From: Kaistella polysaccharea
GTDB lineage: Bacteria > Bacteroidota > Bacteroidia > Flavobacteriales > Weeksellaceae
DNA length: 64,000 nt
Assembly: GCF_020410745.1 (NCBI RefSeq)
Contig: NZ_CP084528.1
Location: forward strand, 248,001-312,000
Reading direction: 5' to 3'
The position numbers were made by a program, and so were the translations under genes. Below are positions 1-64,000 of the stretch, in pieces (the stretch's first letter is position 1; each line of letters starts with the position of its first letter). Under the pieces are notes generated by a model. That model saw only the letters and a list, made by a program, of their open reading frames with translations. It ran no database searches and was not told the origin of the DNA.

Positions 1-308
1 AGTTGTTTAAAGTAGTAGATTCTAGCTCTTCTAACTTTACCTCTTCTATCAATTTCAATTTTTTGCAAAGCGGGCAAATTCATTGGGAAAACTCTTTGTA
101 CTCCAACATCACCACTCATTTTTCTGATGGTAAAAGTTTTTGTAGCTCCAGTTCCTCTAATTTGAAGTACTACACCTTTAAAGAATTGAGTTCTTGTTTT
201 GGCACCCTCTTTAATCTCGTAATACACAGTGATGGTGTCACCGGCTTTGAATTTTGGAAATTCTTTTTTTGCAATGTACTTGTCTTGTACGTACTGTAAT
301 AAATCCAT
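1..308 (-). CDS. rplS: 50S ribosomal protein L19 (partial, 3' end outside window)
   Basis: Translation of the minus strand from the ATG at 308 gives MDLLQYVQDKYIAKKEFPKF and continues with FKAGDTITVYYEI, FFKGVVLQIRG, TFTIRKMSGDVGVQRVFP and a basic RRGKVRRARIYYF stretch. This is bL19, the large-subunit protein near the interface with the 30S subunit. About 102 residues are present and the C-terminus runs off the left edge. The start is fixed by the conserved N-terminus. A Bacteroidota-type promoter lies about 80 bp upstream, leaving a leader that may be autoregulatory. The identification is secure; the true C-terminus cannot be seen. Confidence 0.97.
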   Translation of the reverse strand, partial: MDLLQYVQDKYIAKKEFPKFKAGDTITVYYEIKEGAKTRTQFFKGVVLQIRGTGATKTFTIRKMSGDVGVQRVFPMNLPALQKIEIDRRGKVRRARIYYFKQ

Positions 309-378
309 TTTTTTTATAAAAAAATTTGTTTTTGTCAAGCTAGCCAACGTTCACGCCCTTCGTCAGAGGTTGATTAAC
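309..378 (-). promoter_or_regulatory. Candidate L19 ribosomal-protein leader in the rplS 5' UTR
   Basis: The transcript between the promoter and the rplS ATG contains a GC-richer block (about 331-378) in an AT-rich setting. CAAC and GTTG segments, and GTTAA versus TTGAC segments, can pair to form a nested hairpin with the conserved-looking core GACGAAGGGCGTGAACG. A poly-A/T stretch then leads to the start codon. Flavobacterial rplS leaders have been proposed as autoregulatory RNAs by comparative genomics. Assigning this one to that class is inference from position and fold only. Confidence 0.45.
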
Positions 379-384
379 AGGTTG

Positions 385-415
385 CAAAAATACTACAAAA
401 AATACTTTCTGCCAA
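385..415 (-). promoter_or_regulatory. rplS promoter (Bacteroidota sigma-A type)
   Basis: On the minus strand TATTTTTG (385-392) matches the TAnnTTTG -7 element, with a TTG (413-415) 20 bp upstream as the -33 element. It is oriented toward rplS and is the only good match in this intergenic stretch. Confidence 0.55.
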
Positions 416-937
416 CACTTTAGCAAAAAAAAGCAAAGCACGATAAATGTGGCGCATTTCAGTCATATACAGTCAATTATTATACAGACATTTTTTTTCC
501 TTCATCCTTCATCCTCCAACCTTCATCCTCATCCTCCAACCTTCGTCCTCCATTCTTCGGGCGTGCCTCTCACTTGGTCATTGCGCGCTCGCTTTGCTCG
601 CGCTCCATTTCCTCTTTCAAGTCGGGCTGTCCGCTATATCTTTTTTTTCCACCCTTTTTCCATGCCAAAAAAAGGATGTCGCTTCCAACCCTCACGCAAA
701 AAATCGGTCTCACTAACCAATAATTTATTTATGCGAACTGCCACAGTATATTTTATTGCCGATAATTATAAGTTTGTATAGCCATATCGCCGCGCCCGCT
801 TTTTAAATTAGAGAATTATTGCATGAAAATGAAAGCTCTCGCGTACAAAGAAAATAATATTTTGTAATCAAAATTAACCGTTAATCACAGATCCCAAAAT
901 AATTCGTAAATTCAAACTTTAAAATTATAGGGTAAAG
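416..937. repeat. Non-coding stretch with CCTTCATCCTC repeats and a GC-rich element
   Basis: No convincing gene is present. Positions 499-552 are a degenerate pyrimidine-rich tandem repeat built from CCTTCATCCTCCAA-like units. Positions 559-702 form a compositionally distinct block with the direct repeat GCTCGC-ttt-GCTCGC near 586-602, then segments such as CAAGTCGGGCTGTCCGCT and CAACCCTCACGC. Blocks of this wording look like a dispersed flavobacterial intergenic element, but no second full copy is in this window. The remainder (703-937) is AT-rich spacer ahead of scoA. Confidence 0.5.
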
Positions 938-1639
938 ATGATTGATAAAAGAGTAAAAAATGCCAAAGAAGCCATTGCTGGAATTAGTGATGGAATGACA
1001 TTAATCGTAGGCGGATTCGGCCTTTGCGGAATTCCCGAAAATTCAATTAATGCTTTGGTAGAAAGTAATGTCACCGATTTAACTTGTATTTCGAATAATG
1101 CCGGAGTTGATGATTTTGGATTAGGTTTACTTTTAAAAAAGAAACAAATAAAGAAAATGATTGCTTCTTACGTGGGTGAAAATGCAGAATTCGAAAGACA
1201 GATGCTTTCCGGTGAACTCGATGTAGAATTAACTCCACAAGGAACTTTAGCCGAAAAATGTCGCGCTGCACAACATGGAATTCCGGCTTTTTATACGCCT
1301 GCAGGCTACGGAACCGAAGTCGCTGAAGGAAAAGAAACAAAAGATTTCGAGGGTAAAATGCATATTTTAGAACACGCTTTCAAAGCTGATTATTCCATCG
1401 TAAAAGCCTGGAAAGGTGACCACGCCGGAAATTTAATTTTCAAAGGAACGGCAAGAAACTTCAACGCGCCCATGGCCGGAGCTGGAAAAATCACGATCGC
1501 CGAAGTGGAAGAATTGGTAGAACCAGGACAACTCGATCCTAATGAAATTCACATTCCTGGAATTATGGTTCAGAGAATTTTCCAGGGTGAGAAATTTGAG
1601 AAAAGAATTGAGCAGAGGACAGTTCGAAAAAGACCTTAG
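938..1639 (+). CDS. scoA: 3-oxoacid (succinyl-CoA:acetoacetate) CoA-transferase, subunit A
   Basis: This is the alpha subunit of a family I CoA-transferase, which moves CoA between succinyl-CoA and a 3-oxoacid such as acetoacetate in the cytoplasm. It shows the [13 protein letters not shown] segment near residue 26, the [15 protein letters not shown] motif, [11 protein letters not shown], and the [14 protein letters not shown] block. At 233 aa it has the usual length. The catalytic glutamate lies on subunit B, encoded about 2 kb downstream beyond an opposite-strand ABC transporter. A strong intrinsic terminator directly after the stop suggests scoA is transcribed alone. Family assignment is firm; the exact acyl substrate is not shown by sequence. 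Confidence 0.93.
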
Positions 1640-1673
1640 AAATTTTTAGAAATATAGGTTAATAATGATAAAA

Positions 1674-1706
1674 AACATTTCTCTTGAGGGAAATGTTTTT
1701 TTTTTA
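1674..1706 (+). terminator. Intrinsic terminator after scoA
   Basis: AACATTTC-tcttgag-GGAAATGTT forms a stem followed by a run of about ten T residues. It lies about 35 bp after the scoA stop and separates scoA from the convergent ABC transporter gene. Confidence 0.85.
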
Positions 1707-1756
1707 CTTTAAAAGTATAATTTCGCAGTTATCCCATTTATCCCATTTATCATTTC

Positions 1757-3544
1757 CTAAATCTTCCGCTCTCCAATCTGCTGACGCCACATCGCATAAT
1801 ACAATCCTTTATCGTCCAGCAGATCATTATGAGAACCCATTTCAATTACCTTTCCGCGCTCCAAAACGTAGATTCGATCGGCATGCATAATGGTACTTAA
1901 CCGGTGTGCAATCAATATGGTAATCTGGGCTTTTTCGGCTGAAATTTCTCTAATCGTTGTCGTAATAGCTTCTTCCGTAATGCTGTCCAAAGCCGAAGTT
2001 GCTTCATCAAAAATAAGTAAATGGGGTTTTCTTAACAAGGCTCGGGCAATCGCAATTCTTTGTTTTTCTCCACCACTTAATTTAAATCCACCTTCACCAA
2101 TGACCGTATCTAAACCTTCTTCAGCTCGTTCAATTAATGCCGTAGCGCTCGACTTTCTTAACGCCATACTCAGGTCCTGATCCGTTGCTTCGGGATTTAC
2201 AAAAAGCAGATTTTCTTTAATGGTTCCTGCAAAAAGTTGCGTATCCTGGGTCACAAATCCAATCTGATTTCTCAGTTCGTCAATATCGAATTCATTTCCA
2301 TTAATATTGTTATAATAGATTGAACCTTCATTCGGACGATACAAACCAACAAGTAATTTTACTAACGTACTTTTTCCCGCGCCACTCGGTCCCACAAATG
2401 CGATCGTTTCGCCATTTTTTACTTCAAAAGAAATATTGTTCAAGGCTTTGTAACTCGCCGATTGGTGTTTAAAATCAACATTCGTGAATTTTAAACTGTT
2501 GATCGCGCCAATTTTCTTTGGATTACTTGGCTTTTCTTCCGTCTTTTTTTTCATCAAATTATCGAAGTTAAACAAAGAAGCTTCCGCTTCGCGATAGGAG
2601 ATGATGATATTTCCGATTTCCTGCATCGGGCCAAAAATAAAAAATCCATAAAACATCAGCGATAAATATTGTCCGGGCGTAACGATGTTTTTGAAGATTA
2701 GAAAAAGCAAAGTCAAGGTGATCATTTGTTGCAGAAAATTCACCAACGTTCCCTGAATAAAACTTAAAGAACGAATACTTTTCACCTTTCTCAATTCCAA
2801 TCCTAAGATTTTGTACGTATTGGTATTGAGTCTTTTGACTTCCTGCTGAGTCAGACCCAAACTTTTTACAATTTCAATATTTCGCAAACTTTCAGTGGTG
2901 CTTCCTGCTAAACTTGTGGTCTGGGCGACGATATTTTTCTGAATTTTTTTAATACGTTTACTTAATAAATTAGTAATAAACGCGATTAAAAAAATTCCCA
3001 CCACATAAACCGGCATGATTGCCCAGTGGAGCTGAATTGCGTAAACAGAAACGAAAATAATACTTACTAAAATCCCAAAGAAGATATTGATAAAGTTGTT
3101 GATGAATTTCACCGAATCTTCTCTTACTTTAGTCAGAATCGATAAGGTTTCTCCACTTCTTTGATCTTCAAATTCCTGAAAAGGTAATGCCATGGAATGT
3201 TGTAAACCATCTGTGAAAATATTGGCTCCAAATTTTTGAGTAATGACGCTCGATGTGTAATCTTGAAAAGCTTTTGCAATCCTACTTACCATTGCGACAC
3301 CAATTAATAGTCCTATAAAATAAAAGGCGCCGTGATACATTGTGGTACCGTATAAATATTCCTCCAGGCTTCTGCTTAAGAGTTTTTCTTTGTCGAAAAA
3401 GTTGGGATTAGTGACCAATTGATCCAGAATTTTTCCAGTAATCGCTGGCCCAAATAAAGAAAAAACCTGATTAATCGTTGCCAGTAATAAAGATAAAATA
3501 AGCAACCATTTATGCGGTTTTAAATATCGGAGAAGTGTTTTCAT
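1757..3544 (-). CDS. ABC transporter, fused permease/ATPase (MsbA-like exporter)
   Basis: A half-transporter exporter with an N-terminal six-helix ABC membrane domain (about residues 1-310) and a C-terminal nucleotide-binding domain (about 340-595). Visible motifs are Walker A GPSGAGKST, Q-loop FVTQDTQLFAG, signature LSGGEKQR, Walker B LLIFDEATSALD and H-loop IAHRLST. A longer frame opens at a TTG (3568), but the ATG at 3544 (MKTLLRYLKPHKW) matches the family N-terminus better, giving 595 aa. It would act as a homodimer in the inner membrane; lipid or drug export is the family norm, and the substrate is unknown. It is encoded antisense between scoA and scoB, with no obvious functional link to them. 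Confidence 0.9.
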   Translation of the reverse strand: MKTLLRYLKPHKWLLILSLLLATINQVFSLFGPAITGKILDQLVTNPNFFDKEKLLSRSLEEYLYGTTMYHGAFYFIGLLIGVAMVSRIAKAFQDYTSSVITQKFGANIFTDGLQHSMALPFQEFEDQRSGETLSILTKVREDSVKFINNFINIFFGILVSIIFVSVYAIQLHWAIMPVYVVGIFLIAFITNLLSKRIKKIQKNIVAQTTSLAGSTTESLRNIEIVKSLGLTQQEVKRLNTNTYKILGLELRKVKSIRSLSFIQGTLVNFLQQMITLTLLFLIFKNIVTPGQYLSLMFYGFFIFGPMQEIGNIIISYREAEASLFNFDNLMKKKTEEKPSNPKKIGAINSLKFTNVDFKHQSASYKALNNISFEVKNGETIAFVGPSGAGKSTLVKLLVGLYRPNEGSIYYNNINGNEFDIDELRNQIGFVTQDTQLFAGTIKENLLFVNPEATDQDLSMALRKSSATALIERAEEGLDTVIGEGGFKLSGGEKQRIAIARALLRKPHLLIFDEATSALDSITEEAITTTIREISAEKAQITILIAHRLSTIMHADRIYVLERGKVIEMGSHNDLLDDKGLYYAMWRQQIGERKI

Positions 3545-3671
3545 TCGTATAAAAATAGGTGGATGCAAAATTAAAGATATTAATCGGTTTGTTTAGGTCA
3601 TACTATAGATTGTCTCGATAGTATTTGTATAGGAAATGAAAATTGAATAAATTGCAGTTCAAGTTTACATT

Positions 3672-4325
3672 ATGCTTACAAAAGAACAAATCGCGCAGCG
3701 CATCTCCAAAGAAGTAAAAGATGGCTATTACGTAAACCTCGGAATCGGCATTCCGACTTTGGTTGCTAACTTCGTTTCTCACGATCTTTCCGTTGAATTT
3801 CAAAGTGAAAATGGAGTGCTCGGTATGGGACCTTTTCCTTTTGAAGGAGAAGAGGACGCCGACCTTATTAATGCGGGAAAACAAACCATCACCACACTTC
3901 CGGGCGCATCGTTTTTTGATTCTGCTTTTAGTTTTGGAATGATTCGAAGTAAGAAAGTTGATCTCACTATTCTCGGTGCCATGGAAGTTTCCGAAAAAGG
4001 CGATATCGCCAACTGGAAAATTCCCGGTAAAATGGTGAAAGGAATGGGTGGAGCCATGGACTTAGTGGCTTCGGCTGAGAATATTATCGTCGCGATGATG
4101 CACGTAAATAAAGCGGGTGAAAGTAAAATTTTGAAAAATTGTACGCTGCCTTTAACTGGAGTAGGATGCGTGAAAAAAGTAGTCACCGAAATGGCCGTGT
4201 TAGAAGTCACACCCAACGGTTTTAAACTTTTGGAAAGAGCACCTGGCGTTTCAGTTGAAGATATTGTGAAATCTACAGAAGCCGATTTAATCATCGAAGG
4301 TGAAATTCCTGAAATGCAGTTTTAG
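3672..4325 (+). CDS. scoB: 3-oxoacid CoA-transferase, subunit B
   Basis: Beta subunit of the CoA-transferase whose alpha subunit is scoA at 938-1639. Key features are the N-terminal YVNLGIGIPTLVANFV block and FQSENGVLGMGPFP, which carries the catalytic glutamate of the SENG motif that forms the glutamyl-CoA thioester. GAMEVSEKGDIANWKIPGK and the C-terminal KLLERAPGVSVEDI region follow. At 217 aa it has normal length. The start ATG at 3672 gives the typical MLTKEQIAQRI. The gene has its own upstream spacer and terminator, so it is expressed independently of scoA even though the proteins must assemble together. Confidence 0.93.
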   Translation: MLTKEQIAQRISKEVKDGYYVNLGIGIPTLVANFVSHDLSVEFQSENGVLGMGPFPFEGEEDADLINAGKQTITTLPGASFFDSAFSFGMIRSKKVDLTILGAMEVSEKGDIANWKIPGKMVKGMGGAMDLVASAENIIVAMMHVNKAGESKILKNCTLPLTGVGCVKKVVTEMAVLEVTPNGFKLLERAPGVSVEDIVKSTEADLIIEGEIPEMQF

Positions 4326-4347
4326 AATCAAATCACTCATTATGTAA

Positions 4348-4386
4348 AAAAATCCTTTTCAGTTTTGAAAAGGATTTATTTTTTTA
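4348..4386 (+). terminator. Intrinsic terminator after scoB
   Basis: AATCCTTTTC-agttt-GAAAAGGATT stem followed by a T-rich tract, about 20 bp beyond the scoB stop. Confidence 0.85.
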
Positions 4387-4434
4387 AATTTTTCCAAAAA
4401 GATCTAACTAAGAATTTGCAATATCAACTGGCAT

Positions 4435-4629
4435 AGGAAGCGTAGGCGTTATGAAAATTTATTTTGAAACCGTTAAAAAATCTCCATGTTTGAAGCGCGA
4501 CAATATTTTAATACTCATGAAGTAATTTTGATTCGCGCAAGTTTTGGAGATTTTAGGTTTGAAAATAAAATTTTAGCTGGAGTTTCCAAGCCTTGAACTT
4601 TTGATTCTTTTGTTTCAAGACAAAAGAAT
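4435..4629 (+). repeat. Dispersed intergenic repeat, copy 1 (related to 48590-48781)
   Basis: This stretch aligns over its whole length with a second copy at 48590-48781. Shared blocks in order are TAGGAA..CG, CGTTAAAAAATC, TTTGA.GCGCG, CGCG(A)GTTTTGG, AGTTTCCA, CTTGAACTTTTG and a perfect hairpin TTCTTTTGT-ttcaag-ACAAAAGAA at 4605-4628. The middle part can fold back, because GCGCG and CGCGC segments face each other. No coding capacity is seen. It ends right at the 3' end of the convergent hydrolase gene, where the hairpin could act as a terminator. Confidence 0.8.
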
Positions 4630-4639
4630 AAGAAAAACA

Positions 4640-5383
4640 TTACTTCAAAATCTCTTTTAAAAACATCAACGTATGATCCCAAGCTCTTTTTGCCATTACT
4701 GGATTATAATCTTTCGATTCTGGATTTGTAAAAGTATGTTTTGAATTTGCGTACGTAATAATTTGCCAATCTGCTTTCCCATCATTCATTTCGTTCACCA
4801 ATTGAACATAATCTTCTGGCTTCACACTTTCATCATCTGCTGGATGTTCGACTAAAATCTTCGCAGAAATTGCATCATTCACTCGTGCCGGATCTTTCGC
4901 TAAACCACCATGAATAGAAACCACACCAACTACAGGGAGTTTTCCTCTCGCAGCTTCCAAGGCGCCACTACCGCCAAAGCAATAACCGATCACTGCAATT
5001 TTTTCTGGATTAGCACCGTTTTTTTTCAATTCTTCTAGCGCCAAAGAAATTCTTTTTTGATATGCTTCGAAATTTTGCTTGTAAGATCCTGCCGCTTTTC
5101 CGGCAGACGGATAATCAGTTGGAATATTTCCTTCACCATAAATATCGGCGATAAAAGCGATGTACCCCTGTTTCTCCAGCTCAATAGCTGCTGCTTTTGC
5201 TTCATCGTCAATTCCCATCCAGGCGGGTAAAATTAAAACTCCTGGGAGTTTTTTTCCTGCGTTGGAAGTCACTAATCCATTGAGTTTTTGAACGCCGTCC
5301 TTGTACGAAACTTTTTTAAGATTCTGACTGAAAAGGGTCCCTGAGACCATAAATAATCCTGCTAATAATAGTGAACGTATCAT
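4640..5383 (-). CDS. Dienelactone hydrolase family protein (secreted alpha/beta hydrolase)
   Basis: The ATG at 5383 gives an N-terminal signal peptide (MIRSLLLAGLFMVSGTLFSQ), so a periplasmic location is likely; the frame also opens upstream at a TTG, which would bury the signal peptide. The fold is that of dienelactone hydrolase: nucleophile elbow GYCFGG with cysteine instead of serine, Asp in EHPADDE, and His in NSKHTF near the C-terminus. WMGIDDEAKAAA and DIYGEGN are typical family segments. Total length is 247 aa. The physiological ester or lactone substrate cannot be told from sequence. It is a single gene, convergent with scoB across the repeat. Confidence 0.85.
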   Translation of the reverse strand: MIRSLLLAGLFMVSGTLFSQNLKKVSYKDGVQKLNGLVTSNAGKKLPGVLILPAWMGIDDEAKAAAIELEKQGYIAFIADIYGEGNIPTDYPSAGKAAGSYKQNFEAYQKRISLALEELKKNGANPEKIAVIGYCFGGSGALEAARGKLPVVGVVSIHGGLAKDPARVNDAISAKILVEHPADDESVKPEDYVQLVNEMNDGKADWQIITYANSKHTFTNPESKDYNPVMAKRAWDHTLMFLKEILK

Positions 5384-5598
5384 AAGTGTAAATTTTGTTG
5401 AGGGTAAAAATACGGACAAATCTACTTAAGTGTAGTGAGAAATTAAAAATTATTCCGATTGATTTTGTTAATGATAAAACCATTGAAGTGATTCTTTGGT
5501 TCGAACTAAAAATTGAAAACGACTCTTGTAATTATTTGCCTCAAAGTAAAGTCGTCCAAAATTTAAATTTGTAATTTTATGCCTCTTAAAAAAGTAGC

Positions 5599-5961
5599 AT
5601 GTCAAAATATAAAATTCAAAAATCACCATTCCTTGTTCCTACAACCGACGGAAAACTTATCGAGGAAATCTGGGGAAACTCCACCGGAAATCCGGGTATT
5701 TCTATCGCACATATGGTTGCACCGCCGAATTGGAGCGAACCTTTTCAAACACCAGAGTTCGACGAATTCACTTATATTATTAAAGGAAAAAAACAATTTG
5801 AAATCGACGGAGAAATTGTCATTTTGGAAACCGGACAAAGTATTAAGATTGAGAAAGGAGCAAGAGTCCGTTACAGCAATCCGTTTGAAAATCCTTGTGA
5901 TTATTTAGCAATTTGCCTGCCCGCTTTTTCTATGGATTTAGTAAATCGCGAAGAACTATAA
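5599..5961 (+). CDS. Small cupin-domain protein
   Basis: A 120-aa single-domain cupin. The core is recognisable in PEFDEFTYIIKGKKQFEIDG, with glutamate and aspartate/tyrosine ligands in place of the canonical HxH pair, then ILETGQSIKIEKGARVRYSNP as the second cupin motif. No signal peptide is visible. Function is not assigned: small cupins of this sort bind metals or small ligands. The standard metal-binding histidines are sparse, so a non-enzymatic or atypical role is possible. It is flanked by spacers on both sides and looks monocistronic. Its stop codon is immediately followed by ATCACAAAGTCACAAAAG, a short motif also seen after two other genes here. Confidence 0.8.
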   Translation: MSKYKIQKSPFLVPTTDGKLIEEIWGNSTGNPGISIAHMVAPPNWSEPFQTPEFDEFTYIIKGKKQFEIDGEIVILETGQSIKIEKGARVRYSNPFENPCDYLAICLPAFSMDLVNREEL

Positions 5962-6033
5962 ATCACAAAGTCACAAAAGAGTAAGTGATGAAATATGCAT
6001 GAAAGTTCGCAAAAGTCAAGATCTATATCTTGA

Positions 6034-6269
6034 AAATTTTGTGAACTTTAACAATGTATTGTTAAACTTTTTAAAAAATAAAACTTTTGTGACTTTGTGA
6101 TTAAAAATTGATTCTTAAATCTTTCAGTTCCTATCATTAGCAAAACTTCACAGAAGTAAAATCTTTACAATTCAAAATTTTGTGAACTTTAACAATGTAT
6201 TATTAACCTTTTTAAAAATAAAACTTTTGTGACTTTGTGGTTAAAAATTGATTCCTAAATTTTTCAGTT
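6034..6269. repeat. Two direct copies (6034-6129, 6174-6269) of an intergenic sequence including the HAD gene tail
   Basis: GTGAACTTTAACAATGTATT begins identically at 6041 and 6182, and similarity continues through AAAACTTTTGTGACTTTGTG, TTAAAAATTGATTC and TTTCAGTT. The right copy includes the last codons of the HAD gene (6241-6269). The left copy therefore carries a diverged remnant of those codons, which on the minus strand would read LKDLRINF and stop. The offset is about 140 bp. It looks like a local tandem duplication that has since decayed. Confidence 0.8.
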
Positions 6270-6849
6270 TCTTTTCCAGATCAGTGTCTTCTTTAACATG
6301 AATACAAATAAATCCTAAATCTTTTGCAACTTCAATATTCTTGGCGTTGTCATCAATAAACACCGATTCTTCAGCTTTAATATCATAACGTTGAAGTAAA
6401 ACTTCCCAAATCGTTCGATCGGGTTTAATGAGTTTCTCCGTTCCTGAAACCACGATTTTTCCCTCAAATATTTGAAAGAAATCATAATTTTCTAAAGCAT
6501 ACGGGAAAGTTTCCGCCGACCAATTCGTCAATCCAAATATTTCATATTTCGAATGTTCAAGTTTTCGTAAAACATCGACGTTGTGCGGAATATCCGACTT
6601 TAACATCTTCGTCCAGTTATCATAGTAAGCCCGAATTTCCTTTTCCCATTCCGGATGTTTTGCCACCTGAATTTCTGTTCCTTCTGCTAATGTTCGGCCG
6701 CGATCCTGCTCTCCATTCCAATCATCGGTTACGATGTTTTTTAGAAAATGTTCCATCTTTTCATCATCTTTAAAATGATCTTTGAAAAAATAACGCGGAT
6801 TCCAATCCATCAGCACGCCGCCGAAATCAAAAATTATATTTTTAATCAT
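6241..6849 (-). CDS. HAD-superfamily hydrolase (YihX/haloacid dehalogenase-like phosphatase)
   Basis: The cytoplasmic HAD-fold protein of 202 aa begins with the motif I-containing IIFDFGGVLMDWNPRYFF; the usual DxD nucleophile appears as DFGGV, as in the YihX/DhlB branch. Motif II is FGLTNWS, motif III Lys lies in EKLIKPDRTIWEVLL, and motif IV is VFIDDNAKNIEVAKDLGF. This branch dephosphorylates small sugar phosphates such as alpha-glucose-1-phosphate, though the substrate here is unknown. The stop is followed directly by the ACCACAAAGTCACAAAAG motif. It is probably single or loosely linked with the upstream HsdR_N-like gene, 56 bp away on the same strand. Confidence 0.87.
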   Translation of the reverse strand: MIKNIIFDFGGVLMDWNPRYFFKDHFKDDEKMEHFLKNIVTDDWNGEQDRGRTLAEGTEIQVAKHPEWEKEIRAYYDNWTKMLKSDIPHNVDVLRKLEHSKYEIFGLTNWSAETFPYALENYDFFQIFEGKIVVSGTEKLIKPDRTIWEVLLQRYDIKAEESVFIDDNAKNIEVAKDLGFICIHVKEDTDLEKKLKNLGINF

Positions 6850-6905
6850 ATTACTTTTTAAAGTATTATTAATGCCATAAATTAATTGTAACCTTCTTTG
6901 AAAAA

Positions 6906-7340
6906 TTAAAACTCACTCTTGTAGAATTCGTAATTTCCGTTCATAAAGCGAGCAGAAATATGGTGTAATCCATTGCTTAAAATAATTTCTTCTGCACCGA
7001 GAATCGAATTATATCTGGCCGTTTGTTCAAATGTTTTCTCCGTAATTTTAATGTGTGGCGCTTTACATTCTACTAAAATTTTAGCCTTTGTTTTTTCAGT
7101 AACCAAAAGATCAATTCTTTTTGTTGTACCGTTTAAAACTAATTTTTTTTCAAGGATTAATGAAGACAGATTGCGATCTTTAATTTTGTAAAAATACCAG
7201 ACCCAATGCTGTCTTACCCACTCTTCGGGAGTCAGCAGCAACCAGGATTTACGAACCAAATCATAAATAAAAAACTTATCTTTGTCTCTCTTGATTTCAA
7301 AGTCAAAAGTTTCTTTAAAATTCAGTTTCGGCAGTTCCAT
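6906..7340 (-). CDS. HsdR N-terminal-like (type I restriction R-domain) solo protein
   Basis: A 144-aa protein that consists almost entirely of the nuclease-like N-terminal domain found in type I restriction R subunits. KRIDLLV supplies the D of the PD-(D/E)xK core and ILVECKAP the ExK. EQTARYN follows, as in RecB-like nucleases. No helicase or other restriction subunits lie nearby, so a restriction role is unlikely. Such solo proteins sit beside holA in many flavobacteria, and their role is unknown. Its ATG (7340) is only two bases from the divergent holA ATG (7343), so the promoters must lie inside or overlap the neighbouring coding sequences. Confidence 0.8.
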   Translation of the reverse strand: MELPKLNFKETFDFEIKRDKDKFFIYDLVRKSWLLLTPEEWVRQHWVWYFYKIKDRNLSSLILEKKLVLNGTTKRIDLLVTEKTKAKILVECKAPHIKITEKTFEQTARYNSILGAEEIILSNGLHHISARFMNGNYEFYKSEF

Positions 7341-7342
7341 TT

Positions 7343-8380
7343 ATGAAAGAATTAGATTTAATCCTCAAAAATATCAAAAATAAAGAGCTTTTGCCGATTT
7401 ATTTTTTTCATGGCGAAGAACCTTATTATATTGATGTAGCCTTAAAAGCATTTGAAAACGAAGTGCTCACCGAGGATGAAAAGGCATTCAATCAAACGGT
7501 CGTATACGGAAAAGATACCACATTTGCTGACGTTCTTTCTCTCGCCCGACAGTTTCCCATGATGGGCGACAAACAGGTGATTATTGTGAAAGAAGCACAG
7601 GAAATTGCGCTGAATGATAACGATGTAAAAGCTTTAAAATTATACGCTGAAAATCCGGTCGAATCTACACTACTGGTAATTGGTTACAAATATAAGAAAG
7701 TAGATTCCCGGAAAGTTTTTACGAAAATCCTCAGTCAGAAAAAGATGCTTTTCTTAAGTGAAAAAATCAAAGATTACAACATTCCAAAGTGGATTGAAGG
7801 GGAATTGCGAATATTAAATCTTAAAACAAAACCCAATATTCCACCGTTGCTTTCCCAGTATTTAGGAACCGATTTATCGCGGATTTCAAACGAACTTCAA
7901 AAACTCAAAATGATTTTGAAAGACGGCGAAATCTTAGATGAAAAGATGATCGAAACGCATATTGGCATCAGTAAAGATTTCAATATTTTTGAACTTATTA
8001 AATCTTTAGGAAAAAAAGATGCGACTCAAGCCTTTAAAATAGCGCATTATTTAGGCAAATCACCCAAACAAAATTCTTTTCCGATGATGATTGGGAATTT
8101 GTATAATTTCTTTTCAAATTTAATAATTTTCCATACCATGAAGGGCGATTCCCCTCAAAATCAAGCTGCTGCCATGGGAATTAATCCCTATTTTATTAAA
8201 GATTATGGAGAAGCTGCTCGGTTTTACAACCTTAAAAATACGACAAGAATAATTTCAATTTTAAGAGAAATGGACCTTAAAAGTAAAGGTTTGGGCGCTA
8301 TTAACATGACCGAAAGTGAATTATTGAAAGAGATGGTTTATAAAATTATGCATGTGGACCAATACAAAGTGCAAACTTAA
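7343..8380 (+). CDS. holA: DNA polymerase III subunit delta
   Basis: Delta subunit of the clamp loader, which opens the beta clamp for loading at primed DNA. Seen are the N-terminal LPIYFFHGEEPYYIDVALKA, the FPMMGDKQVIIVKEAQE segment, and the C-terminal region with FELIKSLGKKDATQAFKIAHYL and SPKQNSFPMMIGNLYNFFS. The length of 345 aa is typical. The AAA+-like fold lacks a functional Walker A site, as expected for delta. A small unknown gene follows 40 bp downstream on the same strand. Confidence 0.93.
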   Translation: MKELDLILKNIKNKELLPIYFFHGEEPYYIDVALKAFENEVLTEDEKAFNQTVVYGKDTTFADVLSLARQFPMMGDKQVIIVKEAQEIALNDNDVKALKLYAENPVESTLLVIGYKYKKVDSRKVFTKILSQKKMLFLSEKIKDYNIPKWIEGELRILNLKTKPNIPPLLSQYLGTDLSRISNELQKLKMILKDGEILDEKMIETHIGISKDFNIFELIKSLGKKDATQAFKIAHYLGKSPKQNSFPMMIGNLYNFFSNLIIFHTMKGDSPQNQAAAMGINPYFIKDYGEAARFYNLKNTTRIISILREMDLKSKGLGAINMTESELLKEMVYKIMHVDQYKVQT

Positions 8381-8420
8381 AAATATACTTTTAAAGAGTA
8401 AATTCTACTAAAAAAATTAT

Positions 8421-8708
8421 ATGGAAAATATCGAGGATCGTTTAAGAAATATTGAGCTTATGCTTGAAGAAACTTCAAGAATTTTTAAAAATCACAATGA
8501 ACTGCTCCAAAAGATTTCGGAAAAGTTTGAACAGCATGATGAGATGTTTGTTGATACCATAAATAAAGTTGCGGAAATTGGTAAAAGTTCTTTAATTAAT
8601 GCGGAAATGACGAGAGATCAAATGAATAGCATTTTGAATCTTTACAAAGAAATAGGAGAATTGCACGAAAGTGATACTGAAATTTATAGATACATCGCGT
8701 CGCAGTAA
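8421..8708 (+). CDS. Small alpha-helical (coiled-coil) protein of unknown function
   Basis: A 95-aa acidic protein without signal peptide. It is rich in heptad-like spacing of L, I and M (IEDRLRNIELMLEETSRIF, HNELLQKISEKFEQHDEM, FVDTINKVAEIG), so a coiled coil is likely throughout. I do not recognise a family. It lies 40 bp after holA on the same strand and may be cotranscribed. The start ATG at 8421 is the first in frame. Codon use looks like that of its neighbours, so it is probably a real gene. Confidence 0.65.
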   Translation: MENIEDRLRNIELMLEETSRIFKNHNELLQKISEKFEQHDEMFVDTINKVAEIGKSSLINAEMTRDQMNSILNLYKEIGELHESDTEIYRYIASQ

Positions 8709-8901
8709 AGTTTATGAGGTTAGTAATAATATTCAAATTTTGAGATTTTTAGTAAATCTATGTAGACAATAATTTTATATTTTCTTCAGCGTACATAACT
8801 ATCAGTCATTGACAAAATTCATCGTCAAATAATTCGGTAACCCAAAATAAATCCCGATTTTTGAAAACTTATAATTTTTATCTCAACCTTAACATTAATT
8901 A

Positions 8902-9843
8902 ATGGAAGAAAATATTTTAGATTGCGTAATTGTGGGATCCGGACCATCCGGTTTTACCGCAGCAATTTACGCTGCCAGAGCTGATTTAAAACCTGAATTA
9001 TATACCGGATTAGAGCCAGGCGGACAATTAACCACAACCACCGAAGTTGATAATTTTCCCGGTTATCCCGACGGCGTTACCGGTCCACAGATGATGATGG
9101 ACTTGCAAAAACAAGCCGAAAGATTCGAGACGAAAGTTCATTACGAAATGATCACAAAAGCCGAATTTTCTCCGGAAGTGGGCGGCGTACATAAAATTTG
9201 GGCCGGAAACAAAGAAATTCTGGCAAAATCCGTAATTATTTCTACGGGTGCAACGGCAAAATATCTTGGTTTAGACGACGAGAAAAAATACATGGGCGGC
9301 GGCGTTTCTGCATGTGCGACGTGTGACGGATTTTTTTACAAAGGAAAAGATGTAATTGTTGTTGGCGGCGGTGATACTGCGGCAGAAGAAGCAACTTATC
9401 TTGCAAAACTTACAAATAAAGTAACGATTTTGGTACGAAAAGATCATTTCCGAGCTTCAAAAGCGATGATTCACAGGGTGAGTAATACGCCAAATATTGA
9501 AGTAAAATTTAATCATGAATTGATCGGTATTGAAGGTGAAAACAATTTGGTAGAAAGGGGAGTAGTCCTTAATAATCTTACTAATGAAACTTTTACGATT
9601 GATGTTCACGGTATTTTTATCGCAATTGGACACAAGCCAAACACTGAAATTTTCGCCGGTCAGATCAATTTGGGAGAGAATGGATATATTAACACGATTC
9701 CAGGTTCTACCAAAACAAATCTTCCGGGAGTTTTTGCGGCGGGCGATGTGCAAGATAGCCATTACAGACAAGCAATTACTGCTGCCGGAAGCGGATGTAT
9801 GGCGGCAATGGACGCTGAAAAATATTTAGGAGAATTGCAGTAA
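8902..9843 (+). CDS. trxB: Thioredoxin-disulfide reductase
   Basis: Flavoenzyme that passes electrons from NADPH to thioredoxin in the cytoplasm. The FAD-binding GSGPSGFTAAIYAARA is near residue 12, the redox-active CATCDG at about residue 139, the NADPH-binding VVGGGDTAAEEA follows, and the C-terminal FAD motif GVFAAGDVQD is near the end. Length is 313 aa, as usual. About 190 bp of spacer precede it, and crcB follows 40 bp downstream on the same strand. Confidence 0.96.
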   Translation: MEENILDCVIVGSGPSGFTAAIYAARADLKPELYTGLEPGGQLTTTTEVDNFPGYPDGVTGPQMMMDLQKQAERFETKVHYEMITKAEFSPEVGGVHKIWAGNKEILAKSVIISTGATAKYLGLDDEKKYMGGGVSACATCDGFFYKGKDVIVVGGGDTAAEEATYLAKLTNKVTILVRKDHFRASKAMIHRVSNTPNIEVKFNHELIGIEGENNLVERGVVLNNLTNETFTIDVHGIFIAIGHKPNTEIFAGQINLGENGYINTIPGSTKTNLPGVFAAGDVQDSHYRQAITAAGSGCMAAMDAEKYLGELQ

Positions 9844-9883
9844 TTGCAAGATTCTGTTTGAAATATTGAGCAATAAAAATTAA

Positions 9884-10249
9884 ATGAGAAACCTATTTTA
9901 TATATTCGTAGGTGGCGGATTAGGAAGCGTATTGCGCTTCCTAATTTCGAATTATACCCAAAAGCTCTGGAATATCAATTCATTTCCAATGGGGACTTTT
10001 GTGGTGAATATTGTGGGTTGCTTTCTCATAGGCGTTCTTACTTCTTATTTTCTTCGGGTAGATAATTATTTAAAGTTTCTGTTGATCACGGGATTTTGTG
10101 GAGGTTTTACTACTTTCTCTACTTTCTCGGCAGAAAACTACTCTTTATGGGAAAGTGGAAATTATATGGTTCTACTATCTTATATTTTGTTGAGTATAAT
10201 AGTAGGATTTGTGGCTGTTTATGTTGGTTTACAAGTATCAAAAAATTAA
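9884..10249 (+). CDS. crcB: Fluoride efflux channel CrcB/Fluc
   Basis: A 121-aa membrane protein with four predicted helices. It carries the Fluc signatures GGGLGSVLRFLIS near the N-terminus, PMGTFVVNIVGCFLIGVL (with the conserved N), and GFCGGFTTFSTFSAE in helix 3, which holds the phenylalanine and threonine residues of the fluoride pore. It works as a dual-topology dimer in the inner membrane to relieve fluoride toxicity. No fluoride riboswitch fits in the 40-bp gap after trxB, so it is probably expressed from the trxB promoter. Confidence 0.93.
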   Translation: MRNLFYIFVGGGLGSVLRFLISNYTQKLWNINSFPMGTFVVNIVGCFLIGVLTSYFLRVDNYLKFLLITGFCGGFTTFSTFSAENYSLWESGNYMVLLSYILLSIIVGFVAVYVGLQVSKN

Positions 10250-10294
10250 TTTTCCTACTGATAATGAACTCTCTAAGACTTTTTTAAGAAATAA

Positions 10295-10326
10295 TTTGGT
10301 CAATATATAAAAGGTCTTTATATTTG
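10295..10326 (+). promoter_or_regulatory. Promoter of tRNA-Ser
   Basis: TTTG at 10295-10298 and TATATTTG at 10319-10326, 20 bp apart, match the Bacteroidota -33/-7 consensus and end about 30 bp before the tRNA 5' end. Confidence 0.75.
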
Positions 10327-10356
10327 CACCACTGAAAAAGAGAAATCTATTTCATT

Positions 10357-10441
10357 GGAGAACTGGCAGAGTGGTCGATTGCGGCAGTCTTGAAAACTGT
10401 TGACTGTAACAGGTCCTGGGGTTCGAATCCCTAGTTCTCCG
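10357..10441 (+). tRNA. tRNA-Ser (anticodon UGA)
   Basis: A class II tRNA of 85 nt. The acceptor GGAGAAC (10357-10363) pairs with GTTCTCC (10434-10440), and the discriminator is G. The anticodon stem CAGT/ACTG encloses the loop CTTGAAA with anticodon TGA. A variable arm follows, and the T arm is GGGGTTCGAATCCC-like. CCA is not encoded. A promoter and a terminator frame it as a single-gene transcript. Confidence 0.96.
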
Positions 10442-10480
10442 CCCAACAAGTCTGTAAATCATTTATTTACAGTAAATTTA

Positions 10481-10512
10481 AAAAACAGAGACTTTGGTCT
10501 CTGTTTTTTTGT
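10481..10512 (+). terminator. Intrinsic terminator after tRNA-Ser
   Basis: CAGAGAC-tttg-GTCTCTG stem, extended by flanking A/T pairs, followed by TTTTTTT. Confidence 0.88.
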
Positions 10513-10930
10513 TTTATTTAATCTATTGATAAGAGATTTTTATAAAATTCCTGCATTGAGATAACCTCACAAATTTGCTTTTAAAAATTTGGACTAATGA
10601 TGAATTGGGATTCTTTTATAATTTTCGATATTCTTTTGATCGAAAAATGATGAACTTTTTTAGGGTGATTTTTAATTAAAAAAAATAATCACTCTTAAAA
10701 TATATATCTATTCATTAATGAATTGAAATAAGTCTCAATACTCTATGTTTATAAAATAAAGTGCGAAATATTTTCATTTATTGCATACACTGTTAATAAA
10801 TAATTATAAGTTTTCGAAATCATATATCACGTTACAAATCAACGTCTTGAAACTGAAACTTAAATTCTAATTAATTGGAATTATGCGTATATTTGATAGA
10901 TAGCCACAATTTTATAAAAATACGTGAAAA
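10513..10930. other. AT-rich non-coding stretch downstream of tRNA-Ser
   Basis: About 420 bp with no credible reading frame. It is markedly AT-rich, with several short inverted A/T segments and the pair GATATTCTTTTGATCGAAAA. No integrase, attachment-site duplicate of the tRNA 3' end or insertion sequence is seen, although its place just after a tRNA gene and before accessory genes is typical of insertion spots. Confidence 0.5.
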
Positions 10931-11401
10931 GTGAAAATAAAGATATTTTTTTTCTCTCTCTTATTAAATTTAATTTTTAATTGTTCAAGTCAAGTGAATA
11001 ATGAATTATCTGACTTTATATTTACAACGGAACAAATTAACGAAGGTAAAATTGATTTAATTTTCACAAATGATTCTGGTAGGAAAATATTAGTTCCCAA
11101 TACAATACATAATGATGCGTTAATTATTACACATTTTCAAAAAGTTATAAAAGAAGGAAGTAAGTACACAAATGTAAGTCACAGAATTGTTAATTTCGAT
11201 TGTTTTGGTAAACACGAAAGTTGCTTTCCTAAAAATGAAATTTTAAATCCGAAATCTCATAAAAGATATACTTTTAAACTATTCAATGCTGGAAATTTAG
11301 AAATTAATAATATTTACAGAATTAGACTTGCAATGGAAAATTTTATTTCAAAAAAACCTAATTTCATACGAAGTGAGTGGCTATATTTTGAAAGGCGCTG
11401 A
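10931..11401 (+). CDS. Hypothetical lipoprotein
   Basis: A 156-aa protein starting at a GTG (MKIKIFFFSLLLNLIFNC). The hydrophobic signal ends in a lipobox-like IFNC, with serines after the cysteine, so a lipid-anchored periplasmic or outer-membrane protein is likely. The mature part is basic and hydrophilic and has only two further cysteines, in DCFGKHESCF near residues 94-101, which could form a disulfide. No family is recognised. Its strongly A/T-biased codons stand out from the housekeeping genes. It is followed by the first of two palindromic repeats and may be a cassette-type accessory gene. Confidence 0.6.
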   Translation: MKIKIFFFSLLLNLIFNCSSQVNNELSDFIFTTEQINEGKIDLIFTNDSGRKILVPNTIHNDALIITHFQKVIKEGSKYTNVSHRIVNFDCFGKHESCFPKNEILNPKSHKRYTFKLFNAGNLEINNIYRIRLAMENFISKKPNFIRSEWLYFERR

Positions 11402-11411
11402 ATAAAAACTG

Positions 11412-11543
11412 CGGTTAACACAAAGTATTTTTATTAGCGTGGCGGAAATTTCTATCATAAAGATTTTTACTAACAGTTCAATACGTTATATTTACGAAGA
11501 CTTGTTATAAAAGTTCCTGCTAACAGAAATGCCCAAACATTAT
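11412..11543 (+). repeat. attC-like imperfect palindrome, copy A
   Basis: Similar over about 130 bp to 12088-12216 and in the same orientation. Shared blocks include TATTTnTATTAGC, AAAGATTTT, TTCAAT, GTTATAnTTAnnAAGA-like sequence, CTTGTTATAAAAGT and GCTAACAG..GCnCCCAAACnTTAT. The left end (TATTAGCGTGGCGGAA) is partly the reverse complement of the right end (TTCCTGCTAACAGAAATG), so the single strand can fold into a long imperfect hairpin. It sits directly after the lipoprotein gene. Confidence 0.6.
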
Positions 11544-11573
11544 TTGTAGTTGAATGAAAATTATGGTTTTAAA

Positions 11574-12092
11574 ATGAAGTATAAAATAACTCTTGCTTTA
11601 ATATTTATAAATTTTCTTGTCTATTCTCAAGTCATCGAATGGTCAATTAATCATAAAATTAATCGATCTGATTTTCAAGGCAAAATCCCCGACAAAACTA
11701 TTAATCACGCTGGAACTTCTTACAACGTTAGTTACGAAATTATTTCGACTTCAATTTGGACAGGGAAAATTCAAACAAGAACTTTTGCAATATTCGATAA
11801 AGCAGAATCGTGGTTAAATGAAAGTTTTTATACTGATGAATTGTTAAATCATGAACAAAAACATTTCGATATTGCACAAATTTTTGCATATAAATTACAA
11901 AAACTGATAAATAAGGAAATCAAAAATTCGAAAGATTTTAACTCCAAAATTTCCTACTTAAGTAAAATAATTGGTGATGAATGTACAGCATTTCAGGAAA
12001 AATATGACTTACAAACAGATCACGGAACTATTTTAGAAAAGCAAAAGGAATATGACAAAATAATTGAAAACGAATTACTCAACTACAGATAA
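11574..12092 (+). CDS. DUF922-family secreted protein (putative Zn-dependent protease)
   Basis: A 172-aa protein from the ATG at 11574 (a frame-compatible ATG lies 24 bp upstream). The N-terminal signal peptide MKYKITLALIFINFLVYSQ predicts export. The hallmark LLNHEQKHFDIAQIFA contains an HExxH-related HEQKH followed by FD, which is the basis for the metalloprotease prediction in the DUF922 family. DFNSKI and ECTAFQEKYD, near the C-terminus, are also family-like. The gene lies exactly between the two related palindromic repeats. Proteolytic activity is not demonstrated for most family members. Confidence 0.75.
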   Translation: MKYKITLALIFINFLVYSQVIEWSINHKINRSDFQGKIPDKTINHAGTSYNVSYEIISTSIWTGKIQTRTFAIFDKAESWLNESFYTDELLNHEQKHFDIAQIFAYKLQKLINKEIKNSKDFNSKISYLSKIIGDECTAFQEKYDLQTDHGTILEKQKEYDKIIENELLNYR

Positions 12093-12216
12093 CAAGATAT
12101 TTCTATTAGCTGGGTTGAATTCCCCTATCGGAAAGATTTTGTTAATTGTTCAATTTGTTATATAAAAAAGATTTGTTATAAAAGTCCACGTTAACAGTAG
12201 CACCCAAACGTTATAC
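12088..12216 (+). repeat. attC-like imperfect palindrome, copy B
   Basis: Second copy of the element at 11412-11543, beginning just before the stop of the DUF922 gene. TTTCTATTAGCTGGGTTGAA at its left end is partly complementary to AAAGTCCACGTTAACAGTAG at its right end. The right boundary reads CACCCAAACGTTATAC, reminiscent of an integron core (GTTAnnC-type). The period between copies is about 673 bp, enclosing exactly one gene. Confidence 0.6.
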
Positions 12217-12312
12217 GGGACGTATGACAATTTTTTGCAGAATATATAAACGAAATGTAAAAGAGCATTAATAAAATTAAGAATCTACATATTCAAATGA
12301 ACGAATAACTAT

Positions 12313-12468
12313 ATGAAAAAAATCATCTTAATAATTGGGATTTTAGCAATAACAATTTCAATTTATAATACAATTTCTGGTGACGCTTTAAAATCAAACC
12401 TTGTAGGATTTATTTTAGGAATTGGATTTATTATTTATTATTTTGAATCTGATATAATAGAAAAATAA
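12313..12468 (+). CDS. Small two-helix membrane protein (51 aa)
   Basis: The frame gives MKKIILIIGILAITISIYN, then a polar turn (TISGDALKSN), then LVGFILGIGFIIYYF and a charged tail ESDIIEK. Two hydrophobic segments of about 16 residues predict a helical-hairpin inner-membrane protein. Its family is not known to me. It sits after the second palindromic repeat, in the position of a third cassette gene. Coding evidence is limited to composition and length, so it could also be fortuitous. Confidence 0.45.
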   Translation: MKKIILIIGILAITISIYNTISGDALKSNLVGFILGIGFIIYYFESDIIEK

Positions 12469-12782
12469 AGCAACTTCAAAAAATTCTGTTAAACTAATTG
12501 TTTTACTTTATCTGTAGAAATTCCAACAAAAATAAGCCCATTCACCACTACAGGATGATCTGGATGCTCTCAACTTTTAAAAATAAAAGAATTGGAACAG
12601 CAATTTTTTAACGGTAAAAAGATTGTTACTGAGCAAACTTTAAAGATTCTCGTTTTAAGTGTCATCGCAAATAAGCGCTAAATAAAGGGTTGTCAGAAGT
12701 GTAAGTGTTCTAAGGAGCTTCCCAAGCTTAGTTTACGGAAGATGTGTAAAGTTTTTAGCAGAGGAATTTCAGTTTTTTATTT
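12469..12782. other. Non-coding stretch with possible gene remnants
   Basis: No intact gene. On the plus strand, about 12570-12681 encodes QLLKIKELEQQFFNGKK and ends in LVLSVIANKR and a stop, with an in-frame TGA just upstream. On the minus strand, about 12490-12562 reads EHPDHPVVVNGLIFVGIS and then stops. Both fragments have protein-like composition and may be debris from deleted genes. No clear terminator for the galT-side operon was found here. Confidence 0.35.
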
Positions 12783-13814
12783 TTAGTTGAGCGTGTGTAT
12801 CAGTTTTTTTAAGGCGATTGCGGCTTGTTCCGGGGTAATGTCGCGCTGAGGGGAACCAAACATCTCATAACCTACCATAAATTTTTTAACGGTTGCACTT
12901 CGCAATAAAGGCGGATAAAAACTCATATGCCAATGCCAATAGTCATTGGATTTTCCGTTTGTTGGCGCTTGATGAATACCGCTGGAGTACGGAAAAGAAC
13001 ACGCAAACAATTTATCATAAGCGCGGGTAATTTTGGATATTGCATCGGCAAATTCAAAACTTTCTGAATCTTTCATCTTTGAAATATCAGAAGAGTGCTT
13101 TCTAGGAATAATCATCGTTTCAAATGGCCAAATGGCCCAAAAGGGGACGAGTACAACAAAACTATCATTCTGATAAATAATGCGCTCATCTTTTCGAAGT
13201 TCCTGACTTAAATAATCACCCAGCAAACTGGATTGATTTTCATTAAAATAAGTTTTTTGATGACCATCTTTTTTATAAACTTCGTTGGGCAATGTGGACT
13301 GACACCAGATTTGTCCATGTGGATGTGGATTGCTACAGCCCATAACCGCTCCTTTATTTTCGAAGATTTGCACGTAATTGATATTCTCCTGCGCCCCTAA
13401 ACTAGCGTATTCTTTTTGCCAGACTTTCACGACTTTATCAATATCTTCAACCGCCATACTTGCCAAACTTTTCGAATGGTCAGGACTAAAACAGATGACC
13501 TTGCAGATGCCCTGTTCGCTTTCCGCCTTAAATAAACCTTCATTGAAAGAGAATTCCGGTGACGTTGCTTGTAGTGCGGGAAAATCATTAGGAAAAGCAT
13601 ATACTTCCTTATAATCTGGATTTTTTTCGCCGTTCATCCTGGTGTTTCCTGCACATAAATAACAGTCGGGATCGTGGGAAGGACTTACATCAGCAAAAAT
13701 GGTTTCTTCCTGCCCTTGCCAAGGGCGTTTAGATCGATGAGGCGACACTAAAACCCATTCTCCAGTGAGGATATTGAAACGTTTATGAGAATAATCCGAT
13801 AAATTTGATTTCAT
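12783..13814 (-). CDS. galT: UDP-glucose--hexose-1-phosphate uridylyltransferase
   Basis: Leloir-pathway enzyme that swaps UMP between UDP-glucose and galactose-1-phosphate. The active-site NPHPHGQIWCQ (HPH nucleophile) is central. Zn/Fe-ligand segments CYLCAGN near residue 54 and HWHMSFYPP near the C-terminus are present, as is the N-terminal GEWVLVSPHRSKRPWQGQ. Length is 343 aa, typical of the family. It is the last gene of the galactose operon, 19 bp after galK. Confidence 0.95.
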   Translation of the reverse strand: MKSNLSDYSHKRFNILTGEWVLVSPHRSKRPWQGQEETIFADVSPSHDPDCYLCAGNTRMNGEKNPDYKEVYAFPNDFPALQATSPEFSFNEGLFKAESEQGICKVICFSPDHSKSLASMAVEDIDKVVKVWQKEYASLGAQENINYVQIFENKGAVMGCSNPHPHGQIWCQSTLPNEVYKKDGHQKTYFNENQSSLLGDYLSQELRKDERIIYQNDSFVVLVPFWAIWPFETMIIPRKHSSDISKMKDSESFEFADAISKITRAYDKLFACSFPYSSGIHQAPTNGKSNDYWHWHMSFYPPLLRSATVKKFMVGYEMFGSPQRDITPEQAAIALKKLIHTLN

Positions 13815-13833
13815 TTTAGTTGGTTAAAAACTG

Positions 13834-14982
13834 TTATTTTAAAATTCGTGTACCCGATGCTAATTTTACATTATAGACGGAACATGCTCGGTCATATTCC
13901 TGTAAGTAACTTTTATTGATTTCTTTTATGAAATCCTCGGCTCCGTCCTTTTTGACCAGGTTGAGTGTGCAGCCTCCAAATCCGCCGCCCATCATTCTGG
14001 CTCCTAAAACATCATTATTTTCTTTTGCCTTATCCACCAAAAAATCCAGTTCTGAGCAACTTACTTGATATTGTTTCCGTAGTCCTTCATGAGATTTGTA
14101 TAATAAGTCACCCAAAGTATTCAAGTTATTTTCAACTATAGCCTGCGAGAACTTTTTCACACGCTCATTTTCTTCGATTACATAGAGCGCTTTTTGATAA
14201 TCTTCTTCGGAAAGCTCATCTTTGATACCATCCAGCATTTCTTTTGAAGCGTCCCGCAGGGTCTTTATCTTTAGCACAGCGGCCACATTCTCACAAACCG
14301 CACGTCTATCATTATAAGCACTTTCTGCCAAATTGTGTTTAACGTTGGTGTTAATAAGTAGGAGTTTATAATTTTTAAAGTCAATTTTATAAGTTGTTGA
14401 TTCTAATGTTCTACAATCCAATAAAAGGACGCTATCTTTCACACCGAACATGCTTGCGTATTGATCCATTATACCGCATTTAACGCCCGTAAAATGGTGT
14501 TCGGCTTGTTGGGAGATTAAGATCATTTCACTTTTGGAAAGTCCTAAATTGAAAAGTTTATTGAGTCCAAACACAAAAGCATTTTCTAGGGCAGCTGAAG
14601 ATGACATGCCTGCGCCTTCTGGAATGTTACCGCCAAAGACGGCATTAAAATTCCCAACTGTAAGACCTTTTTTCTGGATTTCTGCTACTACACCTAAAAT
14701 GTAATTTCGCCATCCGCCATTAGGCAATTTTTTGATTCCATCTAAATTAAAATCGAGCAGTTCATCTTTGTTAAGGGCATAAACTTTAGAATTTTTGGAG
14801 GAACTTTTAACCATAGCCACCGCAATACCCTTATTTATTGCGGCGGGAAGTACAAATCCTTCGCTATAATCGACATGTTCACCTATAAGATTTATTCTCC
14901 CAGGTGAAAATATCATCAGAGGTTTTTCACGAAAGTGTTTTTTGAAACTCTCCTCAACCTCATTTCGTAATTTTTTATTCAT
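13834..14982 (-). CDS. galK: Galactokinase
   Basis: GHMP-family kinase that phosphorylates alpha-D-galactose at C1. The signature FSPGRINLIGEHVDYSEGFV lies near the N-terminus, the ATP-binding PEGAGMSSSAALE in the middle, and MMGGGFGGCTLNLV near the C-terminus. The ATG at 14982 (MNKKLRNEVEESFKKHF) gives 382 aa, the normal size; a longer frame running into the upstream symporter gene is rejected. It begins two bases after the stop of the symporter gene and is followed by galT. Confidence 0.95.
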   Translation of the reverse strand: MNKKLRNEVEESFKKHFREKPLMIFSPGRINLIGEHVDYSEGFVLPAAINKGIAVAMVKSSSKNSKVYALNKDELLDFNLDGIKKLPNGGWRNYILGVVAEIQKKGLTVGNFNAVFGGNIPEGAGMSSSAALENAFVFGLNKLFNLGLSKSEMILISQQAEHHFTGVKCGIMDQYASMFGVKDSVLLLDCRTLESTTYKIDFKNYKLLLINTNVKHNLAESAYNDRRAVCENVAAVLKIKTLRDASKEMLDGIKDELSEEDYQKALYVIEENERVKKFSQAIVENNLNTLGDLLYKSHEGLRKQYQVSCSELDFLVDKAKENNDVLGARMMGGGFGGCTLNLVKKDGAEDFIKEINKSYLQEYDRACSVYNVKLASGTRILK

Positions 14983-14984
14983 GT

Positions 14985-16571
14985 TTAAGAGAAATAAATA
15001 TAAATGACAACAACAATAATACAGATAGAAATCCCAACGACTTTCAAATATTTCCAAGGTGTGATGTCGACCTTATTGGTATATTCGAGCACAAATGGAA
15101 CTGACCTTGGTCTGAATTTACCGATAATCAGCATGATGACAATATTAAGTACAAACAAAATAGCCATGACATGTAGAAAATGTGGGTAGTTTTCATCGCC
15201 AATTACATAAGGTTTTAAAACAAATTGACTGAAACTATATAAAACGACACCCGAAATAATGGCTATTTTCGCCGCTATTGCAGGCACAAATTTAGTAAGG
15301 TAACCCACGACGATAATGGTCAGAATAGGAATGCTGTAACAGCCATTTACTTCCTGCAAATATCCAAAAAGTCCATCAGGAGCGTTTGCAATCAGTGGTG
15401 CAATACACATTGATAATACCGCCAAACCGGTACCGAATAATTTTCCGGCCTTTACGGTTTCTTTTTCTGTAGCATCTTTCTTGAAATGTGATTTATAAAT
15501 ATCAATTCCAAACAAGGTTACGGAACTGTTCAATGCTGAATTAAAGGAACTTAAAATGGCACCAAAAAGAACTGCGGCAAAGAAGCCTACTAAAGTTGCA
15601 GGTAGCACCTTTGTAACCAACATTGCATAAGCTTCATCAGGATTTTCAAGTTCCGCTCCGAATATATGAAATGCAATTATCCCTGGCAAAACTACAATCA
15701 ATGGTCCCAAAATCTTAAAAAAAGAAGCTAACAATAATCCCTTCTGACCCTCTTTTAAATTTTTTGCTCCCAGTGCTCTCTGAATAATGGCTTGGTTGGT
15801 TCCCCAATAAAATAAATTTACCAACATCATTCCTGTAAAAATAGTAGAAAAAGGAACTGAGGCATCTGGTCCTCCCATAGATTCGAATTTCTCGGGATGG
15901 CTATCGATAAGCACTGAAATACCATCAGAAATACTGCCATCACCAACTGCCAAAAGCCCAAAAAACGGAATCATCAAACCTCCTACCAAGAGTCCCACAG
16001 CATTGATGGTATCGGAAATTGCAACCGCTCTTAATCCCCCAAAAATAGCGTAGATGGAACCGATGATGCCAATACCCCAAACGGTTATCCAAAGCGCAGT
16101 ATTCTTGGTGACACCCAATAATTCCGGCACGTTGAACATGGAATTAATAGCTAATGCACCTGAATATAAAACGATGGGTAGCAATACCACAACATAACCG
16201 CTTAAAAATAAACCTGATGTAATGGTTTTGGTCATTTTATCATACCTCTCCTCAAGAAATTGTGGAACCGTAGTGATGCCACCTTTTAGATATCTTGGCA
16301 ACAAAAAAACCGCTGTAATCACCATGGCAATTGCCGCCAGTGTTTCCCATGCCATGACAAGAATACCTTCTCGGTATGCAGCTCCATTGAGACCTACGAT
16401 CTGTTCGGTTGAAAGATTCGTCAATAAAAGGGAGCCCGCAATAACAGCACCTGTTAAACTTCTGCCTCCAAGAAAATAACCGTCTGATGTGCTCTCATCC
16501 GTTTTACGGGTCTTCCAATAAGATATTATGGCTACGAGTAAGGTAAAACCGACAAATGTTATGAATTGCAT
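14985..16571 (-). CDS. Sodium/solute symporter (SSS family, sugar-type)
   Basis: An integral inner-membrane protein of about 528 aa with some 14 hydrophobic segments. It has the SSS features DGYFLGGRSLTGAVIAGSLL after the first helix, the sodium-site segment LTNLSTEQIVGLNGAAY, and YAIFGGLRAVAISDT in the middle. Its place between a beta-galactosidase and galK argues that it imports galactose or a similar hexose with sodium. The ATG at 16571 (MQFITFVGF) is chosen, because the longer frame would run far back into the glycosidase gene. It starts one base after the glycosidase stop, implying translational coupling. Confidence 0.9.
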   Translation of the reverse strand: MQFITFVGFTLLVAIISYWKTRKTDESTSDGYFLGGRSLTGAVIAGSLLLTNLSTEQIVGLNGAAYREGILVMAWETLAAIAMVITAVFLLPRYLKGGITTVPQFLEERYDKMTKTITSGLFLSGYVVVLLPIVLYSGALAINSMFNVPELLGVTKNTALWITVWGIGIIGSIYAIFGGLRAVAISDTINAVGLLVGGLMIPFFGLLAVGDGSISDGISVLIDSHPEKFESMGGPDASVPFSTIFTGMMLVNLFYWGTNQAIIQRALGAKNLKEGQKGLLLASFFKILGPLIVVLPGIIAFHIFGAELENPDEAYAMLVTKVLPATLVGFFAAVLFGAILSSFNSALNSSVTLFGIDIYKSHFKKDATEKETVKAGKLFGTGLAVLSMCIAPLIANAPDGLFGYLQEVNGCYSIPILTIIVVGYLTKFVPAIAAKIAIISGVVLYSFSQFVLKPYVIGDENYPHFLHVMAILFVLNIVIMLIIGKFRPRSVPFVLEYTNKVDITPWKYLKVVGISICIIVVVIYIYFS

Positions 16572-16572
16572 C

Positions 16573-19713
<3,141 letters not shown>

Positions 19714-19720
19714 CTATAAT

Positions 19721-22700
19721 TTAAAGTTGCATAAAATCTTCGGCGAAAATTTTTCGTAAATAAAATATAAGTTGAGAGGCATTTTCCAGGTTAAATACTA
19801 AAGGAGGTTTTATTTTTAAAACGTTATGATCTGGACCATCTGTGCTCATTAAGATGCCATGGTCTTTCATTCTATCAGCCAAATATTCAGTTTGCGCTGC
19901 CAGTGGGTTCATATTTTTATCCACCAGTTCAATACCTAAAAATAAACCTTGCCCGCGTACATCACCAATAATCGGATAATCTTGAGCCAAACTTTTCAGT
20001 TCCTCTTTTAAATAGGTACCGATTTTTTGTGCATTTTCTTGCAATTTTTCCCGCTTTACAGTTCGAATCACTTCTGTTCCAATAGCACAAGAAACAGGAT
20101 TTCCGCCGAAAGTGTTAAAATATTCCATACCATTGGCAAATTTTTCTGCCACTTCCAGCGTACATGCAACTGCTGCAATGGGATGTCCGTTACCCAACGG
20201 TTTACCAATTGTTACAATATCTGGGATCACATCATGAAGCTGAAATCCCCAGAATTTACTGCCCATTCTTCCGCAACCTGTTTGAACTTCATCTGAAATA
20301 CAAAGGCCTCCCGCTGCTCTAACATATTGATATGCTTTGGTCAAAAATCCATCTGGCAATTCAACCTGTCCACCACAACTAATAATCGGTTCTAAAATTA
20401 ATGCACCCACGCCTCTTCCTTTGGCATGAATCAATTCAATCTGATTTTGAACTTCTCCAGCATACAAATCTGCTGCATTCTCTCCTCGATATTTTCCTCT
20501 AAAGGCATCTGGTAATGGGAAAATATGGGTGTGTTCGGGCGCACCTTTTCCGCCTTTTCCATCAAATTTGTAAGAGCTGATGTCGATACACATATTGCTA
20601 TTGCCATGATAGCCCACTTCACTTGCGATAATATCACGTTGGCCAGTTGCAGCTTTTACCATTCGAATAGCCAGTTCATTGGCTTCACTTCCAGAATTAA
20701 CAAAATGCATTACACTCAATTCTAGCGGTAAGGTTTCCAAAAGCTCTGCAGCAAGTTGATTAATATTATCATGCAGGTAGCGCGAATTGGTGTTGATCAA
20801 TGCCATTTGTTGCTGACCGGCTTTTACTACATTGTAATTTTCGTGGCCAACATGTGCCACATTATTTACAGTATCCAAATACTTTTTCCCGTAAGTATCC
20901 ATAAGATACTGGCCAGCACCACGAACCATTTTGATCGGTTTATTATATTGAAGACTTAAACTTTTGCCTAAATGATGTTTTCGGTACGTGATCAACTCAG
21001 CATTAGATTTTGTCATTCCTGTTTTTAGGTGTTCTGATTTGAACATAAAATTTGGATCGGGACAAATACTTCGCCATACTTCTAATTGATTATGATACGC
21101 AACACCCGGAAAATCATTATCATAATCTAAAAGCGACAACATCATCTGAAAATGAAGGTGGGGCACCCAATTTCCGTTTTCATTTGAGGTTCCCAATTCT
21201 CCAATTTTTTCGCCTTTATCTACGTAATTACCGATTTTATGCATTCTTGCACTCGCTGCAGATAAGTGGCCGTACAGCGTATAAAATATAAAATTTTCAA
21301 CCTGATGTTTTAAAATCACCAAGCCTCCATATTCTTTGTATGCAGCATTATTTACAGAAACCACCACTTCACCACCTAATAAACTGTGAACAGGAGTTAA
21401 GCTGGGTGCCCAAAAGTCAACACCAAGATGGATGGTTCTACTTTCTCTACCAGAATTCCCTATTTTATCATAGGATGTCGAGGTATAAATGGCACGTGGC
21501 TCTAAATAGCCGCCAGCAATTAACTGATTTGGAACTTTCTTTTGAAGTTGATCTATTTTGAACTGGAATACATCTAAATCATTAAACTCCTCTTGATGCC
21601 CAAGCCACAAACTTGATACACTTAAATCCAGTTTATAAACGTGTTCTTTCTGCAAAGAAGGAAAAAGGTCCGCAAAAGTAAAAACCTGTTTATCTGCCCA
21701 AACTTTAAAAGCTGAAGAATTAGGATGAGCTTCAAAATTGCAGACATTTCTAAAACTAAAATAGGCAAAATCTGAATTGATGTGACGCCATTTTTTAAGC
21801 ACTTCCCAAGCTTGTTTTTCGCTTATTAATAAATAGGTATTATCAGGCTCTTTTTCTTTATTTAATGCAGATTTTGTAACCGAAATAACCAATCTCATAG
21901 CAATGGCATCGTATAAATGTAAAAGTTCACCTTCTTGTAACGGAAAAGCAGAATGATAGCCTTTAATAATCGGTAGAGCAGCTTCTAATGGGTCATTATG
22001 ATCCATGATTGCATATGCGCAAGCTACGGCGACGTCATTGATAATTTGCGTGTGTATCGCATCTCCATAATCTATAACCGCTTCAACTTTAGGATTAATC
22101 AAATCTGAGGAGACAATTATATTATTATCGTTCGCATCATTATGAACAACCGCTTTTCTTAAATATTCAAAGGTTTCCTGGGATTCTTCGAAGTTGTTTT
22201 GGAAATATATAATGATTTCTTTTTCCTCCTTTTGGAAAAGATTAACGTGCGCTTTTGTCCACAGAGATTGCGCGATATCCCATAAAAATTCCCGATGTGC
22301 TTCTGGATGATCAAAGCCCTGCAAAGCTTCTGTTAATGAGCCACACTGTTGGCCCAAACTAAACCGTAAATCATCTAACTGTGGATTTACATCACTCCAA
22401 ATACGACCAGGAACCCAACTTAATAATCGCACGTTACGACTCTGTAAATTCTCATCACTAATTTTTGAAATACTATTGCCAAGTCGATCTTTTATAATTC
22501 TCGGCGCTATTAAGTTTGGATTTTTAGTTTCAACAAATTGTAATAATTTCTGTTGAAAATCAAGATAATTTTCGCTTTCATCCGGACGCGAAATTTTCAG
22601 TATAAAATCCGTCGATTTTCCAACTTTAATCTTAAAATTAAAGTCGACTTCGCCAGGTAATTCTTTTGCTTCACCTTTTAAATTATACAGCTTTAGTAAA

Positions 22701-22747
22701 ATTGCTTCGGCTTCCTGGGTTGATATTTTTAAGTTCTTGTACGTCAT
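19721..22747 (-). CDS. Trifunctional fusion: APH-type kinase, M23 peptidase-like domain, class III aminotransferase
   Basis: A 1008-aa protein with three recognisable domains. Residues about 25-300 are an aminoglycoside-phosphotransferase/choline-kinase fold, with [13 protein letters not shown] as catalytic loop and [10 protein letters not shown] as the metal site. Residues about 430-550 resemble LytM/M23: HLGVDFW, LYGHLS and HLHFQ supply the zinc ligands. Residues about 590-1005 are a class III PLP aminotransferase, with [11 protein letters not shown] and the PLP lysine in TIGKPLGNG near residue 847. No signal peptide is seen, so the M23-like domain would be cytoplasmic and probably not a wall hydrolase. 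The kinase plus PLP-enzyme pairing resembles hydroxylysine or phosphoethanolamine phospholyase systems. Its start abuts the previous stop (TAAATG). Confidence 0.9.
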
Positions 22748-24757
22748 TTAATTATTTTCTAACAACATGATAAGATGTGCAGCGCTCCAACTGAAATTTT
22801 TTGCATTCAGGCCTTCGCCCGTTAATGGATGATAATTTTCGCGGATAGGAAGTCCTTTCCCCAATATTCCTTGCGCGCCCTCAATAATCTGCACAGTGGC
22901 CTTATCCGCTTCCGTATCAAAGCCATAATTGCGCAAACCTCTAACCGCAAAATAAGCCTGATCCAGCCAATTTGGACCTCTCCAATAGCCTTCGAGAGGA
23001 TTAAATTTTTCATGGTCAGCACTCATCGTTTGAAACGGCACTTTAGTATAGAATTTTTTTGGATCCATTAATTTATTCTTCACTGCAATTGCTTGTTCCT
23101 GTGTAGCTGCATTCGCCCAAAGTGCGGTCCAGCCTTCACTTCCTTCACCTTTGATAAATTTCTTTCCATCAAGAGAAGTGTCATAAAACCATCCATCTTC
23201 TGGATCATAGAATTGGTTTTGAATTTTCACTTTCAATAGTTTAGCTTCAGAGGTATATTGATTGGCATCGTCGAGATTATTTATAATTTTAGCCAATCGG
23301 CTTAAAAATATTTTTTCCGCAAATAAATAAGCATTTAAATCTACACTTTCTTGATCAAGAGAGTAGGCGCCTTCACTATTTTTTAGAATTTTAGAATTGT
23401 CAAAACGAATGGCGTTGTCCATTCCGCTTTCCCATTTTGCCGCGATCAGGGTGCCATCTGTAGAACCGTATTCGCATAAGCCATCTTTGTCATGGTCACG
23501 TTTTTCATACCACCATTCGTGATACTTTTTTAGTTTGGGGTAGAACTCCTTTACAAATTCGATATCTTGATCCTGCTCATAAATTTTGGATACGGCCCAC
23601 GCTGAAAGTGGCGGTTTGGTATCGCGGTAATTTGGCATCTCAATAGTAGTGTCTCGGAAAATACAATCTACGATAAAACCATCTTCACTTTGAAAATCAA
23701 ACATGGCTCTCATTTGATTTTTTGCCAAATTTAGGTCATAATAAGACAGACCAACCGCGTGCTTCCACGAATCCCAAGACCAAAATCCATTAAACCACTC
23801 GTAATGATAGCTTGGAAACAGGCCTTCGTGCATAATTTCGCCGGCTGCAATACGCCAATTATTCTGCATCGTCAAGTGCGCTTTTGCCAAAACTTCAGCA
23901 TATTTCTCATTTTTAAATTGGGGTTTTCTATTTTCGATTAGCTTCTTAAGCTGCTGATCTTTTTCTTGCTTTCGAGCTTTCAAAATTGAGTCAAAATCGA
24001 CTTTATTGATGCTTTTCCTTTCCTCTTCCCAAGAATATTCTGGAAATATAAAAGTCTGCGCTACTACAATCTCTTTGGTTTCCTGTGGTTTAAGTTTAAA
24101 ATTGTGTTTTGCTTTATACTGTAAATCATTCACTAATTCAACCTGAGTATCTTTTGGGAAGGTGATATAGCCGTTGGCGTTGGATTTTGTAGAATTTATT
24201 TTGATGGTTTCATCATTTTGTGAAAACGAGATTCCATCAATTAAAACAGATGAATTGCCCCAAAGTAGTTCTAAATTAATTGTTTTATTTCCAATATTTT
24301 TTACGATGGTTTGAACTAAAGCAGTATTTCCGTTTTTAAACACCAAGGTTTCGTTTACGTGAATATGATTCCCGTATGCGTCCATCTCTAAATGACTGGA
24401 ATAACTTTTCTTGTTGTCGTATTTTAGAGATTGAAACTTGCCATTGACTTTTACGGAAGCATTCATTAAAGAGGAGGTTAGCCAAACGCCATTCTGCTGC
24501 GTCATTAAAAAAGGTCCGGAAAATCCCAATCCCTCATTTGCGTTTTTATGTAGACCATAAGCAAACCACGCACCCTGATCTGAAAACATTAAACCTGATT
24601 TGTCAACATCACTTTTAGGGCTGACTTGGTAATCCAGAATATTTTTACTGTATTCAAGATAAGGAAAAATCGTCGTATCTCTGGTAAATTGTGCTGGTGT
24701 GCAACTGCAAATTAGTAGGCCCAAAACCAAAGTAAGTGCTTTCATTTTATTAGTCAT
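22748..24757 (-). CDS. GH63-like (alpha/alpha)6 glycosidase, lipoprotein
   Basis: About 669 aa. The N-terminus is a lipoprotein signal (KALTLVLGLLICSC); two in-frame ATGs, at 24757 and 24745, are both plausible starts. The C-terminal two thirds carry motifs of the GH63/YgjK-type barrel: WSWDSWKHAVGL, WESGMDNAIRFD, YWRGPNWLDQAYF and the terminal TGEG...NFSWSAAHLIMLL. The aspartate of GMDN and the glutamate of TGEG are the likely catalytic pair. E. coli YgjK of GH63 prefers Glc-alpha-1,3-Gal, which would suit a galactose locus, but substrate is inferred. GH37 or another related clan GH-G family is the alternative. It overlaps the preceding epimerase gene by eight bases if the first ATG is used. 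Confidence 0.82.
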   Translation of the reverse strand: MTNKMKALTLVLGLLICSCTPAQFTRDTTIFPYLEYSKNILDYQVSPKSDVDKSGLMFSDQGAWFAYGLHKNANEGLGFSGPFLMTQQNGVWLTSSLMNASVKVNGKFQSLKYDNKKSYSSHLEMDAYGNHIHVNETLVFKNGNTALVQTIVKNIGNKTINLELLWGNSSVLIDGISFSQNDETIKINSTKSNANGYITFPKDTQVELVNDLQYKAKHNFKLKPQETKEIVVAQTFIFPEYSWEEERKSINKVDFDSILKARKQEKDQQLKKLIENRKPQFKNEKYAEVLAKAHLTMQNNWRIAAGEIMHEGLFPSYHYEWFNGFWSWDSWKHAVGLSYYDLNLAKNQMRAMFDFQSEDGFIVDCIFRDTTIEMPNYRDTKPPLSAWAVSKIYEQDQDIEFVKEFYPKLKKYHEWWYEKRDHDKDGLCEYGSTDGTLIAAKWESGMDNAIRFDNSKILKNSEGAYSLDQESVDLNAYLFAEKIFLSRLAKIINNLDDANQYTSEAKLLKVKIQNQFYDPEDGWFYDTSLDGKKFIKGEGSEGWTALWANAATQEQAIAVKNKLMDPKKFYTKVPFQTMSADHEKFNPLEGYWRGPNWLDQAYFAVRGLRNYGFDTEADKATVQIIEGAQGILGKGLPIRENYHPLTGEGLNAKNFSWSAAHLIMLLENN

Positions 24758-25649
24758 AAGCTTGTATTTCAATGTTCCATTTCACACTATAGGTTTTTCC
24801 AGGCTCTAATATCTGCAGGTCTATTTTATTATTAAAACTATTTGCGGGACCCGTAATAGGTTCAATCGCAAGAATATTTTTAATATTTGGGGTATGGATT
24901 TGCAAATAATTGTCTTCGGAATCAGAACTTAACTTCACAAAATATACTGGTGTTTTAAAGATGATACTGCTTTTATTCAATTTAAAACAATCATCAAAGT
25001 AACGTTCGCCTATAGAGAAAGGTTTTTTAACAACACTATCTTCAACTCCGGTAGCAATCATTTCCAAATCAAAAATTAGCTTTGTGGTGCTGTCCATTTC
25101 CAGATTGCTCTCTTTCAAATTACTACTAAAAAAATAAGGATGCCAACCCAAATTAAAAGGAAAGGCCTTATTATCTTCATTTTTTACATCTACCTTTAAA
25201 TTAATTCCTTCGGTGGTAAGTGTATAAGTTAAGAAAATTGAAAACTTAAAAGGAAATCCGCTGACAATATCTTTTTCCTGATAGGCAATTGTGACAGAGG
25301 CGTAAGATTCTGATTCTTCCGATTCCACAAAGTGGAAAATCTTATTGTAAACAAGTCCGTGCAATGCATTATTGCCATCATTTTTTTCTAAATTAAATTG
25401 CTTTTCCTTGAAAGTGTATTTTCCAAGTTTGATCCTATTTGCAAAAGGAAATAATATCGCTGACGCATATATATCAGAATAGCCAGATGATTCAAGATCA
25501 CTTATTATTGTAATTCCGTTAAAAATTAACTCTTGTAAACTTCCACCAGCATTCAAATTGATCTTCGCAGAAGTGTGTTGAGTCTCATTTACAAGCTCTA
25601 TTTCCTGTAAAAGATTTTCGAAATTCTTTATTTTATTAACTTTAAACAC
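24750..25649 (-). CDS. Aldose 1-epimerase-like protein
   Basis: A 299-aa galactose-mutarotase-fold protein. LNAGGSLQELIFNG, FPFANRI, NALHGLVYNK with the conserved histidine, FNLGWHPYF and a late EPITGPANSFNN with the catalytic-type glutamate are in family order. Mutarotation of galactose before galK is the expected role. The start is a GTG at 25649, 11 bp after the regulator stop; no in-frame ATG lies near it. No signal peptide is seen, so it is cytoplasmic. It could also be a broader hexose mutarotase. Confidence 0.87.
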   Translation of the reverse strand: MFKVNKIKNFENLLQEIELVNETQHTSAKINLNAGGSLQELIFNGITIISDLESSGYSDIYASAILFPFANRIKLGKYTFKEKQFNLEKNDGNNALHGLVYNKIFHFVESEESESYASVTIAYQEKDIVSGFPFKFSIFLTYTLTTEGINLKVDVKNEDNKAFPFNLGWHPYFFSSNLKESNLEMDSTTKLIFDLEMIATGVEDSVVKKPFSIGERYFDDCFKLNKSSIIFKTPVYFVKLSSDSEDNYLQIHTPNIKNILAIEPITGPANSFNNKIDLQILEPGKTYSVKWNIEIQAYD

Positions 25650-25660
25650 TTTTAGGTTTT

Positions 25661-26659
25661 TTAGATCGATTTTCTAACTATTAAATAATTAGGATTCTCT
25701 ATTTTTAAATTTTCATTTCCCATCACCATTTCTGCCAATCGCTCACCCATTTTATTAAAATCTGTGGAAATAGTTGTAATTCCACCTTCAACTATTTCTT
25801 TTAGTAAGGTGTCATTATAAGAAATAATGCCAACATCTTCAATTAAAACCAAGTCTAGCTCCTTAAATTTTTTAATTATTTTGATAAGGTTCCGGTCATC
25901 TGGAATTAAATAGACGTCCCCTTTATTCGGCACATAATCTTTCAAGGTTCCAATTATTTCATGTTTAATATCATGTTCTAAACAAAACTTTTGAAAGCCT
26001 GCTAACATCCCTAAAGGCTGTTTATCAGATTCAAACAGTAAAATCATTTTTTGATAGGATTTCATCAAATGAAGTCCCTCACTCAATGCTTTGTATATAT
26101 CTTTTTCAAAGTTCTGATAGATGGCTGGGTATTTTCGCAATTCTTTATGCATTTGGTCAAGAATGTAAACGCGGTCTTGTGGCAGCTTATCTATAACCGA
26201 ATGAGTATCCTTAAGATTTGCGGGCATTATGATATAAGCATTATAAATTCCCATGTTGTCATATAATAATTTACTGAAAACAGAGTAATTAAAATGATGA
26301 AAGAAAATATCCACTTGTACGCCTTCATCCAAATTATTTAAAAATGAATTATAAAGATCTTCTTTGAAAGCATTTAGTTCATCAAATAATAAAAAGATTT
26401 TTTTAACGGTACTGATATTTTCACTTTTCACGTAATATCCTTTCCCCGGAACAGACTGAATAATACCCCGTAATTTCAAATCATTGTAAGCTAATAAAAC
26501 GGTATCTCTGGAGATTGAAAACCGATTTCTGATACTATTAATTGAGGGCAGTTTATCTCCGCGCTTATAAATTCCAGTAAGTATAGCATTTTCAATAGAT
26601 GAGATAATCTGTTTATATTTTGGAGAACCTGCACTATTATCGATACTTATAATACTCAT
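25661..26659 (-). CDS. GntR-family repressor with LacI/PBP-type sensor domain
   Basis: The N-terminal winged helix (KYKQIISSIENAILTG, GDKLPSINSIRNRFSISRDTV, GIIQSVPGKGYYV) is GntR-type. From about residue 85 a periplasmic-binding-protein fold follows, as in AraR-like regulators (KKIFLLFDEL, YIIMPANL, KMILLFESD, IGIISYND-like). Such proteins release DNA when a sugar binds. As first gene of the operon and neighbour of the divergent susC, it very likely controls both in response to galactose or a galactoside. The ATG at 26659 is preferred over the GTG at 26665, giving 332 aa. Confidence 0.88.
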   Translation of the reverse strand: MSIISIDNSAGSPKYKQIISSIENAILTGIYKRGDKLPSINSIRNRFSISRDTVLLAYNDLKLRGIIQSVPGKGYYVKSENISTVKKIFLLFDELNAFKEDLYNSFLNNLDEGVQVDIFFHHFNYSVFSKLLYDNMGIYNAYIIMPANLKDTHSVIDKLPQDRVYILDQMHKELRKYPAIYQNFEKDIYKALSEGLHLMKSYQKMILLFESDKQPLGMLAGFQKFCLEHDIKHEIIGTLKDYVPNKGDVYLIPDDRNLIKIIKKFKELDLVLIEDVGIISYNDTLLKEIVEGGITTISTDFNKMGERLAEMVMGNENLKIENPNYLIVRKSI

Positions 26660-26664
26660 AAGCA

Positions 26665-26697
26665 CAAATGTATAGAATTAACTGCTGAATTGACAAA
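26665..26697 (-). promoter_or_regulatory. Promoter of the galactose operon
   Basis: Minus strand TTTG (26694-26697) and TACATTTG (26665-26672), 21 bp apart, match the -33/-7 consensus. The predicted start site is so close to the regulator ATG that the mRNA would be nearly leaderless. A short inverted pair GTTC-gtat-GAAC at 26750-26761 in the same divergent gap is a possible, weak operator. Confidence 0.55.
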
Positions 26698-26799
26698 CTA
26701 GTAGGGACTGGTATGTTCAATCCAATTTTTCATTTTAAATTCGCTAAACGTTCGTATGAACAATTGTTGTAATTAAATGTAATTAGTAAAATCCGTATT

Positions 26800-29700
26800 A
26801 TGAATTTAAAAATTAGCGAAGTTATTAAGCAACTTAGCACCAAACTGCCACTTCTGGTTGCGATATTTGTTTTAGTTGGGTTATTAAGTGCTTTTCAAGC
26901 CCAAACCAAACAAATTTCCGGTACTGTACGTGCTAATGGCATGTCAGGTTTGCCCGATGTTACTGTTGCTGTTAAAGGTGAAGAAAGTACATCTACAAAG
27001 ACAGATAGTGATGGAGCTTATACTATCAAAATTCCAAATGACAAATCTGTTTTAATCTTCAGATATCTGGGATATGTAAGTCAAGAAGTGCCCGTTAATG
27101 GTCTTAGCATCATAGACGTCAATTTAGAAGGTAAATCTCAGGATTTGGATGAGATTGTACTGGTAGGCTATGGAACTCAAAAGAAAAGTGATGTTACTGG
27201 AGCCATCAGTTCGGTAAAAAGTGAAGACCTTAATAAGGTTGTCACTACGAATCCTGTTGATGCGTTGCAGGGTAGAGTTGCCGGAGTTACCGTTACTTCT
27301 TCCTCTGGAAGCCCGGGAGCGGCAGCTGATATTACCATTAGAGGTATTGGCAGTTTTGGAAACAATCAGCCGTTGTATATTATAGATGGTGTGCAGGCTG
27401 ATCCTTATTTTATTAATTCTAATGATATTGCATCTATTGAAGTCTTAAAAGATGCAGCTTCAGGTGCTATTTATGGGACAAGGGCGGCTAATGGTGTTAT
27501 TATCATTACAACCAAAAAAGGTAAAAGAGGTGAGGCAAAAATAGAGATTGATAATTCTATAAGTTTCAATACTGCACGGCAGAAAATGAAACTATTGGAT
27601 GCTAATGGCTACCTTTCTGTGCATAGACAAATGTATGAGAATGCAGGAGAAGCTTTACCGCAGTATATTCTAAATCCGCCCAATGTAAATACAAATTGGT
27701 ACGATCAAACCCATAGAAATGGACAATTAAATCTAATGAATGTAAGGGTTAGTGGTGCCTCTGATAATATAAATTATAGTGTGGCGGGCAGTTATGCCGA
27801 CGAATTGGGTATTCTTATAGGATCTGGTTTTACAAAAAAAGGCATTAATGCCAATATGGGAATCACCAAAGGAAAATTAAAGATAAATACTACTCTAAAC
27901 TACAGTGAAACGAAACGGGAAGATTACAAATTTTCTTTGCGAGAAACTTACTTTATATCACCGTTGATTCCTGTATATGATCCTACCAAACCTTCCGGAT
28001 TTGGTTACAGAAATGGAGACTTGCCTGATCATAGAAATCCCGTAGGTGAGGATGCTCTGATTAAAGGCTCAACAAAGTTGAAATATTTTCTAGGAAATGT
28101 AGGGCTGAGTTATAATATTACAAAAGGTTTGGACGCCAACGCCAATTTTGCGCTGGCCAATAGAGATACTTACACGTTCGCTTTTCATCCTGCTTATAAA
28201 GTACGTGATATTGATGATAATCCTCAAAATGAGTATGCATTTATATCGGAATACAGTAGTGAATTCAGAAGATTTAATCAAGAATATACCCTGAATTACA
28301 AGTTTGACCTCAGTAAGCATTCTTTTAATTTATTGGCGGGTTACCAAAGAATTTCTGAACCATTTAAGGAGACCTACATTCAGGCAGAAGGGTATAAAAT
28401 AGATGCTGAAGGCAATAAGGTACCTGCAACTATTTTGGATCCAAGTTTTCAAACCCTCAATGCATTCTCGGATGGAACATATTCTGCTGAAGGCACCAAC
28501 GCAAATTACGCGTTAGTATCTCAGTTTGGTAGATTAAATTATGCTTTTAACGATCGCTATTTGCTACAAGCCAGCGTTCGTAGGGATGGAAGTTCAAAAT
28601 TCGGCATAAATAATCAGTATGGTGTTTTTCCATCATTTGCTTTAGGCTGGAAGGTAACGGATGAAGCATTTATGCAGAATCAAAATTTATTTAATTTTTT
28701 AAAACTGCGTTACAGTTGGGGCCAAGCAGGTAATGATAGTGCCTTAGGCTACTATGATTATGTGGCACTTATCTCTCGTGGTAAAGATCAAGATACGGGA
28801 GGCTACGTTTTTGGGAATCCACAAACTTCCTATTTAGGCAGTATTGCACGTGATTTACAAAATGATGATCTGAAGTGGGAGACAAATACTTCTTCTAATT
28901 TCGGAGCTGATTTTACAACTTTAAAAAATAAGCTAAAAGGTTCTGTAAATTATTATAAAACCACTACCGCAGATTTGCTGATAACCAAAGAAGTTCCTCC
29001 TTCAAGTGGTGTAAATAATCCGATTGTAAATGTTGGAGAATTTGAAAATAAAGGGTTAGAATTTGAATTAGGTTATACTAATAAGGATCATAAAGTTAAT
29101 TATTCGGCATTTGCTACATTCACAACCGTAAATAGCGAAGTCACAAAATTGAGTAATGCGGGACAAAAATTATATGGAATAGGACTATTGTTTGGATCAG
29201 ATCATTTTGTAAACCAAACTCAAGTTGGTTACGAGCCAGGGGCCTATTTTCTGCCAGTCGCAGACGGTATTTTTCAAAACCAGGCAGAAATCGATTCTCA
29301 TAAAGCACAGCCAAACGCCTCGCCCGGAGATATCAGATTTGTAGATCAGAATAAAGACGGTAAAATTGATTCCGAAGATGATACTTATCAAGGCACAGCG
29401 ATTCCTAAATTTGAATATAGCTTGAGTTTATCTGCAGATTATAAAAATTTTGATGTCAGTGTCTTTTTTCAAGGTGTAGGAGGCAACAAAATCTACAATG
29501 GTAATGACTTTAGACTTTTAAGTCTGGATACAGGTAGAAATTTCAGAGTGGAAGCCGAAAATGCCTGGACACCCACTAATACCAATACAAATATACCAAG
29601 AGCAGTATTAGGTGATCCGAATAGAAATAGCAGGGCGTCTACCAGATTTTTGGAGGATGGCGATTATTTGAGAATAAAAACTATTCAGCTTGGATATTCC

Positions 29701-29895
29701 CTAACAGGTTCGGTATTAGAAGCCTTAAAAATATCAAAATTTAGACTTTATGTCACAGGACAAAATCTCTTTACTTTTACCAATTACAGTGGGTTAGATC
29801 CCGAAGTAGGTGGAAATGTTTTATCCAGAGGGATTGATAATAATTTATATCCAAAATATAAGTCAGTGATTTTAGGTGTTCAGTTAGCATTTTAA
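26800..29895 (+). CDS. SusC/RagA-family TonB-dependent outer-membrane transporter
   Basis: A 1031-aa protein with a signal sequence (LPLLVAIFVLVGLLSAFQAQ), a carboxypeptidase-regulatory-like domain (ISGTVRANGMSGLPDVTV to FRYLGYVSQEVPV), the TonB box region VLVGYGTQKKSDVTGAI, and the plug with DALQGRVAGVTV and PLYIIDGVQ. A 22-strand barrel ends in LGVQLAF. SusC proteins import oligosaccharides with a SusD lid, here encoded 23 bp downstream. Its position opposite the galactose operon makes a galactose-containing oligosaccharide the likely cargo. Long N-terminus before the signal core (about 15 residues) is normal for this family. Confidence 0.95.
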   Translation: MNLKISEVIKQLSTKLPLLVAIFVLVGLLSAFQAQTKQISGTVRANGMSGLPDVTVAVKGEESTSTKTDSDGAYTIKIPNDKSVLIFRYLGYVSQEVPVNGLSIIDVNLEGKSQDLDEIVLVGYGTQKKSDVTGAISSVKSEDLNKVVTTNPVDALQGRVAGVTVTSSSGSPGAAADITIRGIGSFGNNQPLYIIDGVQADPYFINSNDIASIEVLKDAASGAIYGTRAANGVIIITTKKGKRGEAKIEIDNSISFNTARQKMKLLDANGYLSVHRQMYENAGEALPQYILNPPNVNTNWYDQTHRNGQLNLMNVRVSGASDNINYSVAGSYADELGILIGSGFTKKGINANMGITKGKLKINTTLNYSETKREDYKFSLRETYFISPLIPVYDPTKPSGFGYRNGDLPDHRNPVGEDALIKGSTKLKYFLGNVGLSYNITKGLDANANFALANRDTYTFAFHPAYKVRDIDDNPQNEYAFISEYSSEFRRFNQEYTLNYKFDLSKHSFNLLAGYQRISEPFKETYIQAEGYKIDAEGNKVPATILDPSFQTLNAFSDGTYSAEGTNANYALVSQFGRLNYAFNDRYLLQASVRRDGSSKFGINNQYGVFPSFALGWKVTDEAFMQNQNLFNFLKLRYSWGQAGNDSALGYYDYVALISRGKDQDTGGYVFGNPQTSYLGSIARDLQNDDLKWETNTSSNFGADFTTLKNKLKGSVNYYKTTTADLLITKEVPPSSGVNNPIVNVGEFENKGLEFELGYTNKDHKVNYSAFATFTTVNSEVTKLSNAGQKLYGIGLLFGSDHFVNQTQVGYEPGAYFLPVADGIFQNQAEIDSHKAQPNASPGDIRFVDQNKDGKIDSEDDTYQGTAIPKFEYSLSLSADYKNFDVSVFFQGVGGNKIYNGNDFRLLSLDTGRNFRVEAENAWTPTNTNTNIPRAVLGDPNRNSRASTRFLEDGDYLRIKTIQLGYSLTGSVLEALKISKFRLYVTGQNLFTFTNYSGLDPEVGGNVLSRGIDNNLYPKYKSVILGVQLAF

Positions 29896-29918
29896 ATTAT
29901 TAATAAAAACGAAAAAAA

Positions 29919-31463
29919 ATGAAATATCTAAACAAAATAGTTGTGGCTGCTTTTTTAACAGTTTCTCTGATTTCCTGCCGTGACGATGATTATTTAGTAC
30001 AGAAATCACCAGATCAGTTAACCTCTAGTAATTTCTGGCGAAACGCCGCAGATGCACAGTCAGGTTTGGTCGCAGCCTATTCAGAATTAGAGTCAAGAAG
30101 TAATTTCTGGGATGGTTGGCAGGAAGGAAGACCGGTAATAGAATATTTTAGATCAGACTATGCTTTACCTGGTCCAGATGCCAGCAATTACGCACATTGG
30201 ATGTCGATATTCAATTTCAATTATACCAATGGACATACCTTTGTAGATGTTTTATGGACTACTAATTACAAAGGTCTCAACTTTGCCAATCAAGTCATTG
30301 CAAAGGTAGGAGAAATGACTTCTGATCAAATATCAGACGCTGAAAAAAAACAGATTATTGCTGAAGCTACGTTTTTAAGAGCCTATTATCATTTTAAACT
30401 TTTAACGCTTTATGAAAAAATTATCATCAGAGATGAATTGATAACAAATGAAACTTTGGATAAAGGTTTATCCTCGCGCCCTGACGCGTGGAGCATTATT
30501 ATCAGTGACTTTAAACATGCTGCTGAAAATTTAAAAACTGTTTCCGAAACTGATCCGGGACGGGCTACCAAAGGAGCAGCATTGGCATATTTAGGAAAAG
30601 CTTTTATGTATAAAGCTGGAGACGCAACATCGGCAGAAAGCAGTGATTTTAATAATGCAAAAATGGCTTTCAGCTCTATTGTAGATGGATCTGCTGGTAA
30701 CTATGCTTTAGAGCCGAATTTTTCCAGTTTGTTTAACGGCGAAAATGAAAATAATAAAGAGTCTATTTTTGAACTTCAATTTAAAACCAGTGATGCCACC
30801 TCTTGGAATGCCACAATATTACATGCATTTGTGGGCGATTGGTCTATAGGAGGGTGGGGAGGCATCGCTGCAAGCCCGGGTGTAGTTAACGAAATGAAAG
30901 GGGAAGGCATGATAGCTAGCAATGGTTTGTATGATAACCGACTCTATGGTTCATTGTACTTTAGAGACCCCTTCTACAATAATACTTCCACTAAAGAAAT
31001 GCAAGGTAGTACTTGGGATGTCTTAATGAATGAAACTTATGGAAATACCAATGAGAACGCTGCATATTTTAGAAAATGGTTACCTAACTATGTTAGCAAT
31101 AATAGCTATGTTGGAGTAAATGTTGTGCTAATGCGCTATGCTGATGTCCTTCTAATGTATGCTGAAGCGCTAAATGAAACGGGTGCTACAGCTCAGGCCA
31201 TTCCATACATCAATCAGGTGAGAAAAATTCATGGATTTATGCCTGCAATTAAGGTTACTTCTCAAGCCGATGTTAAAAAGCAGATCATTCATGAACGAAC
31301 AATGGAGTTGACACTTGAATCTGTACGGTTTTTTGATTTAAGAAGATGGGGAATGTTGGATCAAGCAATGAAAGCAGCGGGTAGAACAAATTTTAATTCT
31401 GCAACGCATGCCTACTTGCCAATTCCTTTATCTGAAATACAATCGAATTCCCAAATTGATTAG
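29919..31463 (+). CDS. SusD/RagB-family surface glycan-binding lipoprotein
   Basis: A 514-aa lipoprotein (signal ending VSLISC, followed by RDDD, which resembles an outer-leaflet export signal). The SusD fold is shown by the N-terminal LTSSNFWRNAADAQSGLVAAY segment, the TPR-like AEATFLRAYYHFKLLTLY, and the C-terminal VLMRYADVLLMYAEALNE and HERTMELTLESVRFFDLRRW motifs. It forms the hinged lid of the SusC channel at the cell surface. It is followed by a strong terminator, so susC-susD form a two-gene unit. Confidence 0.95.
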   Translation: MKYLNKIVVAAFLTVSLISCRDDDYLVQKSPDQLTSSNFWRNAADAQSGLVAAYSELESRSNFWDGWQEGRPVIEYFRSDYALPGPDASNYAHWMSIFNFNYTNGHTFVDVLWTTNYKGLNFANQVIAKVGEMTSDQISDAEKKQIIAEATFLRAYYHFKLLTLYEKIIIRDELITNETLDKGLSSRPDAWSIIISDFKHAAENLKTVSETDPGRATKGAALAYLGKAFMYKAGDATSAESSDFNNAKMAFSSIVDGSAGNYALEPNFSSLFNGENENNKESIFELQFKTSDATSWNATILHAFVGDWSIGGWGGIAASPGVVNEMKGEGMIASNGLYDNRLYGSLYFRDPFYNNTSTKEMQGSTWDVLMNETYGNTNENAAYFRKWLPNYVSNNSYVGVNVVLMRYADVLLMYAEALNETGATAQAIPYINQVRKIHGFMPAIKVTSQADVKKQIIHERTMELTLESVRFFDLRRWGMLDQAMKAAGRTNFNSATHAYLPIPLSEIQSNSQID

Positions 31464-31489
31464 TTAATTTTTTCATCAAATTTTCAATA

Positions 31490-31524
31490 GAGCTGTCACT
31501 TATTGTGTGACAGCTCTTTTTTAT
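31490..31524 (+). terminator. Intrinsic terminator after susD
   Basis: AGAGCTGTCAC-ttattgt-GTGACAGCTCT, an 11-bp perfect stem, then TTTTTT. Confidence 0.93.
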
Positions 31525-31834
31525 GCTCAACAAGTATAATTTTTTGGAAAAATTCTCGCTCTGTGAATTTTGAAAAAATTCGAAACATTGACGTGAACCT
31601 TGTAGCTAGACATCTCAATTGTCCGGTGGTTTTCCTTGCAATTCATGTTGCGTATGACAATACTTTACACTTCCATAAACACAGAACACGAATGCTTATA
31701 AAAAACGAATAAAAATCACGATAGTTAAAGGGTTCTTGTAAGATTTTAAATAATACCTCCTGTCCAAAAGCGCCAAGCGGCAACGGCCCCCACGGCTCAT
31801 GTTTCGCGCTCCACTTCGTTCACCTCATCATATT
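31525..31834. other. Non-coding stretch between susD and the glycan block
   Basis: About 310 bp. A frame at 31503-31712 runs through the susD terminator and has no recognisable protein character. The right end has a GC-richer patch (GCGCCAAGCGGCAACGGCCC and CGCGCTCCACTTCGTTC, about 31770-31817), whose style resembles the intergenic element at 559-702. No gene is supported. Confidence 0.4.
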
Positions 31835-32287
31835 TCATCGAGTAGGATGCTTCTTTTTGGCAGAGGAAAAGCATTCAATTGCAAAAACTTCTTTACGAAG
31901 ATTGCTACTGGAAAAGCGATGGTGGCGCTCATTATAATACAGCTGGATATTTTTAGACAGGCAAAATTTCTTTCCCGTAAATTCTTTGTACTGATATTCC
32001 ACTCCTATTATTCTGACATCAATATTATACAGTTTTAGAATATCTTCTAAATCGGTTTCAGTCGTGTAGGGAATTATCTCGTCTACATATTTGCAACCCT
32101 GCAGTTGGATATAGCGTTCAACAATAGTTTGGGTGGGTTTGTTTTTTTCTGGTCGGTCTATATTTGGATCAGTCTGCAATCCTACAATAAGATAATCACA
32201 TTGCTCTTTTGCTTCTGCTAACATGCGAATATTTCCTGCGTGCAGAAGATCAAAGGCACTAAACGCAATGCCTACTTTTTTAGATAA
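31835..32287 (-). pseudogene. Decayed cytidylyl/adenylyltransferase-like gene
   Basis: The reading frame encodes SKKVGIAFSAFDLLHAG, then NIRMLAEAKEQCDYLIVGLQ, EKNKPTQTIVERYIQL, VDEIIPY and HRFSSSNLRKEV. This is the glycerol-3-phosphate cytidylyltransferase-like nucleotidyltransferase fold. Two lesions suggest loss of function. The codon where homologues would be expected to start is TTA (32285-32287), with no ATG, GTG or TTG before the conserved core. The nucleotide-binding HxGH motif reads HAGN. The first in-frame ATG (32224) would delete the active site. The C-terminal tail EVFAIECFSSAKKKHPTR runs into intergenic-like sequence. It lies 26 bp after the GH-A gene, as the last member of the glf block. 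A functional gene with an unusual start codon is the alternative. Confidence 0.65.
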
Positions 32288-32312
32288 TGTTGTTTCTATA
32301 TAGATGATTGTA

Positions 32313-33440
32313 TTAGGCTAATTTAATTGATGCATCTTTAAAATTAAGTTGTTGAATTTTTAGTTCTAAGATATATTCGAAGTGAGGTATTCGATTGCCT
32401 TCCTCATCGAGATCGAAAATACCGCAATTGCTGTATTCAGAAAGGTCATCCCAATTCGGTCGGTCTGTTACGGGATAAATGCAAACTCCCCAAAACGGAA
32501 TCCCTGCTTTCATCACAGCTTGACATTCTGCTGCAATTTCCTGCAGCCATTCTACACGCCCTTCTCCGAAATGACCGGTTTCTGAAATAAAGATGGGTTT
32601 CTCATATCGTAGAAAAGCACCAAATAATAGTTTTCTTAGTGGCACTCTTGCTTGGGCGGAATCGGGCCAGTAAATAGTTTCTCCACCTTCGATCCATTGA
32701 CAGTTCCAGTAATAATTGACTCCTAGGATATCAAATAAATCATTACTCCCGCCCAATTCCGGACAAATTCTGCCCGTAATCATATCGGCAGCCTCAAACT
32801 GGTATTCGTTAATTTTAAAAAGTTTTTCGTCAGATATTTTCTCATTTTGGTGAACTTTTACCAAAGGTTCCACTAAAATGATCACTGCAGTAGGATCTTC
32901 TTCTTTGATGACTTTAATACCGAGGATCGCTGCTTTACAGAGATGATATTTAATATCCCAACCGCTTTTTTCAAGGAAGGGAACTGTTCCTCTTGCGTCA
33001 CCGGAAAACCATGACAGAAAACTGATTTCATTTACAGGGACAATCAAAAGTCTTTGTGTTGTATTTTTTTTGTAAAATTTTACAAATGCTGAGCACAATT
33101 TGGTAAAACGTTCGCCGAATTTCGGATGTGTTGGAAACAAGTCAGCAGGATATCCGAAATGAATTAGATCCCAAACCTGCTGAATCCCTAATTTTTCTGC
33201 GATCTCTATTCTATCTAATACCTCGCTGAAATCAAATTGACCAGGACTTACTTCTACGGAACTCCAACAGATACCTTCTCTCACTGAAAATATTCCTATA
33301 TCTATTAAAAGTTGATAATCTTCTTCTGCCCTTAAATGATGTTGCGTAGTTTCCAAAAGATTAATCCGCTCACCAGAACGATTGATGTGGTCAGCACATT
33401 CAAAACCGCCTAAGAAAAAAGAACTAAATGGATTTTGCAC
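32313..33440 (-). CDS. Clan GH-A (GH1-like) glycosidase-type protein
   Basis: A 375-aa cytoplasmic TIM-barrel protein. FFLGGFECADH opens the barrel, VREGICWSSVEVSPGQFDFS is the beta-2 region, VNEISFLSWFSGD carries the acid/base glutamate, FDILGVNYYWN follows, and PIFISETGHFGEGRVEWL carries the nucleophile. It is shorter than true GH1 beta-glucosidases and may act as a glycosyl transferase or hydrolase on an intermediate. The start is a GTG at 33440 inside the end of glf (17-bp overlap), so it is tightly coupled to UDP-galactopyranose mutase. No signal peptide is present, which argues for a biosynthetic rather than digestive role. Confidence 0.78.
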   Translation of the reverse strand: MQNPFSSFFLGGFECADHINRSGERINLLETTQHHLRAEEDYQLLIDIGIFSVREGICWSSVEVSPGQFDFSEVLDRIEIAEKLGIQQVWDLIHFGYPADLFPTHPKFGERFTKLCSAFVKFYKKNTTQRLLIVPVNEISFLSWFSGDARGTVPFLEKSGWDIKYHLCKAAILGIKVIKEEDPTAVIILVEPLVKVHQNEKISDEKLFKINEYQFEAADMITGRICPELGGSNDLFDILGVNYYWNCQWIEGGETIYWPDSAQARVPLRKLLFGAFLRYEKPIFISETGHFGEGRVEWLQEIAAECQAVMKAGIPFWGVCIYPVTDRPNWDDLSEYSNCGIFDLDEEGNRIPHFEYILELKIQQLNFKDASIKLA

Positions 33441-34569
33441 GATAATATTCTTTAGGAATTTTTAATTCTAAAGTTTCAAAAAGATCTAAAGCATTTCTAA
33501 AAGCCTGATCCATGTTGAAGTATTTATAGTTCGCCAATCTTCCTACAAAATGAACATCAAGCAATTGATCGGCTTCATTTTTATATTTGGCATATATTTC
33601 CTCATTTTTTTGGTTCGGCACAGGGTAATAAGGTTCACCATGATCTACCGTAAATTCTTTGACGATACTGGTTGTTGGTGATTTCTGATTTCCGAAATGC
33701 TTATATTCTACGATTCGTGTGTACTTGACTTCTTTTCCAGGATAATTAACCACAGAATTTTCTTGAAAATATTCCTGATCGATGTCTTCTCTAACAAAAT
33801 TAATGGAGCGATATTCTAATTTCTCCGTGAGATTTTTATTAAATGTAAAGAAGCGGTCGATTGGTCCGGTGTAGAATAGTTTCTCATATCCTGATATTTG
33901 GTCTTTAACTTCAAAATAGTCAGTATTAAGCAAGACCGTAATATTGGGATGATCTAAGATATTTTGGAACATTTTAGTATATCCACCTTTAGGTAATGCT
34001 TGATGAATGTCAGAGAAGTAACGATCATCATAATTGTCTCTTACGGGAATACGCTCCAAAACTGATGCGTGAAGTTCAGCCGGATATTTGTCCCACTGTT
34101 TTTTTGTATAATGTTTAAACATTTTATCATATAAAACCTCACCAACTCTGTTTAAAACTGCTTCTTCACCATTTTTAGGTTGATCATATTTAATTCTGTT
34201 CTTACATAACCATTCCTGCATTTCTTTCTCTGAGGAGATTTGTTCCTTAAATAATATATTGACCGTAGTAATGTTGACCGGAATGGGGACCAAATGCTCA
34301 TCAACTTTAGCAATAACTTTATGTTCCCACGTGTACCAATCCGCAAACTGATTCACATAATCCCAAACTCCCTCGTCGTTGGTGTGAAACAGGTGAGCTC
34401 CATATCTTGAGGTTAATATTCCATTTTGATCATAATAATCGAAACAGTTTCCCGCAATATGATCTCTCTTTTCAATGATGAGAACTTGTTTTCCAGCAGA
34501 TGCGTATCGTTCTGCAAGTACAGCACCAGAAATTCCGGCACCTATTATTAAAATATCAAATTCCGTCAT
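33424..34569 (-). CDS. glf: UDP-galactopyranose mutase
   Basis: Flavoenzyme that interconverts UDP-galactopyranose and UDP-galactofuranose. It has the FAD-binding ILIIGAGISGAVLAERYA, EKRDHIAGNCFDY, the substrate-site SRYGAHLFHTNDEGVW, and the C-terminal GRLANYKYFNMDQAFRNAL, with the conserved arginine and tyrosine region. Length is 381 aa, typical. Its start overlaps the stop of the preceding glycosyltransferase by four bases (ATGA). It implies that a galactofuranose-containing product is made by this block. Confidence 0.95.
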   Translation of the reverse strand: MTEFDILIIGAGISGAVLAERYASAGKQVLIIEKRDHIAGNCFDYYDQNGILTSRYGAHLFHTNDEGVWDYVNQFADWYTWEHKVIAKVDEHLVPIPVNITTVNILFKEQISSEKEMQEWLCKNRIKYDQPKNGEEAVLNRVGEVLYDKMFKHYTKKQWDKYPAELHASVLERIPVRDNYDDRYFSDIHQALPKGGYTKMFQNILDHPNITVLLNTDYFEVKDQISGYEKLFYTGPIDRFFTFNKNLTEKLEYRSINFVREDIDQEYFQENSVVNYPGKEVKYTRIVEYKHFGNQKSPTTSIVKEFTVDHGEPYYPVPNQKNEEIYAKYKNEADQLLDVHFVGRLANYKYFNMDQAFRNALDLFETLELKIPKEYYRAKSI

Positions 34570-35642
34570 GCTATTTCTTTTATTATGTTAGTCATTTTTG
34601 AGGCAGTAATATCCCAAGAAGTCTGTTCTAAAATTTGATTATATAAATGTTTAAAATCCTTTTTAGGATTCAGTACTGCATTATGGAAATCTTCCTCATT
34701 TTCAATCAAATTGATACAATCACTGTAATCCCTAACAACATCTTTAATTTTCGTGGAAATGATAGGTTTCCCCGCACACATATATTCTAAAGTCTTAGTT
34801 GGACTGATAAATTTCGTAGAATCATTTAAGGCAAAAGGCATCATAGCAAAATCGAAGACATTAAGGTATGTTGGAAGTTCTTCGTACTTCTTCATTCCCA
34901 GATAAAAAATATTCTTCGCTTTCGGAAGATCCTCTTCACCAATTTTACAGATAGGACCGATCATTACGAAAGAAACATCAGGCATTTTTAAAGCGCTCAT
35001 TTCTAACAAATCAAGATCGATACGTTCATCTATTACGCCGTAATATCCAACAATGGGTTTTGGTATTAACTCTAAATCCGCTGGAAGTTTGGCAATTTCG
35101 CCTTTTTGGTCAAAGTGATCCTGATCGACCGAACTGGGAAAGCAATACACGTTATGATGTCTTTCTTTTTTTGCTTCATAAAGAGATTTGCCTCCCGTAT
35201 AAACCACGTCGGCGGCGGATAATAAATATTTTTCCTGCTCGATTAATTCAGATGATGCGCCTTTAAAAAGGGAAAGTTCATCCATACAATCGTATACAAT
35301 AACACCAAAGTCTAAATAATTTAAAACATCTATAAATGCGGCCGAATAAAACCATCCTACTTGCAAAGCCTGGTATTTTATTATTTTCTTTAGGAAGATT
35401 CCCAACTCTTGCATGTGATCAACAGTGGGTTTTAAAATATGAATCGATTCGCTAACTGCTAGGCCTACTAAATCATTATTATCTACATTCCCTATAGGCT
35501 CTTCGACTACTAAAATTTTAAAATTCTTAGACATTCTAGTGATTAGATGCTGTGGACGCTGATACACAAAATCCCATCTCAAATGACAAAAAACTATCAT
35601 GTCATATTGAGAGTGGAAATCAGTATTTTTTAGTAATTTCAT
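34566..35642 (-). CDS. Glycosyltransferase (GT4/TuaH-like)
   Basis: A 358-aa GT-B-fold protein beginning with FCHLRWDFVYQRPQHLITRM, which is characteristic of TuaH-like and related sugar transferases. DYDCMDE-like IVYDCMDELSLF, VYTGGKSLYEAK, CFPSSVDQDHF and a C-terminal nucleotide-sugar site FISPTKTLEYMCAGKPIIST follow. It is the first gene of the glf block and overlaps glf by four bases. It probably transfers a sugar, possibly galactofuranose, to a carrier or glycan. A half promoter, TAATTTTG, lies on the minus strand at 35666-35673. Confidence 0.82.
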   Translation of the reverse strand: MKLLKNTDFHSQYDMIVFCHLRWDFVYQRPQHLITRMSKNFKILVVEEPIGNVDNNDLVGLAVSESIHILKPTVDHMQELGIFLKKIIKYQALQVGWFYSAAFIDVLNYLDFGVIVYDCMDELSLFKGASSELIEQEKYLLSAADVVYTGGKSLYEAKKERHHNVYCFPSSVDQDHFDQKGEIAKLPADLELIPKPIVGYYGVIDERIDLDLLEMSALKMPDVSFVMIGPICKIGEEDLPKAKNIFYLGMKKYEELPTYLNVFDFAMMPFALNDSTKFISPTKTLEYMCAGKPIISTKIKDVVRDYSDCINLIENEEDFHNAVLNPKKDFKHLYNQILEQTSWDITASKMTNIIKEIA

Positions 35643-36135
35643 ATCTTAAATTCTTTATAATAGGACAAAATTAGAATTTAATCAAAAGAAAAATGCCCCT
35701 AAAACAATTATTAAAGATGCAAATAAATTTATATCAATTTATAGGCCGATTATGCAAGTAAAAAGTATTTACTTTAAATAATAAATGCGAATTTGATATT
35801 TTTGAGAGTAAAATATCTTCATATTGGAATTCTATTTGCATTTGGGAAGACCTAAATATGATAATGCATAATTATGGAAACTACAGATAAAAAGGCGGGT
35901 TCACAAGGAAAATCTAAAGGATTATACAACCATAAACACTTTAATATCGATGGATTTAAAGTTATATGTTATGCAGAAAATTTTTTGTTAAAACATTATC
36001 AAAAATGTTCAATCACTCGACCTGCACTTTTCAATGACAATGTCTAGTTAAATTAAGATTTTTAAAATTTAACTCCAATAGAATTACTGCGAGATCAATT
36101 TTACGTCGCTCTTTCAAATCAATACCAACATATCC
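35643..36135. other. Divergent spacer between the two glycan blocks
   Basis: About 490 bp of AT-rich sequence between the start of the glycosyltransferase at 35642 and the GT2 start at 36136. It must hold both promoters. A TAATTTTG -7 match for the left block is at 35666-35673, without a good -33 partner. Apart from a doubtful small frame at 35874-36047, nothing else is recognised. Confidence 0.45.
35874..36047 (+). CDS. Doubtful 57-aa hypothetical protein
   Basis: The frame encodes METTDKKAGSQGKSKGLYNH, then KHFNIDGFKVICYAENF and a stop after ALFNDNV. It has no membrane segment or recognised motif. It is the longest frame of this spacer and has a reasonable start, but no comparative evidence. 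It could be the start of a decayed gene. Low confidence. Confidence 0.25.
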   Translation: METTDKKAGSQGKSKGLYNHKHFNIDGFKVICYAENFLLKHYQKCSITRPALFNDNV

Positions 36136-37329
36136 ATGCATACAGATTATCAGACAAAATTATTTTCGAATGCTCCCATGTTGCCTTCAACAAAAGTAAC
36201 GATCGTAATTCCTGTAAAGGATGAAGAAACCTATATTGAAGATTTACTGAAATCACTTAAAGATCAGGTAGATTTAGCTGGAAATAAAATAAATTATGAT
36301 CTCTACGAAGTTTTGGTTCTAGCTAATAATTGTTCAGATGGCACCGTTGATTTGATCAAGAAGTTTAAGCTAAAAAATAAAAAAATAAATCTTCATTTAG
36401 AGGAAGTTGCTCTTGAAGCTGAGCAAGCGAATATTGGTTTTGTACGCAAAACTTTGATGGATGTAGCGTATACCAGATTAAGTATTAATTGCAGTGGTCT
36501 AATTTTAACAACGGATGGTGACACGATAGTTTCGCAGGATTGGATCGCACAAAATAGTGCAGAAATAAGAAACGGAGCTGAGGCAGTTGGCGGCAGAATT
36601 TTACTGAAGGAAGAGGAGTTTCAATGCTTGGATAACGGTATTGTCTTTTTTCATCAAAAAGATGAAGAATATCAACTTCTGGTTGCAGAAGTAGAAGCGG
36701 AAGTTTTAGAAAATTTTGATCACCGAAAAGGTTGCCATCATCAGCATTTCAATGGAAGTTTTGCTGTAACTAGTGAGTGTTACCATAAGTCTGGCGGCAT
36801 TCCCGTGGTTAAACATTTGGAAGATTGCGCTTTTTATGATCGCTTACTGGCTGTTGATGCAAAGGTGCGACATAGCAATAACGTCATCGTCAAAACTTCT
36901 GCGAGATGTATTGGTAGAACGGATATTGGATTATCACACCAGTTGAACATCTGGAAGAATATCGATAATCAAAAAGACCAATTTTTAGTGGAGTCCAGCG
37001 AATCGATCTTATATAGATTGAAAATCAAAAAACACCTGAAAGACTTGTGGCACCTACGAAATTCAGAAAATATTGTAGTCGAGCATGAGTTGAAAACCTT
37101 CGATAATCAAATCAAATTTGATGAGAATCTCCTAGCAAATTTCACTACCAGCAATTATTTCGGTGAATGGTTTCAAGAAATTAAGCATTTAAACGAACAT
37201 ACGTGGAGAGAGCAATTTCAACCTGTTGACATTGATGAAGCGATCACAAATTTAAAAGCAACTCTACAAAATAAATTCTTTAAAATTTTCGCCAGACATC
37301 AATCCGGTACTGATCTGTTCTGGTTTTAA
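36136..37329 (+). CDS. Glycosyltransferase family 2
   Basis: A 397-aa GT-A enzyme with the opening KVTIVIPVKDEETYIEDLL, LVLANNCSDGT for nucleotide binding, and LTTDGDTIVSQDWI as the metal-binding DxD-type motif. FNGSFAVTSECYHKSGG and LEDCAFYDRLL form the acceptor/base region. No membrane segments are present, so the enzyme is cytoplasmic. Its 3' end overlaps the 3' end of the convergent NodS-like gene by 50 bp, which means both C-termini are encoded on opposite strands of the same DNA. Together with NodS-like, PIG-L and acyl-CoA dehydrogenase-like genes it looks like a biosynthetic set. Confidence 0.88.
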   Translation: MHTDYQTKLFSNAPMLPSTKVTIVIPVKDEETYIEDLLKSLKDQVDLAGNKINYDLYEVLVLANNCSDGTVDLIKKFKLKNKKINLHLEEVALEAEQANIGFVRKTLMDVAYTRLSINCSGLILTTDGDTIVSQDWIAQNSAEIRNGAEAVGGRILLKEEEFQCLDNGIVFFHQKDEEYQLLVAEVEAEVLENFDHRKGCHHQHFNGSFAVTSECYHKSGGIPVVKHLEDCAFYDRLLAVDAKVRHSNNVIVKTSARCIGRTDIGLSHQLNIWKNIDNQKDQFLVESSESILYRLKIKKHLKDLWHLRNSENIVVEHELKTFDNQIKFDENLLANFTTSNYFGEWFQEIKHLNEHTWREQFQPVDIDEAITNLKATLQNKFFKIFARHQSGTDLFWF

Positions 37330-37864
37330 ATACGTTTTCCATTTTCGATTCCATTTCTTTTTCAAAAGTATCATGTACCTCATCGCCAGTCTGTGGATAA
37401 TCAAGAACAATTGGAAGCCAATGAACCAGAACGATTTCGCCTTTAGCTGGCAACAGGTCGAATATTTTATGAATGGCTTTTTTCCAGTCTTCTGCTGATA
37501 AATAGTACGCAACTTCTGAAATCAGAATTAAATTAAATTGATCATTGGGAAGTTCATCAGGAAAATGGAGTAATTGAAAGTTCACATTCTCTAAATCTTT
37601 ACATCTTATTTTTGCAGAATCTAAAGCCTTTTCTGAAATATCAGTCGCTAAAAGATTGAGGCATTTCTCAGCCAGCATTTTGGTTAGGACACCGATGGAA
37701 CAACCGATTTCCAAAGCATTCCTATACTGATTTTTAGGTAAAGCCTGTAGGGTAGCGCTATATTTCTGATCTTCGTACGGACTGGTTTCGAAATTCCAGG
37801 GATCATCGTTTGCGGCATAAACATCAGCGAAATATTCAGCTTTTAGGGTTTCTTTTTTTTCCAT
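37280..37864 (-). CDS. NodS-like SAM-dependent methyltransferase
   Basis: A 194-aa class I methyltransferase. FADVYAANDDPWNFETSPYE is the distinctive NodS-type entry, NALEIGCSIGVLTKMLAE is motif I, LLATDISEKALDSA motif II, and LILISEVAYYLSAEDWK motif IV. NodS N-methylates the deacetylated amino sugar of rhizobial Nod factors. Here it directly follows a PIG-L deacetylase (one-base overlap of start and stop), so an analogous deacetylate-then-methylate sequence on an amino sugar is a reasonable inference. The 3' end overlaps the convergent GT2 gene. Confidence 0.85.
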   Translation of the reverse strand: MEKKETLKAEYFADVYAANDDPWNFETSPYEDQKYSATLQALPKNQYRNALEIGCSIGVLTKMLAEKCLNLLATDISEKALDSAKIRCKDLENVNFQLLHFPDELPNDQFNLILISEVAYYLSAEDWKKAIHKIFDLLPAKGEIVLVHWLPIVLDYPQTGDEVHDTFEKEMESKMENVFKTRTDQYRIDVWRKF

Positions 37865-38589
37865 TATATTGAAATATAAAATAGTTCGTAGGGTTTCTTA
37901 AAATGTTCCAACATTTCTGGAGACAGCCTAAATCCGTCTGGGTCATCTTGAATCAAATCTGAAATCTGAGATTGGTGAGACGAAATGGCAGTTTGCTTTT
38001 TAGCTAAGACACTGGAAATATCTAATTTAAAGGGAATGATTTCATCCGAAGACGGGAAATCTTCGGCAGATCCTATTTGATCGAGCCAAACCGAATATTC
38101 ATAAATTATCGCACCACCTGTATTTGAATTTTTCATTAGTTCAGAAGCGGCAATATGATCAGGATGCGGGTCTTTTCGCCACGGCACAAAAATACTTTGA
38201 GGGCTGATAATACTAATAATCTTATTCATATTCGAGACGGCCTTGTTAAAATCAGGGTTTTGAAGTCCTGGTACGTGGCGATCTTTATACCTGCAAAAAA
38301 TAACATTTTCAACAGAAACACCTAACGCTCGCGCAGCGGTCAGCAATTCATTCTCCCGAAGATTTCTCAATTTTTCGGGCGGATATTCTAAGCTGTTGGG
38401 ATGAGAAAGCGTTCCATCACTGAGCAGCAGAATATAAACGGCTTGATTGTATTGTCGCAATAAAGAAATAACGCCACCGCAAGCCAGACTTTCATCATCT
38501 GCATGTGGCGCTACTATTAAGGTTGTGCCTAATCCCATGACACAATGTTCTGGCGCTAAGGGAATATTTTCTATCTTAAATTGATCCAT
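37864..38589 (-). CDS. PIG-L-family deacetylase
   Basis: A zinc-dependent N-deacetylase of the PIG-L/MshB/LmbE superfamily. The metal motif is IVAPHADDESLACGG, with HPDH (DPHPDHIAASELM) as the third ligand site and LRENELLTAARALGV between. The ATG at 38589 (MDQFKIENIPL) gives 241 aa and overlaps the end of the acyl-CoA dehydrogenase-like gene by 19 bp. A longer frame to 38667 lies within that gene and is rejected. Family members remove acetyl groups from N-acetylglucosamine-type conjugates, here probably preparing an amine for the NodS-like methyltransferase. Confidence 0.88.
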   Translation of the reverse strand: MDQFKIENIPLAPEHCVMGLGTTLIVAPHADDESLACGGVISLLRQYNQAVYILLLSDGTLSHPNSLEYPPEKLRNLRENELLTAARALGVSVENVIFCRYKDRHVPGLQNPDFNKAVSNMNKIISIISPQSIFVPWRKDPHPDHIAASELMKNSNTGGAIIYEYSVWLDQIGSAEDFPSSDEIIPFKLDISSVLAKKQTAISSHQSQISDLIQDDPDGFRLSPEMLEHFKKPYELFYISI

Positions 38590-39749
38590 TTTTTTAAAGT
38601 TTTTATTAAGGAACGTTTTTCCTGAGGTTGATCTCCCAGTGCAAATCTTCCGACTTCCAATAAACAATGATCAGGTGCAGGCTGGCGTAAATAGGTTGTT
38701 AAATCTCGTATAATTCTCTCGAAATGATGAGGTTTATTAAGTCCTCTTGCGCCAATACATTGTTGACAAAGTTTCATTATTTCGGTACAAATTTCATCAA
38801 TAGCAGTTCTAACCATATTGCTCTGATCTAATAGTAAGGCAGAATTTTGAGCCGAAGGGTCGCCCATAAAAAGATCCATATTATCTGCAGCCGATTTCAG
38901 CCATTGATTTCCTGAATTGATTAAAATTCTCATTTGTCCGATTCTTACTTTTTGGAAATGGTCTTCGGTTCTTTTCAATTTTTGCAGATAAAGTATAGTT
39001 TCTGCCAATAGAATTTCCGCGGCGCCTAACTGAACCGCCGAAAAACGAACTGAACCGCCGCTAAACATGGGCTGTTTATAATAATCGCCATTTTTTCCTA
39101 ACAAATTATTTTCGGCAACAGGAGTGTTTTTGAAAGTCACTTTAAAACTTCGGGTCGCTTTCATACCCATGGGATTCCACCATTCAGATTCAGTTAGCGC
39201 AGCAACTTCATCAAGGTTGACGACGCACATTTGCCACGTTCCTTTTTTTTGAGTTGCCGTAACAATCGGCCGGAACACATAATCGCTGCCGGTCGCAAAA
39301 GTTTTCGACCCGTTTAAATAGTATCGACCTTTTTCAAATTTCAAGGTAACACCATCTTCAGCCTGTGTGTTCCAGACGCCAAATAACTGTCCTTCTAAAC
39401 TGTCCTTTGCGAATCTTTTCTTCTGTTCCAAAGTGCCGAATCGGTCAATGAGAAACTGGGCATTATAATGACCTTCTATAATTCTCCCAACAACTAAATT
39501 GCCAGACCCAATCAATTTTAAGATAATCAGTAATGCGTGATTAGATCCCACCTTTAAGCCTAAATTTTTACCCCCGAAATCAGAAGAAATACAGGCAGTA
39601 AGTAGATTTGAATTTTTCAAATTTTGCAAAGTCTTTTCAGGAAACGAGTTTGCTGAATCGGTTTCAGATGCTTCTTTCAAGGCATGGGGTATCTCTTCTT
39701 TTACAGCGTTTGCTAATTCAGAATATTCAGAAGGTATTTTGTAAATCAA
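38571..39749 (-). CDS. Acyl-CoA dehydrogenase-like flavoprotein
   Basis: About 392 aa with the acyl-CoA dehydrogenase fold: an N-terminal helical domain (SEYSELANAVKEEIPHAL), a middle beta domain with LFGVWNTQAEDGVTL, YYLNGSKTFATGSDYV and WWNPMGMKATRSFKV, and a C-terminal helical domain with ARGLNKPHHFERIIRDL. No ATG lies near the conserved start. The frame is open further upstream, and the TTG at 39749 is the best guess, with a GTG at 39800 and a TTG at 39809 as alternatives. It is the first gene of a three-gene overlapping operon with PIG-L and NodS. Its substrate in this setting is unknown; it may oxidise a carrier-bound or sugar intermediate rather than fatty acyl-CoA. Confidence 0.8.
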   Translation of the reverse strand: MIYKIPSEYSELANAVKEEIPHALKEASETDSANSFPEKTLQNLKNSNLLTACISSDFGGKNLGLKVGSNHALLIILKLIGSGNLVVGRIIEGHYNAQFLIDRFGTLEQKKRFAKDSLEGQLFGVWNTQAEDGVTLKFEKGRYYLNGSKTFATGSDYVFRPIVTATQKKGTWQMCVVNLDEVAALTESEWWNPMGMKATRSFKVTFKNTPVAENNLLGKNGDYYKQPMFSGGSVRFSAVQLGAAEILLAETILYLQKLKRTEDHFQKVRIGQMRILINSGNQWLKSAADNMDLFMGDPSAQNSALLLDQSNMVRTAIDEICTEIMKLCQQCIGARGLNKPHHFERIIRDLTTYLRQPAPDHCLLEVGRFALGDQPQEKRSLIKTLKKWINLR

Positions 39750-39862
39750 GATCCGTATTTTGATGATGATTAAAATTACAAATAAAATTGATTTGACCAC
39801 CAATAGCAATCTATTGGGCTAAAAAATAATTGGATAGCGATTATTTAATAAAAAATTGACCC

Positions 39863-40876
39863 TTATGAATTCACTTTTTTATATTGTTTAGGCGTAATGC
39901 CATACTTTTTCTTAAAAATTTTAGAAAAATAACTACTGCTCTCCAAACCAATTGCCGCGACTACAGCATTTACATTATATTCGTTATTTTGCAGAAGTAT
40001 TCTTGCCTCTTCGAGTCGAATATTAGTCACATACTCATTTAAGGTCGTAGAAAACAAATACTTAAATCCAATTTGTAATTTATTAGGATTTAATGCTGTA
40101 GTGCGTGAAATATTTTTTACGGAGAGATCACCATTGATGTTTTCCCTGATATAATTTCCTGCTTCTTCAACTCGTTTCAGTTCATGAATTCTAAGAATAC
40201 TGCGATCTTCTGATGTTAAACGATCGTCATCAAACTGAACAACTTGCTGCACAAACATTTCTAAAGTAATCGCCTGGAGATTTAGCTTACGAGCAATCAC
40301 CAAATCTTTGTAATCATCGATATTCTGTAAGATATTTTTATAAAAAATGCCACAATTGTCTACGTGATAAAACTGGTTGATTCCTTTCACGTCAGTGATA
40401 ACATTTTTAAGTTCTGAGGTCCAGGTGGCAAGTTCGCAGTTTTCTTTTGCACTAAAAACACTGCGGTCAATCTCTACACTTACAACTTCATGCAAAATAT
40501 TCTTTTCAAACTGAATAATGTGACCATTGTTGCGTTCGCTCGCGACGATGGCACACCTAAACTCGTCTATTGTATTCTTATTAGGATTGTTTGCGAATTC
40601 ATGAGAAACCGAACCGTGAAGAGAATACACAAACTTTACCGGGTGAACTTCATCCAAAGTAAACTCCAGACGAATGTCCTCGTTAAATTTTGCTTTATAT
40701 ATAATTAAACCCAAACCGTTCTCAAAATTAATGCCTCTAATTTCCCCCTCCCCAATATGCTTGGGAATAGATACAAAATACTCGCCGCACCGATGTTGAT
40801 GTTTTACCTCAAAGGAATCCGCCAAACTAATGATGACGTCTTTTAGGGGAATTGAATTTACTGGGAAAACTAACAT
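39863..40876 (-). CDS. AraC-family transcriptional regulator
   Basis: A 337-aa protein. The C-terminal ~100 residues are the double helix-turn-helix domain (VEEAGNYIRENINGDLSVKN, TTALNPNKLQIGFKYLF, LEEARILLQNNEYNVNAVV and SSYFSKIFKKKYGITPKQY). The N-terminal 220 residues are a cupin-like sensor without a recognised ligand. It lies on the same strand upstream of the acyl-CoA dehydrogenase-like operon, about 110 bp away, so it may control that operon. Regulation is not shown by any clear operator. Confidence 0.87.
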   Translation of the reverse strand: MLVFPVNSIPLKDVIISLADSFEVKHQHRCGEYFVSIPKHIGEGEIRGINFENGLGLIIYKAKFNEDIRLEFTLDEVHPVKFVYSLHGSVSHEFANNPNKNTIDEFRCAIVASERNNGHIIQFEKNILHEVVSVEIDRSVFSAKENCELATWTSELKNVITDVKGINQFYHVDNCGIFYKNILQNIDDYKDLVIARKLNLQAITLEMFVQQVVQFDDDRLTSEDRSILRIHELKRVEEAGNYIRENINGDLSVKNISRTTALNPNKLQIGFKYLFSTTLNEYVTNIRLEEARILLQNNEYNVNAVVAAIGLESSSYFSKIFKKKYGITPKQYKKVNS

Positions 40877-41399
40877 GGTTTTTTATGTAAACTTAGTGAA
40901 TCCTTTTATAATTTACACATTAAAAATTTCAGATGGACCTTACGCTATAACCAAGATTTTTGTTAATTTATAACATATAACTTGTATTGTAATAATTTCA
41001 TAATTTTATCGCTTTCTTGGCTATCATTTCTTCCCCATCTATCAGTTTTTGAGAGTCTAGATTCAAATTTTTTATTCTTTTATTATTTAAAAGCTATAAA
41101 ATTTTTTGTGCAAATTATAAATTGCAACGTAATTCTTAATTGATCTGGGCATATTTTCGATTTTGAATACTTTCTAATTTTTACATTTTTTTATTAAATT
41201 TTCAAAAAGGTTGTCATGAATTTTATGAAAGCTCTTTTTTTAATCAGGAAAAGTAAACTCACCCATCTTTTCTATAATGTGCTTTAAAGGTCAGCGGTGT
41301 TGTTTATTTACAGCCTTCTTAGCTGTTAATTGTTGGGCAAAGTTTATCTTAAAAAAAAATATAAGTTTTTTAAAAACTAGTGGAATTTGATAAATTTGA
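40877..41399. other. AT-rich non-coding stretch
   Basis: About 520 bp with no gene, tRNA or strong hairpin. It probably includes the AraC-type gene's promoter, but no clear TAnnTTTG element was seen on that strand. Confidence 0.45.
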
Positions 41400-41595
41400 T
41401 ATATTTGCAATGAGTACACTATTTCAGTAGGCATCTTATATTGGAGACTTACATACCCAACTTAGCAGGATGCATTGCAAAGAACACCACTTTAAAAGTT
41501 AAGAATGGTAGGAAAGGTAAAGGGCAGCGCCAAATGGATATATTCAGAACTTGAAATCTAATTAAAGCCTCAAACTTTTGTTTGAGGCTTTTTAA
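41400..41595 (+). ncRNA. Candidate structured small RNA (about 180 nt)
   Basis: A TATATTTG -7 element (41400-41407) is followed by about 180 nt without a good protein frame and then by a perfect 12-bp terminator hairpin. Segments near the two ends can pair: ATTTCA (about 41424) with TGAAAT (about 41553), and TATATTGG (about 41438) with CCAA..TATA (about 41531). That leaves internal bulges, giving a long rod like 6S-type RNA. A short frame (LETYIPNLAGCIAKNTTLKV onward) exists but lacks a good start. A flavobacterial 6S-like RNA is one possibility. The -33 element is poor, so transcription is inferred. Confidence 0.45.
41564..41595. terminator. Strong, bidirectional intrinsic terminator
   Basis: AAAGCCTCAAAC-tttt-GTTTGAGGCTTT, a 12-bp perfect stem with T-rich flank (TTTAATTT) on the plus strand and A-rich counterpart on the left. 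No protein gene ends just upstream, which supports a small RNA gene there. Confidence 0.9.
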
Positions 41596-41682
41596 TTTCT
41601 TAAAAAAGTTTGCAGTTTTAGACGCAGTTTTATTCATTCCCATTCCCCCAAATTTACCTAAATTCGTATTTTACTCTTAAAC

Positions 41683-41940
41683 ATGAATGAAAATATTTTA
41701 GGCCTAGTTGCAGGTGGGATTACGTCTGTAGCCATGCTGCCTCAATTGATTAAAGTATTAAAAGAAAAAAATGTGGAAGATCTTTCGTTGATGATGATCG
41801 CCGTGCTGATTGTAGGTCTCTCGCTTTGGGTTTGGTATGGGATTTTGAAAGACGAACTGCCGATCATTCTTTCCAACGCATTTGCAGTTTTGGTGAATAT
41901 AGGATTGCTCTTGGCTTATTTTAAATATCGACAGAAATAA
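41683..41940 (+). CDS. SemiSWEET-type sugar transporter
   Basis: An 85-aa, three-helix MtN3/PQ-loop protein. The first helix carries GGITSVAMLPQLIKVLK with the PQ motif, and the second LMMIAVLIVGLSLWVWYGI with the Trp-Tyr sugar-site residues; the third helix follows. SemiSWEETs dimerise to form a bidirectional sugar channel in the inner membrane. It is a single gene preceded by a terminator and about 90 bp of spacer. Confidence 0.9.
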   Translation: MNENILGLVAGGITSVAMLPQLIKVLKEKNVEDLSLMMIAVLIVGLSLWVWYGILKDELPIILSNAFAVLVNIGLLLAYFKYRQK

Positions 41941-41967
41941 AGAATAATTATCATCTGATCTATTACA

Positions 41968-42411
41968 CTAAATTCTTGTAAAACATAAGGATTTTCCAAT
42001 CCACGTCCATTTCCAGAATCCCCGGACGCAGAGGTGATTGCCATCTTTAACTTCTACATTGGCATCCCAAGTTCTTCCGCTTGATGCATCATAAATTTTG
42101 CCGTGTTCCCAACGTTGCTTTTCGGGATTGAAAGTTAAATTACTGAGGATTTCCATTCCAATAACTTTTCGATGCCGCAATTCCGGATTTGGATTATGCG
42201 AATCTATACTTGCATGAATGGGCTTTCCGCTTCCACGGCTTTTGTCGAACCATAAAATTTTGGCTTGGTAAGAATTCCCTTCTCTGTATACATTTACACT
42301 TACACTTTTGTCTACAGCCATCCATTTACCCAAAATATCATCTTTTTTAACTTGGCTCATTAATAATAGCGAAGAGGAAATAAATAAAATAAAAGAAAGT
42401 CTGGTAATCAT
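41968..42411 (-). CDS. DUF2147 secreted protein
   Basis: A 147-aa protein with a signal peptide (MITRLSFILFISSSLLLMSQ). The DUF2147 domain has KDDILGKWMAVDKSVSVNVY, GMEILSNLTF, WEHGKIYDASSGRTWDANV and RGFWKWTWIGKS. The fold is a small beta barrel of unknown function, and many Proteobacteria and Bacteroidota carry it. It is convergent with the SemiSWEET gene, 27 bp apart. Confidence 0.87.
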   Translation of the reverse strand: MITRLSFILFISSSLLLMSQVKKDDILGKWMAVDKSVSVNVYREGNSYQAKILWFDKSRGSGKPIHASIDSHNPNPELRHRKVIGMEILSNLTFNPEKQRWEHGKIYDASSGRTWDANVEVKDGNHLCVRGFWKWTWIGKSLCFTRI

Positions 42412-42539
42412 ATTTGTGTTTCTGAAAATTTATAATAAATAGAATATTCGTTAAGTTTAGTTAATGAACATTTTTAGTCTAAAGTAAAATTGCAATTCGT
42501 CATATTTTACAATAAAAAAGTGTTTTAATTTAATGAAAA

Positions 42540-42980
42540 TTATTTTACAAAGTCATTTTCCTGATTTTGTAGTGGTTTCGGAAGATAAAGCTGATATTTA
42601 TCTTTGGAGTTTTCAACTTCTTCAATATAAAAAGTTTGTGAATTATATAACATTATGGCATTCATAGAGTCGCGTCTTAAAGATAATGAAATCGTACGCT
42701 GCCCGTCTGCAGATGAGCCACGAAATGTGTAGAATCCAGGCACTCGCTTTTCTCCCACATTTGATTCCAATAATGTAAATTCCTCTTCACCAATTGGGGT
42801 CGGTAGAATTATTTTGAAGTTTCTGATTTGAGAAGTTTTCGCAGCTTCTTTTTGAATTTCTTTGTAGAAACGCCCCGTCGAAAATGTAAATTCTTTAATA
42901 ATCTGCATGTTTTTTTGATTTTGTGCAGGCGCACAAGAAGTTAACAGAAATAGAAAAAAATTGATAAAGAGTATTTTCAT
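42540..42980 (-). CDS. Free-standing homologue of a metalloprotease propeptide (lipoprotein)
   Basis: The ATG at 42980 gives MKILFINFFLFLLTSC, a lipoprotein signal, and a 146-aa protein. A frame-compatible ATG upstream (43028) would translate through the preceding terminator and is rejected. The mature part aligns by eye with the propeptide of the adjacent metalloprotease: ILPTPIGEEEFTLLESNV against KLPLGDGRLESFSLTENDL, FRGSSADGQRTISLSLR against YDGLSKDGKTSLKLSIF, and DKYQLYLPKP against KDYRLYNMF. It has no catalytic domain. A role as inhibitor or folding helper of the protease is inference. It lies 50 bp downstream, beyond a terminator. Confidence 0.7.
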   Translation of the reverse strand: MKILFINFFLFLLTSCAPAQNQKNMQIIKEFTFSTGRFYKEIQKEAAKTSQIRNFKIILPTPIGEEEFTLLESNVGEKRVPGFYTFRGSSADGQRTISLSLRRDSMNAIMLYNSQTFYIEEVENSKDKYQLYLPKPLQNQENDFVK

Positions 42981-42993
42981 CTTATTTTGTAAA

Positions 42994-43022
42994 CAAAAAA
43001 AGAGCCACTTACTGTGGCTCTT
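42994..43022 (-). terminator. Intrinsic terminator after the metalloprotease gene
   Basis: On the minus strand AAGAGCCAC-agtaa-GTGGCTCTT is followed by TTTTT, seven bases after the protease stop. Confidence 0.9.
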
Positions 43023-43029
43023 CTTCATT

Positions 43030-46000
43030 TTATTGTTTTATTATTTTTTGAACTTTGACCACTTCGTTTTTATTAAATATTTTAAAGATAAATATTCCAT
43101 TTTGTAAACCGGTTAAAGAAATTGATTTAGATGTAATCGGCTGTCTTTTAATGAGTCTGCCAGAGATATCATAAATTTCAATTCGGTCCGCCGATTTGGT
43201 AGTTTTAATATTTAAAATATCTTTAACAGGATTCGGATAAAGGATGAACTCCTCCGCTTCGTCAGGATCAATTGTTCCCAGCACTGTAGCGGTAAGTTTT
43301 ACGGTGACCGATGTTATGCTGCACGATCCATTAGAAATCACAACATAATAAGATCCTTCGTCAGCTTTTTGAACACTGTTGATCGTCAATGTATTTTGTG
43401 TTTGGTTTGCAATTGCAACTCCATCTTTAAACCATTGATAAGTCGCCGGTCCATTAGCAATATTTACAGTGAAAATTTGTTTTGTTCCAATCTTCACGGA
43501 GGCAGCAACGGGTTGAAGGGTAATAACTGGTGTTACACAACTCAATATTAAAGTTCTGGTATTATCGCTGGTTAAAGCGCAGTTTAAAACCACTTCATCT
43601 TTCGTTTTTCCAACAAATGTATTAGGGTCATTTGTTTTAAGATAAGACAATCCATAAATAGTATACGTTCCGCCGACTAAACTTCTAAAGTCTGCAGTAG
43701 GACTTTGCGCCACAATCATGTTGTTTGAATCTACAGCGATAAAAATATAGTTACTGTTTGTTGTTGCTAAGTTAGTAACCTCATAGAATGAGCCGTCTCC
43801 TGTAAAAGTTAAATTATAGGATTTTGCGGGATCACCATTGGAGAAATTATTAAAGTTGATGTAATAGTCTACCCCTTCAGTGAGGGTAACATTCAAGCTT
43901 CCATACGCACTATATGTTCCAGGTGTTGAAGATTCAAAAGCATTAGAGGTTACAAAACTTGCCACCGCCTCAGCTTCAGTTCTGATTGCTGTAGTGGGAT
44001 CTGCGGTATAGATTGATATGATGAGGAATGCGCCGGTATTTGCGATGGTATAAGACCCTGTTTTTGTAACGCGGACTCTTTTCAAAACTGAGTTCGCACT
44101 TCCTAAATATTTGGGTGTTGTCAAAGATTCATCGGCGTAAGTAACCAATCTGGTACGGTTAACATTTGTGGTATTAATATCAACGGTTGCAGTAGTGAAA
44201 TATCCTAAATTACCTACCGTAGGAGCAGTCATATTTAGGTTAGCCAAAGCATTTCCAGCAACAGTACTCACAGAAGAGGTAGGACTGATGATTGTTGATT
44301 GCGCGTTGCAACTTGCATTGGTAATACTGAAATTAGTTTCTGAGATGTCAAAAAATTCCGCACCGCCACTTAGAAGAGCGGTTACTTTAATTCTTGCTTT
44401 AGTAGTTCCAGGAACATTGGGTACTGTTACTGTTGCGACTCCATTATTTGGTGCATCCTGTTTTAGGACGTACGGGAAAGTATAACCACCATCAACAGAT
44501 AATAAAATAGTTACCTTGTCTTTTATAGTTTGTGTGTTATTAACAGCCCAGGTAATATTCAGGTTTGTATTTGCGGCTGCGGTTATTCCTGTTGTATTTT
44601 GAGAGGTTACTTTTAGAGGTCCGGAATCATCAACTCTGATGACCATTTCATCAGAATCAACACCACCGCCACCAATTTTATTATCCCGTACTGTAAACCG
44701 GAATTTCATATTTCTTGCGACTTGAGGTAATGCCTCAGCATCGATATCCGGTGCAATATTGTTATTATTTAAAATATATTGTAGTTTAGGAAATATGCGT
44801 TCTGTATTTTCTCGGGTTTGCTCGCTTCTAAAAAGTGGCGCGGTCGTACTGTTTACTGCGGTATAACCACCAACTCCTACGACATTATATCCGAAGGCCC
44901 CTTTGTCAGATGCTGTAGCCACATCTGCTTGCTCCCACGTGTAACTTAAGGAGTTTCCGTCTTTATCGGTTGCGATACCTTTCAATTTAAAAGGAGTATT
45001 TTTTGGAATAACAATATCTGCACCTGCATTAGAAGATGGAGGAGTATTCCCTGTAGCAGCATTGGTAAAACAAGTTGCTCTGACAGCTAAGGAGTAGAGG
45101 ATTTGATCTAAACTCTTCGCATTAAAATAATTTAATTGATTTTTTCCTGAATTGGTTTGGTCTACGGGAACCTTGCAATTATTGGCATAACTCATAATGG
45201 TGGTGCCTGAACCGGGTTCTACCGCAGAGGTGTCATCCCAGCCATTTGTACAGAATGTTTCTGATCCTACACTTCCGCCAACTGCGTTATACGTATGCCA
45301 AGCTGAAAATTGGTGTCCCATTTCATGGATGATGAGATTAGCAGTTGCACCACGCGGCATAGAAGCGGTCCATTGACTCCATGCTCTTGCGCTGGATCCT
45401 GCGGTACAAGGGTTCGGGCCGGCCTGACCTTGTGCAGTTGAACCCGTACCTGGCATAATGTGGAAGGTGTGGGCAATATCATATTTTGAATAAGGCAAAG
45501 TCCCATTCGTATTTAAAGTGTTAAAACCTGCTTGTGAATTTGTAGCACTCGCGAAAGTAGAACTTACCGTAAAAGGATCAGTAGTTGGATTGGAGAAAAT
45601 TAAAGTTTTATTTAATGTTTCATTAATGGCTACAAAACTTACCGATAATTCCGTTTCAAATACCAAATTTATGAGGTTAAGCATATTTAAGGCTTCTGCT
45701 AATGCATTATCTTGATTGCCAAAATTTTGGGTAAATTCTCCCGTAGTAGCAATAGCCATCCGGAATTTTCTTAAATTATTACCATACGGAAAGTAGGTTG
45801 CTGAAGCTAATTTTAAAGCACTGGCTTGTTTTTTAATATCTGCAAATTCGCTTTTTAGTGCCAAATTTTTATCAATGCCGCAACTTACATTGGCACCCAT
45901 ATCATCAAACATATTATATAATCTGTAATCTTTACCTTGGGTTTGATAAGGCTCAAACATGTAATAACCACTTTCTGATTTTATAATAGCATTTATTTTA

Positions 46001-46311
46001 TTGCTAAAGATTGATAATTTTAATGAAGTTTTTCCATCTTTAGATAGTCCGTCATAAGTTTTGATGGAGAGATTTCTGTTTTTCGTCAAATCATTTTCGG
46101 TGAGGGAAAAAGATTCCAAACGTCCATCGCCCAGAGGCAACTTCAGCAGATGATCACCTTTAGCAGTAATGCTTACACTATTTAATTTTTGAGAAAACTC
46201 TTTTGCGTCAAAAGGAAATATTTTACCTGGAATTCCTTTTTCAGCCACATTCTGACCAAAAAGAAATAATACATAACATACTAGTAATGTTGAAAGTAAT
46301 TTTTTCTTCAT
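43030..46311 (-). CDS. Secreted reprolysin-like metalloprotease with Ig-like and T9SS sorting domains
   Basis: About 1093 aa from the ATG at 46311 (MKKKLLSTLLVCYVLFLFGQ signal peptide). Order: propeptide (about 25-150), zinc metalloprotease domain with IIHEMGHQFSAWHTY (HExxHxxxxxH, about residue 335), fibronectin/Ig-like region with a PKD-like start (NAGADIVIPKNTPFKLKGIA), an Ig-like domain (ATYQWFKDGVAIAN, DEGSYYVVISNG), and a C-terminal type A T9SS sorting domain (FILYPNPVKDILNIKT to KVQKIIKQ). It is therefore exported by type IX secretion and attached to or released from the surface. An adjacent gene encodes a homologue of its propeptide. Confidence 0.93.
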   Translation of the reverse strand: MKKKLLSTLLVCYVLFLFGQNVAEKGIPGKIFPFDAKEFSQKLNSVSITAKGDHLLKLPLGDGRLESFSLTENDLTKNRNLSIKTYDGLSKDGKTSLKLSIFSNKINAIIKSESGYYMFEPYQTQGKDYRLYNMFDDMGANVSCGIDKNLALKSEFADIKKQASALKLASATYFPYGNNLRKFRMAIATTGEFTQNFGNQDNALAEALNMLNLINLVFETELSVSFVAINETLNKTLIFSNPTTDPFTVSSTFASATNSQAGFNTLNTNGTLPYSKYDIAHTFHIMPGTGSTAQGQAGPNPCTAGSSARAWSQWTASMPRGATANLIIHEMGHQFSAWHTYNAVGGSVGSETFCTNGWDDTSAVEPGSGTTIMSYANNCKVPVDQTNSGKNQLNYFNAKSLDQILYSLAVRATCFTNAATGNTPPSSNAGADIVIPKNTPFKLKGIATDKDGNSLSYTWEQADVATASDKGAFGYNVVGVGGYTAVNSTTAPLFRSEQTRENTERIFPKLQYILNNNNIAPDIDAEALPQVARNMKFRFTVRDNKIGGGGVDSDEMVIRVDDSGPLKVTSQNTTGITAAANTNLNITWAVNNTQTIKDKVTILLSVDGGYTFPYVLKQDAPNNGVATVTVPNVPGTTKARIKVTALLSGGAEFFDISETNFSITNASCNAQSTIISPTSSVSTVAGNALANLNMTAPTVGNLGYFTTATVDINTTNVNRTRLVTYADESLTTPKYLGSANSVLKRVRVTKTGSYTIANTGAFLIISIYTADPTTAIRTEAEAVASFVTSNAFESSTPGTYSAYGSLNVTLTEGVDYYINFNNFSNGDPAKSYNLTFTGDGSFYEVTNLATTNSNYIFIAVDSNNMIVAQSPTADFRSLVGGTYTIYGLSYLKTNDPNTFVGKTKDEVVLNCALTSDNTRTLILSCVTPVITLQPVAASVKIGTKQIFTVNIANGPATYQWFKDGVAIANQTQNTLTINSVQKADEGSYYVVISNGSCSITSVTVKLTATVLGTIDPDEAEEFILYPNPVKDILNIKTTKSADRIEIYDISGRLIKRQPITSKSISLTGLQNGIFIFKIFNKNEVVKVQKIIKQ

Positions 46312-46497
46312 GATTATTTGGTTTGCAATCAAAATTACTAAATAATTTAATTAGTATGTAATTTATTACATAATTTTTAACCAAATGAGATGAGTTTTAC
46401 TAAATAAATGGGGTATGAGTCCTATTTTAATGAATATAAAATTCCACAAAAAATAATTTTTCAAACTTAATTATTCTTCTGAAAACTTCTAATTTAA

Positions 46498-47265
46498 TTA
46501 CTTTTTTATCCGCTTCAAGTCCGTAATTTCCTTTTTCATCAGTAAAAGAATTTCTTTTATACCAATCATATCTAAAGGACTTTGATCAGGCTCTTCCGTA
46601 TTGATACTGCACGCATATTCCCAGATTTCTAAAATTTGAGAAAGCTTAATTTCGTACGGCTCATAAAAATCATTATCCGAACTCACTGTAATATTTTTTA
46701 AAGTTTTCTTTTCCAATCTTTTATAAACCACGCCTTCATTTCGGGTGATAAAAATATAGGTTTTGTTACTTTTTAATTCACTCACATTTTCCACATATTT
46801 CCCCACGATGAATGTTCCATTTTTAAAAGGCGGCATCGAATCTCCACTCGCCGGAAAAGCTCGAAATTTCCCGTTTCGCAAAAAAGGTAGAGAAATGGTT
46901 TGCAGTTTTTCAATATATTCTGGATCGCTATAGCCTTGTAGATAACCCATTTGGGCTTTTTCGGGAATAATTTCTATTTTATTTTCCCCTTTTTCATCCA
47001 CCGTAATGGGAAGAATGGTGCGGTTATCGGGGAGTTTCATCATCTTTTCTAATGGATATTTACTTAAGTCCAGTGCAACCAGTAAATCGATAGTTATTCT
47101 GTAGTATTTCGAGATTCGAAGCAAGATTTCGATAGGGGGCTCACTAGAACCATCTTCGTATTTGGCATACCGTCCGCGGGTAATTAAAAGGTCATCGGCG
47201 ATTTTCTGTTGCGAGTACTTTTGCTGACCTCTCAGATACCGCATGTTTTCTGATAAAATTGACAT
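46498..47265 (-). CDS. LexA-like SOS repressor (XRE helix-turn-helix plus S24 peptidase domain)
   Basis: A 255-aa regulator with an N-terminal Cro/C1 helix-turn-helix (KYSQQKIADDLLITRGRYAK) and a C-terminal S24 domain. The domain has the catalytic serine in FPASGDSMPPF and lysine in VVYKRL. The self-cleavage region reads EKAQMGYLQGY, so the scissile bond would be Met-Gly rather than the usual Ala-Gly. It is divergent from the Y-family polymerase, with two palindromic operator candidates in the 62-bp gap, one covering its own start. It therefore likely represses both itself and the mutasome genes until DNA damage activates RecA. Confidence 0.88.
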   Translation of the reverse strand: MSILSENMRYLRGQQKYSQQKIADDLLITRGRYAKYEDGSSEPPIEILLRISKYYRITIDLLVALDLSKYPLEKMMKLPDNRTILPITVDEKGENKIEIIPEKAQMGYLQGYSDPEYIEKLQTISLPFLRNGKFRAFPASGDSMPPFKNGTFIVGKYVENVSELKSNKTYIFITRNEGVVYKRLEKKTLKNITVSSDNDFYEPYEIKLSQILEIWEYACSINTEEPDQSPLDMIGIKEILLLMKKEITDLKRIKK

Positions 47266-47303
47266 TGCTATAAATTATAGCAACAAATATACAAATATTT
47301 GTT
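47265..47303. promoter_or_regulatory. Two palindromic operator candidates for the LexA-like repressor
   Basis: Operator 1, TTGCTATAA-A-TTATAGCAA (47265-47283), is a perfect 9-bp inverted repeat with one central base and overlaps the repressor start. Operator 2, AACAAATAT-acaa-ATATTTGTT (47282-47303), is a perfect 9-bp inverted repeat with a 4-bp spacer. A TATATTTG -7 element for the repressor lies inside operator 2 on the minus strand, and TAAGTTTG (47315-47322) may serve the polymerase gene. Confidence 0.75.
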
Positions 47304-47327
47304 ATAAATCATACTAAGTTTGTACCC

Positions 47328-48479
47328 ATGAATCGAGCAATTGCACATATGGATTTAGACACTTTTTTTGTGTCTTGTGAAAGGTTACAGGAATCAAAAC
47401 TCGAAGGTATTCCTATAATCATTGGCGGTGGTGATCGTGGAGTAGTGGCATCGTGTTCCTATGAAGCACGTCGTTTTGGAGTACGATCAGCGATGCCGAT
47501 TAAAATGGCTTTAAGGTTATGTCCAGAAGCTAAAGTAATCCGTGGTGATTACGAACGGTATTCAAAATTATCAAAAGAAGTTACCGAAATTATTCAGGAA
47601 AAAGTTCCCGTTTTAGAAAAAGCCAGCATCGATGAATTTTATATGGATTTATCCGGCATGGATCAGTTTTTTGGGTGTTATCAATGGACCAAGGAAATTG
47701 CAGAATCGGTCACTCAAAATACGGGTTTACCCATCAGTTTTGCTTTATCCACGAATAAGACGGTTTCTAAAATTGGAACGGGAGAATCTAAACCCGTCGG
47801 AAGATTAGATATTCCGGCTCAAAATATAAAGCCATTCCTCAATCCTTTATCCGTTCGAAAAATCCCAATGGTTGGCGATGTTACTTTTCAATTGCTTTCC
47901 CGCGTTGGAATCCGGACCATTCAAACTTTAGCAGATATGCCCGTTTTGGTTTTGCAGCAAATGATTGGTAAAAATGGTAGCGAACTGTGGAAAAAAGCCA
48001 ATGGAATTGATTTGACTCCAGTCATTCCGTATGCTGAAAGAAAATCCCTCTCCAGCGAACATACTTTCACGAATGACACCATGGATATTTTCGAATTAAA
48101 AAGATTGATTTCAGGAATGGCAGAATCTCTCGCTTATCAGTTAAGACAAGAAAAGTGGCTGACTTCCACCGTGGTTTTAAAAATCCGATATGCTAATTTT
48201 GATACGGAAACGAAACAGTGTAAAATCTCTTATACTTCTATTGATCATACTTTAGCCAGAGTCGCTTTGGATTTATTTGAAAAATTATACACCCGAAGAA
48301 TGAGGTTACGTTTAGTGGGTTTGCGGTTTACCAATCTCGTTCACGGAACGTATCAGATGAATTTATTTGAAGACAGTGAACAGCTCATCAATCTCTATCA
48401 AGCCATGGATCGCATGAAAAACCGTTTCGGCAAAAATGCTTTAGGAAGAGCGTCTGGATTTGACTTGGTTGCTGTTTAA
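47328..48479 (+). CDS. dinB: Y-family DNA polymerase (DinB/Pol IV type)
   Basis: A 383-aa translesion polymerase. AIAHMDLDTFFVSCERL holds the first catalytic aspartate, ASIDEFYMDLSG the second acidic pair, and YEARRFGVRSAMP the steric-gate and fingers region. The little-finger domain ends with YQMNLF, a typical beta-clamp-binding peptide. It sits next to the S24-type repressor and upstream of a DnaE2-like polymerase, as in SOS mutasome cassettes. The start ATG at 47328 lies 24 bp after the operator pair. Confidence 0.93.
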   Translation: MNRAIAHMDLDTFFVSCERLQESKLEGIPIIIGGGDRGVVASCSYEARRFGVRSAMPIKMALRLCPEAKVIRGDYERYSKLSKEVTEIIQEKVPVLEKASIDEFYMDLSGMDQFFGCYQWTKEIAESVTQNTGLPISFALSTNKTVSKIGTGESKPVGRLDIPAQNIKPFLNPLSVRKIPMVGDVTFQLLSRVGIRTIQTLADMPVLVLQQMIGKNGSELWKKANGIDLTPVIPYAERKSLSSEHTFTNDTMDIFELKRLISGMAESLAYQLRQEKWLTSTVVLKIRYANFDTETKQCKISYTSIDHTLARVALDLFEKLYTRRMRLRLVGLRFTNLVHGTYQMNLFEDSEQLINLYQAMDRMKNRFGKNALGRASGFDLVAV

Positions 48480-48589
48480 CCACAAAAGTCACAAAAGTTT
48501 TTTCTGTATAAGTTTTTCAAAAGATCAAAAAAGTGTTGCGTATTTTAATTTCCAAAAATCTATTAGTTAAAAATCTCTTTTTTTGACTT
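48480..48589 (+). repeat. Short CACAAAAGTCACAAAAG motif right after the dinB stop
   Basis: ACCACAAAAGTCACAAAAGT begins with the base after the dinB stop. Nearly the same sequence follows the stop codons of the cupin gene (from 5962) and the HAD gene (minus strand, from 6240). The rest of this stretch is AT-rich spacer leading into the dispersed repeat. Confidence 0.55.
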
Positions 48590-48781
48590 AGGAAACGGAA
48601 GCGTTAAGAAAATTGAAGTTAAATACGTTAAAAAATCCCCACTGTTTGAGCGCGCAAAAATATTGATTCGAAGACAAATCTCATATCGCGCGAGTTTTGG
48701 GAATTTTAGTATTTAACTTCAATTTTTAAGGTGAGTTTCCAGTCTTGAACTTTTGGTTCTTTTGTTTCAAGACAAAAGAAT
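48590..48781 (+). repeat. Dispersed intergenic repeat, copy 2 (related to 4435-4629)
   Basis: Same orientation and block order as copy 1. GTTTGAGCGCGC (48643 on) faces TCGCGCGAGTTTTGGGAATTTT, and GAAGTTAAATAC (48615 on) faces GTATTTAACTTC (48709 on), so most of the element can form a long hairpin. It ends with TTCTTTTGT-ttcaag-ACAAAAGAA (48757-48780), identical to copy 1. It sits between dinB and the DnaE2-like gene and may reduce read-through. Confidence 0.8.
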
Positions 48782-48841
48782 GAAGAAGAATATTTTCAAA
48801 TTTTAGTTTAATCAATTTTCTCGAGCTCTTAAGCCAAAAAA

Positions 48842-51800
48842 ATGTTTCTCAATTCCCACACTTTCCACAGCCTTCGTTACGGCACTTTATCAGTTGAAGA
48901 ACTGGTGAAGCAAGCTGTCGATTCCGGTGCGAAAGAATTGGTTTTGACTGATATAAATACCGTAACAGCGATTTATGATTTTAAAAAAGAATGTGAAAAG
49001 TTCGATATTAAACCTATTGTTGGCGTAGAGGTCCGAAAGGAAAATCAACTCCTCTATATTACCATCGCAAAAGACGAAACCGGAATTGCAGAGATCAACA
49101 GGTTGCTCACGAATCATAATTGTGACGGCGCAGAACTTCCGCAAGTTTCTCCAAATTTTCAAAAAGTGTTTGTCATTTATCCGCTTCAAAATATTCCCGA
49201 AGTTTTAAAGGAAAATGAATTTATCGGAGTTCGCGCAGAAGAATTAAATCTTTTAATTCGTCCAGAGTGGAAACCATTTTTAGACAAAATGGTCGTGTTG
49301 CACCCCATTACTTTTAAGACAAAAAAGGAATCTAATCTTCATAAAATTTTACGTGCGATTGATCAAAATACATTGATTTCGAAATTGTTAAAAAATGATT
49401 GTTGTTCGCCTCAGGAAGTTTTTCAATCAGTGGAAATTATTGCAGAACAATTTAAAAATCACCCGAAAATCATTGAAAATACCCAATTTATTTTGGATGA
49501 ATGTTCCTTTAATTTTGATTTTAAGACGCCAAAAAATAAAATCCATTTTACCCGAAATAAAAAAAACGACGATGCGCTTTTAAGAAAATTCGCGTATGAT
49601 GGATTGGAAAAAAGATATCCGGAAAAATCTAAAATCGTTCTTGACCGTATTGAAAAAGAATTGAAAGTTATTACGGAAATGAATTTTTCGGGCTATTTTC
49701 TCATCACTTTGGATATTGTGAAATACAGTGTCAGTCGAGGTTTTCTACATGTCGGACGGGGAAGTGGCGCAAACAGTATCGTGAGTTATTTGCTCGGAAT
49801 TACGGAAATTTGTCCCATCGAACTCAATCTTTATTTTGAGCGTTTCCTCAATAAAAACCGAAATAATCCACCTGATTTTGATATTGACTGGAGTTGGCGC
49901 GAACGTGACGAAATTCTGAAATATATTTTTGAACGTTACGGAAAAGAACACGTTGCTTTTTGCGGAACAAATGTCGAGTTTAAATACCGTTCGATTTTTC
50001 GGGAAGTGGGAAAAGCGTTTGGTTTGCCGAAAGAAGAACTCGATGTTTTGGCGAAAAACCCTATGGAAACTCATGATGAAAATAAAGTCGTCAAACTCGT
50101 GCAGAAATACGGAATGTTGCTAGAAAAATTCCCGAATCAACGCAGCATGCATTCTTGTGGAATTATTATTTCTCAGGAACCGATCACCAATTATACTGCT
50201 TTGGAAATGCCACCAAAAGGTTTTCCTATCGTGCAATTTGACATGAATGTTGCGGAAGATATCGGTTTTGAAAAATTCGATATTCTTTCTCAGCGCGGTT
50301 TAGGAACCATTAAAGATACTTTGGATCTCGTGAAGAGAAATCAGGGAATTTCCATCGATATCCAGAATACGACGCTTTTTAAAAATGATAAAAACTGCAA
50401 TGATTATTTAAGCATCGGAAAAACCATTGGGTGTTTTTATATTGAAAGTCCCGCGATGAGAGGTTTGCTTCGGCGTTTGAAATGTGAAGATTACAAAACT
50501 CTGGTTGCGGCTTCTTCGATTATTCGTCCGGGAGTGGCGAAAAGTGGCATGATGAAGGAATATATTTTTCGACATAATAATCCCACGAAGTTTGAATATT
50601 TCCACGATGTTTTTAAAGAGCAACTCGGTGAAACGTATGGAATTATGGTCTATCAGGAAGATGTGATTAAAATTGCGCTACATTTTGGCGGTGTTTCTGC
50701 AGATGATGGCGATGTTTTGCGACGCGCAATGAGCGGAAAAAGTCGGTCGATTCAAAAATTGCAGGAAGTTCGCGACAATTTCTTCAATTCCTGTGCGAAA
50801 AAAGGTCATCCAGAACAATTATCCAAAGAAGTGTATCGCCAAATTGAATCGTTTGCGGGTTATTCTTTTTGTAAGGCTCACTCGGCATCTTATGCCGTAG
50901 AAAGTTACCAGAGTTTATATTTAAAGGTGTATTATCCCATTGAGTTTATGGTTTCGGCCATCAATAATGGAGGCGGTTTTTACCGAACCGAAGTGTACGT
51001 TCACGAGTGCAGAATGGCGGGTGGAAAAATTCATAATCCGTGTGTGAATCGAAGTTTATTTGAAACCACGGTTTATGGTGAAGATGTTTTTTTAGGCTTC
51101 ATGCATATCGAAAAGTTAGAAAGCAGAATCGCGAATTTTATCCCAGAAGAGAGAAAAAAAAATGGAGATTATTTTTCCTTAGAAAACTTTATCAAACGCG
51201 TTCCAGTAGGAATTGAAACTTTGCAAACCTTAATTTTTGTGGGTGCTTTTCGTTTTACGGGAAAACCTAAAAATGAACTCTTGATTGAAGCCAGATTATT
51301 GATGATTCATTTCAAACCGGAATATCGGTTACCGACTTTTTTTGAAACGCCCGTTCAGGAATATGAACTTCCGGTATTAAACAGAAACCGGTTTGAAGAT
51401 GCTTTTGATGAAATAGAAATTCTCGGATTTTCCGTTTCCTGCAGTCCGTTTGATTTATTACAAACTAAATATCGCGGTATCATCATGGCGAGACATTTAC
51501 CGCAACATCATAAACGACAGGTACGAATGTTGGCCTATTTAATTTCCCGAAAACACGTTCCGACCAAGAAAGGAACTATGTTTTTCGGAACCTGGATCGA
51601 TCAAGAAGGAAACTTTTTCGACACGGCGCATTTTCCAGATAATTTGCAAAAATATCCTTTTCAGGGTGGCGGTTGTTATTTGCTATTGGGAATGGTTGAA
51701 GTTGATTTTCATTTCCCCACAATCACGATTTTCAAGATGGCAAAAATGCCTTTTATTCCCGATCCAAGATATGCCGAAGATCAGCAGAAAAGTTATGAAG

Positions 51801-51901
51801 TCCACAAAAAAATCAATGAAGATGTAAGCATGACGACGAGAAATCCTTATCCGCAGGAACATGAAATTGGTTTGCCCCGGAATAAAATGGTGCTGAAATA
51901 A
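48842..51901 (+). CDS. dnaE2: DNA polymerase III alpha-like subunit (DnaE2 type)
   Basis: A 1019-aa C-family polymerase, shorter than replicative DnaE. The order is PHP domain (1-280), palm with HVGRGSGANSIVSYLLG and the catalytic PPDFDIDWSW, the fingers (YQEDVIKIALHFGGVSADDGD, AGYSFCKAHSASYAVESYQS), and C-terminal helix-hairpin-helix and OB-like regions. The metal-binding histidines of the PHP domain look degraded: the start reads NSHTFHSLRYG and the usual TDH is TDI. Position after a Y-family polymerase with an SOS repressor indicates a damage-induced error-prone polymerase. It is about 360 bp from dinB, beyond the repeat, so it may have its own promoter. Confidence 0.9.
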   Translation: MFLNSHTFHSLRYGTLSVEELVKQAVDSGAKELVLTDINTVTAIYDFKKECEKFDIKPIVGVEVRKENQLLYITIAKDETGIAEINRLLTNHNCDGAELPQVSPNFQKVFVIYPLQNIPEVLKENEFIGVRAEELNLLIRPEWKPFLDKMVVLHPITFKTKKESNLHKILRAIDQNTLISKLLKNDCCSPQEVFQSVEIIAEQFKNHPKIIENTQFILDECSFNFDFKTPKNKIHFTRNKKNDDALLRKFAYDGLEKRYPEKSKIVLDRIEKELKVITEMNFSGYFLITLDIVKYSVSRGFLHVGRGSGANSIVSYLLGITEICPIELNLYFERFLNKNRNNPPDFDIDWSWRERDEILKYIFERYGKEHVAFCGTNVEFKYRSIFREVGKAFGLPKEELDVLAKNPMETHDENKVVKLVQKYGMLLEKFPNQRSMHSCGIIISQEPITNYTALEMPPKGFPIVQFDMNVAEDIGFEKFDILSQRGLGTIKDTLDLVKRNQGISIDIQNTTLFKNDKNCNDYLSIGKTIGCFYIESPAMRGLLRRLKCEDYKTLVAASSIIRPGVAKSGMMKEYIFRHNNPTKFEYFHDVFKEQLGETYGIMVYQEDVIKIALHFGGVSADDGDVLRRAMSGKSRSIQKLQEVRDNFFNSCAKKGHPEQLSKEVYRQIESFAGYSFCKAHSASYAVESYQSLYLKVYYPIEFMVSAINNGGGFYRTEVYVHECRMAGGKIHNPCVNRSLFETTVYGEDVFLGFMHIEKLESRIANFIPEERKKNGDYFSLENFIKRVPVGIETLQTLIFVGAFRFTGKPKNELLIEARLLMIHFKPEYRLPTFFETPVQEYELPVLNRNRFEDAFDEIEILGFSVSCSPFDLLQTKYRGIIMARHLPQHHKRQVRMLAYLISRKHVPTKKGTMFFGTWIDQEGNFFDTAHFPDNLQKYPFQGGGCYLLLGMVEVDFHFPTITIFKMAKMPFIPDPRYAEDQQKSYEVHKKINEDVSMTTRNPYPQEHEIGLPRNKMVLK

Positions 51902-52085
51902 ATTTTGAAGCTGAGGGTTTTTAAACGCAAAAACGCAAAGAAATTGGGCAAAAATGCTTTTGAGATTATGGACGCAATGGCATTTCACTTAGAAAAGATC
52001 GTTTCTAATTTTTTTTAAAAGTTAATTTTCACCAATCTCAATGAGTTTATAAAATATTGAAATTTGCATCTCGCTGTATCCATTT

Positions 52086-52922
52086 TCAATTTTGGTAATT
52101 GGGCTCTTTGTTTTTTTCAATGGGATTATTATTTCTCAAAATTTCTTCCTGAATTATTTTTCGAAGCTCATCCAGATCTTGCACGGTTTTTATTTCTCTG
52201 TCATACGCACTGAAAGAGTAATCTTCACCTTTCGCCAACTTATTTCTAATTTCAGAATACGGATTGTGAAAAGCATTTAAGAGCAGTTTTTGATATTTAT
52301 TAAAGGTTATTGGTAGGGCTTTCTTACCAAAATTTGTTTCTAAAAATCTTTCTGTATTTGTACTTTCAAATACTTTTTTTATCTCGATTAAATTAAAACT
52401 AAAGTAGTGTTGTTCATCTTCGATCTGAAAAATTAATCCCGGTAAACCGTGAAATTTATAAGGACCTTCATTGATCGGAATATCTTTTGAAAACCAGGCG
52501 ATCCATTTTCTTCCACCAAAGTTTGTAGTGGCTTTTTGCAAAATGAAATTTTTATAACTCTTAAGGTCTGGTAAAATTTTCCATTGTAGAATATCTGTAG
52601 ATTCATAATTGAAATAATCGGTGTCAACAGAAACAAAATTTGAATTTTTGAAACTGTTCACTTTTCTTTTCAACATGATACTTTTTGAAAATGAAATGCT
52701 TCCTGCAGAATTTTTGGTTGCTTTCTGAACCGAATCTAATTCGTATAATTCCTGATAATAAAATTTCGCAGTTTCCCCATCAGTATCCAAATGTAAAATA
52801 TTGGTAAAGCTGTTCTTCGAAATCGTATCTCGCACGAATTTAAACTCATACACAAACCTATTAAATTGAGCATTTATGATTGTAAAAGCAGTAAAAAAAC
52901 CTAATAAAATTATCTTTTTCAT
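52086..52922 (-). CDS. GLPGLI-family protein
   Basis: A 278-aa protein with a signal peptide (MKKIILLGFFTAFTIINAQ). The name-giving motif appears as YKFHGLPGLIFQIED near residue 155, preceded by the typical YEFKFVRD start and KWIAWFSKDIPINEGPY. The family is confined mostly to Bacteroidota, is exported, and has no proven function. It is monocistronic and divergent from the M28 peptidase gene. It may interact with the cell envelope, by analogy with location only. Confidence 0.92.
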   Translation of the reverse strand: MKKIILLGFFTAFTIINAQFNRFVYEFKFVRDTISKNSFTNILHLDTDGETAKFYYQELYELDSVQKATKNSAGSISFSKSIMLKRKVNSFKNSNFVSVDTDYFNYESTDILQWKILPDLKSYKNFILQKATTNFGGRKWIAWFSKDIPINEGPYKFHGLPGLIFQIEDEQHYFSFNLIEIKKVFESTNTERFLETNFGKKALPITFNKYQKLLLNAFHNPYSEIRNKLAKGEDYSFSAYDREIKTVQDLDELRKIIQEEILRNNNPIEKNKEPNYQN

Positions 52923-53086
52923 TTCTCTTAAAATACTTGATGGATTTTGTAAGGCTTATTAACATCCACAATAATTATTTCCTTATTTGTAAATATAATT
53001 AAAAACACAGAATGAAAATTGATTTCTTGCTAGGAAAAAATTGATTTAAAAATTAAACATATATTTAGACTTCAAAAAATAAACGA

Positions 53087-54103
53087 ATGAAAAACTCTAA
53101 GTATTTTTTACTTCCGCTGGCTTTTGCACTTTTGCAAAGTTGTGCCGCCAATCTTTCTTATTCGGGCTCACCGTTTAAAAAGTCAATGGAATCAATAACT
53201 TCGGATGAATTAAAAACGCATCTCTATATAGTTGCAGGCGACGAAATGGAAGGAAGAGACACCGGAAGTGAAGGTCAGAAAAAAGCGGGTCGTTACCTCA
53301 TCGAACAGTACGAAAAAATGGGAGTTTCTCACCCAAAAGCGATGACTTCTTATTACCAGACGATTCCATCGGAATCATTAAAAGGGAGACGAGGCAATTT
53401 ACCCCAATCTGAAAACATTTTAGCATTTATAGAAGGTACAGAAAAACCCAATGAAGTGATCGTGGTTTCCGCGCATTATGACCATGTCGGAATGAAAGAT
53501 GGTGAAATTTATAATGGTGCCGATGACGACGGAAGCGGAACGGTCGCCCTTTTAGAAATGGCAGAGGCTTTCCAAATGGCGAAAAAAGATGGAAATGGTC
53601 CAAGACGGTCTATTTTATTTTTGCATGTTACTGGTGAAGAGCACGGACTTTTAGGTTCAAAATATTATGCGGATAATCCTATTTTTCCAATGGCAAATAC
53701 CGTAGCGGATTTGAATATCGATATGATTGGCAGATGCGATGCGGCAAACTGCGGAAAAGATTATGTATATGTTATTGGTTCAGAAATGTTGAGTTCAGAA
53801 CTCAAAAAAATTAATGAGCATGCCAATAACGAAACCGTTAAGCTGGAATTGAATTACAAATACGATGATCCAAACGATAAGGACAGACTTTATTACAGAT
53901 CAGATCATTACAACTTCGCAAAAAACGGAATTCCGGTTGCGTTTTTCTTTGATGGAATTCACGAAGATTATCACAAACCAACCGATACGCCAGATAAAAT
54001 CGATTACGTTGCTTTAAAAAAACGTACACAATTGGTATTCGCAACGGCGTGGGAACTGGCAAATAGAAAAGATCGAATTGTAGTTGATAAAACAGTGAAA
54101 TAA
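53087..54103 (+). CDS. M28-family zinc aminopeptidase (lipoprotein)
   Basis: A 338-aa protein with a lipoprotein signal (LPLAFALLQSC). The peptidase ligands are seen in VVSAHYDHVGM (His), NGADDDGSGTVALLEMAEAF (bridging Asp), HVTGEEHGLLGSKYY (catalytic and metal glutamates) and NIDMIGR (Asp), with the last His in DGIHEDYHKPTDTPDKID. A PA-type insert is not evident. It would cleave N-terminal residues from peptides in the periplasm or on the surface. A clear terminator follows. Confidence 0.93.
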   Translation: MKNSKYFLLPLAFALLQSCAANLSYSGSPFKKSMESITSDELKTHLYIVAGDEMEGRDTGSEGQKKAGRYLIEQYEKMGVSHPKAMTSYYQTIPSESLKGRRGNLPQSENILAFIEGTEKPNEVIVVSAHYDHVGMKDGEIYNGADDDGSGTVALLEMAEAFQMAKKDGNGPRRSILFLHVTGEEHGLLGSKYYADNPIFPMANTVADLNIDMIGRCDAANCGKDYVYVIGSEMLSSELKKINEHANNETVKLELNYKYDDPNDKDRLYYRSDHYNFAKNGIPVAFFFDGIHEDYHKPTDTPDKIDYVALKKRTQLVFATAWELANRKDRIVVDKTVK

Positions 54104-54130
54104 TACAATTTTTTATTTTGCAATTATTAA

Positions 54131-54162
54131 AAAGAATCAAGTTAAACCTTGGTTCTTTTTAC
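54131..54162 (+). terminator. Intrinsic terminator after the M28 peptidase gene
   Basis: AAGAATCAAG-ttaaac-CTTGGTTCTT (one G-T pair), followed by TTTACTTTT. Confidence 0.8.
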
Positions 54163-54185
54163 TTTTACCTGATTCTTTACTATCG

Positions 54186-54257
54186 TAGCTTCACCGGGAA
54201 TCGAACCCGGATCTAAAGTTTAGGAAACTTTTGTTCTATCCGTTGAACTATGAAGCT
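54186..54257 (-). tRNA. tRNA-Arg (anticodon CCU)
   Basis: Minus-strand acceptor AGCTTCA (54251-54257) pairs with TGAAGCT (54187-54193), discriminator A. The D arm contains GTTCAACGGATAGAAC, the anticodon stem AAAGT/ACTTT encloses TTCCTAA with anticodon CCT, and the T arm is CCGGGTTCGATTCCCGG. Length is 72 nt, with no encoded CCA. It reads AGG codons. It lies just downstream of the photolyase-like genes, which end at 54282 on the same strand. Confidence 0.95.
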
Positions 54258-54281
54258 GAAATTAAAATTTTGTAAATTTTA

Positions 54282-55763
54282 TTATTGATCTAAATTATTT
54301 AAAAAATCATTGGCATTTTTCAAGTGTTTGTCTTTCTTTTCAGCATCCATTTTTTGTAAAGAATAATACATCATCGATACTCGTGGATTTGTTTTAAAGA
54401 ATTCTTTTTGCGTATCAACGAATCGCCAAAACAAACCATCCCAAATTTTTTCCCAGTCACCACCTTCATAATCACTCATTTTTTTGATATAGTTGGAGCC
54501 ACTGAGATAAGGTTTCGTAGCAAATGTTCCCCCATCTGCAAACTGACTCATACCATAAATATTCGGTACCATCACCCAATCGTAGGCATCGATGAACAGT
54601 TCCATAAACCAGCGATAAACGTCGTTGGGATCAAACTCGCAAAGCAACATGAAATTTCCCACGATCATCAACCGTTCGATATGGTGACAGTAGGCGTTTT
54701 TTAAAACCTTTTTGATGGTCTCGTCGATTGGTGTAATTCCAGTAGTTCCATCGTAAAAACTTTTCGGAATTTTTCGCTTGAAATTGAAGAAGTTTTGCGT
54801 GCGCGAAAATTGACCTTTATGCAAATACATTCCGTGCATAAATTCCCGCCAACCGATAATCTGGCGAACAAAACCTTCCACAGAATTAAGCGGGATTTTA
54901 TTTTTTGTCGCGAATTTTAAAGTCTGATTAATAACGTCGATCGGTTGTAAAAGTCCAGAATTAAGCAACGGCGAAAGAATGCTGTGATTAAGATGGGCTT
55001 CTTTTTTAACAATCGCATCTTCATAAATTCCAAAATCGTGAAACCGATAATCGAAAAATTGATCGAGCCAGTCTTGTGCCTCTTTATGCGTAATCGGGTA
55101 CAGTGGATTGGTGGGAAGTTCGCCTGGATTATTTTTAAAGTAGGTTTCTGTATAATCGATAGCTTCTTTCCAAAAGTCTGAATTTTCGGGAAAGTGAATT
55201 GGCGGCGGCGTTTTGGCTTTCGGATATTTCTTACGGTTTTCAGAATCGAACGTCCATTTTTCTCCTTCTGGTTTTCCGTCCTTCGTCATTAAAATGTTTA
55301 GACGAATTCGTTCCTGTTTGTAAAAAGCAGTTTGAAAATAGAATTTTTTATTCGGATCAAAGAAGTCAGCGAGATCATTTTTACTATTGATGAATTGAGG
55401 TGAATCGAGAATATTGAGTTTAATATTTTCGCAAACTTTTTTCAATCTTCTTTCCAACCAATCGTCGGTCGGATTAACGACATTAATTTCAGCAATGTTC
55501 TTTTTTTTAATCTCACTTGTAAAATTTCTGATATCTGCCAAATCGCTAGCACTTTCAATATAGGTTACTTTTCGTCTATTTTCTTTAAGATAAGATTCAA
55601 AAGATTTCATCGAAGCGCGATGGAATGCTAATTTCTGCTTGTGAAATTTGAATTCTTTAAAAAATAAATGCTCCTCGATCAAATAAAAATCGCCCTCATT
55701 TTTTAACAAAGTATTATTTTCAAAGAGTTGATTGGGAAATATTAAATTAACTGTTATCGACAT
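54282..55763 (-). CDS. Photolyase-related protein (FeS-BCP/PhrB-like, cluster ligands lost)
   Basis: A 493-aa member of the deoxyribodipyrimidine-photolyase-related (PhrB, 6-4 photolyase) family: an N-terminal Rossmann domain (VNLIFPNQLF, HRASMKSFESYL) and a C-terminal FAD domain (QIIGWREFMHGMY, YCHHIERLMIVGNFMLLCEF, PNIYGMSQFADGG). Known members hold a [4Fe-4S] cluster with four cysteines, one in the GNFxLLC region and three after the MSDY motif. Here GNFMLLC is kept, but the later segment reads MSDYEGGDWEKIWDGLFWRF, with no cysteines. The protein probably binds FAD without the cluster. It follows a second photolyase-like gene by 15 bp. Confidence 0.87.
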   Translation of the reverse strand: MSITVNLIFPNQLFENNTLLKNEGDFYLIEEHLFFKEFKFHKQKLAFHRASMKSFESYLKENRRKVTYIESASDLADIRNFTSEIKKKNIAEINVVNPTDDWLERRLKKVCENIKLNILDSPQFINSKNDLADFFDPNKKFYFQTAFYKQERIRLNILMTKDGKPEGEKWTFDSENRKKYPKAKTPPPIHFPENSDFWKEAIDYTETYFKNNPGELPTNPLYPITHKEAQDWLDQFFDYRFHDFGIYEDAIVKKEAHLNHSILSPLLNSGLLQPIDVINQTLKFATKNKIPLNSVEGFVRQIIGWREFMHGMYLHKGQFSRTQNFFNFKRKIPKSFYDGTTGITPIDETIKKVLKNAYCHHIERLMIVGNFMLLCEFDPNDVYRWFMELFIDAYDWVMVPNIYGMSQFADGGTFATKPYLSGSNYIKKMSDYEGGDWEKIWDGLFWRFVDTQKEFFKTNPRVSMMYYSLQKMDAEKKDKHLKNANDFLNNLDQ

Positions 55764-55778
55764 AAATAACTTTGATTT

Positions 55779-56882
55779 TTATCGCATTTCAAATTCTTGT
55801 TGCAAATCTTTTTTAATCTTCTTCCAATAGCTAAAAAAAGACTTAAAATCTCCGTCCAGGTTTGAAAGTACGGAACGCTTTTCTATAATTCCCTCAAAAT
55901 GAGAATTGGTTGGATGTTCTTTAAACGTTATATTTTTTGTTGAAATTATTTGATTTAACACTGAAAATTCTCCAACGTAAATTTTTAAACCGCGAATATT
56001 TTTAGACAATTCTACAGCGAAATTGAGCACTTTTTTGGTGACAGGATATTTTTCAAATAAAGAAGGTTCCAGTAAAAATACTCTTTGGAAATCTTCACTT
56101 TGGTGCCAAGTCGGATCTAAATTATAGTAGGTATAAATTAATGTTTTTTCGTCAACCAACTTTGGAATTTCAAAACCTGTGAGATCTGTTTGGAGCGAAA
56201 AGTTCTCTGTTTCTCTTAAAATATCTGGAGTTTTCAAACTTTCAAAGTCAGAATAATCGACATCTAAAAAAGTGTTCTTTTGAGTTCCGCCAAAATATTT
56301 ATTCAGGTTGTCCTGATTGGCAAAATATTTTTTAGTGGAGAAACTTCCGGCGATCCATTGCCAGCTGAGATGGTTGCTCGCCAAATCACCGTCCAACAAA
56401 TTACTGTAAAGCCATTTCGCGGGTTCGGACCAATGACAATGCGCAATATTACAACAAACTGTAGCCAGATACATTCGCAGATGATTATGAAGATAACTTG
56501 TTTCGTACAGTGTTTTCACCGCATCATCTAAGATCTGAATTCCAGTTTTGCCCTTTAAAATTGCGGTGGGAATTTCATGATTTTCAACATTTTCTTGGCG
56601 TTGTTTGAGATTAGAAAATATTTGATCGCCTTTTTCTTTCCAGACATTTTGAAAAAAGTCGCGCCAGGCTAACTCCTGAACCAAGCGTTCTACTTGAAGC
56701 CAGTTCAAATCTAAAGTTTTCAAATGATTGAAAACTTCTCGCGTAGAAATCACGCCTCTAGAAATATAAGGACTTAATTTAGTTACGGCTCCATCTCCAA
56801 AATTTCTGGTTGAACCATATTTTATCGGATCGATGACAGTGATTCTGTTTTTGATCAATTTAAAGTCAGTGGGAAATTCCAT
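55779..56882 (-). CDS. Photolyase/cryptochrome FAD-binding domain protein, apparently domain-permuted
   Basis: A 367-aa protein that begins directly with the photolyase FAD domain: TKLSPYISRGVISTREVFNH, LVQELAWRDFFQNVW, YLHNHLRMYLATV and LLDGDLASNHLSWQWIAG are the FAD and lesion-binding motifs. The usual N-terminal antenna Rossmann domain is missing at the front. Instead residues about 235-360 (TLIYTYYNLDPTW, RVFLLEPSLFEKYPVTKKVL, GLKIYVGEFSVLN) look like that alpha/beta domain moved to the C-terminus. It is the first gene of a two-gene unit with the PhrB-like protein. DNA repair or light sensing is inferred from family. Confidence 0.82.
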   Translation of the reverse strand: MEFPTDFKLIKNRITVIDPIKYGSTRNFGDGAVTKLSPYISRGVISTREVFNHLKTLDLNWLQVERLVQELAWRDFFQNVWKEKGDQIFSNLKQRQENVENHEIPTAILKGKTGIQILDDAVKTLYETSYLHNHLRMYLATVCCNIAHCHWSEPAKWLYSNLLDGDLASNHLSWQWIAGSFSTKKYFANQDNLNKYFGGTQKNTFLDVDYSDFESLKTPDILRETENFSLQTDLTGFEIPKLVDEKTLIYTYYNLDPTWHQSEDFQRVFLLEPSLFEKYPVTKKVLNFAVELSKNIRGLKIYVGEFSVLNQIISTKNITFKEHPTNSHFEGIIEKRSVLSNLDGDFKSFFSYWKKIKKDLQQEFEMR

Positions 56883-56965
56883 AGGAACTATTTTTAGCGG
56901 AAATGGAACAACGATTTCGGAAGTAGAAATTTAAGAAAAATTATTAAGTTGATAGGATATTAATC

Positions 56966-56995
56966 AAAAAAGCCAACTTCCAAAAGTTGACTTTA
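56966..56995 (-). terminator. Probable intrinsic terminator for uvrA
   Basis: Minus strand AGTCAACTT-ttgg-AAGTTGGCT (one T-G pair) followed by TTTTTTG. It lies beyond the heptamer repeat, about 110 bp after the uvrA stop. Confidence 0.7.
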
Positions 56996-57017
56996 ATTTT
57001 ATTACAAATATTTTATA

Positions 57018-57107
57018 TTTCCAACTTCCAACTTCCAACTTCCGACTTCCGACTTCCGACTTCCGACCTCCAACTTCCGACCTCCAACTTCTGCCTTCCA
57101 ACTTCTT
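57018..57107. repeat. Tandem 7-bp repeat (CTTCCAA/CTTCCGA)
   Basis: About twelve contiguous heptamers, in order near CTTCCAA x2, CTTCCGA x4, then CCTCCAA, CTTCCGA, CCTCCAA, CTTCTGC, CTTCCAA, CTTCTTA. One strand is almost all pyrimidine. The array touches the uvrA stop codon, whose last codons (AAGTTGTAA on the minus strand) fit the same pattern. Confidence 0.9.
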
Positions 57108-59889
57108 ACAACTTCTCAATCAAATATTTTCCGGTATAAGATTTCTCGTTTTTCACAAGTTCTTCCGGAGTTCCTGCGAAAACGATTTCGCCGCCATGTT
57201 TTCCGGCACCTGGCCCGATATCGATGATATAATCGGCAGTTTTAATAATGTCCGGTTGATGTTCAATTACAATTACAGAATGTCCGAGTTCTATCAATGC
57301 CTGCAGGGATTTCAGCAATTTATTTATATCGTGAAAGTGAAGTCCAGTCGACGGTTCATCGAAAATAAACAATGACTTATCGGTAGTAACTCCTTTCACT
57401 AAAAACGAGGCCAACTTAACCCTTTGCGCTTCTCCGCCGGAAAGGGTAGAGGAACTTTGACCCAACTGAAGATATCCCAACCCAACTTCCTGTAAAGGTT
57501 TTAATTTGGTGACGATTTTATTTTGGTCATTATCTTTAAAAAACGCCAAAGCTTCGTCCACCGTCATGTGCAGAATATCTGAAATATTTTTTTCGTCAAA
57601 TTTAATTTCCAGGATTTCATTTTTAAATCTCGTGCCGTGACAAGTTTCACATTCCAAATCAATATCTGCCATAAACTGCATTGAAACTGTAATTACACCT
57701 TCACCTTTGCAATCTTCACATCGTCCACCATCTACATTAAAAGAAAAATGTTTGGGCATTAAACCCTGCATTTTTGCCAGTTTCTGTTTCGAATATAAAT
57801 CCCGAATATCATCGTAGGCTTTCAAATAAGTAACCGGATTTGAGCGTGATGATTTTCCAATGGGATTCTGATCGATGAGTTCTATATTTTTAATGAGTTT
57901 TGTGGGGAAATCTACCGAATCGTAATCTCCTTTTTTACCGCCCATTCCCAACTGAATTTGAATATCAGTAGTCAGAATTTCTTTCATTAAAGTTGATTTA
58001 CCGCTACCCGAAACACCAGTAATTACGACCAAACATTCCAGTGGAATATCAACATCTATATTTTTCAGGTTATTCTGGCGGGCTCCTTTAATGTGAATCC
58101 ACTCTTTTGGTTTGCGACGTTTTTCCGGAACTTTAATTTCCAATTTTCCGGTAAGATATTTTGATGTTAAGGTATCGGCATTTTCCAGCTCAGAAAAATC
58201 ACCTGCAAATACGAGTTCTCCTCCTAAATAGCCGGCTTCGGGGCCGATGTCAATAATATAATCTGCAGCTTTCATGACGTCTTCATCGTGTTCTACGACA
58301 ATTACCGTATTTCCTAAATCTCGTAAACTTTTTAAAACTTGAATTAAATTTTCGGTATCTCGGGAATGCAAACCTATCGAAGGTTCATCTAAAATATAAA
58401 TCGATCCAACCAGCGAACTTCCAAGGGAAGTCGCTAAATTAATTCGTTGACTTTCCCCACCTGAAAGCGTGTTGGAGGTTCTGTTAATGGTCAGATATCC
58501 CAAACCAACTTTATCCAGAAACTCTAAACGAGTCGTGATTTCGTAGAGCAGCCGTTTTGCAATTTCAGCATCGTGTTTATTAAGTTTTAATGATTTTATT
58601 AAAGGTAAGAATTCATCCAAAGGCAGATCGATCACAGATTGAATATTATGACCATCGATTTTTACCCATTTTGTTTCTTCCCGAAGACGTAAACCTTCAC
58701 ATGTCGGGCAAAGTGTTTTCCCGCGGTATCGAGAAATCATCACTCGATATTGAATTTTATAAAGGTTTTCCTCCAGCATTTTGAAGAAATTATTAATGCA
58801 GGGGAAACTTCGTGTATTATCGCCTTTCCATAAAAAATTCTTTTGCTCTTTTGTCAGCTGATGATACGGTTTATGAACAGGGAAATCCTTGGCAGATTTG
58901 ATGAAATTACGTTTCCATTCGCTCATGCTTTCCCCTTTCCAGCAGGCAACAGCTTCTTCGAAAACGGATAGGTTTTTATTGGGAATCACCAAGTCTTCAT
59001 CAATTCCGATCACTTTTCCGTAGCCTTCACATTCGGGACAAGCGCCGTAAGGATTATTAAAACTAAAAAAATGAACATTAGGTTCCATAAATTCAATTCC
59101 GTCGAGTTCAAATTTATTAGAAAATTCGGTGATTTTTCCGGTTTCAATATTTTTCAAAGAACAGTAGCCGTGACCTTCATAAAACGCCATTTGTATAGAA
59201 TCTGCCAATCTTTGAAGAAAACTTTCATCATCTTGATAACTGAATCGATCGATGACCAGTTGAATTTCCATGTCTTTTTCCGGCACAAAACCGAAACTTT
59301 CTAAATCTTCAATTCCGGCAACATTTCCGTTAACTTCTAATCTGGTAAAACCAGAAAGTTTTAAAGTATTGACTTGCTCGGTGAATTTTTCGACTTCAAA
59401 TTTTAAAGGCGTTCGCAAAAGAAAAGTTTGGTTTTCATTTTTCTGAATGAAATTGATAACGTCGGTTACTGAATCCTTTTTGACTTCATTTCCCGAAACG
59501 GGCGAAAAAGTTCGTCCAACACGAGCAAATAGTAATTTTAAGTAATCATAAACTTCTGTAGAAGTCCCTACAGTAGATCGTGGATTGCTGGAAATTACTT
59601 TTTGTTGAATAGCAATTGAGGGCGCTAAACCTTTAATATCATCTACTTTCGGTTTCTCTAATTTACCCAGAAACTGGCGCGCGTAGGAGCTTAAACTTTC
59701 TACGTAGCGGCGCTGTCCTTCGGCATAAATGGTATCGAAAGCCAGAGACGATTTCCCACTCCCGGAAACTCCCGTGATGACCACGAGTTTGTTTTTAGGA
59801 ATCAGAACGTCAATGTGTTTCAGATTATTAAGGTGCGCGTTCTTTACGAACAGTTGTTTTTTTATATCGATATCTGCAGGTGCAATCAT
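57106..59889 (-). CDS. uvrA: Excinuclease ABC subunit A
   Basis: Damage-recognition ATPase of nucleotide excision repair. Two ABC modules are seen: [18 protein letters not shown] near residue 35 and [18 protein letters not shown] near 630, with signatures [12 protein letters not shown] and [12 protein letters not shown] and Walker [11 protein letters not shown] and [10 protein letters not shown]. Zinc-finger cysteines occur in [19 protein letters not shown] and CEDCKGEG plus CETCHG. At 927 aa it has normal length. A -7 element TAATTTTG is on the minus strand at 59908-59915. The C-terminus ends in a tandem 7-bp repeat. Confidence 0.97.
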
Positions 59890-60003
59890 GTCTTGAATTA
59901 AGGCTTACAAAATTACGGATTTTTTGAGAGAAAATTTCTGCAGGAGATTTGGTCATTTAATTTTTTTTTGCAACCTTTGCTTAACAAATAAAGTAATACT
60001 ATC

Positions 60004-60054
60004 ATGAGAAGAATTTTGAATGATCTGATTACACATTTGATGAAAAAAAGATAA
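60004..60054 (+). CDS. Possible leader/small peptide (16 aa)
   Basis: ATG AGA AGA ... TAA encodes MRRILNDLITHLMKKR, a basic amphipathic peptide. It is framed by a promoter-like sequence and an intrinsic terminator, so a tiny separate transcript is plausible. No attenuation pattern (a run of one amino acid's codons) is seen. Low confidence. Confidence 0.25.
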   Translation: MRRILNDLITHLMKKR

Positions 60055-60071
60055 GGTTAACAAACTAAAAG

Positions 60072-60099
60072 ATGCAATGCCAGCGCGTTGCATTTTTTT
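60072..60099 (+). terminator. Terminator-like hairpin
   Basis: ATGCAAtGC-cagc-GCgTTGCAT stem followed by TTTTTTT, before the receptor promoter. Confidence 0.75.
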
Positions 60100-60133
60100 G
60101 TGCAAAAAAGTTAAAATATAATTGATAAAATAC

Positions 60134-60165
60134 TTGTTTAATTATGTTTTTGTGAAATATATTTG
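60134..60165 (+). promoter_or_regulatory. Promoter of the TonB-dependent receptor gene
   Basis: TTG at 60134-60136 and TATATTTG at 60158-60165, 21 bp apart. A leader of about 90 nt follows before the ATG. Confidence 0.65.
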
Positions 60166-60260
60166 CCCTCGAAAAATTTGATGAAGTACTGCTGATAAAC
60201 ATAAATCGTACTTTTCTCTAATTTTTGATTTTGAAAAAATAACGGCAATAAAATTTCTAA

Positions 60261-62069
60261 ATGAAAAAACTCACTACAAGTCTTTTGGTTTTTGCGACAA
60301 TGATTCATTTCTCAGCGCAGGAAAAAGAAAGTAACATCGCAGAAGTTACTGTTCAAGGCAAATTTCTAGAACTTCCGATTACGAAAGTCAATGAAAATAT
60401 CACTGTAATTTCTAAAGCTGAAATAAGTGCTTCGCCCGCAAAAAGCGTTGAAGAACTTTTAGCAACCGTCACTGGATTTGATATTCGCCGCCGAGGCGGA
60501 AATGGCGTACAGGCTGATATTTCTTTGCGTGGAAGTACTTTTGAGCAAGTTTTGATTTTGGTAAATGGTGTGCGAATCAATGACTCCCAAACAGGCCATA
60601 ATTCAATGAGTCTTCCTTTTGATCTTTCAGCGGTTGAGAAAATCGAAATTATAAAAGGTCCTGCTGCAAGGCGCTTCGGCCAAAATGCGTACGCAGGCGT
60701 TGTAAATATTATCACGAAACCGAGTGCTGAAGATGTAATTAATATTTCTGGAAGTGGCGGTGATTTCGAAACTTACAATTTAGGTTTAAGTGCGCAGTTC
60801 GGAACTGAAAAATTTTCTAACTTTTTTCAGGCAAATACTTCTTCCTCCGAAGGTTATCGCTACAATACCGATTATAAGATTAATAATATTTTTTACCAAA
60901 ATCAGTTTCAGATTGCCGAAGGAAAACTGAAATTTCAGGCGGGATTTCAGGAAAAAAAGTTTGGTGCAAACGGATTCTACTCGTCGCCTGCAGCAACTGA
61001 ACAATATGAAGAAACGCAAGCTTCACTTGTAAGTCTTGGATTTGAAAAAAAGTACAATCGAATTAATTTAAATTCAAATTTATACTGGCGTAGAGGGCAA
61101 GATCTTTATCTTTTCAATCGGGAGAAACCAGAAATTTACCGGAATATGCATATCGGAAATAATGTTGGGGCTGAACTTAATGGTTCATTTTCTTCAAATC
61201 TTGGAACGACAGGTTTGGGCGTTGAATTTCGAAAGGAATTTTTGGCGAGTAATAATTTGGGACACCGCGAACGATTTTTAACGCAGGTTTTTTTCGAACA
61301 TCATTTTTCTTTACTTCAAAATAAATTACAGATTTCACCTGGGATCTCTTGGGCAAATTATGACAACGTGGGCGATTTTTTCTATCCCGGTTTAGATATC
61401 GGATTTGATTTTAATGAAAATCACAAGATTTATGGAAATATCGCAAAAGTTAACCGAATTCCTTCCTTCACCGACTTGTATTATGTAAGTAAGACTGAAA
61501 GAGGAAATCCAGATTTAAAACCCGAAAATGCGCTTTCTTCAGAAATTGGCTATCGTTTTCAGAAAAATAATTTCCTTGGAAAAGTAAGTGTTTTTAACCG
61601 AAATTCTGAAAATTCAATAGATTGGGTAAAAGAAAATGCGAATGATATTTGGCGAGCAGAAAATATTGGTGAAATTACCACAAATGGGTTGGAAGTAGAA
61701 GTGAGTCAGAGATTTAATGCCTTCATTTCTTCTTATTCATTAGGTTACACTTTTATTGATAGTAAAGCCAAAGAGCCGCAGAACTTAATTTCAAGATACG
61801 TCATGGAAAATCTGAAACACCAATTCGTGGCAAAGGTAGAAAACCGGTTTCTAGGAAAATTTACGAACCAATTAATTTATAGATATAACGAAAGGGTTAC
61901 AACGGGAAGTTATCAGGTGCTGGATGAGAAATTGAGTTATGACTATAAAAATTTAAATCTTTACGTTTTGGTAAATAATATCACCAATACAAAGTACACG
62001 GAAACGTTTGGTGTGCCGATGCCCAGTCGATGGTTTCATATTGGATTCACCTATAAAATCGGCCTTTAG
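60261..62069 (+). CDS. TonB-dependent outer-membrane receptor (BtuB/siderophore-like)
   Basis: A 602-aa receptor with a signal peptide (KKLTTSLLVFATMIHFSAQ), a plug (VEELLATVTGFDIRRRGG, VQADISLRGSTFEQVLILVNG, GPAARRFGQNAYAGVVNI) and a 22-strand barrel ending in the aromatic C-terminus GFTYKIGL. It lacks the SusC-type N-terminal carboxypeptidase domain and is short, like vitamin B12 or small siderophore receptors. No cobalamin riboswitch is visible upstream, so the substrate is open. A DUF2490 gene follows on the same strand 47 bp downstream. Confidence 0.9.
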   Translation: MKKLTTSLLVFATMIHFSAQEKESNIAEVTVQGKFLELPITKVNENITVISKAEISASPAKSVEELLATVTGFDIRRRGGNGVQADISLRGSTFEQVLILVNGVRINDSQTGHNSMSLPFDLSAVEKIEIIKGPAARRFGQNAYAGVVNIITKPSAEDVINISGSGGDFETYNLGLSAQFGTEKFSNFFQANTSSSEGYRYNTDYKINNIFYQNQFQIAEGKLKFQAGFQEKKFGANGFYSSPAATEQYEETQASLVSLGFEKKYNRINLNSNLYWRRGQDLYLFNREKPEIYRNMHIGNNVGAELNGSFSSNLGTTGLGVEFRKEFLASNNLGHRERFLTQVFFEHHFSLLQNKLQISPGISWANYDNVGDFFYPGLDIGFDFNENHKIYGNIAKVNRIPSFTDLYYVSKTERGNPDLKPENALSSEIGYRFQKNNFLGKVSVFNRNSENSIDWVKENANDIWRAENIGEITTNGLEVEVSQRFNAFISSYSLGYTFIDSKAKEPQNLISRYVMENLKHQFVAKVENRFLGKFTNQLIYRYNERVTTGSYQVLDEKLSYDYKNLNLYVLVNNITNTKYTETFGVPMPSRWFHIGFTYKIGL

Positions 62070-62116
62070 CTAAAATTAAATTTATTAATTTTGCACGCAC
62101 AAAATTTAATTTCCCA

Positions 62117-62833
62117 ATGTTAAAAAGGATTTTCATTCTTATAGGTTTTTTATTTCTACTGAAAGTTTCTGCCCAGAAGGAAAATCTCTCCAGTTACAAT
62201 GTCATCACCATTGAATATAAAATTAATCCAAAATGGTTCGTATATGGTGAAGGGCAACTTCGTGGAATATCTGATTTCGCCTATCCTGATTATTATGAAT
62301 TAAAAGGTGGTTTAGGATATAAAATCACTCCGAATCACAAACCATTAATTGGAATAGGACGCTATGTAAATTATCAAAATCACTCTTTAGAAAAAGAAGA
62401 ATTTCGCGTTTGGCTGCAAGATGTTTATGCTTTAAGATCCGGGCGCTTCAAATTTGAAAATAGAGTAAGAGCGGAGAAAAGTTGGTTTTATTCCCCAAAA
62501 ACGGATGAGCATTCGGATCGCATTCGTTTGCGTTATCGTTTAAATATTTCTGCACCGTTAAATTCAGAAAAAGTAGAACCTGGAACAATATCTGCCAATA
62601 TTTATGATGAAGTTTTCTTTATTACAACTTATGATCCCTTGTTTGCAAGGAACCGGGTTTTCGGGGGTTTTAGTTACCAAATCGATCCCATTTTTTCAAT
62701 AAGTACAGGATACCTTTGGCAAAGAGAATTTGCGCAAAAAGGTAATAAAAATTTACATTTCCTTTACCTCGGATTATCAGTAAATATCGATCCAGCAGCA
62801 AATGATAAAAATGAGATTTCCCTTCCGAAATAA
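62117..62833 (+). CDS. DUF2490 outer-membrane-type protein
   Basis: A 238-aa protein with signal peptide (KRIFILIGFLFLLKVSAQ). The body has alternating beta strands typical of a small barrel: WFVYGEGQLRGISDFAYPDY, YELKGGLGYKIT, RFKFENRVRAEKSWFY, DRIRLRYRLNIS, FGGFSYQIDPIFSISTGYLW and a C-terminal LHFLYLGLSVNI. This is DUF2490, of unknown function and predicted outer-membrane location. TAATTTTG at 62086-62093 could be a -7 element of its own; otherwise it is cotranscribed with the receptor. Confidence 0.85.
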   Translation: MLKRIFILIGFLFLLKVSAQKENLSSYNVITIEYKINPKWFVYGEGQLRGISDFAYPDYYELKGGLGYKITPNHKPLIGIGRYVNYQNHSLEKEEFRVWLQDVYALRSGRFKFENRVRAEKSWFYSPKTDEHSDRIRLRYRLNISAPLNSEKVEPGTISANIYDEVFFITTYDPLFARNRVFGGFSYQIDPIFSISTGYLWQREFAQKGNKNLHFLYLGLSVNIDPAANDKNEISLPK

Positions 62834-62877
62834 TGTTAGTAACTTTTTGTGACTTCTACTTTTTAGACGCCGGAATA

Positions 62878-62909
62878 TTGCATTTTTCGGGCTTTAATTT
62901 ATATATTTG
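62878..62909 (+). promoter_or_regulatory. dnaN promoter
   Basis: TTG (62878-62880) and TATATTTG (62902-62909) with a 21-bp spacer, 24 bp before the dnaN ATG. Confidence 0.7.
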
Positions 62910-62933
62910 TGAAATTAATAATAATTGAGTTTT

Positions 62934-64000
62934 ATGAAATTTATTGTTTCCAGTAGTGAATTGCAAAAAGCCTTGCAAACCGTAAGCGGAGTTATTTCTA
63001 ACTCGCAGTCACGGCCCATTCTCGAGAACTTTTTATTTGAAATCGAAAAAGATATTCTTAAAGTTACGGCCTCAGATGGTGAGACAACTTTGATCACTTC
63101 ACTAGAAGTAAAATCGGATGCTGAAGGTAAAATAGCTGTTCCCGCGAAAATATTTCAGGAATTTGTAAAAACCTACGGAGAGCAACCGCTTACTCTTTCA
63201 GTAAAAGATGCAGAAGACGGAAACGGTAAATTACTTGAGATTTTAGATGAGAAAGATAACTTCGCAGTAGCTTTAGACCACGCGGAAGATTATCCGGAAA
63301 TTCCAGAATTTGATGCAGCACAGAAAGTGGTAATTTCTGCCGGAATTCTTTCTGAAGCTTTGAACAATACGCTATTCGCGACGAGCAATGATTCGCTAAG
63401 ACCAGTAATGACAGGAGTTCTTTTCCAATTTAAGGAAGATGAAACTAACTTCGTTTCTACAGATTCACATCGTTTGGTCGTTTATAAAAGAACGGATCTG
63501 ATCAATGCTGAGCCAGTAGAATTCATTATGCCGAAAAAGCCTTTATCCATTTTCAAAAGTATTTTGGCGTCTTCAAATGAAGATGTTTCAATTGAATTCA
63601 ATGAGAATATGGCAAAATTTACCTTCGGAAATAATATTTGGATCTGTCGATTGATAGACGGAAAATATCCGAATTATTCTGCTGTAATTCCAAAAGAAAA
63701 TCCAAATACATTAACAATAAACCGAAACCTTTTGTTGAGCTCCATCAGAAGAGCTTCCATTATGTCTAATAAATCGACAAACCAAGTTCGTTTTAAACTG
63801 TCGGGAAATATTTTACATCTTCATGCTGAAGATACCGAATTTGCAAACAAAGCAGACATGCAGATTCCTTGTGATTACAACGGTGAAGATATTAACATCG
63901 GTTTCAGCTCTAAATTTTTGACGGAAATGTTATCTGTTTTATCAGCAGATGATATTACGATGAAAATGTCGCAGCCGAACAGACCTGGAATTATTGAACC
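62934..64000 (+). CDS. dnaN: DNA polymerase III sliding clamp, beta subunit (partial, 3' end outside window)
   Basis: Begins MKFIVSSSELQKALQTVSGV, then SRPILENFLFEIE, DHAEDYPEIPEF, SLRPVMTGVLFQF, STDSHRLVVYKR, IDGKYPNYSAVIP and NRNLLLSSIRRASIMSNKST, which are beta-clamp hallmarks in order. About 355 of an expected ~375 residues lie in the window, and the C-terminal protein-binding end is cut off. It forms the dimeric ring that tethers DNA polymerases, including the Y-family and DnaE2-like enzymes encoded upstream. Confidence 0.97.
   Translation, partial: MKFIVSSSELQKALQTVSGVISNSQSRPILENFLFEIEKDILKVTASDGETTLITSLEVKSDAEGKIAVPAKIFQEFVKTYGEQPLTLSVKDAEDGNGKLLEILDEKDNFAVALDHAEDYPEIPEFDAAQKVVISAGILSEALNNTLFATSNDSLRPVMTGVLFQFKEDETNFVSTDSHRLVVYKRTDLINAEPVEFIMPKKPLSIFKSILASSNEDVSIEFNENMAKFTFGNNIWICRLIDGKYPNYSAVIPKENPNTLTINRNLLLSSIRRASIMSNKSTNQVRFKLSGNILHLHAEDTEFANKADMQIPCDYNGEDINIGFSSKFLTEMLSVLSADDITMKMSQPNRPGIIE

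What the first reader, a model, noticed from the sequence alone, without database searches (positions are those of the whole stretch)
19721..22747. Kinase + M23 + aminotransferase fusion inside a galactose operon
A kinase-fold domain, a metallopeptidase-like domain with all LytM zinc ligands, and a class III PLP enzyme are fused in one cytoplasmic-looking 1008-aa chain. It is locked between glycosidase genes with 0- and 10-bp spacing. Kinase plus PLP phospholyase makes sense for a hydroxylated amine, such as hydroxylysine or ethanolamine (eukaryotic AGPHD1/AGXT2L pairs). Galactosylated hydroxylysine is a real collagen glycoside, and YgjK-like GH63 enzymes cleave Glc-Gal linkages. The locus could therefore degrade glucosyl-galactosyl-hydroxylysine: glucosidase, galactosidase, galactose pathway, then hydroxylysine kinase/phospholyase. 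This reading explains the odd gene set, but it is an inference.
Basis: partly seen in the sequence, partly recalled or inferred. Interest (0 to 1): 0.82.

Follow-up and report, generated by a model that had tools for sequence, protein, structure and literature searches.

The report
Collagen-sugar locus with hydroxylysine-degrading fusion enzyme
This bacterial gene cluster looks built to strip the glucose-galactose sugar from collagen's hydroxylysine and then break down the freed hydroxylysine with one three-part enzyme; matching gene sets in other bacteria support this, but no enzyme has been tested at the bench.

Summary
In detail: window 19721-22747 (-) encodes a 1008-aa fusion of an APH-type kinase, an M23 metallopeptidase and a class III PLP enzyme, 0 bp from a YgjK-like GH63 gene and 10 bp from a LacZ-type GH2 gene. 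The fusion itself is not new: it belongs to NCBIfam PRK06148, 'hypothetical protein'. What is new is the case for its job. The PLP domain is nearest to phospho-lyases, not transaminases. Of 71 related loci, 43 carry the same GH63, 40 the GH2 and 13 hydroxyproline-catabolism genes. In two scanned loci a neighbour is piperidine-6-carboxylate (2-aminoadipate semialdehyde) dehydrogenase, the enzyme for the product expected from phosphohydroxylysine. Glucosidase plus beta-galactosidase recur beside the fusion in three branches of the lyase tree, in two of them with GH42 in place of GH2. Best reading: a utilisation locus for Glc-alpha1,2-Gal-hydroxylysine from collagen, which this genome very probably acquired by horizontal transfer. 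Direct biochemistry is missing, the M23 role is a guess, and the structure job never finished.

The parts
19721..22747 (-). Fusion protein, 1008 aa: kinase + M23 + class III PLP phospho-lyase (PRK06148 family)
21959..22669 (-). APH-type kinase domain (residues 27-263), proposed hydroxylysine kinase
   Evidence: Pfam PF01636 75.2 bits; N203, D204, N209, D226 in 56 of 56 rows, H202 in 55 of 56
21140..21433 (-). M23 metallopeptidase domain (residues 439-536)
   Evidence: Pfam PF01551 59 bits; H440, D444, H494, H530, H532 in 56 of 56 rows; solved relatives are M23/LytM-type enzymes, best 35.6 bits
19748..20938 (-). Class III PLP domain (residues 604-1000), proposed 5-phosphohydroxylysine phospho-lyase
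   Evidence: Pfam PF00202 263 bits; nearest solved structures are phospho-lyases 6tor and 5g4i; K849 in 56 of 56 rows
22748..24772 (-). YgjK-like GH63 / MGH1-like glycosidase with lipoprotein-like signal (by eye), proposed alpha-1,2-glucosidase
   Evidence: PF22422 223 bits, PF03200 41, YgjK_N 33; best solved relative YgjK
16573..19710 (-). LacZ-type GH2 beta-galactosidase with lipoprotein-like signal (by eye)
   Evidence: (NF052611 999.4 bits, cut-off 999)
14985..16673 (-). Sodium:solute symporter (SSF); the true start is probably downstream of the ORF start
13834..15057 (-). Galactokinase GalK; the true start is probably downstream of the ORF start
12783..13814 (-). Galactose-1-phosphate uridylyltransferase GalT
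24750..25649 (-). Aldose 1-epimerase (GalM-like)
25661..26665 (-). GntR-type regulator with periplasmic-binding-protein-like domain
26800..29895 (+). SusC-type TonB-dependent outer-membrane transporter
   Evidence: TIGR04056 825.5 bits
29919..31463 (+). SusD-type lipoprotein

Best explanation
The ten genes at 12783-31463 are a SusCD-type utilisation locus for the collagen glycan Glc-alpha1,2-Gal-beta-O-hydroxylysine, free or in peptides. Proposed steps, all inferred except the domain identities: SusC/SusD import the glycoside or glycopeptide into the periplasm; the GH63 lipoprotein removes glucose; the GH2 lipoprotein removes galactose, which enters through the SSF symporter and the GalM/GalK/GalT route; hydroxylysine enters the cytoplasm; the fusion's kinase makes 5-phosphohydroxylysine; its PLP domain eliminates phosphate and ammonia to give 2-aminoadipate 6-semialdehyde (in equilibrium with piperidine-6-carboxylate), which the host's own piperidine-6-carboxylate dehydrogenase (genome position C1:907504) oxidises to 2-aminoadipate. 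The M23 domain most likely trims hydroxylysine out of short glycine-containing peptides (collagen hydroxylysine is followed by glycine, recalled); this last point is a guess.
For: Shown: domains and lyase kinship; catalytic residues invariant in 56 of 56 rows; GH63 nearest to YgjK among solved structures. Neighbours: of 71 fusion loci, 43 hold the GH63, 40 the GH2, 32 SusC, 33 SusD; the GH63-to-fusion gap is 29 bp or less in 40 of 43; 0 of 16 control loci of about 20 kb hold any of these genes. 13 of 71 hold hydroxyproline genes and 18 of 71 Xaa-Pro, S37 or DUF885 peptidases; scanned representatives: 4-hydroxyproline epimerase 581 bits (cut-off 376), pyrroline-2-carboxylate reductase 379 (cut-off 322). 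Piperidine-6-carboxylate dehydrogenase lies directly upstream of the fusion in L059 (817 bits) and two genes away in L124 (826; cut-off 730), and 9 and 17 kb away in G397 and G405. Three branches of the lyase tree have glucosidase + beta-galactosidase neighbours. In 62 genomes the GH63 subtype of this locus occurs in 7 of 19 with the fusion and 0 of 43 without. The own genome has the dehydrogenase (830 bits). Glc-alpha1,2-Gal-Hyl as the collagen glycan: PMC8626586 (passages).
Against: No substrate test. The host genome has no proline-racemase-family gene and no M9 collagenase; 0 of 62 genomes had one over cut-off, so nothing here shows how collagen is opened. 25 of 71 loci have neither GH63 nor GH2, and 18 of 71 have none of GH63, GH2, hydroxyproline or listed peptidase genes (some loci are cut short by contig ends). 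12 of 19 fusion genomes lack this GH63 subtype. Piperidine-6-carboxylate dehydrogenase is common in the order (237 of 346 over cut-off), so only its position counts. The GH63 of the two-domain loci is 55-58% identical to that of the three-domain loci, so these two associations may share ancestry, and the branching order among the lyase branches is unresolved. Kinase/lyase pairs may act on other amines (R. binae pair in an hpaD/hpaE cluster). Rhizobia are not obvious collagen eaters. Two-domain relatives lack M23 (one of 8 scanned; the rest by length).
Confidence: 0.78

Rival explanations
1. The kinase/lyase pair acts on another amino alcohol, such as ethanolamine or a phenylethanolamine, and the locus degrades a glycosylated form of that compound.
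For: The nearest solved relative of the lyase domain is named ethanolamine-phosphate phospho-lyase. In R. binae a phosphotransferase and two class III enzymes sit among homoprotocatechuate genes, so the chemistry may not be tied to hydroxylysine.
Against: Ethanolamine would give acetaldehyde, but in the two loci scanned (L059, L124) the dehydrogenase near the fusion is of the piperidine-6-carboxylate type. Hydroxyproline genes in 13 of 71 and Xaa-Pro/S37/DUF885 peptidases in 18 of 71 loci point to collagen. Amino-acid ABC transporter genes and Lrp/AsnC regulators sit beside rhizobial homologues, and lysine/arginine/ornithine-binding proteins near two of five standalone pairs.
Confidence: 0.12
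2. The operon is an ordinary lactose/galactoside locus, and the fusion is a passenger with an unrelated job.
For: GH2, GalM, GalK, GalT and SSF are standard galactoside genes; the fusion also occurs without GH63 or GH2 nearby (25 of 71 loci).
Against: The GH63-fusion gap is 29 bp or less in 40 of 43 loci, while GalK is within the stored flanks in only 6 of 71: the galactose genes are the optional part. Glucosidase + galactosidase recur with the lyase in three branches, with two beta-galactosidase families.
Confidence: 0.07
3. The fusion serves cell-wall or amino-sugar recycling, with M23 as a peptidoglycan-type peptidase and the other domains acting on a wall-derived amine.
For: Several of the listed M23 solved relatives are wall peptidases (lysostaphin, LytM, ShyA), and all five residues are kept in 56 of 56 rows.
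Against: No export signal is apparent; no wall-recycling gene was among the recurrent neighbour clusters that were scanned; M23 is missing in the two-domain proteins that keep the GH63 and beta-galactosidase neighbours.
Confidence: 0.03

Closest known systems
NCBIfam NF004799 / PRK06148 (three-domain 'hypothetical protein')
   Same: Match over residues 5-1004 of 1008, above the curated cut-off
   Different: The family has no assigned function; here a pathway is proposed
Ethanolamine-phosphate phospho-lyase (6tor; human by recall) and Arthrobacter aurescens phospholyase (5g4i; organism recalled)
   Same: PLP domain aligns over nearly its whole length, 437 and 319 bits
   Different: Fused here to kinase and M23; neighbours point to hydroxylysine, not ethanolamine
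Animal hydroxylysine kinase and 5-phosphohydroxy-L-lysine ammoniophospholyase (Veiga-da-Cunha 2012; only its title seen, in a reference list; the paper is not held)
   Same: Same two-step chemistry proposed
   Different: Two separate proteins in animals (recalled); one fusion here, with an M23 domain; no sequence comparison made
YgjK, GH63 glucosidase of E. coli (3w7s)
   Same: Best solved relative of the window's GH63, 241 bits
   Different: Not known to me as part of a hydroxylysine locus; its action on Glc-alpha1,2-Gal is recalled, not seen
PGGHG, animal collagen glucosidase (GH65)
   Same: Removes glucose from Glc-alpha1,2-Gal-Hyl (PMC8626586, passages)
   Different: GH65, not GH63; animal enzyme
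SusCD polysaccharide utilisation loci
   Same: SusC/SusD pair, glycosidases, regulator and symporter in one locus
   Different: The proposed substrate is a glycosylated amino acid, and the locus includes its amino-acid catabolism

Membership tests
PRK06148 (NF004799) | Full-length match above the curated cut-off of 1128 bits | tested here: met
   1134.7 bits, residues 5-1004, profile 8-1011 of 1015
PRK06148 (NF004799) | Kinase, M23 and class III PLP domains in this order (my reading of the family) | tested here: met
   Pfam domains at 27-263, 439-536, 604-1000
Class III PLP phospho-lyase (AGXT2L/ETNPPL type) | Closer in sequence to phospho-lyases than to aminotransferases | tested here: met
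   437 and 319 bits against 168 for the next solved enzyme; 46-row clade of fusions and three standalone enzymes, 100/100
Class III PLP phospho-lyase (AGXT2L/ETNPPL type) | Eliminates phosphate and ammonia from a phosphorylated amine | not testable with these tools
   No assay
Hydroxylysine kinase (AGPHD1/HYKK type) | Sequence kinship with the animal enzyme | tested here: inconclusive
   APH family by Pfam; 0 PDB hits for residues 1-340; the animal sequence was not compared
Hydroxylysine catabolic pathway | Encoded enzyme for the product, 2-aminoadipate semialdehyde / piperidine-6-carboxylate | tested here: met
   In the own genome at C1:907504 over cut-off, not in the window; close to the fusion in L059 and L124
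GH63 YgjK-like alpha-glucosidase | Family match and nearest solved relative YgjK | tested here: met
   PF22422 223 bits, PF03200 41, YgjK_N 33; 3w7s 241 bits; NCBIfam PRK10137 alpha-glucosidase 340 bits, below its cut-off 625
GH63 YgjK-like alpha-glucosidase | Cleaves Glc-alpha1,2-Gal | not testable with these tools
   No assay
SusCD utilisation locus | Adjacent SusC and SusD genes with glycosidases | tested here: met
   26800-31463, divergent from the operon
M23 metallopeptidase | Zinc ligands and catalytic histidines | tested here: met
   Five residues identical in 56 of 56 rows; assignment to LytM roles recalled

The most novel reading that the evidence does not exclude
Bacteria have more than once assembled dedicated collagen-glycan loci around one trifunctional protein in which a cytoplasmic M23 domain frees hydroxylysine from glycine-containing peptides, the kinase phosphorylates it and the PLP domain eliminates phosphate and ammonia. 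It would be a bacterial pathway that takes the collagen glycosyl-hydroxylysine unit apart completely, joined in some genomes to both hydroxyproline pathways and to prolidases.
Probability: 0.35. Interest if true: 0.86.

Novelty: new variant of a known kind. Interest (0 to 1): 0.74.

Why it matters
Collagen is a very abundant animal protein (recalled), and I found no description of how bacteria use its glycosylated hydroxylysine. Ten searches of the held library of open papers listed no bacterial locus for it; I saw only the listings: 8 of 8, 8 of 8 (7), 0 (8), 5 of 5 (25), 20 of 67 (26), 15 of 49 (30), 3 of 3 (35), 10 of 988 (68), 2 of 2 (69), 8 of 24 (77). Most subscription papers are outside that library, so this is weak evidence of novelty. 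If the reading is right, a family annotated only as 'hypothetical protein' or 'aminotransferase', found from marine Bacteroidota to rhizobia, gets a testable function, and a marker appears for bacteria that live on animal connective tissue. It also supplies candidate enzymes for deglycosylating collagen.

Tried and rejected
Ethanolamine as substrate: considered because of the 6tor/5g4i match; ranked lower because of the piperidine-6-carboxylate dehydrogenase and collagen-type genes. M9 collagenase as a co-occurring marker: 0 of 62 genomes over cut-off (2 of 62 with weak matches below it), uninformative. Presence of piperidine-6-carboxylate dehydrogenase as a marker: rejected, too common (237 of 346). 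Standalone M23 relatives as a clue to the M23 role: in 16 neighbourhoods no neighbour family was shared by more than 5, and those shared were not annotated. My ORF caller picks antisense frames in GC-rich DNA: for L115 I relied on the record's annotation, and the PLP enzymes of L159 (R. binae) and L160 (Azospirillum) did not enter the tree properly.

Counting notes: of the 77 loci, four (L081-L084, matches to the M23 part only) were left out before the neighbour counts; 71 of the remaining 73 hold a fusion ORF, some cut by contig ends. 55 of these loci went into the alignment. Only one or two representatives of each neighbour cluster were scanned against Pfam or NCBIfam. In the Fisher test the exclusion of G510 and G522 (965-966 aa; no Pfam M23 in the one scanned) was made after seeing the data; both results are given. 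The bit-score band that defines the GH63 subtype was chosen after seeing the list.
Full report
WHAT IS THERE. The ORF at 19721-22747 (-) encodes 1008 residues. Pfam finds APH (27-263), Peptidase_M23 (439-536) and Aminotran_3 (604-1000), all above the gathering scores. The whole chain matches NCBIfam PRK06148, called 'hypothetical protein', at 1134.7 bits (cut-off 1128). So the fusion is real and known as a family, but has no function assigned. It lies 0 bp after a GH63 gene and 10 bp before a GH2 gene, in an operon with SSF, GalK, GalT, GalM and a GntR-type regulator, opposite a SusC/SusD pair. GH63 and GH2 begin with lipoprotein-like signals; the fusion shows none (read by eye).

THE PLP DOMAIN IS OF LYASE TYPE. 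Against the PDB its best matches are ethanolamine-phosphate phospho-lyase (6tor, 437 bits) and a phospholyase (5g4i, 319 bits). The next enzyme, dialkylglycine decarboxylase, scores 168. A tree of 55 PLP-domain rows puts the fusions and three standalone enzymes (L161-L163) in one clade of 46 rows with 100/100 support, apart from the own-genome class III enzymes and others; the tool warns that several long branches meet. [quoted passage not shown] The kinase domain has no PDB match. The M23 domain matches M23 enzymes such as DipM, lysostaphin and LytM at 35.6 bits or less.

CONSERVATION. In an alignment of the window protein and 55 relatives (39-77% identical to it) the M23 residues H440, D444, H494, H530, H532, kinase N203, D204, N209, D226 and PLP D819, K849 are identical in 56 of 56 rows, kinase H202 in 55 of 56. 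A dead M23 domain would not be expected to keep them.

NEIGHBOURHOODS, BACTEROIDOTA. One search gave 77 loci; 73 were scanned and 71 hold the fusion (most are Bacteroidota, one is an Actinomycetota and one a Holophagae MAG). Of 71: GH63 43, GH2 40, SusC 32, SusD 33, SSF 7, GalK 6, GalT 4, GalM 5, the regulator 5. The gap from GH63 to fusion is 29 bp or less in 40 of 43. L016 repeats the window's order of all ten genes, L057 does so with two extra genes, and L017 has eight of them without SusC/SusD. 13 of 71 hold hydroxyproline genes (proline-racemase family 12, DAO-type oxidase 10, pyrroline-2-carboxylate reductase 7, DHDPS-type 3), and 18 of 71 hold Xaa-Pro, S37 or DUF885 peptidase genes. Representatives were identified: 4-hydroxyproline epimerase 581 bits (cut-off 376) and pyrroline-2-carboxylate reductase 379 (cut-off 322); the oxidase, the Xaa-Pro peptidases, the DHDPS-type gene and the aldehyde dehydrogenase that goes with the hydroxyproline genes have best matches below cut-off. 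The second racemase paralogue is best matched by trans-3-hydroxyproline dehydratase, below cut-off (370 of 540). As a control, 16 neighbourhoods of about 20 kb around standalone M23 genes hold none of these genes; this is a small control.

TWO-DOMAIN RELATIVES. In a sample of 346 genomes of the order, 9 have a full-length match with E = 0 (5 of them over the cut-off), 2 have a 965-966 aa form (one scanned, APH and Aminotran_3, no Pfam M23), and 8 have a kinase-lyase form of about 750-770 aa (one scanned, no M23). Five of the eight (G262, G397, G504, G429, G405) lie in loci with GH63, then a 710-730 aa gene, then the fusion; that gene is GH42 in the two scanned (L124, L130), and in G504 it is cut by my region boundary. 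G397, G429 and G405 have SusC/SusD next to it. L124 also has piperidine-6-carboxylate dehydrogenase upstream of GH63 (826 bits, cut-off 730) and, downstream of the fusion, a gene best matched by YdiJ D-2-hydroxyglutarate dehydrogenase (582 bits, below its cut-off 1350). One contig of 24 kb (G504:C35, L127 and L128) carries genes matching DHDPS, aldehyde dehydrogenase, proline-racemase family, oxidase, Xaa-Pro peptidases, pyrroline-2-carboxylate reductase, S37, GH63 and the two-domain protein; its racemase-family gene is a 4-hydroxyproline epimerase over cut-off.

OTHER PHYLUM. On plasmids, 74 of 382 matching records cover at least 80% of the query in one place. Of nine stretches examined (L114-L122), four (L115, L116, L119, L121; Sinorhizobium/Ensifer) hold a gene of one cluster with the L115 beta-galactosidase. 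In L115 the annotated order is amino-acid ABC transporter, SDR, fusion, sugar ABC transporter, glucosidase, beta-galactosidase; the glucosidase is MGH1-like_GH, 158 bits, and the galactosidase GH42, 520 bits. The L119 and L121 glucosidases are 24-26% identical to the window's GH63. L114, L118 and L122 share a regulator next to the fusion, annotated or scanned as Lrp/AsnC in L114 and L118. The other phyla's MAG loci (L075, L080) and L117 showed no glycosidase/hydroxyproline partner among the genes scanned, apart from an alpha-L-fucosidase near L075. The Bacteroidota three-domain branch (23 rows, 100/99), the five Flavobacterium-type two-domain proteins (100/100) and Sinorhizobium (3 rows, 100/99) are separate branches, with the order among them unresolved. 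So glucosidase plus beta-galactosidase go with the lyase in three branches and with two beta-galactosidase families. The GH63 of the two-domain loci is 55-58% identical to that of the three-domain loci, so those two associations may share ancestry; the rhizobial one looks separate.

WHY HYDROXYLYSINE. The lyase product from 5-phosphohydroxylysine is 2-aminoadipate 6-semialdehyde, whose cyclic form is piperidine-6-carboxylate (recalled chemistry). The matching dehydrogenase lies directly upstream of the fusion in L059 (817 bits) and two genes away in L124, its end is seen at the edge of L129, and it is 9 and 17 kb away in G397 and G405. Presence alone means little (237 of 346 genomes over cut-off). 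The window's genome has it at C1:907504, next to a class III aminotransferase hit. Glc-alpha1,2-Gal on hydroxylysine is the collagen glycan according to PMC8626586 (passages) and section 6.5 of PMC11012932 (passages); the abstract of the latter writes beta for the glucose.

GENOME-LEVEL CO-OCCURRENCE. In the 61 genomes labelled f3 (by its matches probably Flavobacteriaceae), 4-hydroxyproline epimerase is in 14 of 18 fusion genomes and 19 of 43 others (one-sided Fisher p 0.016; leaving out G510 and G522, chosen after the fact, 14 of 16 against 19 of 45, p 0.0017). The GH63 subtype of this locus is in 7 of 19 fusion genomes and 0 of 43 others (p 0.0001; band chosen after seeing the list). Genomes share ancestry, so these p-values are too small.

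ORIGIN IN THIS GENOME. Of 246 genomes sampled from the family, only the window's own has a full-length match. In the 35 other genomes of the genus the best SusC matches (E up to 1e-100) are at most 37% identical, against 80% for Gelidibacter; the fusion is 78% and GH2 80% identical to Gelidibacter, and GH63 74% to Wocania (L055). GalM, the regulator, SSF, GalK and GalT are best matched by other Flavobacteriaceae-type loci. The locus was very probably acquired from that group; the donor is not determined. This host lacks any proline-racemase-family gene, so it would use the glycan and hydroxylysine, not hydroxyproline by that route.

WHAT REMAINS OPEN. No enzyme was assayed. The M23 role is a guess. 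18 of 71 loci show none of GH63, GH2, hydroxyproline or listed peptidase genes. Standalone kinase-lyase pairs have lysine/arginine/ornithine-binding proteins nearby in two of five records but sit inside a homoprotocatechuate cluster in another, so the pair may be a general tool for hydroxy-amines and each case rests on context. The structure prediction did not finish (and 26 polls).

Noticed in passing
L059 2376-9802 (Wocania arenilitoris): Operon beside the fusion: KamA-like radical-SAM aminomutase (below cut-offs), two CoA-transferase-type subunits (one scanned, pcaI/scoA type), HemL-like class III enzyme, thiolase, piperidine-6-carboxylate dehydrogenase. It could carry 2-aminoadipate through 3-aminoadipate and 3-oxoadipate to succinyl-CoA and acetyl-CoA, a route I do not know as described.
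   Followed up: partly
L159 4646-13254 (Rhizobium binae plasmid): Phosphotransferase and class III enzymes inside an hpaD/hpaE homoprotocatechuate cluster, suggesting use on phenylethanolamines such as octopamine.
   Followed up: no
L098, L102, L105-L107, L109-L113, L081 and L144-L158: Standalone M23 proteins (222-233 aa in the 11) without apparent export signal, relatives of the fusion's middle domain; no neighbour family shared by more than 5 of 16 loci.
   Followed up: partly
window 43030-46332 (-): Reprolysin-like M12B metalloprotease with Ig domain and type IX secretion tail; a possible secreted protease of the same organism.
   Followed up: no
window 938-1639 and 3672-4325 (+): Two CoA-transferase subunit genes separated by an ABC transporter gene on the other strand.
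   Followed up: no
window 33424-34569 (-) and neighbours: UDP-galactopyranose mutase and glycosyltransferases just beyond the locus, likely a surface polysaccharide cluster.
   Followed up: no
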